Program-made: the position numbers and the translations under genes
NCBI GenBank assembly: GCA_937873225.1
Contig: CALMVN010000080.1
Coordinates: 1-35,779 of the forward strand
DNA length: 35,779 nucleotides
DNA from: an uncultured Acetobacteraceae bacterium
GTDB taxonomy: Bacteria > Pseudomonadota > Alphaproteobacteria > Acetobacterales > Acetobacteraceae
Reading direction: 5' to 3'
Notes under the pieces: generated by a model
Seen by the model: only the letters and a program-made list of their open reading frames with translations
Told to the model about the DNA's origin: nothing
Database searches by the model: none
Shown: in pieces, positions 1 through 35,779 of the stretch
Layout of the letters: each line of letters starts with the position of its first letter
Position numbering within the stretch: the first letter of the stretch is position 1

Positions 1-1998
1 CTGCCGACCCTGGCCTACACGCAGCGCACCATGCTGGCGATCGGCCTGGCGCTCTACGGTGCGTTCTCGCTGCAGCTGCTGTCGCCGATGTCGTCGGTGA
101 CCACGGTGCTGATCGTGGCCAACCCGGTCACCGGCGCGCTGGTGTCGAAAAGCCTGTGGCGGCTGTTCGGCACCGTGCTGGGTGCTGCCAGCGCGGTGTC
201 GCTGTTCGCCGTGTTCGCGCAGTCGCCGATCCTGTTCACCGTGGCGCTCTCGCTGTGCATCGCGCTGGCCTGCGTGGTGTCGACGCTGTTGCGCTATTTC
301 CGGGCCTATGGCGCGGTGCTGGCCGGCTACACCATCATCATCGTCGCCAGCGGCTCGTTCGCCGACCCGCAGAACATCTTCATCGGCGCGCTGTCGCGCG
401 TGTCGTCGGTGTCGGTCGGGCTGGCCGCCACCGCGCTGGTGTTCCTGCTGACCGCCCTGCCGAAACCGTCGCGGCTCGAAGCCGGCATCGAGGTGCTGGT
501 GCGCGACGTCGCCGCCGGGTTCCTGGCCTATCGCGGCCATCGTGCCGGCTGGACCGACACCCTGCCGCGGGCGGAGCTGCTTCGCCGCGCCAACGCGCTG
601 GACGAGCAGATCGTGTACGCCGGCGCCGACAGCACCGCCGTGCGGGCGCGGATGATGCGGCTGCGACGCGGCGCCGCCGGGCTGCTCGGCCTGCTCAGCG
701 CGCTGGAGCCGCTGCACGACCGGCTCCGGCAGGACGATCCCGACGTGGACGCGGCGCGGCGGATCGTGCACGGGATCATGGAGATGCTGGCCGGGCCGAC
801 GCCGGGCGGCCTTGGCGGGACGCTGCCGCGCATCGAGGCGGCGAGGGCGGAGGTGCGGGCGATCGCCCTCCGGACCACCGATCCGGCGGCGCTGACCGTG
901 GTGGTGCACGAGTACGACCTGCTGCAGCAGCTGGCCCAGGCGGTGGGCGACCTGAGCGGACGGGGCACCGGCGGCGCCCGGCTGCGCCTGCTGCCCTATC
1001 TCGACTGGTCGAGCGCCGGGCGCAACGGGCTGCGCGGCGGGCTGGTCACCCTGCTCGGCGGGCTGTTCTGGTACGTGACGCAGTGGCCGTCCGGGCCGAC
1101 TCTGCTGTCCTACCTGATCCCGGCCGCCTGCCTGCTGTCGACCAACCCGTCGGCGTCGCAGGCCAGCCTCAGCTTCGCGACCGGCACGCTGCTGGCGATC
1201 CCGGCCAGCCTGCTGGCGCAGACCTTCCTGCTGCCGCAGATCGACGGCTTCCCGCTGCTGTGGGGCTCGCTGTGCCTGTGCCTGGCGCCTGGGATCTGGC
1301 TGCAGTTCCATCCGCGGCACGGGCTGCGCGCGTTCGGCTACGTGGTGTTCTTCAACGCCATGGTGAACGTCCACAACCCGATCACCTTCGACGACGTGGC
1401 CCTGCTCAACACCTGGGCCGCGTTCGCGGTCGGCGTGGTGTGCCTGGTGCTGGTGTTCCGCGTGCTGCTGCCGGTCAACCCCCGGCGCGAGGTGGCCCGG
1501 CTGGCGGCCTCGCTGGGACGGGCGGTGGAACGACTGGCCCGGCTGCGCGCGTCGCGGCGCCGTGCGGTGTGGGACACCTGGCAGAACCGGCAGATGCAGA
1601 AGATCCTGCGCCTGCTCCAGCGGATGGGGCAGGTGCCGGGCCTGGACCAGGTGGGCCCGGTGCAGCAGGCGTTCGCCGTGGTGGCGCTGGGACGGGTGGT
1701 GCTGACGCTGCAGGCGCTGCGCCGCGAGCCGGCGCTGGGCGGGGCGGGGCATGACGCGGTGGAACGGGCGCTCCGGGCGCTGCGAAGGCTGCGGCGCTCG
1801 CCGGAACGGGCGGCGGCGGCGGTCAAGGCGGCGGCCGATGCGGCGGAACCGCTGCTGCCGGCCTCCGACGCGGCACCCGCCGCGTCGCCGCATCCGCTCC
1901 GGCTGCTGGTCGGCACGCTGGGCGAGGCGGTGGTGCTGATCGCCAAGGCGGGCCCGCTGCTCGACCGGCGGGGCGCGCTGGCCAGGCCGCCATGCTGA
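1..1998 (+). CDS. FUSC-family membrane efflux pump subunit (left end cut by the window)
   Basis: Inner-membrane component of an aromatic-acid or toxic-compound efflux system of the AaeB/FUSC type. The reading frame is already open at base 1 and the first in-window ATG is at 31, so the true start probably lies just upstream. The protein shows two hydrophobic blocks, each with several membrane segments (about residues 1-140 and 335-480 counted from the ATG at 31). Each is followed by a charged, Arg/Ala-rich cytoplasmic stretch, which is the usual duplicated FUSC layout. The length (at least 655 residues) fits the family. It overlaps the DUF1656 gene by 7 bases, so the two are translationally coupled. 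The substrate cannot be read from the sequence; aromatic carboxylates are only the best-known example in the family. Confidence 0.88.
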   Translation: MPTLAYTQRTMLAIGLALYGAFSLQLLSPMSSVTTVLIVANPVTGALVSKSLWRLFGTVLGAASAVSLFAVFAQSPILFTVALSLCIALACVVSTLLRYFRAYGAVLAGYTIIIVASGSFADPQNIFIGALSRVSSVSVGLAATALVFLLTALPKPSRLEAGIEVLVRDVAAGFLAYRGHRAGWTDTLPRAELLRRANALDEQIVYAGADSTAVRARMMRLRRGAAGLLGLLSALEPLHDRLRQDDPDVDAARRIVHGIMEMLAGPTPGGLGGTLPRIEAARAEVRAIALRTTDPAALTVVVHEYDLLQQLAQAVGDLSGRGTGGARLRLLPYLDWSSAGRNGLRGGLVTLLGGLFWYVTQWPSGPTLLSYLIPAACLLSTNPSASQASLSFATGTLLAIPASLLAQTFLLPQIDGFPLLWGSLCLCLAPGIWLQFHPRHGLRAFGYVVFFNAMVNVHNPITFDDVALLNTWAAFAVGVVCLVLVFRVLLPVNPRREVARLAASLGRAVERLARLRASRRRAVWDTWQNRQMQKILRLLQRMGQVPGLDQVGPVQQAFAVVALGRVVLTLQALRREPALGGAGHDAVERALRALRRLRRSPERAAAAVKAAADAAEPLLPASDAAPAASPHPLRLLVGTLGEAVVLIAKAGPLLDRRGALARPPC

Positions 1999-2186
1999 CG
2001 GAGCTGCACCTGGGCGGGGTGCTGTTCGCGCCGATCGTCGCCTACGCGCTGCTGGCGGTGCCGATCACCCTCGGGCTGCGCGCGCTGATCTGGGCCAGCG
2101 GCCTGGCACGCTGGACCTGGCACCTGCCGCTGCTGGAGTTCGCGCTCTACGTCTGCGTGCTGTCGCTGCTGGTGGCGTATCTGTAG
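1992..2186 (+). CDS. DUF1656 small membrane protein (AaeX-like)
   Basis: A 64-residue inner-membrane protein with two hydrophobic helices separated by a short WxxGLxRWxWH segment, typical of DUF1656/AaeX proteins that accompany FUSC pumps and HlyD adaptors. Its ATG lies inside the last codons of the FUSC gene (7-base overlap). In most operons of this kind the adaptor gene follows directly. Here it is separated by about 510 bases of damaged sequence, so co-transcription with the adaptor at 2715 is not certain. The exact role of DUF1656 proteins is not known. Confidence 0.85.
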   Translation: MLTELHLGGVLFAPIVAYALLAVPITLGLRALIWASGLARWTWHLPLLEFALYVCVLSLLVAYL

Positions 2187-2228
2187 GCGAGGCGCATCCG
2201 CACGCCTGATCCCGGCCTGTCCGGAAGG

Positions 2229-2303
2229 CTGTCCATCAACCTCGTGCGTGCCGGGCCGAGGGGCGGCCCGCCGCTCGTGTTCCTCCACGCCGTCGGGCTG
2301 GAC
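2229..2303 (+). pseudogene. Fragment: N-terminal start of an alpha/beta-hydrolase
   Basis: In one frame the translation reads LSINLVRAGPRGGPPLVFLH followed by AVGLDL. This is the typical first beta-strand and oxyanion-hole region (GPPLVxLHAVGLDL) of alpha/beta hydrolases. The similarity stops at about base 2303, just before the palindromic repeat, and no hydrolase core with a catalytic Ser, Asp or His follows. It is best read as the stump of a truncated gene. The evidence is motif recognition only. Confidence 0.5.
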
Positions 2304-2330
2304 CTGATACCAGCGGCGGCGGGGTTCCAC

Positions 2331-2430
2331 CTGCACAGGCCAGGGCTCTGCCCTGGACCCGCCAAAGAAACAGTCGCCCTTTTGGAACCCGATTTAAAGG
2401 CTGACGGGGTCTGGGGCCTCCGGCCCAAGC
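2331..2430. repeat. Palindromic intergenic repeat element
   Basis: The stretch contains CCAGGGC-TCT-GCCCTGG, a perfect 7-bp stem with a 3-base loop at 2340-2356. It is followed by a 'GACCCGCCAAAG...CCCTTTTGGAACCCGATT' type segment (quoted in part) in which AAAG and CTTT can pair, and then by GGGGCC-TC-CGGCCC-like sequence near 2411-2426. From memory, elements built on 'CAGGGCTCTGCCCTG...ACCCGCCAAAGG...CCCTTTGG' are dispersed between genes in Acetobacteraceae and relatives. Only one copy is visible in this window, so its repetitive nature is inferred. Confidence 0.5.
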
Positions 2431-2714
2431 GGATCGAGCTGCGAGGCAGATCGATGGGGGGGCGCCCTGCGGCTTGCTTGCCTACCGGTCAAACCCTGGC
2501 GCCGCTGGCATGAGCTGACGGGCGCCCGGTCCGCCGCATCCGGCCGGAATCGCGACGTGGTCGGGTCCGACAGGCCGGACCACGGCTCGTCCGGCCGGCT
2601 GGAGCGGCCGATGGCGCATCAAGGCCCGGTCGTCTAAGTAGCCGCGGCCTGGGGCCAGCGGCCCCGACCGGTCCGGGGACGCCCCGGCCGTGCGTTCCGG
2701 TGTTGGGGCTCCTG

Positions 2715-3623
2715 ATGATCGTCCTGCGCGCTCTCGTCCGCGTCGTCCTGACGCTGGTGGTGGTGGTGGCGGCACTCCTGCTCGGCAGCAGCCTGTGGCG
2801 CACCTACATGGTCTCGCCCTGGACGCGCGACGGGCGGGTGAGGGCCTACGTGGTGGACGTGGCACCGGAAGTCTCGGGGACCGTGGTGGCGGTGCCGGTG
2901 CGCGACAACCAGGTGGTGCGCAAGGGCGACCCGCTGTTCGTGATCGACCCGACCCGGTTCCGGCTGGCGATCACCGAGGCGCAGGCCCGGCTGGACAGCG
3001 CGCGCGAGGAGCTGCGCCTGCGCCAGTCCGACGTGAAGCGGCGCGAAGGCCTGGCCGGCATCGTGGCGGCGGAGGCGCGGGCCCAGTTCGCCTCCACCGC
3101 GGCCCCGCAGCAGGCCACGGTGCCCGCGGCGCAGGCGCCGCTCGACACCGCAAAGCTCAACCTCCAGCGGGCCACGCTGTACTCGCCGGTGAACGGGCCG
3201 GTGACCAACCTCCAGCTCCGGGTCGGCGACTACGCCACCGCGGGCCAGGCGCGGGTGGCGGTGATCGACGCCGACTCGTTCTGGATCTACGGCTACTTCG
3301 AGGAAACCAAGCTGGGCAGGATCCACGTCGGCGACCCGGCGCGGATCAAGCTGATGGGCTACGCGCCGATCCTCCGCGGCCACGTCGACAGCATCGCCGG
3401 CGGCATCAACGACCAGAACGGCACCCCCGACCGGGAAGGGCTGCAGGACGTGAACCCGGTGTTCACCTGGGTGCGCCTGGCGCAGCGCATCCCGGTCAGG
3501 ATCGGCATCGACCACGTGCCGCCGGGGGTGGTGCTCGCCGCCGGCATGACCTGCTCGGTGGCGGTAGGGGCCGAGGCGCACGACCAGGAGCGGCTGCCGA
3601 GCTGGCTGCAGGACCACCTGTGA
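2715..3623 (+). CDS. HlyD-family periplasmic adaptor of the FUSC efflux system
   Basis: Membrane-fusion protein that should link the FUSC pump to the outer-membrane channel. It has one N-terminal membrane anchor (about residues 4-22), then the split biotinyl-lipoyl domain: first half around VAPEVSGTVVAVPV, second half around LYSPVNGPVTNLQLRVGDYA. The two halves enclose a short helical hairpin rich in Ala, Glu and Arg. A C-terminal beta-barrel part follows (WIYGYFEETKLGRIHVGDPA). At about 302 residues it matches AaeA-like adaptors. I prefer the ATG at 2715; a GTG at 2700 is in frame and would add five residues. It is followed after 10 bases by the outer-membrane gene. Confidence 0.87.
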   Translation: MIVLRALVRVVLTLVVVVAALLLGSSLWRTYMVSPWTRDGRVRAYVVDVAPEVSGTVVAVPVRDNQVVRKGDPLFVIDPTRFRLAITEAQARLDSAREELRLRQSDVKRREGLAGIVAAEARAQFASTAAPQQATVPAAQAPLDTAKLNLQRATLYSPVNGPVTNLQLRVGDYATAGQARVAVIDADSFWIYGYFEETKLGRIHVGDPARIKLMGYAPILRGHVDSIAGGINDQNGTPDREGLQDVNPVFTWVRLAQRIPVRIGIDHVPPGVVLAAGMTCSVAVGAEAHDQERLPSWLQDHL

Positions 3624-3633
3624 CCCGCTGCCG

Positions 3634-5133
3634 ATGACGCGCACCGCGACCCGCCGGCTGGCCGCGTGCCTGGCGGCGCTGCTGCTGGACGGCTGCACCG
3701 TCGGCCCGCACTACCATCCGCCGCACATGGCAGGCGTGCCGGCGAACTGGACCGAACACACGGCGACCCCGGACGAGATCGCCCGCACCGAGGCGCAGAT
3801 GCGCGACTGGTGGGGGGCGTTCCACGACCCGCTGCTGGACACGCTGGTGGCCGACGCGATCGACGGCAACCGGCAGCTGGCGCAGGCGGGGCAGCGGCTG
3901 CTGGCGGCGCGCGCTCTGCGCGACCAGATCAGGGGGCAGCTCTACCCGCAGATCGACCTGACGCCCGCCGCCGGGATCCAGCGCTTCAGCACCACGCTGG
4001 AGTTCCCGCCACTGCCGGGCGCCGACTCCGACAACCGGCTGTGGCAGTACGGCGGCACCGTGTCCTGGCAGCTCGACGTGTTCGGCCGGCTGCGCCATTC
4101 GGTGGAAGCGCAGCAGGCGGCGCTGGACGCCGGGATCGAGCAGCGGCGCGGCCTGCTGCTGACGATCCTGTCCGAGCTCGCCGGCGACTACGTGACCCTG
4201 CGCGCGGCCCAGCTGCAGCTCGGGATCGCCGACCGCAACATCCACGCGGCGGCGGAGTCGCTGCAGCTGAGCCGGAAGATCTACACGCAAGGCCTCGGCA
4301 CCACGCTGCAGGTGGCGCAGGCGCAGGCGGAGCTGGAAACCGAGCAGGCGACCCGGCCGCCGCTCGAAACCCAGGTGGCCCAGCTGGCGCACGCGATCGC
4401 GGTGCTGACCGGGCGGATGCCGGGCGCGCTGGAGGCACGGCTGACCGAGCCTGCGCCGTTGCCCGACATCCCGCCGCTGCCGGTGACGCTGCCCTCGATG
4501 GTGATCGCCAACCGCCCCGACATCCGCCAGGCCGAGCGGCAATATGCGCAGGCGACGGCGCGGATCGGCGTCGCGGTGGCGCAGCTCTACCCGAGCTTCA
4601 CCCTGCCGCTGTCCTTCACCCCGCAGGCCAGCATGATCCACGAGCTGTTCACCGCCAGCAGCCTGGCCTGGTCGCTGCTGCTCGAGGCCAGCATCCCGGT
4701 GTGGCACGGCGGCAGCCTGTCGGCGCAGGTGCGCGAAGCGCGCGCACAGGCGGAGGAAGCGCGGCTCGGCTACGAGCAGGCGGTGCTGGGAGGCTTCCGC
4801 GAGGTCGAGGACCGGCTGGTGGCCTACCGCAACGACCAGATCCGCACCGAAACCCTGCGCCGCGCGGCCGCGGACGACGCGCTGGCGCTGGACCGCGCGC
4901 GCCGGCTGTACGGGGCCGGGCTGAGCGGCTTCCTCGACGTGCTGACCAGCGAGCGGGCGACCTACGCGGCGCAGAACCTCGAGGCGCTGGGCGAGCTGTC
5001 GCGGCTCGACGACGCGATCGGGCTGTTCACCGCACTCGGCGCCGGCTGGCAGGGGGTGGCGCTGACCGACACCACGCTGCCGGTTGACGCGGCGTCGCAG
5101 CACCGGATGGCGGAGGCAGCCGCGGGACGATAA
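3634..5133 (+). CDS. NodT-family outer-membrane efflux lipoprotein
   Basis: TolC-like outer-membrane channel of a tripartite efflux pump, 499 residues, the normal length. The N-terminus is a lipoprotein signal peptide with lipobox LLDGC, placing the acylated cysteine at residue 21, followed by the family's TVGPxYxxP motif. Two OEP repeats follow (about residues 55-245 and 270-475), with the typical SWQLDVFGRLR, RPDIRQAERQYAQATARIGVA and FLDVLTSERATYAAQ motifs. It lies 10 bases after the adaptor gene and ends the + strand set. The next gene converges on it. Confidence 0.9.
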   Translation: MTRTATRRLAACLAALLLDGCTVGPHYHPPHMAGVPANWTEHTATPDEIARTEAQMRDWWGAFHDPLLDTLVADAIDGNRQLAQAGQRLLAARALRDQIRGQLYPQIDLTPAAGIQRFSTTLEFPPLPGADSDNRLWQYGGTVSWQLDVFGRLRHSVEAQQAALDAGIEQRRGLLLTILSELAGDYVTLRAAQLQLGIADRNIHAAAESLQLSRKIYTQGLGTTLQVAQAQAELETEQATRPPLETQVAQLAHAIAVLTGRMPGALEARLTEPAPLPDIPPLPVTLPSMVIANRPDIRQAERQYAQATARIGVAVAQLYPSFTLPLSFTPQASMIHELFTASSLAWSLLLEASIPVWHGGSLSAQVREARAQAEEARLGYEQAVLGGFREVEDRLVAYRNDQIRTETLRRAAADDALALDRARRLYGAGLSGFLDVLTSERATYAAQNLEALGELSRLDDAIGLFTALGAGWQGVALTDTTLPVDAASQHRMAEAAAGR

Positions 5134-5259
5134 GCGGCCGCATGCCGGCAATGGTCCAAGGCACGGGCAGGATCCCATTCAAGTTGAACGCCGTTCACGA
5201 ACCTCGACCGCGTCGGCAGCCATCAAGCCGATGCGGCGCGTGCGCGAAGCGGAAGCGCG

Positions 5260-5285
5260 GCCCGGCCAGGCGAGGCTTGCCGGGC
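5260..5285. terminator. Possible bidirectional hairpin between convergent genes
   Basis: GCCCGGC (5260-5266) and GCCGGGC (5279-5285) form a 7-bp stem with a 12-base loop in the 223-base space between the outer-membrane lipoprotein gene and the sugar permease gene, which converge. There is no T-run, so it is at best a weak terminator. Confidence 0.25.
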
Positions 5286-5356
5286 GTGCGGAGACGGCGG
5301 CCAGCGACGGCAGCCGATCCGAGGCGCCATCGTCGGCGCGACGGATCGGGCGAGGG

Positions 5357-6355
5357 TCAGGGCGCCACCCGGGTCGGTTTCGGCGTCGACGCGGCGCGGA
5401 GCGAGCGAAGCGACGGGATCGCCCTGCGGACGACCGGCTGGTCCGCGAGGACGCCGATCAGGATCACCGTACCCATGACGGCGAAGTTGAGCGAGCTCGG
5501 GATGCCCAGGATGTTGACCAGGTTCTGCAGCACCTGGAGCAGGGCGGTGCCGAGCACGATGCCGATGATCGAGCCCTCGCCGCCGCGCAGGCTGCAGCCG
5601 CCGAGCACGGCGGCGGCGATGGCGTAGAGCTCGTAGAAGTTGCCGAACGACGAGGGCGAGACGGAGTCGGTGTAGAACACCAGGCAGATGGTGGCGAGGC
5701 CGGCCAGGCCGCCGCTGATGACGTAGGCGCCGGTGACGATGGCGCCGGTGCGTATGCCGGAAAACCGCGCCGCCTCCTCGTTGCGGCCGATCGCGAACAG
5801 GTAGCGGCCGAACACGGAGCGGTGCAGCAGCACGCCCATGACCACGGCGACCAGGACCAGCAGGATGAACGGGTGCGGGATGCCCCAGCTGCGGCCAGAG
5901 GCGAGCCAGCCGAGCCAGTCGAAGTCGTCGGTGTAGCCGAACCCCATGGTGGCGTCGGTGGTGTAGTAGCGCGCCGCACCCCGGTAGATCAGCAGGCCGC
6001 ACAGGGTGACGACGAAGGGCTGGAGCTTCGCCCTGGTCACCAGCAGCCCCTGCAGCGCGCCGAGCACGATGCCGCCCGCCACGATGGCGAGGATGGCCAG
6101 CGGCCACGGCATGCCGCGGTTGACCAGCAGGTCGATGAACACGACGCCGAGCAGCGAGAACATCGAGCCGACCGACAGGTCGATGCCGCCGGTGATGACC
6201 ACCAGGCCCTCGCCGATCGAGAAGATGCCGAACAGGCCGATCAGGTTGGCCATGTCGAGCAGGTTGACCGCCGACAGGAAGCGCGGGTTGAGGATCGCGG
6301 TGATGATCCCCACCACGATCAGGAGGAGCAGGAGTCCCCAATCCTTTCGGGCCAT
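5357..6355 (-). CDS. Sugar ABC transporter permease (RbsC/BPD_transp_2 type)
   Basis: Inner-membrane channel subunit of a ribose/xylose-type sugar importer, 332 residues, with about nine hydrophobic segments. The family signature GGIDLSVGSMFSL follows the third hydrophobic block, and the SGGLAGLA and LGTALLQVLQNLVNILG motifs of RbsC-like permeases are present. The start codon ATG (6353-6355) overlaps the TGA stop of the ATPase gene; a GTG one codon upstream (6358) is also possible. This coupling is normal for the family. The sugar cannot be told from the permease. The C-terminal tail (RSLRAASTPKPTRVAP) is basic and cytoplasmic. Confidence 0.92.
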   Translation of the reverse strand: MARKDWGLLLLLIVVGIITAILNPRFLSAVNLLDMANLIGLFGIFSIGEGLVVITGGIDLSVGSMFSLLGVVFIDLLVNRGMPWPLAILAIVAGGIVLGALQGLLVTRAKLQPFVVTLCGLLIYRGAARYYTTDATMGFGYTDDFDWLGWLASGRSWGIPHPFILLVLVAVVMGVLLHRSVFGRYLFAIGRNEEAARFSGIRTGAIVTGAYVISGGLAGLATICLVFYTDSVSPSSFGNFYELYAIAAAVLGGCSLRGGEGSIIGIVLGTALLQVLQNLVNILGIPSSLNFAVMGTVILIGVLADQPVVRRAIPSLRSLRAASTPKPTRVAP

Positions 6356-7878
6356 CACGCGGACTCCAGGTGCTCGGCCGGCTGGCCGATGGCGAGACGC
6401 AGGACGTTGAGCTCGGAGAAGTCGGCGCGGTCGAGCACGCCGCTGATCTCGCCCTCGTGCATCACGGCGACGCGGTCGGACACGCCGATCACCTCCTCCA
6501 TGTCGCTCGAGATCATGACGATGGCGACGCCGTCATCGGCGAGGGCGCGCATCAGCGCGTAGATCTCGCCCTTGGCGCCGACGTCGATGCCGCGCGTGGG
6601 CTCGTCGAAGATGATCAGGCGCGGCGCCATCGACAGCCACTTGGCGAGCACCACCTTCTGCTGGTTGCCGCCCGACAGGGTCGCGGCATGCACGGCGACG
6701 CTGGGCGTCTTGATCCTGAGCGAGGCCTGCTGGGCGCGCGCCGTGGCCTGCTCGGCGTCGCGGTCGACCAGGGCGAAGCGGGCATGGCGGCGCAGGCTGG
6801 CGAGCGAGATGTTCTCCGACAACGGCATGTCGAGCACGAGGCCTTCGCGCTTGCGGTCCTCCGGCACCAGGTAGATCCCCTGCGCGATGGCCTGCCGGGG
6901 AGACCGGACCTCCACCCGCTCGCCGGCCAGGCGCACCTCGCCTCCCAGGACCGGGTCGACCCCGAACAGGGCGCGGGCGAGCGAGGTGCGGCCGGAGCCG
7001 ACCAGCCCGGCGAGGCCCAGGATCTCGCCGCGTCGGACGCCGAGCGAGACGTGGCGACCGGGAAAGGCGCTGGTGACGAGGCGGTCGACGACGCACAGCT
7101 CGCCGCCGGGCGGCGTGCGCGGCGGGGTGTACAGGGAGCGCAGCTCGCGGCCGATCATCAGGCGGATCATCGCGTGGTGCTCGATCTCGTCGTGCCCGAG
7201 CTCGCCGGCGACGCGGCCGTCGCGCAGGCAGACCACGCGGTCGGCGCACTGCTTCACCTCGTGCAGGCGATGGCTGATGTAGATCACCGCCACGCCGGAC
7301 GCGCGCAGCTCGGCGATCACCTGCAGCAGGCGGTCGGTTTCCTGCAGCGTCAGGCTGGAGGTGGGCTCGTCCATGATGATGACGCGGGCGTCGACCGACA
7401 GCGCCCTGGCGATCTCGACCAGCTGGCGCTGGGCGATCAGCAGACGCGACACGCTGGTCTCCGGCCCGAAATCGGCGCCGAGACGCTGGAGCAGCGGACG
7501 CGCCCGGTCATGCATGCGCTTGGTGCGGACCAGCCGGAGCGGACCGCCCGCGACCGCCTCGCGGCCGAGGAAGATGTTGGCCGCGACGTCGAGGTTGTCG
7601 AGGACGGTCAGCTCCTGGTGCACGAAGGCGATGCCGGCGCGGGCGGCCTCCGCCACGGTCATGGTGTCGTGGGCGACCCCGCCCACGACGATGCTGCCGG
7701 CATCCGGCTGCACCACGCCGCCGAGGATCTTCATCAGCGTCGACTTGCCGGCGCCGTTCTCGCCGATGAGGCCCAGGACGGTGCCGGCCTCGACGGACAG
7801 GCTGACCTCCTCCAGGGCCCTCACGCCGGCATAGGACTTGCTGATCCCGAGGAGGGACAGCAGCGGCGGGGACGACAT
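6355..7878 (-). CDS. Sugar ABC transporter ATP-binding protein (RbsA/MglA type)
   Basis: Cytoplasmic energy subunit of the sugar importer, 507 residues, made of two fused ABC domains. The first has Walker A GENGAGKST (residues 39-47), Q-loop FVHQELTV, a degenerate signature (VSRLLIAQRQ) and Walker B VIIMDEPTSSLT. The second has a shortened Walker A (GLVGSGRTSLAR), signature LSGGNQQKV and Walker B LIIFDEPTRGIDVG. A changed P-loop in the second half is normal for RbsA/MglA/XylG proteins. It sits 7 bases after the binding-protein gene and overlaps the permease gene, so the three form an operon. Confidence 0.94.
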   Translation of the reverse strand: MSSPPLLSLLGISKSYAGVRALEEVSLSVEAGTVLGLIGENGAGKSTLMKILGGVVQPDAGSIVVGGVAHDTMTVAEAARAGIAFVHQELTVLDNLDVAANIFLGREAVAGGPLRLVRTKRMHDRARPLLQRLGADFGPETSVSRLLIAQRQLVEIARALSVDARVIIMDEPTSSLTLQETDRLLQVIAELRASGVAVIYISHRLHEVKQCADRVVCLRDGRVAGELGHDEIEHHAMIRLMIGRELRSLYTPPRTPPGGELCVVDRLVTSAFPGRHVSLGVRRGEILGLAGLVGSGRTSLARALFGVDPVLGGEVRLAGERVEVRSPRQAIAQGIYLVPEDRKREGLVLDMPLSENISLASLRRHARFALVDRDAEQATARAQQASLRIKTPSVAVHAATLSGGNQQKVVLAKWLSMAPRLIIFDEPTRGIDVGAKGEIYALMRALADDGVAIVMISSDMEEVIGVSDRVAVMHEGEISGVLDRADFSELNVLRLAIGQPAEHLESA

Positions 7879-7885
7879 CCTTCCG

Positions 7886-8839
7886 CTACTTGGCGCTCAG
7901 CATCCGGCGCATGCTCTGCTGGAAGTCGTGCACGTTGTCCTTCTGGATGATGCGGGTGGGGATGATGATGAGGTGGTTGGCGGGGATGAACGACTTGTCG
8001 CCGTTGATGTACTTCACCAGGTCGGTCATCGACTGGTAGCCGAACTCGAACGGCTGCTGGACGATGGTCGACTGGATGGTGCCGTCGGCGACGCCGCGCA
8101 GGGTCTGCGCGTCCTCGTCGAAGCCCACCACCTTGATCTTGCCGGACATGCCGGCATCCTTCACCGCGGAATAGATCTGCGGCGTGTTGTAGTTGTACAG
8201 CCCGACCAGGAGGTCGAGGCCGCCCTTGGCGAGCGCGTCCTGCACGTTGGCCTTCGCCTTGGCGAAGTCGCCGCCGTCGGTGCGGATGTCGACGATCTGG
8301 ACGTTGGAGCCCTTCAGCCCTTCCCTGATCCCCTCGACGCGCTCGCGCGCGTTGTCGGCGTCCATGGTGCCGACGAAGGCCATCATCTTGCCGCCCTGGG
8401 GCAGCGCCTTCCTGATCTCGCTCGCGGCCTGAAGGCCGGCCGCCTTGTTGTCGGTGCCGATGTAGAGAACGCGGTTGGAGTTCGGCGCATCGCTGTCGGT
8501 GGTGAACAGCACGGCGTGGCTGGCGACCTTGTTGAACTCCTCGGTGGAGTTCTTGGGGTCGATGGCGGAGATGGAGATGCCGGCGATGCCCGACGCGAGC
8601 AGGTCGTCGAGCTCGCGACGCTGCTCGGCCGCGGTCGCCTGGCCGGTGACGATGACCTGCATGGCGAAGTCGGGATGCTCGCCCTGGGCCTTCATGACGC
8701 CGGCGCGGGCGACGGTCCAGAAGTCGGCCGAAACGTTGGTGATCAGGGCCAGGGACTTCTTCTGCTGGGCGCCCGCCGGCGCGCCGAACAGTGAAAGGGT
8801 GGCCGCCCCCAGGAGGGTGGCCTGGATCAGTCGACGCAT
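7886..8839 (-). CDS. Periplasmic sugar-binding protein of the ABC importer
   Basis: A 317-residue substrate-binding protein of the ribose-binding, periplasmic-binding-protein-I fold (Peripla_BP_4). It has a signal peptide with cleavage expected after APAGA (about residue 24). The mature part begins with the usual beta-strand KSLALITNVSADFW, followed by DDLLASGIAGISISAIDP and FTTDSDAPNSNRVLYIGTDN, which are the ligand-pocket segments of sugar-binding relatives. The start is supported by GGAGG a few bases upstream of the ATG (read on the - strand). It is the first gene of the three-gene operon. The ligand is not identifiable. Confidence 0.92.
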   Translation of the reverse strand: MRRLIQATLLGAATLSLFGAPAGAQQKKSLALITNVSADFWTVARAGVMKAQGEHPDFAMQVIVTGQATAAEQRRELDDLLASGIAGISISAIDPKNSTEEFNKVASHAVLFTTDSDAPNSNRVLYIGTDNKAAGLQAASEIRKALPQGGKMMAFVGTMDADNARERVEGIREGLKGSNVQIVDIRTDGGDFAKAKANVQDALAKGGLDLLVGLYNYNTPQIYSAVKDAGMSGKIKVVGFDEDAQTLRGVADGTIQSTIVQQPFEFGYQSMTDLVKYINGDKSFIPANHLIIIPTRIIQKDNVHDFQQSMRRMLSAK

Positions 8840-9528
8840 GTGTCCTCCGACTCTTTATTCTTATGTTCGGCACTCTTGGCAGCGCCAGCGCGATGCTAGG
8901 TCATTTCGTAGCTGTATGATAGGTCGGCCGGTGGTTCTGACGCCTTCCGGTCAGAAGGCCCGGTGCGAGCGATGCGCAGGCGGCGCGTGGCCGCGTCGAG
9001 CCGGTCAGGCGGGATGAGTCGAAAGGCGTGGCCGTCCATCGAGGGCCGGATCAGGCTGATCGGTCGCGATACCGGCGATGCGGCGGGCCCCGTCGGCGGG
9101 CGCCGGTGCGGGGCATCAAGTCCGACCTCATCATGTCTGCCGTCCTGTGCGCCTCGGCTCAGGATCCCGTATCCGGCTCGGCACGGCGTGATTCCACGGG
9201 CGTCGGAGAAGTTCGATGTCCGACGCGCATTGCTTCCCCGCGCCCACATGCGTCGGATCGAGCCGTTCTTCCCGTCACCGTGATCCGGCACGCCCTGTGG
9301 AAGGGCGCGCCGCACGGGCGAGCACGCCGTGCCGGTGACTGCCGACTCCGACGGCATGGCCGCGACCGAAGGCCAGTTGGCCGGCGCGCCGTACGCGGCG
9401 AGCAACCTCCCGGCCCGCCGGCGCGACCGGCTCGCCTGGTCCGGCCATGTCGCCGGACGCGCCGTGCGCTTGTTCGTGTGGGAGCGCCGCCACGCGACCG
9501 GGTCGCATGGCGGTGCCGTGGCCGGTCG
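8840..9528. other. Intergenic region with promoter for the sugar importer and an IS remnant
   Basis: About 690 bases without an intact gene. Bases 8840-8925 are comparatively AT-rich (for example around 8855-8870 and 8905-8925) and should carry the promoter of the leftward sugar importer operon, but no clear -35/-10 pair can be named. Bases 9202-9325 hold a decayed IS5-type transposase start. The remainder (8930-9200 and 9326-9528) shows no protein-like frame that I trust. Confidence 0.55.
9202..9325 (+). pseudogene. Decayed N-terminal part of an IS5-family transposase
   Basis: Two in-order pieces of the conserved IS5-type N-terminus can be read. ALLPRAHMRRIEPFFP matches the usual MSDxxxLxxxQMxRIEPFFP start. 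Then, in another frame and after a loss of about 20 codons, VIRHALWKGAPHG matches the usual VIRxGLxWKDAPxxYG. A preceding ATG-TCC-GAC (MSD) is one frame off, so an additional small indel is needed. No DDE catalytic core follows and no terminal inverted repeats were recognised. This is a scar of a former insertion, not a functional element. Confidence 0.55.
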
Positions 9529-11394
9529 TCAGGGGTAGCTGGTGACGGTGACCGGGGTGTCCGGGTTGGCGATGGTCGAGGAGCCGCCGGTGTTGTTGAT
9601 CACGTTCGTGATCCCGCCCGAGGAGGTCGAGCTCAGGAATATCGTGAGCAGGTCGTTCAGGCTCCCCGCCGGCAGGCCGGACGGCACCTCGAAGGCGTTG
9701 GCGGCCAGGATGTTCACCCCGAGGTCGAAGTTGCTGTAGCTGCCCATGCCGTAGCCGTGGAAGCTGCGCACCCCGTCGGCCACCTTGAACGCCGCCCAGC
9801 CGTCCACGCCGGGCGCCTCCATCCAGGCGGCCTGGCTCGGCGGGTCGTACGGCATCTCGTTCTGGAAGAAGATGTCGGTGCCGTTCTGGCCGTTCCAGAT
9901 CACCTCGTACTTCTGGAAGTGCTCTACCGCGAGGCCGTAGGCGGTGACGTTGTTGCCGTTCACCGTCAGGCCGGTATCGGCGGTGTTGCTGGTCCAGCCG
10001 ACGCCGGCGCCGTGGTCGGCGCGCCAGGCCCACACGTTGTCGATCAGCGCGTTGTCGGCATCCACCACCAGGGCGGTTCCGGCGCTGCCGGCTTCGGCGC
10101 CGCCGATGCGGAAGAACACGTCGAACAGCGCGGACGGGTCGTTCGCCGTGTTGCTGCCGAGGGCCGGGTCCACGACGTTGGCGAGCTGCGTGCCGAGCTG
10201 CAGCAGCACCGGCGAGCGCTTCGGCCCGGCATCGACGATGACGCCCTCGACCAGCACGCCGCGCCCGTCGAGCGAGGCCAGGGCGGGCAGGCCGTTCTGC
10301 GGGATCAGCGTCGGCATGCCGAGCCCCAGCACCACCGTGTCGGGCCGGGACACCAGGATGGTCCCCTGGAGGTCGTACACTCCGGGCGTCAGCAGGAGGT
10401 TCCTGCCTTCCAGCAGGGCGAGGCTGATCTGCGCCGCGCTGCTCGCCGGCGTCGCGATGAAGAACTGGCTGAGGGGGATCGACCGGCCGGCGGTCTGGCC
10501 GCTGCCCCAGCTGATGCCGGAACTGTTGCGCTGCACGGACGGCACGAACACGGCAGCACTGCCGGTCGCGTCCGTATACAGGTACGGCGCCTCCCGGGTT
10601 ACCGGGCTCGTGGGCAGCGTGGTGTACGGGCCGCCGCAGGCGCTCTGCGCCGGGAAGCAGTTGGCGGGCGCGCCGGTGACGCCGGAGAACACCTGGTTCC
10701 ACACCCCGTTGGACCAGCCGTCGAGCACGCTGTTGCGCGTCATCCACTGCTGCTGCGAGCCGCTGGTGACGCCGCCGCCGCTGAACCGGGTGTCGGCGAT
10801 GAAGCCGCCGCTCGCGTCGGACGGAGCCGTGCAATAGTCCATCAGCGTCGCGTTGCCGTTCACCTGCACGCGCCGCATGGGTGCGGCCTGCGACACCGCC
10901 CAGAACTCGCCCGTGTAGCATCCGGCGTTGGGGTTGGACACGTTGATGGTCAGGTTCGACAGCGAGCGCCAGAAGTTGTCGAGCGCGTTGCAGGCGCCGC
11001 TGCTGTCGCACTGGTTGTACACGTTGATCGAGCCGTTGATGACCACGTCGCCCGGCGACTGCCCGAGGCCTGCGACGGTGGTGTAGTAGCCGACCTGGAA
11101 GTTCAGCGGCGTGGCGCTGGAGCCGTACGTGCCCGGCTCGAACAGCAGGGCGTAACGCTGCGTGCCGAACTGGTTGGACACCTGCTGGTTGGCGATCGCG
11201 TTCACCGTGGCCTGGATCTGGCTCACGGACATGGCGGGCGTGAAGACGACGACGTTCGGCCCCAGGTTCGGCAGGGCCGCGGCCCGGGCGGCTCCTCCGG
11301 CGCCCGCTGCTGCGGACATCAGGAGAACCAACCCGAGCGTCAGGCCGTACAGGACCCGACCGGCAACGGTCTTGGAAAGTCGACAAGGCTGCAT
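9529..11394 (-). CDS. Secreted beta-helix-like protein (often mislabelled 'adenylyl cyclase' or 'coagulation factor 5/8 type')
   Basis: A 621-residue exported protein. The first ~40 residues are a long signal peptide ending in AARAAAL. The mature part begins LGPNVVVFTPAMSVSQIQAT and has the layout of pectate-lyase-like parallel beta-helix proteins: repeated short Asn/Gly/Val-rich strands such as RNLLLTPGVYDLQGTILV, DTVVLGLGMPTLIPQNG and LVVDADNALIDNVWAWRADHG. It is full length and ends in VTVTSYP. The same order of motifs (FEPGTYG, VGYYTTVAGLG, FWRSLSNLTI, RNSVLDGWSNGVWNQVFSGV, MPYDPP) is familiar to me from a secreted family common in Streptomyces. Enzyme activity is not established; a polysaccharide-active role is only a guess from the fold. 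The start has GGGGA about 8 bases upstream. Confidence 0.8.
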   Translation of the reverse strand: MQPCRLSKTVAGRVLYGLTLGLVLLMSAAAGAGGAARAAALPNLGPNVVVFTPAMSVSQIQATVNAIANQQVSNQFGTQRYALLFEPGTYGSSATPLNFQVGYYTTVAGLGQSPGDVVINGSINVYNQCDSSGACNALDNFWRSLSNLTINVSNPNAGCYTGEFWAVSQAAPMRRVQVNGNATLMDYCTAPSDASGGFIADTRFSGGGVTSGSQQQWMTRNSVLDGWSNGVWNQVFSGVTGAPANCFPAQSACGGPYTTLPTSPVTREAPYLYTDATGSAAVFVPSVQRNSSGISWGSGQTAGRSIPLSQFFIATPASSAAQISLALLEGRNLLLTPGVYDLQGTILVSRPDTVVLGLGMPTLIPQNGLPALASLDGRGVLVEGVIVDAGPKRSPVLLQLGTQLANVVDPALGSNTANDPSALFDVFFRIGGAEAGSAGTALVVDADNALIDNVWAWRADHGAGVGWTSNTADTGLTVNGNNVTAYGLAVEHFQKYEVIWNGQNGTDIFFQNEMPYDPPSQAAWMEAPGVDGWAAFKVADGVRSFHGYGMGSYSNFDLGVNILAANAFEVPSGLPAGSLNDLLTIFLSSTSSGGITNVINNTGGSSTIANPDTPVTVTSYP

Positions 11395-11428
11395 GATGCG
11401 TTTCCCCAGGCGGACCGGCTTTTCGCGT

Positions 11429-11448
11429 GGGCAGCCAGACGGCTGCCC
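11429..11448. other. Perfect 8-bp hairpin between efflux operon and beta-helix gene
   Basis: GGGCAGCC (11429-11436), loop AGAC, GGCTGCCC (11441-11448) form a perfect stem. Reading leftward, it lies after the stop of the outer-membrane gene (11605) and 35 bases upstream of the beta-helix gene start. There is no T-run on that strand, so it could be a terminator of the efflux operon or a leader hairpin. The rest of the 210-base gap shows nothing definite. Confidence 0.3.
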
Positions 11449-11604
11449 CGCGCCGTTCGTTTTGCATCGAGCCGGCCGGCGGCGACCGGCGCGATGCGGC
11501 CGGCAGGTTCGGCGATCGCAGCCCGGTTGGCAAGGGCCCTGACAAGGGCTGCAAACTCCGCGGCGACGCGTGCGCGGCCGCCCGGGCGGCGCGTTGCGAG
11601 AACG

Positions 11605-13047
11605 TCAGTTCCGGTCCGCGATCTCCCAGCCGCCGCCCAGCGCGCGGTAGAGCGCCACCAGGTCGGTCTCGATCTGCGTGTCGCTGTTGGCCAGCGTGCT
11701 CCGGTTCTGCAGCAGCGCGTTCTGCGCCGCCAGCACGTTGAGGAAGTCGACCGCCCCCTGCCGGTAGCGCTGGCGCGACGCGTCCAGGGCCACCCGGCTC
11801 TGTTCCACCGCGTCTGCGACGCTGTCGCGCCGGTGCTGCGCTTCCACATAGGCGGTGAGCGCGTTGTCGACGTCCTGCCAGGCCTGCAGCACCGTGCTGC
11901 GATAGGTGATCGCCGCCTCCCGCTGCTGCGACCGGCGCAGGTGCAGCGTCGCGCGCAGCCGGCCGCCCTCGAAGATCGGCACGTCCACCGTGGGCCCGAC
12001 CATGTAGTAGCCGGAGGACAGGTTGAACACCTGCGGGAACTGCAGCGCCTGGGTGCCGATCTGCCCGGTCAGCCGGATGTCGGGATAGAAGTCGGCCACC
12101 GCCACGCCGGTCTCCGCGGTCGCCGCGTGCAGCCGCGCTTCCGCCTCGCGCACGTCCGGCCGCCGCCGCGCCAGCTCCGCCGGCAGCCCGATCGGCACCA
12201 CCGGCGGCACCGGCGGCTGCCCCGCCGGCCCGAGCTCGCCGTGCAGCGCGCCCGGCGGCTCGCCGAGAAGATAGCCCATCGCGTTGACCAGGCTCGCTTC
12301 CGTTGCCCGCAGCGGCGGCAGGTTGGCGGCGATGGTCGCCCGTTGCGCCTCAGCGTTGGCGATGTCGAGCGTGGTGGCGGTGCCCTGGGCGAACTGGTCG
12401 CGCACCAGCTGGACGTTGCGGTCGGCGTCGGCGAGGCTTTCAACCGTGATCGCCTCGGTCGCCTGCGTGCCGCGCAGCTGCATGTAGTCCTGCGCCAGGT
12501 CGGAGATCGCCATCAGGGCGATGGCGTGCCGGGCCTCGATCGCCGCTTCCGTGTTCGCCCGCTGCGCCTCGACCGCACGCCGCACCCGGCCGAACAGGTC
12601 GATCTCCCAAGACGAGGACAGGTCGTTCTCGTAGAAGTCGAAGGAGGTGGGTGCGCCGGGTGCCGGAACCACCAGCGCCGTCAGCAGCGGCGGCGCCGTG
12701 CGCACCCGGTTGTACAGGCTGTTCGCGTCCAGCGTCGGCAGGCCCTGCGAGGCGGCGATGCGCCGCTGCGCGCGGCCCTGGCTGACCCGTTCCGCGGCCG
12801 CCTGCAGGTCGAGGTTCTGCCGCGCCAGCCGCTCCACCAGCGACGACAGCTCCGGGTCGCCGAACCGGGTCCACCAGGCGGCGTCCACGGTGCCGCCGAA
12901 GGTGGGCCGGCTGCCGACCGCGTCCGGCGCCGGCCGCCACCAGCGATTCGGGGAATAACCCTCCGGCCGGTGGAAGTCCGGCCCGACGGTGCATCCGGCG
13001 AGAACCGCCAGCATGGCGGCGGCCAGGACTGTCCGAGGCGTCCTCAT
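11605..13047 (-). CDS. NodT-family outer-membrane efflux lipoprotein (second system)
   Basis: TolC-like outer-membrane channel, 480 residues, last gene of the EmrAB-type operon. The signal peptide ends in lipobox VLAGC with the cysteine at residue 19, then the TVGPDFHRP motif. Two OEP repeats are visible, with SSWEIDLFGRVRRAVEAQ in the first and RRPDVREAEARLHAATAETGVA and AVDFLNVLAAQNALLQ in the second. The reading frame stays open far upstream, but the ATG at 13045-13047 gives a proper lipoprotein signal and follows the adaptor stop by only 2 bases. It is related to, but clearly different from, the copy at 3634-5133. Confidence 0.9.
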   Translation of the reverse strand: MRTPRTVLAAAMLAVLAGCTVGPDFHRPEGYSPNRWWRPAPDAVGSRPTFGGTVDAAWWTRFGDPELSSLVERLARQNLDLQAAAERVSQGRAQRRIAASQGLPTLDANSLYNRVRTAPPLLTALVVPAPGAPTSFDFYENDLSSSWEIDLFGRVRRAVEAQRANTEAAIEARHAIALMAISDLAQDYMQLRGTQATEAITVESLADADRNVQLVRDQFAQGTATTLDIANAEAQRATIAANLPPLRATEASLVNAMGYLLGEPPGALHGELGPAGQPPVPPVVPIGLPAELARRRPDVREAEARLHAATAETGVAVADFYPDIRLTGQIGTQALQFPQVFNLSSGYYMVGPTVDVPIFEGGRLRATLHLRRSQQREAAITYRSTVLQAWQDVDNALTAYVEAQHRRDSVADAVEQSRVALDASRQRYRQGAVDFLNVLAAQNALLQNRSTLANSDTQIETDLVALYRALGGGWEIADRN

Positions 13048-13049
13048 CC

Positions 13050-14240
13050 TCAGCGCGCGGTCAGCCGCTGCGGCGTCGCGCTCTGCCGGCCCTTCACGTC
13101 GGCCTGCCCGGTGTGGATGGTGATCTCCACCGAGAAGCCGATCCGCAGCAGCTCGGCCTCGTTCTGCCCCGGCGAGACCAGGATCTTGACCGGCAGGCGC
13201 TGCACGATCTTGGTGAAGTTGCCGGTGGCGTTGTTGGGCTGGATCGGGGCGAACGCCGCTCCCGAGGCCGGCGGGATGCTGTCGACCACGCCGTCGAGGT
13301 CGAGGTTGTACGCGTCCAGGTGGATGCGCGCGTGCTGCCCGGGCAGCACGTGCCTGAGCGCCACCTCGCGGTAGTTGGCGACGATGTACACCCGGTTGAG
13401 CGGCACCAGCGCCATCAGCGCGGCACCCGGCCCCACGAAGTTGCCGACCTGCACCTCCCGTTCCGCCACGGTGCCGTCCAGCGGGGCCAGGATGCGGGTA
13501 TAGGACAGGTTCAGCCTTGCCTGCTCCACCTGCGCCCGGTCCGACCGGATGGTGCCCAGCGCCGCCTGGTACTGCGCCTGCAGGATCGGCAGCTGGTGCC
13601 GGGTCGAGCTGACCTGCGCCTGCGCGCCGTCGACCGAGGCCTGCGCCTGTCGCAGCGACATGTCGGCCTGCTGGCGCTCCTGGAACGAGCCGGCGCCGGT
13701 CGCGGACAGGTTGCGGTAGCGGGCGGCGTTCTGCTGCGCGAACAGCAGCTGCGCGTTGGAGGAGGCGACGTTGGCCTGCGACTGGGCGATCTGCGACGGC
13801 AGGCGGTCGATCTGCGCCTTGATGTCGTCGGCCTGCGCCTGGTCGCGCGCCAGCATCGCCTGGTCGGTGGCCAGCGTGGTGCGGTAGTCGCGGTCGTCCA
13901 GCGTGGCCAGCACCTGTCCCGCCCGCACCGTCTGGTTGTCGTCCACGTCCACGCTCGCGACCTGGCCCGAGATGCGCGGCGCGATCGTCGCGTAGTGCGC
14001 GGTGACGTAGGCGTCGTCGGTCCACACCGAGTCCGACGGCGCATAGATGATCACCAGCACGACGGCGACGAACCCGACCACGAGCACGCCCACCAGCAGC
14101 CACGGCCAGAGCGGGCGGCGCTTCTTGTCGTTCTTGTCCGGCGCCTCGTCCTTGCCCGGCTTGTCCTCCTTCTTGTCCTTGTCCTTCTCCTCGCCCTTGC
14201 TGGCATCCCCGTCCGGGGAATCGTCCTTCTCGTCGGCCAC
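13050..14240 (-). CDS. EmrA-like HlyD-family adaptor
   Basis: Periplasmic membrane-fusion subunit of an MFS-type drug efflux pump, 396 residues. The cytoplasmic N-terminus is unusually charged, an Asp/Glu/Lys-rich run of about 40 residues (KGEEKDKDKKEDKPGKDEAP), followed by a membrane anchor (about 44-67). Next come the first lipoyl half (DAYVTAHYATIAPRISGQVASVDVDDNQ, quoted in part), a long helical hairpin rich in Gln and Ala (about 115-230), the second lipoyl half (YTRILAPLDGTVAEREVQVG) and a beta-barrel part (VYIVANYREVALRHVLPGQH). It sits between the MFS gene (9 bases) and the channel gene (2 bases). Confidence 0.92.
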   Translation of the reverse strand: MADEKDDSPDGDASKGEEKDKDKKEDKPGKDEAPDKNDKKRRPLWPWLLVGVLVVGFVAVVLVIIYAPSDSVWTDDAYVTAHYATIAPRISGQVASVDVDDNQTVRAGQVLATLDDRDYRTTLATDQAMLARDQAQADDIKAQIDRLPSQIAQSQANVASSNAQLLFAQQNAARYRNLSATGAGSFQERQQADMSLRQAQASVDGAQAQVSSTRHQLPILQAQYQAALGTIRSDRAQVEQARLNLSYTRILAPLDGTVAEREVQVGNFVGPGAALMALVPLNRVYIVANYREVALRHVLPGQHARIHLDAYNLDLDGVVDSIPPASGAAFAPIQPNNATGNFTKIVQRLPVKILVSPGQNEAELLRIGFSVEITIHTGQADVKGRQSATPQRLTAR

Positions 14241-14249
14241 CGCCCGCTC

Positions 14250-15800
14250 CTACGTCTTGGCCAGCGCGATGCGCGGTGGATAGGTGCGTTCCGGCAGCAG
14301 GGCCAGAACGATCATCAGGAACACGACGAGCGCCCCGAACACCACGAAGGTGTCGCTCAGGGTCAGCACCGTCGACTGGATCTGCACGTCGGCCAGGAAC
14401 GCGTCCAGGGCCCCGGGCGCCCGCGGCTGGCCGTTGGGCAGCAGCGGCGGCGGGTTGCCGGGGATCAGTGCCGGCCCGGCCACCACGCGGAACCCGCCCT
14501 GTCCGGACTGGTCCACGATCCGGTCGGTGTGCAGCCCGCCGCGCCAGCGCATGATCAGCGCCAGCAGCCAGGTCCCCACCGGCTCGGCCAGGCCGCGGCA
14601 GGTGTTGATCAGCGCCGAGGCCAGCGGCCCTTCCTCCGGCTTCTTGATGGTGTTGGTCGACATCATCAGCAGCGGCAGCACGATCATCGGCTCGCCCACC
14701 GCCTGCAGCCCCTGCCAGATCAGGAACCCGCCGCCCTGGATCACGCTGGTCAGGAACACGTTGCCGACGCAGGCGACCAGCACGCAGGCCATGCCGGCGA
14801 AGCTGACCAGCCGCGCGTCGACGTGCTCGAAGTTCAGCAGCACGGCGATCAGCGGCAGCAGCACCAGCTGCGACGCCGCGATCACCAGCGTGACCGCATA
14901 GGCCTGCAGCGGCCGGAACCCCTGGATGTCGCTGAGAAAGGCGATCGGGATGGTCGAGGCCGACTGGCCCACCAGCAGGAACGTGAACAGGGTGATCAGC
15001 CCGTAGGCGAGGTTGCGCCGCTTCAGCAGGGCGAACCCGAACAACGGCGACGCGACCCGGAACTCGTTGACCACGAACAGCGGCAGCACCACGACGCTGA
15101 CCAGCGCCAGCACGCAGATGGTCTTCGAGTTGAACCAGTCGTAGCGGTCGCCCTGCTCCAGCATGGTGATGAACGCGCTGAAGCCGACCGCGCCCAGCAG
15201 CGCGCCGGACCAGTCGAACATCGGCAGCCGCTCGTATTTCGGCGGGTCCTGGTCCACGCCGTACCACACCAGCACCCCGGCCAGCGCGCACAGCGGCAGG
15301 GTCTCGAAGAACACGAACTGCCAGGCCACCACGTCGGTCCACAGCGCTGCCAGCGTGGTCGACATGTTCGGCCCGAACGTCGCGGTCAGGGCATACAGCG
15401 CCAGCCCGTACAGCCGGATCGGCGGCCCGAGCACGCGCAGGCCCACGATCAGCAGGCACGGGATGATCAGCCCGCCGGAGAAGCCCTGCACGAAGCGCTG
15501 CATGTAGAGCAGCGTCAGGTTGGTGGTGAACGGGATGAACACGGTCGAGACGCAGCACAGCGTGATCGCGAACAGCACCCAGCGTCGCACCGTCATCGTC
15601 ACCGCCCACCAGGGCGACAGCGACATGCCGATGACCTGGCCGGTGGCGTACAGGCTGGTCAGCCAGGTGCCCTGGTCGAGGTCGATCCCCAGGCCGCCGC
15701 GTATGTCCGGCAGCGCGGCCGCCGATACGCCGTCGTTGAACTCCGCCGTCAGGGCGGCGATGACCACGCCGAGCAACCCGAGAAGTGGCCTGATCTCCAT
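14250..15800 (-). CDS. DHA2-family MFS efflux transporter (EmrB-like)
   Basis: Inner-membrane proton-driven drug exporter, 516 residues, with about 14 hydrophobic segments as in the DHA2/EmrB family. The first helix carries FNDGVSAAALPDIRGGLG, followed by WLTSLYATGQVIGMSLSPWW, the usual family opening. A long loop near residues 435-475 (GPALIPGNPPPLLPNGQPRA) precedes the final helix, as in other EmrB-like pumps. The ATG at 15798-15800 is the first that gives a normal N-terminus; the frame is open further upstream. It is the first gene of the three-gene operon and is divergent from nagA (144 bases apart), so their promoters share that gap. Confidence 0.92.
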   Translation of the reverse strand: MEIRPLLGLLGVVIAALTAEFNDGVSAAALPDIRGGLGIDLDQGTWLTSLYATGQVIGMSLSPWWAVTMTVRRWVLFAITLCCVSTVFIPFTTNLTLLYMQRFVQGFSGGLIIPCLLIVGLRVLGPPIRLYGLALYALTATFGPNMSTTLAALWTDVVAWQFVFFETLPLCALAGVLVWYGVDQDPPKYERLPMFDWSGALLGAVGFSAFITMLEQGDRYDWFNSKTICVLALVSVVVLPLFVVNEFRVASPLFGFALLKRRNLAYGLITLFTFLLVGQSASTIPIAFLSDIQGFRPLQAYAVTLVIAASQLVLLPLIAVLLNFEHVDARLVSFAGMACVLVACVGNVFLTSVIQGGGFLIWQGLQAVGEPMIVLPLLMMSTNTIKKPEEGPLASALINTCRGLAEPVGTWLLALIMRWRGGLHTDRIVDQSGQGGFRVVAGPALIPGNPPPLLPNGQPRAPGALDAFLADVQIQSTVLTLSDTFVVFGALVVFLMIVLALLPERTYPPRIALAKT

Positions 15801-15944
15801 GCACGGTTCCCGCCCGCCTGCGTCGCGTCGTCCAGCGGGATGCGGGCGCGACCCGCGCCGCCCGAAAGGCGACACGGACATGACCCCGTCTCCTAGACCG
15901 GGAGCGGCGCCGTTGCCTAGCGCACCGCGCGCTGGGCCGGCCGC

Positions 15945-17051
15945 ATGACCCGGCTCGCCGGCCACCTGGTGCTGCCGGACCGGGTGTTGCCGGGCACCAT
16001 CGGCTTCGGTGCCACCATCGCGGAGATCGCCCCGTCCACCGCGGTGCCGGACCGCTACGTGCTGCCGGGCTTCGTCGACGTGCACGTGCACGGCGGCGGC
16101 GGCGGCGACGTGATCGACGGGCCGGCCGGGATCGGGACCCTGGCCCGGTTCCACCTCGGGCACGGCACCACCACCCTGCTGCCCACCACCATCACCCGCC
16201 CCTGGCCCGAGGTGATGGACATGCTGCGCGCGGTGGCGGAGCTGCGCCGGGCGGGCCTGCCGGACGGCCCGCAGGTCGCCGGCGCGCACCTGGAAGGCCC
16301 GTTCCTCAGCCCCCACCGCCTCGGCGCGCAGCCGCCGTTCGCGATCCCGCCCACGCCGGCGCTGCTGCGGGAGGCGCTGGCGCTGGACGTGGTGCGCGTG
16401 GCCACCCTGGCGCCGGAGATCGAGGGCGCCGACGACGCGATCGACCTTTTCGCGCGCGCCGGCGTGCGGACCAGCCTCGGCCACAGCAACGCCGGCTTCG
16501 ACGTCACCGTGCGGGCCCTGGCACGGATCGCCGCCGCCGGCGGCGTGGCCGGCGCCACCCACCTGTTCAACGCGATGGACGGCCTCGCCGCGCGGGCGCC
16601 GGGAATGGTGGGCGCGATCCTCCGCGACCGCGCCGCCCACGCCGAGCTGATCCTCGACACCCACCACGTGCATCCGGCGTCGTTCGCCCTGGCCCGCGAC
16701 CTGCTCGGCGACCGCCTCCTGCTGGTCACCGACGCGATCCGCGCCGCGGGCCTCGGCGACGGGCCGAGCACGCTCGGCGGCCGGCCGGTCGCCATCCGGG
16801 ACGGCGTCGCCCGCCTCCCCGACGGCACGCTGGCCGGCAGCGTGCTGACCATGGACGCCGCCCTGCGCCACGCCCTCGACGCCGGCACGACCCTGCCGCA
16901 GGCGGCGCGGCTGGCGGCCACCAACGCCTGCGCCTATCTCGGCCTGCGCGACCGCGGCCGCCTGGCACTAGGCCTACGCGCGGACTTCGTGGTGCTCGAC
17001 CCGGCGATGCAGCCGGTCGAGGTCTGGATCGGCGGCCAGCAGGTGACGTGA
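15945..17051 (+). CDS. nagA: N-acetylglucosamine-6-phosphate deacetylase
   Basis: Cytoplasmic amidohydrolase that removes acetate from GlcNAc-6-phosphate, giving glucosamine-6-phosphate for amino-sugar breakdown or peptidoglycan recycling. The 368-residue length is normal. Metal-site and active-site motifs are in place: HVH at residues 47-49 (PGFVDVHVHGGGG), Glu117 in HLEGPF, His180 in LGHSNA, His206 in THLFNAM, catalytic Asp263 in VTDAIRAAG, and the closing TNACAYLGL and GxLxxGLRADFVVLD motifs. No nagB, nagK, PTS or regulator gene lies beside it in the window. It is divergent from the MFS operon and converges on the esterase gene with a 10-base gap. Confidence 0.93.
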   Translation: MTRLAGHLVLPDRVLPGTIGFGATIAEIAPSTAVPDRYVLPGFVDVHVHGGGGGDVIDGPAGIGTLARFHLGHGTTTLLPTTITRPWPEVMDMLRAVAELRRAGLPDGPQVAGAHLEGPFLSPHRLGAQPPFAIPPTPALLREALALDVVRVATLAPEIEGADDAIDLFARAGVRTSLGHSNAGFDVTVRALARIAAAGGVAGATHLFNAMDGLAARAPGMVGAILRDRAAHAELILDTHHVHPASFALARDLLGDRLLLVTDAIRAAGLGDGPSTLGGRPVAIRDGVARLPDGTLAGSVLTMDAALRHALDAGTTLPQAARLAATNACAYLGLRDRGRLALGLRADFVVLDPAMQPVEVWIGGQQVT

Positions 17052-17061
17052 CGGCCGCTGG

Positions 17062-18378
17062 TCAGGGCGCGGGCGTATAGCCCTTCCACAGCCATGCCAG
17101 CGCCTCCGGCAGGGTCTGCGCCTCCGTCGCCGGGTCGACGTGGCCGGCATTGCGGGAGAACACGAACTGGTACTGGTAGCCCTTGTCCGCCAGCACCGCC
17201 GCCATGCGCTCGTCGGCCAGCGTCCAGTCGTGCATGCCGTCCGCCATGCCCCGGACGTAGTAGAACAGGTCGCGATCGCCGGTCTCGAACCAGAACCGGA
17301 TCGGCTTGGCAGGGCTGTTCGGGATCAGCGGCGACCCGGTGGACTCGGTCGACTGGGTGACACCATGTCCCGACACCACGAGGTCCGGCCGCTTCGGCCC
17401 CGGCCACGGGTCGTGGAACTCCCACGCCCCGCCCGGCAGCGCCGGGTCGTGCGGCCATTGCTGGTTCACCATGGTCGGCGAGTACGCCAGCACCCGGCGG
17501 TACAGCTCGGGATGGAACCACGCCATCGCGAAGGCGGCCGAGCCGCTGGAGCTGAACCCCATGGTCGCGCGGCCCTCGGGATCGGGCGTCAGCCGCACCC
17601 CGGCGCTGCGCTCGACCAGCGGCAGCACCTCGCGCTCGACCCATTCGGCATAGGTGCCGGACACGGTGTCGTACTCGCGCCCCCGCTCGCTGCCCTGCGC
17701 GTCCTGGCCGCCGGCGCCGATGCCGATCGCCACCATCGGCGGCAGGCGACCGGTCCCGATCATGTTGTCCAGGATCGTGAACAGCATGTGCTCCTTGAAG
17801 AAGCCTGCCGGGCCGCCGTCGCCGAACACGATGAACGGGGCGTCGCTGCCCGGCCGGTATTGCGCCGGCACGTACACGTCGACCTGCCGGGTCCAGCTGC
17901 CGGCATGGCTGGCCGGAACCAGCAGGTTGGACGGGTCGCCCGGCGCCGTGGCGGCGGTGTTGATCGCGGCGTTGCGGCAGCCCTGCGCGTCGTCGCGGAT
18001 CACCCCCGGCCGGTAGATCACGCTGTCGGCAGACGACATGGTGAACGAGCGCACCGCGCCGTGCGGCAGGTCGGGCCGGACCGTGGTCTCGGGGGCGGGG
18101 CGATGCGTCGGGCCGATGATGAAGTTGCCGGTCCGGTCCGGCGGCGGCAGCGCGGCGTCGGGCAGCGCCGTCGCCGGAGGATAGGCGGGGTTGGCCGGGT
18201 CGCGGGTCGGTGGCGTGGTGCGCAGGTCGAGGCCGGCGGTATCGACGAAGAACGGCGCGGACGGGTCCCGGGTGTTGGCGCCGGGCGGAACCGAGGCGTT
18301 GCCCGGGGGGCAGGCCGCGTCGGCATCCGGAAGGACAAGGCCGGACATCAGCATTCCGATCATGACTGCGCGTTTCAT
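17062..18378 (-). CDS. Secreted alpha/beta-hydrolase esterase (Fes/IroE-like fold)
   Basis: A 438-residue exported protein with a signal peptide (cleavage near ADAA, residue ~22) and a Pro-rich segment of about 75 residues. A putative-esterase domain follows from about residue 160. The domain opens with RQVDVYVPAQYRPGSDAPFI and has the nucleophile elbow GFSSSG with Ser276. The likely acid is Asp368 in FETGDRD and the likely His is 413 in NAGHVDPAT, which together give a full catalytic triad. Relatives include enterochelin esterases, feruloyl esterases and acyltransferases, so the substrate is open. A short gap (49 bases) separates it from the SDR gene upstream on the same strand. Confidence 0.82.
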   Translation of the reverse strand: MKRAVMIGMLMSGLVLPDADAACPPGNASVPPGANTRDPSAPFFVDTAGLDLRTTPPTRDPANPAYPPATALPDAALPPPDRTGNFIIGPTHRPAPETTVRPDLPHGAVRSFTMSSADSVIYRPGVIRDDAQGCRNAAINTAATAPGDPSNLLVPASHAGSWTRQVDVYVPAQYRPGSDAPFIVFGDGGPAGFFKEHMLFTILDNMIGTGRLPPMVAIGIGAGGQDAQGSERGREYDTVSGTYAEWVEREVLPLVERSAGVRLTPDPEGRATMGFSSSGSAAFAMAWFHPELYRRVLAYSPTMVNQQWPHDPALPGGAWEFHDPWPGPKRPDLVVSGHGVTQSTESTGSPLIPNSPAKPIRFWFETGDRDLFYYVRGMADGMHDWTLADERMAAVLADKGYQYQFVFSRNAGHVDPATEAQTLPEALAWLWKGYTPAP

Positions 18379-18401
18379 CGCCGGCCCGTCCCGCGTCTGA
18401 T

Positions 18402-18421
18402 CCGGCCGGCCCCGCGGCCGG
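18402..18421 (-). terminator. GC-rich hairpin after the SDR gene
   Basis: CCGGCCG (18402-18408) pairs with CGGCCGG (18415-18421) over a 6-base loop, directly after the stop of the SDR gene (18428) on the - strand and before the esterase start. No T-run follows, so this is only a possible weak terminator. Confidence 0.25.
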
Positions 18422-18427
18422 GTCCCG

Positions 18428-19780
18428 TCACGCCTGCGTCTTGGCTCCGATCACGTCGAGCCTGCTGATCCGCGCCCGCTTGGCCAGCAGGTCGTTGGAC
18501 CGCTGCATCAGCAGGGCGGCCCCGGCGCCGGACAGGTGCGCGCGCCGGCTGGCCTCGTCGGGAAAGGTCTCGAAGATCCCGAACACCCGCCGGCTCAGCC
18601 GGGTGCCGTACCAGGGCAGCGTGCCCGGCTCCTGCCTGGCCCGGTCCAGGATGCCGGACAGGAGCCGCTCCACCTCGGCTTCGCGGCCTTTCCGCGCCTC
18701 GAGACGGACGTGCAGGGCCTTCATCGTGCTGGAGCCCTTGCGTCCGTCGATCCGCACCGGCTTGTGCCCGCCGCCGCCGAACCAGCGCGACAGCAGGAAG
18801 CTGGTGCCGGCCAGGATGGCGCCGGCGGCAACCGGATGCAGCCGGGCCTCGGTGTAGAGGCTGACCTTCTGCACGAAGCCCTGGTAGTTGCCGCGCTCGG
18901 ACAGCACGCCGGTGGCGGTATCGAGGTTGCTGGCGTCCCTGGGCCGGCGCGGCATGCGGCCGGTGGGCGTGCCGGGGATGATCGTCTTCTCCATGAACCG
19001 GTCGGTCAAACCGGGGGCGACGTGGCCGAGTGCCGCCACCACCCGTCCGCCGCCGCCGACATACACGTCGCGCACCGGGTTCTCCGCCGCGTGCAGGATG
19101 GCGCGCGCCACCGCGTCGGGCGCATAGACCAGCGGAACGTGCTGCGGCTCCGATGCGAGGTAGTTCTTCGCATTGGGAACGAATGGCGTGTCGATCTGGG
19201 CCGGCTTGATCAGGGTGACCGACACCGGCACCCCCTCATCCTCCAGCTCCATGCGAAGAGCCTCGGTGAATCCCTTGATCGCGTGCTTGGACGCACAATA
19301 GATCCCCTGCAGCGGCACCGCGCGCTCGGACACCTCGCTGCCCAGGTTGATCAGGGCACCGCCGCCCCGCTGCTTCAGGTGTGCCACCGCAATGCGGGAA
19401 CCGTGCACGACGCTCCAGAAGTTGGTCTCGAACAGGGCGCGCATGTCCGCGACGGACACGGCTTCCGTGGCACCGTAGAGGCCGACGCCGGCGTTGTTGA
19501 TCCAGGTGTCGTAGCCGCCGAAGGTGGCGATCGCGTGCCGCGAGATCGCGTCGAGGCCGGCCTCGGTGGACACGTCGGCGACCACGGCGCTGGCGGTGCC
19601 GCCCGCCTGCCCGATCTCCGCCGCCAGGCTCGCCAGCGCGTCGCCGCTTCGCGCGGCCAGCACCACGCGGGCGCCGCGCTTCGCCGCCAGGCGGGCGGTG
19701 ACGAGGCCGATCCCGGACGAGGCGCCGGTGACGACCACCGTCTGCTCCGCAAGCTTCCTGAGCGGAACCTTCATCTTCAT
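18428..19780 (-). CDS. Short-chain dehydrogenase fused to a C-terminal ABM monooxygenase-like domain
   Basis: A 450-residue, probably cytoplasmic protein. Residues 12-~250 form a classical SDR Rossmann domain: TGASSGIG (18-25), NNAG (95-98), catalytic Ser148 and the YxxxK pair Tyr161/Lys165. Residues ~255-347 match the extension seen in a common SDR subgroup, with one hydrophobic helix (HPVAAGAILAGTSFLLSRWF). From Met353 the sequence changes to an antibiotic-biosynthesis-monooxygenase (ABM) domain: MKALHVRLEARKGREAEVER, then FGIFETFPDEASRRAHLSG. The ABM part is normally a separate ~95-residue protein. The joint (GRKGSSTMKAL) holds an internal ATG at 18722-18724 that could also start the small protein alone. 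Cofactor NAD(P)H is inferred; the substrate is unknown. Confidence 0.88.
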   Translation of the reverse strand: MKMKVPLRKLAEQTVVVTGASSGIGLVTARLAAKRGARVVLAARSGDALASLAAEIGQAGGTASAVVADVSTEAGLDAISRHAIATFGGYDTWINNAGVGLYGATEAVSVADMRALFETNFWSVVHGSRIAVAHLKQRGGGALINLGSEVSERAVPLQGIYCASKHAIKGFTEALRMELEDEGVPVSVTLIKPAQIDTPFVPNAKNYLASEPQHVPLVYAPDAVARAILHAAENPVRDVYVGGGGRVVAALGHVAPGLTDRFMEKTIIPGTPTGRMPRRPRDASNLDTATGVLSERGNYQGFVQKVSLYTEARLHPVAAGAILAGTSFLLSRWFGGGGHKPVRIDGRKGSSTMKALHVRLEARKGREAEVERLLSGILDRARQEPGTLPWYGTRLSRRVFGIFETFPDEASRRAHLSGAGAALLMQRSNDLLAKRARISRLDVIGAKTQA

Positions 19781-19827
19781 GGCCTGATCGTCCTGGTTCG
19801 AGGCGGCGGTATCGACGCGCGTCGGCG

Positions 19828-20058
19828 CTATTCGGCATCCTCGAAGGTGACCGCCACGTCGGCGTTGGCGGACAGGCGGACGGTGCCGTCCTCGATCTCG
19901 GCAATCAGGGCGGTCGGGATGTAGTGGTGCTTCTGGTCCGTCGAGTCGTTCCTGGTCAGCTTGATCCGGTCGCCCTGGAGGTGGTCGACGGTGCCGACAT
20001 GCACGCCGTCGGCGCCGATCACCTCGGCATGCTCCTTGATCTGGGACAGGTCGGTCAT
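19828..20058 (-). CDS. Small DUF2171 (PRC-barrel-like) protein
   Basis: A 76-residue soluble protein with the DUF2171 pattern: IKEHAEVIGADGVHVGTVDH, then DRIKLTRNDS and HHYIPTALI. Such proteins have a PRC-barrel-like fold and often lie near stress or general-maintenance genes; no biochemical role is known. The ATG at 20056-20058 is preferred because GAAGGA lies 8 bases upstream; an ATG six codons earlier (20076) is less well placed. It stands 47 bases upstream of the SDR gene on the same strand and may be co-transcribed with it. Confidence 0.85.
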   Translation of the reverse strand: MTDLSQIKEHAEVIGADGVHVGTVDHLQGDRIKLTRNDSTDQKHHYIPTALIAEIEDGTVRLSANADVAVTFEDAE

Positions 20059-20202
20059 GGACTGGGTCCTTCGCATTGATGCCGCCCCGTAACGCGTGAT
20101 GCGCGGGTCCGGTCGATCAACCTGTCGTGTCGGCGCCGCCGTGCCGGCGGAAGCGGGCCGGAGCGGGAGCGGTCCGGCCGGGTGGCGGCCGGGTTCCCGG
20201 GA

Positions 20203-21711
20203 TCAGCGGGCGTCGGCGAGCAGGCTCGGCCTGGCCTGGCTGTTCTCGTTCAGGTCGGCCAGGCTGATCGGGTACTCGCCGGTGAAGCAGGCGTCGCAGT
20301 AGAACGGCCGGGCGGCGTTGCGGCCTTCCGGACGGCCCAGCGCGCGGTAGAGCCCGTCCAGCGAGATGAAGGCGAGGCTGTCGGCACCGATCAGCCGGGC
20401 CATCTCCTCGGTGTCGTGGTTGGCGGCCAGCAGCTTGCCGCGCTCGGGCGTGTCGATGCCGTAGAAGCAGGAATGGGTGGTGGGCGGCGAGGAGATGCGC
20501 ATGTGCACCTCCGAGGCGCCGGCGGCGCGCACCATCTCGACGATCTTGCGGCTGGTGGTGCCGCGCACGATCGAGTCGTCCACCAGGATCACGCGCTTGC
20601 CGGCGATCACCGCGCGGTTGGCGGAATGCTTCAGCTTGACGCCCAGGTTGCGTATCTGGTCGGTCGGCTCGATGAAGGTGCGGCCGACGTAGTGGTTGCG
20701 TATGATGCCGAGCTCGAACGGGATGCCGCTCGACATCGAGTAGCCCATCGCCGAGGGCACGCCGGAATCGGGCACCGGCACGATCACGTCGGCCTCCACC
20801 GGACTTTCCCGCGCCAGCTCCACGCCGATGCGCTTGCGCGCCTCGTAGACGCCGTAGCCGTCCAGCACCGAGTCCGGGCGGGCGAAGTAGATGTACTCGA
20901 ACACGCAGAACCGGCCGGGCTTGTCGCCGAACGGGCGGATCGAGCGCACGCCGTCGTGGTCGATGACCACGATCTCGCCAGGCTCCACGTCGCGCACGAA
21001 CTCGGCGCCGACGATGTCGAGCGCGCAGGTCTCGCTGGCCAGCACCCAGGCCGGCCTGCCGTCGGTTGCGCCATCCTTCTGGTCGATGCGGCCCAGGATC
21101 AGCGGGCGCACGCCGAGCGGGTCGCGCACGCCGATCAGCGCCTCCTGGCTCAGCACCACCAGCGAGTACGCGCCCAGCACCTGCTTCAGGGCGTCGGTCA
21201 GCCGGTCGGTGACGCTGGTGTAGAGGCTGATGGCGATCAGGTGGATGAACACCTCGCTGTCGGTGGTGGACTGGAAGATGCAGCCGCGACGCACCAGGGC
21301 GCGGCGCAGGCTGGCGGCGTTGGTGAGGTTGCCGTTGTGGCCGACCGCCAGGCCGCCGAACTCGAACTCGGCATACAGCGGCTGCACGTTGCGTATCAGG
21401 GTGGCGCCGGTGGTGGCGTAGCGGTTGTGGCCGACCGCGGCGTGGCCGGGCAGGGCGCCGATGATTCGGGCGTCGCCGAACACGTCGCCGACCAGGCCCA
21501 GCCCCTTGTGGGTGTGGAAGCGGCTGTCCGGCCCGTCCTCGGAAAAGGAGACGATGCCGGTCGCCTCCTGGCCGCGGTGCTGCAGCGCGTGCAGCCCGAG
21601 CGCCGTCATGGCGCCGGCGTCGTGCGCGTTCCAGATCCCGAACACGCCGCATTCCTCGTGCGGGTGGTCGTCGTCGTGCGGGCCGGCCGGTTCGCCAAGC
21701 GGATCGGTCAT
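20203..21711 (-). CDS. purF: Amidophosphoribosyltransferase
   Basis: Cytoplasmic enzyme for the first step of purine synthesis: PRPP plus glutamine gives phosphoribosylamine. It has 502 residues from the ATG at 21709-21711, which has AGGAG about 8 bases upstream. A 20-residue propeptide precedes the Ntn-hydrolase nucleophile Cys21 (EECGVFGIW), so self-cleavage is expected. Glutaminase motifs HNRYATTG and GHNGNL are present. The PRPP loop VILVDDSIVRGTTS is at about 374-387. Cys229, Cys415, Cys472 and Cys475 lie where Bacillus-type enzymes bind a [4Fe-4S] cluster, so it is probably of that type. It follows cvpA by 34 bases. Confidence 0.96.
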   Translation of the reverse strand: MTDPLGEPAGPHDDDHPHEECGVFGIWNAHDAGAMTALGLHALQHRGQEATGIVSFSEDGPDSRFHTHKGLGLVGDVFGDARIIGALPGHAAVGHNRYATTGATLIRNVQPLYAEFEFGGLAVGHNGNLTNAASLRRALVRRGCIFQSTTDSEVFIHLIAISLYTSVTDRLTDALKQVLGAYSLVVLSQEALIGVRDPLGVRPLILGRIDQKDGATDGRPAWVLASETCALDIVGAEFVRDVEPGEIVVIDHDGVRSIRPFGDKPGRFCVFEYIYFARPDSVLDGYGVYEARKRIGVELARESPVEADVIVPVPDSGVPSAMGYSMSSGIPFELGIIRNHYVGRTFIEPTDQIRNLGVKLKHSANRAVIAGKRVILVDDSIVRGTTSRKIVEMVRAAGASEVHMRISSPPTTHSCFYGIDTPERGKLLAANHDTEEMARLIGADSLAFISLDGLYRALGRPEGRNAARPFYCDACFTGEYPISLADLNENSQARPSLLADAR

Positions 21712-21745
21712 GGTGGACACTCCTGTCGGCGGTCGGATGCGCGGC

Positions 21746-22267
21746 TCATGACGCGCCCGCATCCGCGGGAGGCGGCGGGGCGAGGTCGGGACGGAACCGC
21801 TCGGGCAGGCGGACGGCGACAAAGGCGGCACCCGCGCGGACATAGGGCAGGGAGCGGCTGGCGGTCAGCGCGTGCGGCCACCCGGCCTCCGGCAGCAGCG
21901 GCACCGCCACCAGATAGGCGATCGCCAGCACCGCGAAGCCGCGCAGCACGCCGAACCCGAACCCGGCCAGACGGTCCAGCCCGCCGAGCAGGGAACCGCG
22001 CACCAGCCCGCCCAGGGCAGCCGCGACCAGCAGGAAGGCGATCAGCAGCACACCGAACACGGCGAGAAAGGCGACCGGATCGGCGACCGAGTCGTCGCCG
22101 ATCAGGCGTCGGGCGAACGGCTCCGCCTCCGGGCTGAACCGGATCGCCAGCAGGGCGGCGGCGATCCAGGCGCACAGGCCCAGCGCCTCGCGCACGAAGC
22201 CGCGCAGCAGCCCGACCAGCGCCGACAGCAGCAGCAGCGCCAGGACCAGCAGGTCGGCCCAGTTCAT
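21746..22267 (-). CDS. cvpA: CvpA-family membrane protein
   Basis: A 173-residue inner-membrane protein with about four hydrophobic helices, starting MNWADLLVLALLLLSALVGL, and the family motif GFVREALGLCAWIAAALLA. Later parts (ALGGLVRGSLLGGLDRLAGF, then GFGVLRGFAVL) match CvpA as well. The family is named for colicin V production in E. coli and is commonly next to purF, as here (34-base gap, same strand); its role seems to be in envelope maintenance. I take the ATG at 22265-22267; an in-frame ATG seven codons upstream is possible. Confidence 0.9.
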   Translation of the reverse strand: MNWADLLVLALLLLSALVGLLRGFVREALGLCAWIAAALLAIRFSPEAEPFARRLIGDDSVADPVAFLAVFGVLLIAFLLVAAALGGLVRGSLLGGLDRLAGFGFGVLRGFAVLAIAYLVAVPLLPEAGWPHALTASRSLPYVRAGAAFVAVRLPERFRPDLAPPPPADAGAS

Positions 22268-22459
22268 GCGCCGGCTCCCGACGCGCATCCGTCGGCGGAA
22301 CGAACCGGCGCTGCGGGCGGCGCGGTCCGGAAGGGGCGGAGGAACTGGATCACGATGGCGGCTATATCGCCCTGCCGGTGCGCCGGCGCCAGTCCCCTGT
22401 TGCCGCGCCGGCTCAGGGCAGCCCCTCGCCCGAAGCGGCCCGTGCGCGGCAAGGGCGGA

Positions 22460-22487
22460 TCAGGGCAGCTTGACTCAGGGCAGCTTG
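22460..22487. repeat. 13-bp direct repeat at the 3' end of the HisE-like gene
   Basis: TCAGGGCAGCTTG occurs at 22460-22472 and again at 22475-22487, two bases apart. The second copy contains the last codons and stop of the HisE-like gene (KLP-stop), so the first is a duplicate of the gene's tail lying just behind it. Confidence 0.85.
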
Positions 22488-22846
22488 GTGCTGTCCACCC
22501 GCCACGGCTTGAGCAGGCGGCGCGGCACCTGGCCTTGTGCCTGGTTGAGCTGCATCAGCAGGCTGCCGAGCTGCTCGCGCTTGTGCAGCTCGATCCAGAT
22601 CTCGTCGGGCGACAGCCCGCAGGCGGCCCACAGCGACACCAGGGTTTCGAGCAGGTCGGCGCTGTGCCGCACCACCTCCGCCTGGCGCCCATCGAGCGTG
22701 CCGGCGACGCACTGCATCGCCTGCCCGCCCAGCGCCTGCGCCAGCCGTCTGACCAGGGCCGGATCGGCCGGCGACAAACCGTCCACCGGTCGTGCGCCCT
22801 GCCACAGGGCGGACAGCACGCTGTCCGCGTCGGGGTGCTGCCGCAT
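22475..22846 (-). CDS. HisE-like (phosphoribosyl-ATP diphosphatase fold) protein with lost metal ligands
   Basis: A 123-residue protein. The start at 22846 is firmly set by GGAGG 6 bases upstream. The middle aligns by eye with HisE/MazG-type NTP pyrophosphohydrolases: LAQALGGQAMQCVAGTLDGR resembles the usual KxGEEAxExxxAxxxGD, and SADLLETLVSLWAACGLSPD resembles the usual EAADLLYHLLVLLAxxGVxxx. The acidic metal ligands of the first motif (EE..E) are replaced by Gly41, Gln42 and Gln45. In the second motif the Glu pair is replaced by Arg60 and His61, and only Asp64 remains. The protein is therefore unlikely to hydrolyse phosphoribosyl-ATP. It lies upstream of cvpA-purF on the same strand. Family placement is by motif; function is unknown. 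Confidence 0.68.
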   Translation of the reverse strand: MRQHPDADSVLSALWQGARPVDGLSPADPALVRRLAQALGGQAMQCVAGTLDGRQAEVVRHSADLLETLVSLWAACGLSPDEIWIELHKREQLGSLLMQLNQAQGQVPRRLLKPWRVDSTKLP

Positions 22847-23596
22847 CTGCCGCCTCCGGTTGTCCGCCCTTTCCGGTCCGCGTCGTCGTGGCGACGTGCC
22901 CGCGCATCGGGGAGATCGTGTTCCTGCCTTGTGCTCATGTGCAGGATCACGCACGGGACCAGGCATCCGCAACCGGGTCGGCTTGGCCGCACCTCGATCC
23001 CGCCATGCCTTCCCGCGCCGGGTGCCGGCCTGCGTCGCCCGGCATGGGTGACAAAGGTTGCGGACGATGCGTTCGTTCCCTCGTCCCTCGTCCCTCGTCC
23101 CTCGTCCCTCGACGGCGTCGCCGGCCGCCGCGGCCCGCTCGTCAGGACCGGCACCGGGGCCGGCCGGTCGCCGCCGGCCAGGCGATCGAACGGAACCGGG
23201 CGCCCGCCGCTAACGGGACGGCGCCGCCCGGGCACCAGCCATGGCGAGCCTGCAAGCGGCGGGCGGCGGGTTCGGGACCGCCGACCTGGTCCGGGACGTC
23301 CTCGCCGTCAAGGGTTGTCGCGCTTGTCGCCTCGAACGGCCGGCAGGCGCCGGAGGTCAACGGTACCCGTTCCGCCCCGGCATCCCTCGACCGCATGATG
23401 CCGCGGGGCGTCGCCGCCGGGATGTCGCGCGCCACGATCCGGTACCCGACGCTGCGGGGCGTCGCGGTGGGCTTCCATGCCGGGAGCGGCGGCTGCCGAG
23501 CGCTGCCCGGTCTGGCGCGCCTGCGCGGCGGGCGGCTGGTCGGGACGGGCCGCCGGCCCGAGGCACGCCGTTCCCGGCCCCCGCGCGGGAGGCCGC
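22847..23596. other. Gene-free region with one tandem repeat
   Basis: About 750 bases between the HisE-like gene and the end of the Hint-domain gene. The part just upstream of the HisE-like gene (22847-22950) should hold its promoter and carries its GGAGG ribosome site. A 7-base tandem repeat is at 23077-23111. At 23421-23483 (+) the frame MSRATIRYPTLRGVAVGFHA faintly resembles the start of an alpha/beta hydrolase but leads nowhere. Other open frames here have shifted-frame, Arg/Pro-rich composition and are not believed. Confidence 0.55.
23077..23111. repeat. Five perfect copies of the 7-base unit TCCCTCG
   Basis: Five head-to-tail copies of TCCCTCG run without error from 23077 to 23111. The array is in noncoding sequence; a unit length not divisible by three also argues against coding. 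Copy number is likely to vary by slippage. Confidence 0.95.
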
Positions 23597-25306
23597 TCAG
23601 GCGGCCAGCTTGGCCTCGTCGCGATACAGCATGGTGGCGGCGAGGTGGATGTCGAGGACGAGGTCGGCATCGGCGCGGGGAAGGTCGAGCTCCGCGTTGC
23701 CGTCGGTCCAGCGCGCGCCCTCGCCGTTGTGCCAGCCGCGCAGCGCCTGGCCGCGCAGCAGGGCCTGCCCGCGGGCCTCGCCGCCCGGCCCCATCACCTG
23801 CTCATCGAGGCCGTGCCACAGCACCAGCTTGTCGACGGCGACGCCCAGGGTGCGGCGGTCGTCCACGAACGGCCCGACCGTTTCCGCCGGCACCGCGGCA
23901 CGCGACAGCAGGCGCACCGGCCGGGCGCCGCGCGGGAGCTGGAACATATGTCGCTGCGCGTTGTGCCAGCAGGCGGCAAGCTCGCTGCCGTCGTCGAGCA
24001 GCAGGCGCAGGTCCGGCTGGTCGGTGAGGGCGACGAGGGCGGGTTCGGCGTGGAGGCCGAGGGCGCGGGCGCGGTCGGCCAGGCGGTGCCAGATCGGCTC
24101 GACCACCGCGCGGGCGACCACCAGCGGGGCGGCCATGACGGCGTCGCGGCACGGCGCGGCGACCGGGCCCGCCGCGACGAACAGGGCGCGGTTGCCGGTG
24201 TCGAGGTAGCTTTCCGTGGTCAGCCCTTCGGACAGCAGGATGCCGTGCCGCTCCAGCTCGACGTGGAAGAACTCGTACTCGGGAATGCTGCGGTCGACCA
24301 GGATGGAGGCGCCGTTGACCAGCATGCGTGCCGGGGTGAGGCCCGCCTCGGTCAGGATGCAGTGCTCCGGAGTCACGAGCAGGTCGCGATGCGGCACGTT
24401 CTCGGCAAAGGCGCCGCGACGGATGCGGACCGGATAGGCGGCGTCCTGCCCGTCATGCTCGGCGACGCGCATGGCACGGCCGCCGACCCAGGCCACGGGG
24501 CGCGACACCGTCTGCCCGGCCTCGACCGCGGTCACCAGGTCGCCCGCGCGCAGGGTCTCGACCGCGACCTCGCCCGACGGCGTGGCGATCATGGTGCCGC
24601 GCAGGAAGCAGGTGGCGAAGCCGATCACCAGGTTGCCGGCATAGGTGGAGCTGTTGCCGCCCTCGACCGCGGCGGTGTTGCCGATGGTGAAGTTGCTGGC
24701 CGTGACCGTGCCGCCCATGCCGCCGAAGCCGATGGTGGCGGTGACGCCGTTGTTGGAGAAGGTCAGCAGGCCGTTGCTGTAGCTGATGATCTTCTCGTTG
24801 ACGGCGCTGACGCCGTTGAACACGATCTGGTCGCCGGCGGACTGGAAGTTGTTGATCGACGACAGCAGCCCGGCATTCGCAAGAGTGCTGGTGTCGAGGA
24901 TCAGGGTGTTGTTGATGCCGGCGAAGTTGATCGAGTCCGCGATGCCGGCCGAGACCAGGCCGCTGCCGATCTCCAGGGTGCCGTTGCCGGCCGCGGTGTT
25001 GCTCGGCCCCTGCGTGGTGGTCGTCAGCTTGTTGGCGGCCGACGTGAAGTAGCCGCTTCCCCCGGTGGTGCCGTAGCCGACGTCGAACGCGGTGCCGAGC
25101 GACAGGCTGGTCGAGTCCAGGATCAGGTCGCCATAGGAGCCGGCATTGATCACCGACAGCGCGCTCAGCGTCGGCGCGATGGTCACGGTGACGATCGTCG
25201 TGCCGCTCGAGAAGGCGCTGTAGACCGACTGCGTGCTTTGCCCGAGGTTGAGGGTGCCGCTGTAGTTCTGGTCGAACTCGACGTTGCTGGTCACGACGTA
25301 GGCCAT
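23597..25306 (-). CDS. Hint-domain (Hint_2) surface/secreted protein
   Basis: A 569-residue protein in three parts. Residues 1-~228 are rich in Ser, Thr, Asn and Gly, with short strand repeats (NNTLILDTSTLANAGLLSSI, then FQSAGDQIVFNGVSAVNEKI), like bacterial beta-helix adhesin passengers. From about 231 comes a Hint_2 domain opening with Cys233 (CFLRGTMIATPSGEVAVETL), then RDLLVTPEHC (about 307-316), LVNGASI and FFHVELERHGILLSEGL. The last ~170 residues are the extension usual for these proteins in Acetobacteraceae. Hint domains can self-cleave at the leading Cys; whether this one does is open. No classical signal peptide or RTX repeat is visible. The ATG at 25304-25306 has GAGGG 9 bases upstream; a GTG two codons earlier also fits. 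Confidence 0.83.
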   Translation of the reverse strand: MAYVVTSNVEFDQNYSGTLNLGQSTQSVYSAFSSGTTIVTVTIAPTLSALSVINAGSYGDLILDSTSLSLGTAFDVGYGTTGGSGYFTSAANKLTTTTQGPSNTAAGNGTLEIGSGLVSAGIADSINFAGINNTLILDTSTLANAGLLSSINNFQSAGDQIVFNGVSAVNEKIISYSNGLLTFSNNGVTATIGFGGMGGTVTASNFTIGNTAAVEGGNSSTYAGNLVIGFATCFLRGTMIATPSGEVAVETLRAGDLVTAVEAGQTVSRPVAWVGGRAMRVAEHDGQDAAYPVRIRRGAFAENVPHRDLLVTPEHCILTEAGLTPARMLVNGASILVDRSIPEYEFFHVELERHGILLSEGLTTESYLDTGNRALFVAAGPVAAPCRDAVMAAPLVVARAVVEPIWHRLADRARALGLHAEPALVALTDQPDLRLLLDDGSELAACWHNAQRHMFQLPRGARPVRLLSRAAVPAETVGPFVDDRRTLGVAVDKLVLWHGLDEQVMGPGGEARGQALLRGQALRGWHNGEGARWTDGNAELDLPRADADLVLDIHLAATMLYRDEAKLAA

Positions 25307-25312
25307 CGTCAC

Positions 25313-25468
25313 ACGCCCTCACGTTGGATGGCACACAACGCTGCGCGCCCGCTCCGCAAGCCATAGGACGAGCGTAAACGCGCGCGCAACGGAAAAGTAA
25401 CGATTCTCGACGTAATTACCGTTTCGACCGTCGCCTGCTTCCGAAACGGCTCAAATAGTGGATCCCTC
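25313..25468 (-). promoter_or_regulatory. AT-richer upstream region of the Hint-domain gene
   Basis: The 156 bases between metH and the Hint-domain gene are noticeably richer in A and T than the surroundings (GGAAAAGTAACGATTC and GTAATTACC near 25391-25420). They probably carry the promoter of the Hint-domain gene. I cannot name a convincing -35/-10 pair. The hairpin at 25419-25449 lies inside. Confidence 0.35.
25419..25449 (-). terminator. Inverted repeat just behind metH
   Basis: CCGTTTCG (25419-25426) and CGAAACGG (25442-25449) form a perfect 8-bp stem with a 15-base loop, starting 20 bases after the metH stop. The following - strand sequence has a T-rich stretch (TTACTTTTCC) but not directly after the stem. 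It may end the metH transcript or be an operator for the Hint-domain gene. Confidence 0.4.
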
Positions 25469-28400
25469 TCAGATCGAGAAGTACTTCGCATGACGGTTGA
25501 ACAGCACCAGCGCGCTGGTGGACTGCTCCGGATGCAGCTGCCAGCCCTCGGACAGGCTCACCCCGATCCGCTCCGCGCCCAGCAGCTGCAGCAGCGGCTC
25601 CTGGTCCTCCAGCTTCGGGCAGGCCGGATAGCCGAACGAGTAGCGCGAGCCGCGATAGCCCTGGCCCAGCAGCGCGTCCATGTCGCGCGCGTCCTCGCCG
25701 GCATGGCCGAGCTCGGCGCGCATGCGCTTGTGCGCGTACTCCGCCATCGCCTCCGCCATCTCCACCGACAGGCCGTGCAGGTACAGGTAGTCCTGGTAGC
25801 GGTTGGCCTCGAACCAGGTGCGGGCGACGTCGGAGGCCTTCTGCCCCACCGTCACCACCTGCAGCCCGATCACGTCGCGCTCCGGACCGTCGCCCACGTC
25901 GCGCACGAAGTCGGCGATGCAGGCCCCGTCCTCGCGCGGCTGCCTGGGCAGGTCGATCCGGGCGAGCTCGGTGACGCCGTCCGGCTCGAACAGGATCAGC
26001 GCGTTGCCCTCGCCGGCCGCCTTCCAGTAGCCGGTGATGGCCTGCGGTCGCAGGATGTCCTGCTCGGCGCACAGCGCCAGCATGCGCCGCATCACCGGAC
26101 GCAGCTCCTGCCTGGACCAGGAGAGGAACTCCTCCAGCGAGCGGCCCTGCTTCCGGAACCCCCACTGGAACTGGTACAGGCTGCGCTCGTTCAGGAACGG
26201 GATCACCGCGTTCGGGCTGGCCTCGATCACCCGGGCGCCCCAGAACGGTGGCGCCGTCACCGCCTCGTCGTTCAGCCGACGCCGGCGCGCCCGCGCAGCG
26301 GCGAGGTCGACAGTCCCGAAGCCGCGCACCTCCGCCAGCTCCGGCAGGCGCTTGTTGGCCCGCCCCTTGCCCTTCCGGCGCGACTGGATCGCGCCGAGAT
26401 AGGTGTCGAGCTCGCCGCTCTCGACCTTGTCCATCAGGCCGAGCCCGTCGAACGCGTCGCGGGCATAGGCGACGCGGCCCCCGTTATAGGCGGCGACGCA
26501 TTCCTCCTCGACGTAGTTGCGCGTCAGCGCCGCACCCCCCAGCAGCACCGGGATCTCCAGCCCCTGCCTGGCCATCTCCTCCAGGTTCTCGCGCATCACC
26601 ACCGTGGACTTCACCAGCAGCCCGGACATGCCGATCGCGTCCGCCTTGTGCTCGCGGACGGCGGCGATCATGTCGGCCAGCGGCACCTTGATGCCGAGGT
26701 TGCACACCCGGTAGCCGTTGTTGGTCAGGATGATGTCGACCAGGTTCTTGCCGATGTCGTGCACGTCGCCCTTCACGGTCGCGAGCACGATGGTGCCGCG
26801 GGTCTGGCCTTCCACCCGCTCCATGAACGGCTCCAGGTGCGCCACCGCCGCCTTCATGGTCTCCGCCGACTGCAGCACGAAGGGAAGCTGCATCTTGCCC
26901 GCGCCGAACAGCTCGCCCACCGTCTTCATGCCGTCGAGCAGCACCGTGTTGATGATGTCGAGGGGCGGCATGGTGGCCCGCGCCTCGTCCAGCTCGGCCT
27001 CCAGCCCCTTGCGGTCGCCGTCGACGATGCGGTCGCGCAGCCGCCCCTGCACGGTGTCGGCCCGGGTCTTCTTGACCGCTTCCGACGCCTTGCGGTCGGC
27101 GAACAGCTCCAGCAGCCGCTTGAGCGGGTCGTAGCCCTCGCGCCTGCGGTCGAAGATCAGGTCCTCGGCGACCTGGATCTCCTCCGGCGCCAGCAGGTGC
27201 AGCGGCCGGATCTTGCTGACGTGGACGATGGCCCCGCTCATGCCGGCGCGCACCGCGTGGTCGAGGAACACCGAGTTCAGCACCGCGCGCGCCGCCGGGT
27301 TCAGCCCGAACGAGATGTTGGACAGCCCCAGGATGATCTGGATGTCCGGGAACCGCTCCCGGATCAGCCGGATGCCCTCGATGGTCCACTGCCCGAGCTT
27401 GCGGTCGTCCTCGTTCCCGGTGGCGACGGTGAAGGTGAGCGGGTCGATCAGCAGGTCGGATTGCGGCAGGCCGTGGGTGTCGCAGGCGAACTCGACCAGC
27501 CTCGTCGCGATCCTGAGCTTGTCCTCCGGGGTCTTGGCCATGCCGACCTCGTCGATGGTCAGCGCGATCACTGCGGCGCCGAACTTGCGCGCGAGCTCGA
27601 GCCGGTCGCGGGCGTGGCCCTCGCCGTCCTCGAAGTTGATCGAGTTGATGATCGGCTTGCCGCCGTGCAGCTTCAGCGCGCTGGCGATCACCGGCGTCTC
27701 GGTGGAGTCGATCACCAGCGGGGCGTTCACCGACGCGGTGAACCGGCGCACCACCTCGTCCATCTCCCCCACCTCGTCCCGGCCGACGAAGGCGGTGCAC
27801 AGGTCCAGCGCGTTGGAGCCTTCGGTGGCCTGCTCGCGCCCCACCGCGACGCAGCCGTCCCAGTCGCCGGTTTCCTGCAGCTCGCGCCACTTCCTGGAGC
27901 CGTTGGCGTTGCAGCGCTCGCCGATGGAGAAGTAGCTGTTCTCCTGGCGCAGCGCGGTCTGGCCGTACAGGCTGGCCACCGACGGGATCCACACCGGCCG
28001 GCGCGCCACCGGCGCCGGACGGCGCCCGTTGCCCGCCCGCCCCCGCAGCATCGCGTCCAGCGCCTCGATGTGCGGGGTCGAGGTGCCGCAGCAGCCGCCG
28101 ACCAGGTTGAGGCCGTCCTCGACGATGAAGCGCTCGATCCAGCTCGCCATCTCGCCCGGCGTCAGCGGGTAGTGCGTCCGGCCGTCCACCAGCTCCGGCA
28201 GGCCGGCGTTGGGCTGCACCGAGATCAGCCGCGGCCAGTTGGCGGCCAGCCAGCGCACGTGCTCGGACATCTCCTGCGGCCCGGTGGCGCAGTTCAGCCC
28301 GATCAGCGGCACGTCGAGCGCGTGCACCACGGTGGCGGCGGCGGCGATGTCCGGGCCGACCAGCAGGGTGCCGGTGGTCTCCACCGTGACCTGGACGAAG

Positions 28401-28960
28401 ATCGGGGTGTCGGTGCCGGCCGCCGCCCGGGCGATCTTGGCGCCGTTGACCGCGGCCTTGATCTGCAGCGTGTCCTGGCAGGTCTCGATCAGCAGCGCGT
28501 CCACGCCGCCGTCGATGAGGCCGGCGCACTGCTCGGCGAGTGCCGCTTCCAGCGGGTCGTAGGCGACGTTGCCGAGCGAGGGCAGCTTGGTGCCCGGCCC
28601 GATGGAGCCGATCACGTAGCGGTGGCGGCCGTCCGAGAAGCTGTCCGCCGCCTCGCGCGCCAGCTCGGCGGCGACCTTGTTGATCTCGTGGGTGCGCTCG
28701 GCGAGGTCGAACTCGGCCAGCGTGATCGGCGAGCCGCCGAAGCTGTTGGTCTCCACCATGTCGGCGCCGGCGGCGAAGTAGCCGCGATGGATCTCGCGCA
28801 CCAGCTCCGGCCGGGACAGGTTGAGCACCTCGGTGCAGTTCTCCCGGTTCCAGTAGTCGCGCTCCACCTCCAGGTCGAGCATCTGCACCCGCGACCCCAT
28901 GCCGCCGTCGCATAGCAGGACCTGGTCGAGAAGGGCGTCGAGGAGGTGGGGGCGGGTCAT
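25469..28960 (-). CDS. metH: Cobalamin-dependent methionine synthase
   Basis: Cytoplasmic enzyme that transfers the methyl group of methyltetrahydrofolate to homocysteine through bound B12. The 1163 residues contain all modules in order. The homocysteine domain (1-~305) has zinc ligands Cys224 (GLNCATGP), Cys290 and Cys291 (GGCCGT). The pterin domain (~340-600) has FSIGERCNANGSRKW and NFEDGE. The B12 cap is at about 630-720. The B12 domain has the axial His734 in GDVHDIG. The AdoMet reactivation domain (~895-1163) has RGSRYSFGYPACP. The last domain is shorter than in E. coli, as in the ~1160-1190-residue MetH type. AGGA lies 5 bases before the ATG. No cobalamin riboswitch is recognisable in the 145-base leader. 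Confidence 0.97.
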   Translation of the reverse strand: MTRPHLLDALLDQVLLCDGGMGSRVQMLDLEVERDYWNRENCTEVLNLSRPELVREIHRGYFAAGADMVETNSFGGSPITLAEFDLAERTHEINKVAAELAREAADSFSDGRHRYVIGSIGPGTKLPSLGNVAYDPLEAALAEQCAGLIDGGVDALLIETCQDTLQIKAAVNGAKIARAAAGTDTPIFVQVTVETTGTLLVGPDIAAAATVVHALDVPLIGLNCATGPQEMSEHVRWLAANWPRLISVQPNAGLPELVDGRTHYPLTPGEMASWIERFIVEDGLNLVGGCCGTSTPHIEALDAMLRGRAGNGRRPAPVARRPVWIPSVASLYGQTALRQENSYFSIGERCNANGSRKWRELQETGDWDGCVAVGREQATEGSNALDLCTAFVGRDEVGEMDEVVRRFTASVNAPLVIDSTETPVIASALKLHGGKPIINSINFEDGEGHARDRLELARKFGAAVIALTIDEVGMAKTPEDKLRIATRLVEFACDTHGLPQSDLLIDPLTFTVATGNEDDRKLGQWTIEGIRLIRERFPDIQIILGLSNISFGLNPAARAVLNSVFLDHAVRAGMSGAIVHVSKIRPLHLLAPEEIQVAEDLIFDRRREGYDPLKRLLELFADRKASEAVKKTRADTVQGRLRDRIVDGDRKGLEAELDEARATMPPLDIINTVLLDGMKTVGELFGAGKMQLPFVLQSAETMKAAVAHLEPFMERVEGQTRGTIVLATVKGDVHDIGKNLVDIILTNNGYRVCNLGIKVPLADMIAAVREHKADAIGMSGLLVKSTVVMRENLEEMARQGLEIPVLLGGAALTRNYVEEECVAAYNGGRVAYARDAFDGLGLMDKVESGELDTYLGAIQSRRKGKGRANKRLPELAEVRGFGTVDLAAARARRRRLNDEAVTAPPFWGARVIEASPNAVIPFLNERSLYQFQWGFRKQGRSLEEFLSWSRQELRPVMRRMLALCAEQDILRPQAITGYWKAAGEGNALILFEPDGVTELARIDLPRQPREDGACIADFVRDVGDGPERDVIGLQVVTVGQKASDVARTWFEANRYQDYLYLHGLSVEMAEAMAEYAHKRMRAELGHAGEDARDMDALLGQGYRGSRYSFGYPACPKLEDQEPLLQLLGAERIGVSLSEGWQLHPEQSTSALVLFNRHAKYFSI

Positions 28961-28975
28961 GACGATCCTGTCGGC

Positions 28976-28992
28976 GTCGGCGCCGCGCCGAC
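28976..28992 (-). other. Perfect 7-bp hairpin in the metH leader
   Basis: GTCGGCG (28976-28982), a 3-base loop CCG, then CGCCGAC (28986-28992), ending 16 bases before the metH ATG on the - strand. It is close enough to affect translation initiation. It does not match a riboswitch I know, and chance is possible at this GC content. Confidence 0.3.
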
Positions 28993-29105
28993 CCGGGACG
29001 GGGTGGCTGCCGGATCGGACGCACGTCCATATGTAAGGTGGCGACGCTTCTCACAAAGCCGGCTGCCGCTGTCCAGCGGCGCCGCCCACGCCCGGAGACC
29101 GGTTC

Positions 29106-29480
29106 ATGCGCCTTGATGCCCGCATCCCGGTGCATGTCGTGCCTTCCGGCGCCGGGCTGCCGGAGGCCGATCCGCAGGCCCTGCTCGTGGTGGCGGGGCC
29201 GGGGCTGCCGGCCGGCGGGGAGGCCGGCTGGATGGCGGTCCGGCAGCTCGCGACCGACAGCCTGGTTGCCGCCCCCCATCCCGCGGGCTGCGCCTGCTGT
29301 GCGGCCCGCAGCCCGCTCGCCCTGCTCCTGTCGTCCCTGTTCGAGCAGCGCGCGCGGGGCACGCTTGGCCTGTTCCGGCGCGTCTGGATGATGGCGCCCG
29401 CCGCCCTGGTCGAGGCGGTTCCGGCACTGCTGGCCTCGGATCCGGTGGTCGCCGGGCGCTACCGGATGGGAGAAAATTAA
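29106..29480 (+). CDS. Small CobW/G3E-like protein with CxCC motif but no P-loop
   Basis: A 124-residue protein, not described to my knowledge. The second half matches the G3E GTPase family (CobW, COG0523) by eye: HPAGCACCAARSPLALLLSS at 58-77 corresponds to the metal-binding GCxCCxxRxDLxxxL motif (Cys62, Cys64, Cys65). FRRVWMMAPAALVEAVPALL then SDPVVAGRYRM correspond to the following FDxVxIETTGLADPxxV...DxxVAxRYRL. At the N-terminus, IPVHVVPSGAGLPEA stands where the family has a P-loop (VTVLTGFLGAGKTT), but the Lys and Thr/Ser are missing, so it should not bind GTP normally. GGAGA lies about 8 bases before the ATG. It is divergent from metH (145 bases) and 116 bases upstream of the ABC exporter gene. 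A metal-handling role is inferred only. Confidence 0.65.
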   Translation: MRLDARIPVHVVPSGAGLPEADPQALLVVAGPGLPAGGEAGWMAVRQLATDSLVAAPHPAGCACCAARSPLALLLSSLFEQRARGTLGLFRRVWMMAPAALVEAVPALLASDPVVAGRYRMGEN

Positions 29481-29551
29481 CCCGGCCGCGGTTTTTACAT
29501 GCTATGGTTGTCGTGAAAGGCCGTTCAAGCGGTAGCCATGTCTTGTGCCCG

Positions 29552-29571
29552 GGGGGTGAGGTCGGACCCCC
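29552..29571 (+). other. Hairpin in the leader of the type I exporter gene
   Basis: GGGGGT (29552-29557) and ACCCCC (29566-29571) can pair over an 8-base loop, 25 bases upstream of the GTG start. It could be a leader structure or the remains of a terminator for the CobW-like gene; there is no T-run. Confidence 0.25.
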
Positions 29572-29596
29572 GAGGCGCCCTGGTGAAGGAAATCCT

Positions 29597-31858
29597 GTGG
29601 ATCAACGCAACGACGCCGGCTACGGTAGCTCGCCGGACAGCCACGCCGCCGGACCCGCAAAGGCGCCCGATCCGATGACCATCCGGTTGCGGGCGGCCAT
29701 GGCGGCCGCCAAGTACCATGGCATCGAGTTGGACCCGAAGACCTTCCAGGCGGAGGCGAGCGAGCGCTCGCCCTCGCCGGCCACGCTGGTGCGCTGGATG
29801 GACGACCAGGGCCTGGTCGCCAAGGGCATGCACCTGAAGTGGCGCTACCTGGTGCGGATGCACAACACGCCGCCGATCGTGCTGATGTTCAAGGACGGCT
29901 CGGCCGGCCTGTTCATGTCGGCCGACACCCATCGCGGCGTGGTCTGGCTGCGCGACCCGATGGGCGGCGAAAGCGACCCGCTGGTCGCGGTGGACGAGCT
30001 GCGCCTGTCCCAGGTCTGGACCGGCGACGTGCTGCTGCTGCGCCGCGCCCGCGCCGGCGTGGAGGCGGAGGCGCCGGTCGACATACGCTGGCTCAGCCGC
30101 GTGGTGCTGCGCGAGAAGAGTGCGCTGCGCGACATCACCCTGTCCTCCATGGTGCTGTCGGTGCTGACCATCCTGCCGGCGCTGATCATCATGCAGGTGA
30201 TCAACAAGGTGGTCGGCCAGCATTCGCTCGCCACCCTGTTCTCCATCACCATGATCCTGGTGGTGCTGACCTTCTACGAGACCCTGCTGAGCTACGCCCG
30301 ACGCGAGCTGGTGCTGGTGATGACGGCGCGCATCGACAGCCGCATCAGCATCCACGTGTTCAACCGGCTGCTGGCCCTGCCGCTGGAGTACTTCGAGCGG
30401 CAGCAGGCCGGCAACGTGATCGGCCGGGTGATGCAGATCTACAAGGTGCGCGACTTCATGACCGGGTCGCTGCTGCGCACCTTCCTGGACATGTTCACCC
30501 TGGTGATGATCCTGCCGCTGCTGTTCTTCCTGAGCTCGACCCTGGCCTGGATGACGCTGGCCGGCGCCGGCGCGATCGGCCTGATCGTGGTCATCTTCAT
30601 GGGCCCGGTCAGCTACTACATCGGCCGTGTGACCGCGGCCGAGATGGCGCGCGGCTCGGTGCTCTACGAGTCGATCGCCGGCATACGCACGCTGAAGACC
30701 CTGGCCCTGGAGCCCGCGCGCAAGCAGGAATGGGACGAGAAGACCGCCGAGGTCACGCGCTGGAAGCTCGCCGCCGGGCGGATGAGCAACTGGCCGCAGA
30801 CCATCATCATGCCGATCGAGATGTTCATCAGCCGCGGCGTGCTGCTGGTCGGCGCCTACCTCGCGGTGACCGACACCACCGGCACCGGATCGGTCGGCGC
30901 CGGCGGGCTGGTCGCGTTCATGATGCTGGGCGGCCGCGTCGCCGCCCCGCTGGTCGGCTTCGCCAAGCTGCTGGAGGACTTCACCGAGGTCCGCGCCTCG
31001 CTCAGCGAGGTCGGCTCGGTGCTGAACAACCCGACCGAGACCAGGGCGCTCACCACCGGCATGCGGCCGAAGATCGTCGGCGGCCTGTCCTTCGTGGACG
31101 TGAACTTCTCCTATCCGGGTGCCCCCACCAAGGCGCTGGACGGGGTCGACTTCCAGATCCCGCCCGGCACCATGCTGGGCGTGGTCGGGCGTTCCGGCTC
31201 CGGCAAGTCGACGCTGACCCGCCTGCTGCAGGGCGTCAGCCGGAACTATTCCGGCTACCTGAAGCTCGACGGCATCGACATGCGCGAGATCAACCTGAAC
31301 CACCTGCGCCGCTCGTTCGGCGTGGTGCTGCAGGACAACTTCCTGTTCCGCGGCACGGTGCGCGACAACATCACCGCGGGCCGTCCCGGCCTGACCCTGG
31401 ACGACGTGGTGCGCGCCGCCCGCCTCGCCGGTGCCGAGGAGTTCATCGAGCGCATGCCGGCCGGCTACGAGACCTTCATCGAGGAGGGCTCGACCAACAT
31501 CTCCGGCGGGCAGAAGCAGCGGCTGGCGATCGCGCGCGCGCTGATCTCCGACCCCAAGCTGCTGATCCTGGACGAGGCCACCTCGGCGCTCGACCCGGAA
31601 TCCGAGGCGCTGGTCAACGCCAACCTGGCCCGGATCGGCAAGGGCCGCACCATGGTCATCGTGTCGCACCGCCTGTCCTCGCTGGTGGACTGCGACCAGA
31701 TCCTGGTGATGGAGCAGGGCAAGGTGGACGACATCGGCCCGCACAACGTCCTGGTCGAGCGCTGCGCGATCTACCGCCAGCTCTGGCTGCAGCAGAACCG
31801 GCACATGAACGCCGACCGCAACGCCGGTCCGGCGCCGATGCTGGCCGAAGGAGACTGA
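29597..31858 (+). CDS. Type I secretion ABC exporter (HlyB-like) with Cys-less C39-like domain
   Basis: Inner-membrane ATPase of a type I secretion system, 753 residues. Residues ~26-150 are a C39-peptidase-like domain without the catalytic Cys (TMIR-type N-terminus, residues 27-60, contains no Cys), as in HlyB, so it should hold substrate, not cleave leaders. The membrane domain is at about 165-460. The ABC domain has Walker A GRSGSGKST (531-539), signature ISGGQ (635-639), Walker B LLILDE (655-660) and His691. The start is the GTG at 29597: GAAGGA stands 6 bases before it, while the upstream in-frame ATG at 29504 lacks such a site. The HlyD gene follows after 3 bases. Confidence 0.93.
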   Translation: MDQRNDAGYGSSPDSHAAGPAKAPDPMTIRLRAAMAAAKYHGIELDPKTFQAEASERSPSPATLVRWMDDQGLVAKGMHLKWRYLVRMHNTPPIVLMFKDGSAGLFMSADTHRGVVWLRDPMGGESDPLVAVDELRLSQVWTGDVLLLRRARAGVEAEAPVDIRWLSRVVLREKSALRDITLSSMVLSVLTILPALIIMQVINKVVGQHSLATLFSITMILVVLTFYETLLSYARRELVLVMTARIDSRISIHVFNRLLALPLEYFERQQAGNVIGRVMQIYKVRDFMTGSLLRTFLDMFTLVMILPLLFFLSSTLAWMTLAGAGAIGLIVVIFMGPVSYYIGRVTAAEMARGSVLYESIAGIRTLKTLALEPARKQEWDEKTAEVTRWKLAAGRMSNWPQTIIMPIEMFISRGVLLVGAYLAVTDTTGTGSVGAGGLVAFMMLGGRVAAPLVGFAKLLEDFTEVRASLSEVGSVLNNPTETRALTTGMRPKIVGGLSFVDVNFSYPGAPTKALDGVDFQIPPGTMLGVVGRSGSGKSTLTRLLQGVSRNYSGYLKLDGIDMREINLNHLRRSFGVVLQDNFLFRGTVRDNITAGRPGLTLDDVVRAARLAGAEEFIERMPAGYETFIEEGSTNISGGQKQRLAIARALISDPKLLILDEATSALDPESEALVNANLARIGKGRTMVIVSHRLSSLVDCDQILVMEQGKVDDIGPHNVLVERCAIYRQLWLQQNRHMNADRNAGPAPMLAEGD

Positions 31859-31861
31859 ACC

Positions 31862-33298
31862 ATGAGCGGTTCGAACGAGATCGTCCCGCAGGGGTCGGCG
31901 GGCAAGCCGGTCGCGCTGCGCCGGCCGGGCGGCAACGACGACATGCCGATCGCGCTGCTCGAGTTCCACTCGCCGAGCGCCGCCATGGCGGCCATGCCGC
32001 CGACCGCGACCGCCCTCTACACCACCTGGATCATTTCGTCCCTGGCCCTCGCCAGCCTGCTGGTGATGGCGCTGTTCCCGATCGACCGGGTGGTGACGGC
32101 AAGCGGCGCGCTGGTGCCGACGGTGCCGATGATCGTGGTGCAGCCGCTGGAAACCTCCATCATCCGCTCGATCGACGTCCATGAGGGCGACGTGGTGCAC
32201 AAGGGCCAGATCCTGGCGCATCTCGATCCCCGCGTGACCAATGCCGACGTCGACAGCCTCGGCCTGCAGACCAGGAGCCTCCAGGCGGAGGTCAACCGGC
32301 TGACCGCCGAGGTCACCGGCAAGGACTACGTGGCCGATCCGTCCGACCCGGCCTCGACCCAGCAGGCGGCGACCTTCCTGCGTCGCAAGTCCGACTATGC
32401 CGCCAAGATCCAGGACTACGACCAGCAGATCGCCTCGCTGCAGAGCGACGTGGTCGGCTACGAGGCCAGCGCCGCGCTGTATGCCGGACGGGTCAAGGTG
32501 GCGTCGGACGTGCACAACATGCGCACGCAGCTGCAGCGCGACCAGGTCGGCAGCCGCCTGGACTCCCTGTCCTCGCAGGACGAGCTGATGGAGATCGAGC
32601 GCTCGCAGATCACGTCGCAGCAGAGCGCCGTCAGCGCCCGCAACAAGCTGAACGCGATGATCGCCGAGCGCGAAAGCTACATCCAGAACAGCAAGGCGGA
32701 AGCCTACCAGTCTCTGACCGACGCGCAGCGCAAGCTGTACGAGGCGACCGGTGCCTATGAGAAGGCCAACCTGCAGAAGAGCCTGCTGGTGATGCGCGCC
32801 GACCGGGACGCAGTGGTGCTGAACATCGCCCACGTGTCGGTCGGCTCGGTGATCACCTCCGCGCAGGAGTTCATGACGCTGACGCCGCTGGACGCGCCGC
32901 TGCAGATCGAGGCGCGCCTGCCTGCCGCCCAGGCCGGCTACGTGCAGCTGGGCGACAAGGCGCAGGTCAAGTTCACCAGCTTCAACTACGTCCAGTACGG
33001 CGGCGCCGAGGCGGTCGTGACCAACATCAGCTCCGCCAGCTTCTCGACCGAGGACTACCAGGCCGCCGCCGCCAACGCGCCGGCCAACGGCCTCGCCACG
33101 CCTGGGGGCGGGGACTCGTTCTACCGGGTGCGGCTGCGGATCGACCGCTACACGCTGCGCAACGTGCCGAGCTACTTCAAGCCGACGGCCGGCATGGTCG
33201 TGACCTCGGACATCAACATCGGCAAGCGGACCATCCTGCAGTACCTGCTGAGCACGGTCATCCCGACCGCGACCGAGGGGATGCGCGACCCGTCCTGA
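31862..33298 (+). CDS. HlyD-family adaptor of the type I secretion system
   Basis: Membrane-fusion protein that should connect the ABC exporter to a TolC-type outer-membrane channel. It has 478 residues: a cytoplasmic tail (1-~52), one membrane helix (ALYTTWIISSLALASLLVMA, about 51-70), a first lipoyl half (VVQPLETSIIRSIDVHEGDV), and a long coiled-coil region rich in Gln, Asp and Ser (~130-305). A second lipoyl half (MRADRDAVVLNIAHVSVGSV) and a C-terminal beta-domain ending in the typical MVVTSDINIGKRTILQYLLS follow. AAGGAG lies just before the start. No outer-membrane partner is encoded beside it; either of the two NodT-type channels in the window, or one elsewhere, might serve. Confidence 0.94.
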   Translation: MSGSNEIVPQGSAGKPVALRRPGGNDDMPIALLEFHSPSAAMAAMPPTATALYTTWIISSLALASLLVMALFPIDRVVTASGALVPTVPMIVVQPLETSIIRSIDVHEGDVVHKGQILAHLDPRVTNADVDSLGLQTRSLQAEVNRLTAEVTGKDYVADPSDPASTQQAATFLRRKSDYAAKIQDYDQQIASLQSDVVGYEASAALYAGRVKVASDVHNMRTQLQRDQVGSRLDSLSSQDELMEIERSQITSQQSAVSARNKLNAMIAERESYIQNSKAEAYQSLTDAQRKLYEATGAYEKANLQKSLLVMRADRDAVVLNIAHVSVGSVITSAQEFMTLTPLDAPLQIEARLPAAQAGYVQLGDKAQVKFTSFNYVQYGGAEAVVTNISSASFSTEDYQAAAANAPANGLATPGGGDSFYRVRLRIDRYTLRNVPSYFKPTAGMVVTSDINIGKRTILQYLLSTVIPTATEGMRDPS

Positions 33299-33306
33299 CG
33301 CAGGCG

Positions 33307-33332
33307 GCCCGGCGGGCGCACCCCCGCCGGGC
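33307..33332 (+). terminator. Perfect 10-bp hairpin after the type I adaptor gene
   Basis: GCCCGGCGGG (33307-33316), loop CGCACC, CCCGCCGGGC (33323-33332) form a 10-bp perfect stem starting 9 bases after the HlyD stop. No T-run follows. It may partly end transcription before the SEL1 gene or protect the 3' end of the exporter message. Confidence 0.45.
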
Positions 33333-33395
33333 GTCGCGCCGCCGCGACCTTCCCACCATCCACCCAGACCAATCCCGAGGGTGTTGCAGGACCTG

Positions 33396-35183
33396 ATGGC
33401 GAACTTCCTGAAGCAGCGCGCGGCATCCCTGTTCTCGCCGCGGGCCAAGCTGCGCTACGCGCTCAGCCTGATCGAGGCGGGCGAGGTGGGTCGCGCCTTC
33501 GCACCGCTCAGCGCCGCCGCGACCGCCGGCATCCCGGAAGCGCAGTTCCGGGTCGGACGTGCCTATCTCGACGGGGCAGGGGTCCCGGTCAGCCGGGAGG
33601 AAGGCGCACGCTGGATCGAGCGCGCCGCCGAGGCCGGCTGGGTCGAGGCGCAGGTGGTGCTCGCCACCCTGCACCTGTTCGGGCTGGTCGCCAGCGGCGG
33701 CGTCGGCAGCGCGGTGTTCTCGACCGGGCCCAGCCAGCAGGACGCCAAGCCGGACTACGAGCGTGCCGCGCACTGGGCGTCGCGCGCCGCCGAGGCCGGG
33801 TCGCCGGACGGGCAGGCCCTGCTCGGCTACATCCTCACCTCCGGCCCGGCGGAGATGCGCGACCTCGACACCGCCGACCGCTGGTATGCCCGCTCCGCCG
33901 AGGCGGGCTGCCCGCAGGGCCATCTCGGCGTGGCGCTGGCGCAGCTGCGCAACGCCCTCGACGCCGAAGGTCAGCAGAAGGCGGCCGCCAGCCTGGCCAG
34001 GGCGGCCGAGGGCGGCCTCGGCACCGCCCTCTACCTGCTCGGCGTGATGACCGAGCGCGGCGCCGGCGTGAAGCAGGACGTGGCCGCGGCGACCGAGCTC
34101 TACCGCCAGGCGGCGGAGCGGCGTGTCAGGTCCGGCGAGGCGCGCTACGGCCTGGCGCTGATGGAAGGGCGCGGGGTCGAGCGCAACACCGCGCGCGGCG
34201 AGAGCTGGCTCCGGCGCGCAGCGCTCGCCGGCGACGCCGAGGCGGCGGCGCTGGTCGGCGACCTGTATTCCCGCGGCGGCGACCTGCCGCCGAACTACGC
34301 CGAGGCGGCGAGCTGGTATGGCCGCGCCGCCGCCGCCGGCCACGCCGCGTCCGCCCGCGCGCTCGGCCTGCTCTACCTGACCGGGGCCGGGGTGCAGCGC
34401 GATCCCGAGGAGGCGGCGCGCTGGTTCCGCCATTCCGCCGAGCGCGGCGACCAGCTCGCCCATGTCGACCTCGGCAACCTGGTGCTGGGCGGCGGCGGCA
34501 GCGAGGCCGACCGCACCGCGGCGCGCGAGCGCTTCGAGCAGGCGGCCGAGACCGGCGACCTGGTGGCCGCCTTCAACTTCGGCGTGTGCCTGGCCGAAGG
34601 CGTCGGGGTCGAGCGCAACGACCGCCAGGCGGCGCTGTGGCTGCGACGCGCCGCCGATGGGGTGGTGAACGCCCAGTACTGGTACGGCCGCATGCTGACC
34701 GAAGGCCGCGGCGTTGAGATCGACCTCAAGGAGGGCCGGTTCTGGATCTCCAAGGCCGCCGAGGCGGGCCTGCCGGATGCCGAGATGGCCTATGCCGAGC
34801 TGCTGCTGAGCGGCCGCGGCGGGGTGCGCGACCACGCGGCGGCGTTGGAGATGTTCGAGCGCGCCGCCAGGCAGGGCCACATCAACGCGATCTTCTCCGT
34901 CGCGGCGATGCATGGCGGCGGCCACGAGGTGCCGGAGAACCGCGCCCTGGCGCAGGTGCATTTCCGGCAGGCCGCCGAGCGCGGCCACGCGATGGCGCAG
35001 CTGATGCTCGGCCGCTACCTCGCGCGCGGGCTCGCCGGCGAGACCAACTCGGCCGAAGCCAAGCTCTGGCTGCAGCGCGCGCGGGCGCAGGGCCTGGTGG
35101 AGGCCGATGCCGAGCTGGCCCGTCTCGGCGCCCGCCCGCAGCCGCCAGCGGCACCGGTCGCCCGTGCCGTCAGCCAGAACTAG
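33396..35183 (+). CDS. SEL1-repeat protein of the type I secretion locus
   Basis: A 595-residue, apparently cytoplasmic protein (no signal peptide or membrane helix) built almost entirely of about 14 SEL1-like repeats of roughly 36 residues. A clear example is HAASARALGLLYLTGAGVQR then DPEEAARWFRHSAERG. Such alpha-solenoids bind other proteins. The second repeat carries an extra loop of about 17 residues (GLVASGGVGSAVFSTGPSQQ). The gene lies 97 bases after the type I adaptor gene on the same strand, and a TPR-like gene follows 28 bases later, so a role in handling the exported substrate is plausible but inferred. The ATG at 33396 has AGGA 4 bases upstream; a GTG at 33381 is also in frame. The C-terminus is Pro/Ala-rich. 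Confidence 0.85.
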   Translation: MANFLKQRAASLFSPRAKLRYALSLIEAGEVGRAFAPLSAAATAGIPEAQFRVGRAYLDGAGVPVSREEGARWIERAAEAGWVEAQVVLATLHLFGLVASGGVGSAVFSTGPSQQDAKPDYERAAHWASRAAEAGSPDGQALLGYILTSGPAEMRDLDTADRWYARSAEAGCPQGHLGVALAQLRNALDAEGQQKAAASLARAAEGGLGTALYLLGVMTERGAGVKQDVAAATELYRQAAERRVRSGEARYGLALMEGRGVERNTARGESWLRRAALAGDAEAAALVGDLYSRGGDLPPNYAEAASWYGRAAAAGHAASARALGLLYLTGAGVQRDPEEAARWFRHSAERGDQLAHVDLGNLVLGGGGSEADRTAARERFEQAAETGDLVAAFNFGVCLAEGVGVERNDRQAALWLRRAADGVVNAQYWYGRMLTEGRGVEIDLKEGRFWISKAAEAGLPDAEMAYAELLLSGRGGVRDHAAALEMFERAARQGHINAIFSVAAMHGGGHEVPENRALAQVHFRQAAERGHAMAQLMLGRYLARGLAGETNSAEAKLWLQRARAQGLVEADAELARLGARPQPPAAPVARAVSQN

Positions 35184-35211
35184 GACGCCCGCCCCCCCTT
35201 CTTCCGGGCCG

Positions 35212-35779
35212 ATGCCGATCCGATCGGGCCCGGACCTGTCGTCGCCGCACCGGGTCACCGAGGAGGACCGTGCCCGGTGGCGCGAATGGGCGCGGCAGCG
35301 GGCGCAGGACTCGTTCCGGCGCGGCCGGATCGCGGCCGAGCGCGGCGAACCCGGGCAGGCGCTGCGCTGGCTGGAGCGGGCGCACCGCCTGGCGCCGGAA
35401 GCGGCCACGGTCAGCTTCCCGCTGGCGATGGCGCGCATGAGCTGCGGCGATCCGCACGGCGCGATCAGCCTGCTGCTGCCGCTGCTGCAGCAGCACGACT
35501 TCCGGGATGGCTGGGTGGCGCTCGCCGCCGCCCGCCGCGCCGCCGGCTCCCATGACGAGGCCGCGTTCGCGATCGGCGAAGCCTTGTCCCGCAACGCCCC
35601 GGACGAGGCGGTGCACGGCCTGCTGGGTCAGGTGGCCCGCGCCGCCGGCTGGCCCGGCTGGTGCGGCCTGTCCGGCGACGGCACCCTGCACCTCGCCCGT
35701 CCGCCGACGCCCGGCGCCGGCAGGCCCCGACGCGCCGCCCGGTCGGTCCGGGTGGACGGGGCGCCGGGCCGGCAGCGCG
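35212..35779 (+). CDS. TPR-like protein, right end cut by the window
   Basis: A frame open from the ATG at 35212 to the last base (at least 189 residues, no stop). Residues ~20-130 are helical and TPR-like: WAWQ-type starts such as RWREWARQRAQDSFRRGRIA, then ERGEPGQALRWLERAHRLAP, then HGAISLLLPLLQQHDFRDGW and SHDEAAFAIGEALSRNAPDE. After this comes AAGWPGWCGLSGDGTLHLAR and a Pro/Arg/Gly-rich stretch, which may be the start of a beta-domain or a linker to a catalytic part outside the window. It follows the SEL1-repeat gene by 28 bases and is likely co-transcribed. No function can be assigned. Confidence 0.7.
   Translation, partial: MPIRSGPDLSSPHRVTEEDRARWREWARQRAQDSFRRGRIAAERGEPGQALRWLERAHRLAPEAATVSFPLAMARMSCGDPHGAISLLLPLLQQHDFRDGWVALAAARRAAGSHDEAAFAIGEALSRNAPDEAVHGLLGQVARAAGWPGWCGLSGDGTLHLARPPTPGAGRPRRAARSVRVDGAPGRQR

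Follow-up and report, generated by a model that had tools for sequence, protein, structure and literature searches.

A gene in an uncultured Acetobacteraceae bacterium very probably encodes an exported, inverting and exo-acting beta-1,3-glucanase of glycoside hydrolase family 55 (GH55) and seems to have reached its host by horizontal transfer from another phylum, an Acidobacteriaceae-like soil bacterium being the most likely donor. The gene lies in a window of 35,779 nucleotides (the whole stretch of DNA analysed; contig CALMVN010000080.1 of assembly GCA_937873225.1), and its product is a further member of the already known GH55 family, gained by transfer. The gene and its predicted signal are placed as follows.

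9529..11394, minus strand: GH55 gene; open reading frame with an ATG start, 621 amino acids, exo-beta-1,3-glucanase-like on the basis of phmmer, residue mapping and the predicted model
11275..11394, minus strand: predicted N-terminal secretion signal, about residues 1-40; a basic start, a hydrophobic stretch and A-R-A-A before LPNLGPNV, read from the sequence

Family assignment and predicted fold

The first-pass annotation had described a secreted-looking beta-helix protein of 621 residues and had suggested polysaccharide cleavage. Both points agree with our results: an N-terminal signal can be read from the sequence, the predicted model is a beta-helix, and the best matches in sequence and structure are to GH55. 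In a phmmer search of PDB sequences, residues 41-621 of the window protein matched 4PEW (E 1.1e-144), named by a Foldseek structure search as SacteLam55A from Streptomyces sp. SirexAA-E, with 268 of 545 aligned residues identical. A 32-row profile extends to the fungal enzyme 3EQN (E 2.8e-11). The AlphaFold2 model, computed from a 32-row alignment, has a pLDDT of 85.7 and a pTM of 0.88, with pLDDT below 50 at residues 1-38, and shows the two beta-helical domains, rib-cage arrangement and interface active site that characterise the GH55 fold. When the model was searched with Foldseek, SacteLam55A ranked first (3e-49), followed by three fungal GH55 structures. Aligned to 4PEX with VIA-align, model residues 41-621 gave Z 57.3 and an rmsd of 1.3 A over 545 residues; Z was 26.0-26.8 against fungal GH55 enzymes and 13.1-14.7 against pectate and pectin lyases and polygalacturonases, for which 229-244 residues, mostly in the C-terminal half, were aligned. 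On these matches, the comparison of folds that the first-pass annotation had proposed, among GH55, GH28 and the pectate lyases, favours GH55.

Family, fold and residue conservation were computed directly from the window protein. Sequence and model together show a bacterial GH55 protein, most likely with exo-beta-1,3-glucanase activity; by analogy with characterised relatives, it would be exported, act from the chain end and invert the anomeric configuration. Searches of the window protein against Pfam and NCBIfam assigned no family, and weak azurin matches (E 0.022 and above) were dismissed as chance. The fungal enzymes PcLam55A (3EQN), CtLam55 (5M5Z) and MnLam55A (8JHH) likewise have two beta-helix domains and, according to an excerpt of PMC10637969, share the catalytic arrangement seen in the window protein, but they are only 16-21% identical to it and their chains are longer (734-755 residues).

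Active-site residues

The earlier statement that catalytic residues and substrate are both unknown does not stand. SacteLam55A (PDB 4PEW, 4PEX, 4PEY and others), which resembles the window protein over its whole length in fold and is 49% identical over 545 residues, has been solved in complex with substrate, and apart from Thr149 each of its catalytic residues is found again in the window protein. The residue roles used here come from an excerpt of PMC10637969. In the alignment to 4PEW, the general acid Glu502 corresponds to E513 and the assisting Tyr505 to Y516; the E502A variant chain has Ala in the column where 4PEW has Glu, the one matching E513. Three of the four proton-relay residues are kept (Gln174 as Q169, Ser198 as S195, Glu480 as E491), as are Trp446 (W457), Asp449 (D460) and His481 (H492) in subsite -1, and Phe152 (F141), Trp444 (W455) and again Trp446 in the aromatic block. 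Numbering was checked at 16 cited SacteLam55A positions, 14 of which bear the paper's letter in 4PEW; the other two are swapped, 'Phe-143, Trp-144' in the excerpt being Trp and Phe in the 4PEW chain, and the structural-alignment range of 61..605 backs the numbering.

A homologue search gave 65 matches besides the gene's own copy, representing 64 genes (L080 is the same gene as L066). The main alignment has 56 rows: 40 in the clade of the window protein (itself included), 11 of Streptomyces type and 5 from Bacillota; 10 rows of incomplete length were excluded from the first tree and from the counts. Altogether, 10 of 11 catalytic, subsite -1 and aromatic-block positions are kept in the window protein, and these ten columns are invariant across the 56 rows, apart from gaps in row L037 at two of them.

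The window protein departs from SacteLam55A at Thr149, Gln150, Trp196 and Tyr194, replaced by L138, D139, D193 and P191; it also has four conserved cysteines and some short inserts with no counterpart in SacteLam55A. Thr149 is a proposed residue of both the proton relay and subsite -1, and its replacement by Leu counts against a full relay. The equivalent residue in MnLam55A is Glu (PMC10637969, excerpt), so GH55 enzymes are not uniform at this position. At the +2 aromatic, position 193, every row of the alignment has an aromatic residue (39 of 40 in the clade, 16 of 16 outside it) except the window protein, whose Asp occurs in none of the 55 other rows. This change at the +2 platform, unique in the alignment, and a long end branch (0.55 versus a median of 0.19) would suit a protein that is catalytically impaired or binding-only and has been decaying since its transfer. 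We regard such decay as very unlikely, as against it the single copy of the gene in the host genome has an intact reading frame with no stops, the general acid is kept along with most residues of the relay and the subsites, and GC3 fits the host (GC per codon position is 0.60/0.52/0.95, resembling true neighbouring genes).

A possible GH55 subgroup with four cysteines

All 40 clade rows have cysteines C129, C135, C159 and C188, which none of the 11 Streptomyces-type or 5 Bacillota rows shares; Leu at 138 is found in 37 of the 40 and in one Bacillota row. Among rows added later, a Deinococcus protein (L130) has all four cysteines; those of Eleftheria (L132), G938 (L117) and G1124 (L118) do not, and L118 differs further by Met at 193 and by Phe at 195, the relay serine position. 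The four cysteines are predicted to form disulfides, probably two. We suggest tentatively that these proteins could be a distinct GH55 subgroup, with the cysteines arranged round the subsite -1/-2 loop and Thr149 lost, that has spread by transfer among Chloroflexota, Acidobacteriota, Dormibacterota, Actinomycetota, Deinococcota and Pseudomonadota. Its members would carry out catalysis without that relay residue, and their minus-side pocket, and hence their substrate, would be unlike those of SacteLam55A. No assay of the four-cysteine subgroup was found in the literature searched by title and abstract opening.

The remodelled loop might even open room past subsite -1, such that the window protein cuts branched or mixed glucans or some other beta-glucoside, and not plain laminarin from its end. 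Pointing this way are two extra conserved cysteines in the loop, the substitutions of Thr149 and Gln150, the changed -2-filling residues, and the clade-wide occurrence of L138 and the four cysteines. In SacteLam55A the -2 space is occupied by residues 143, 144 and 150, and the GH55 family also includes endo enzymes and a hesperidin rhamnosyl-glucosidase (both from the excerpt of PMC10637969). The aromatic block, the general acid and the remainder of subsite -1 are nevertheless unchanged, although the same excerpt has a fungal endo enzyme that also keeps the block, and position 149 is variable in GH55 anyway. We consider a shifted specificity unlikely, and an exo-acting beta-1,3-glucanase is the reading we prefer.

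Misleading names on homologues

In a plasmid collection, 18 records match the window protein. Labels on these homologues, which come from Deinococcus, Streptomyces, Eleftheria and Novosphingobium, include 'adenylyl cyclase', 'coagulation factor 5/8 type domain-containing protein', 'discoidin domain-containing protein', 'peptidase inhibitor family I36 protein' and 'glycoside hydrolase family 55 protein'; the first two are odd names that the first-pass annotation had given correctly. With E-values of 6e-88 or better, the labelled proteins match 82-93% of the query and are 39-55% identical to the window protein. A more distant relative (31% identity over 80% of the query) is on a plasmid of Candidatus Bandiella woodruffii, recorded from the ciliate Euplotes.

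The 'discoidin' protein of D. gobiensis (736 amino acids) has a true extra F5/8 C domain ahead of its GH55 part, whereas the 'coagulation factor 5/8' protein of S. fungicidicus, like one Streptomyces 'adenylyl cyclase' (597 amino acids each), has no Pfam or NCBIfam match; the 'coagulation factor 5/8' name has therefore probably spread from relatives fused to the domain. The fused gene, on plasmid P1 of Deinococcus gobiensis, has a LacI regulator on one side and a convergent ribose-type ABC operon on the other. No support for the 'adenylyl cyclase' label was found among the homologues checked; the Deinococcus protein so named has a sub-threshold, pectate-lyase-like Pfam match (23.6 bits versus a cut-off of 27). 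Of four homologues checked, three resemble the window protein in having no Pfam or NCBIfam match on the GH55 part, and the fourth has that sub-threshold match only; the missing family may be why wrong names persist.

A mosaic locus

The surroundings of the GH55 gene comprise the following features.

About 9150-9317, plus strand: IS5-family scar; left end and first transposase codons with an internal deletion, recognised by matches to own-genome elements
5357..8839, minus strand: monosaccharide-type sugar ABC operon (solute-binding protein 7886-8839, double ATPase 6355-7878, permease 5357-6358), neighbour of the GH55 gene
8840..8924, minus strand: region upstream of the ABC operon, the final stretch alike in congener G001; similarity stops at 8924 (8900 in G002)
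11605..16871, minus strand: efflux operon (OEP 11605-13050, HlyD 13050-14240, MFS permease inside ORF 14250-16871), upstream of the GH55 gene and a neighbour only

The gene had been described as standing alone between an efflux operon and an IS5-type remnant some 200 bases away. Both are indeed at its sides, the scar boundary lying about 210 bases past the GH55 stop codon, but the efflux operon is on the same strand, and so is the sugar ABC operon, which starts 689 bases downstream with the scar in between. The scar resembles elements elsewhere in the own genome: that on contig C170, in whose reading frame PF13340 scores above its cut-off, is 76% alike over 126 columns (E 9e-23) and 83% alike in a second block of 41 columns, and contig C262 matches at 76% over 124 columns. 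The scar's transposase runs into a stop codon after 11 codons, and its ORFs gave no Pfam match. The rest or right end of the element was not found, the next best C170 match within window positions 4901-20000 having an E of 0.017. IS5-type elements are numerous and partly decayed in this genome, which has 21 PF13340 matches, 15 of them over the cut-off and several with stops. The scar is evidence that insertion sequences have been active here, but not of how the gene was gained.

The ABC operon is retained in two congeners, with 88.6% similarity to G001 over window positions 5392-8924 and 85.6% to G002 over 5406-8900; the match to G020, a third member of the family, is 73.9% and reaches 8783. 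No close copy of the operon's binding protein was found in congeners G003 and G004, and the best match of the operon in the plasmid collection is from Pseudoroseomonas cervicalis (74%). The empty-site comparison consists of the two genomes G001 and G002, both without the window's upstream side: ahead of the operon, as read from sequence, G001 has nitroreductase-like and symporter-like ORFs and G002 CoA-transferase-like and SDR-like ORFs. Congeners also retain the stretch running from about 19.8 kb to metH, which in G001 is some 360 kb away from the ABC operon, and the long matches of the efflux operon (66-74% alike) lie elsewhere in those genomes. Given that these three parts match different places in the congeners, the window is a mosaic, and the GH55 gene is inside its variable part. 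No promoter-like site was found near the GH55 gene, and a single terminator-like site was at chance level.

Elsewhere in the window, a second efflux set (31-5133, plus strand: FUSC-type permease, HlyD, OEP) places the ABC operon and the GH55 gene between two efflux operons. A NagA-like amidohydrolase (15945-17051, plus strand; TIGR00221 score 216.5 versus a cut-off of 225.65) adjoins a putative esterase (17062-18378). A Hint_2 domain protein (PF13403) is encoded at 23597-25312 on the minus strand, and beyond it are an ABC exporter (29504-31858), an HlyD protein (31862-33298) and a Sel1-repeat protein (33381-35183).

Probable origin by horizontal transfer

Acquisition by transfer, as first suggested, is well supported: the GH55 gene was found in none of the four congeners, including the two that keep the ABC operon up to the point where similarity ends. 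It is also rare in wider draws of genomes, which overlap. Matches were found in 2 of 60 genomes in a first draw (the own genome and one weak match, E 8e-4), 4 of 397 in the family draw (among the 396 others, one strong match, G098 at 51%, and two weak), 2 of 385 in the class draw (none strong among the 384 others) and 4 of 398 in the phylum draw (three strong among the 397 others, one of the same class, part-length only).

In a careful tree, the window protein joins three Acidobacteriaceae (support 97/93), with a fourth outside (93/94), within a mainly Chloroflexota clade, and a 100/100 branch parts its 40-row clade from the Streptomyces-type rows. In a quick tree with the added rows, built without L131 (Novosphingobium) and L119 (a part match), the join with Acidobacteriaceae has a support of 94 and no star. 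The first-pass annotation had proposed a homologue tree and expected a Streptomyces or other actinobacterial source. That source now appears doubtful, although a grouping of the window protein with the six Actinomycetota rows of its own clade, chosen after seeing the tree, is not rejected by the AU test (p 0.25). As regards a proteobacterial placement, a single clade of the window protein with the betaproteobacterium Ideonella and G098, the three Pseudomonadota rows of the tree, is rejected (p 0.0012), and the window protein with Ideonella is not (p 0.48). Because the AU tests leave the Ideonella and Actinomycetota groupings standing, the donor phylum is likely yet not fixed; an Acidobacteriaceae-like soil bacterium of another phylum is the most likely donor. 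A purely actinobacterial origin was not adopted, the nearest rows in the tree being Acidobacteriaceae.

The gene could instead be ancestral in the family and lost from most members, an explanation for which one may cite the relative in one other genome of the same family (G098), a part match in the same-class genome G1032, the Novosphingobium plasmid match (39%) and the standing pair of window protein and Ideonella. We hold this highly improbable, given that the G098 protein is without the four cysteines and sits outside the clade, that the joint clade with it is rejected, and that the gene is absent in all four congeners. Under the preferred transfer, the GC3 of the gene, 0.949, is host-like and not Acidobacteriaceae-like (0.67-0.76 in the four homologues), so the transfer is old, or at least not very recent, or the donor was another, GC-rich one. 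Transfer of the GH55 family has a precedent, since it moved from fungi into mycoparasitic oomycetes according to an excerpt of PMC7720654.

Functional context and proposed mechanism

Shared neighbours were compared across 36 relative loci and the window, some with short flanks. A gene of the GH3 cluster occurs at 9 of the 36 and one of the solute-binding-protein cluster at 8, with Pfam finding GH3 in three of three and SBP_bac_5 in two of two members tested, a picture that fits glucan use. The GH3 context is seen in Chloroflexota and Dormibacterota loci, and there is no GH3 neighbour in the window. At L057, L017, L023 and other loci of these phyla, the GH3 gene lies directly upstream of the GH55 gene, and at L057 and L017 a solute-binding-protein gene lies ahead of the GH3 gene. 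Such GH3-GH55 loci are likely beta-1,3-glucan utilisation loci. The own genome has three GH3 matches over the cut-off, on two contigs, and one secretin over the GspD cut-off, so further sugar breakdown and export beyond the periplasm are possible.

The GH55 gene may be functionally linked to the sugar ABC operon. An ABC ATPase of the window's broad similarity cluster is present at 13 of the 36 relative loci, although such ATPases are generally alike, and the D. gobiensis and S. fungicidicus homologues adjoin ribose-type and other sugar ABC genes. Against the link, G001 and G002 keep the operon without a GH55 gene and with other genes upstream, and in the window the two are separated by 689 bases, scar included. 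For lichens, an excerpt of PMC11542873 describes GH55 as more frequent in Acidobacteriaceae and ascribes many monosaccharide transporters to Acetobacteraceae.

In the mechanism we propose, the two beta-helical domains would meet to form a cleft, and the aromatic block of F141, W455 and W457 would enclose the chain's non-reducing end in subsite -1. With Y516 orienting it, E513 would protonate the leaving glycosidic oxygen, while a water molecule activated by E491, Q169 and S195 would attack the anomeric carbon, setting glucose free from beta-1,3-glucan (laminarin, or fungal or algal glucan). The gene would have landed in a rearranged region adjoining the IS5 scar, and the freed glucose may serve the cell.

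An unknown secreted protein and its oddly named homologues thus become a testable glucan-degrading enzyme. For the family, a subgroup without Thr149 would be a direct test case for the need of the proposed four-residue GH55 proton relay. For the host, the gene suggests that use of fungal or algal glucan was gained via transfer between phyla.
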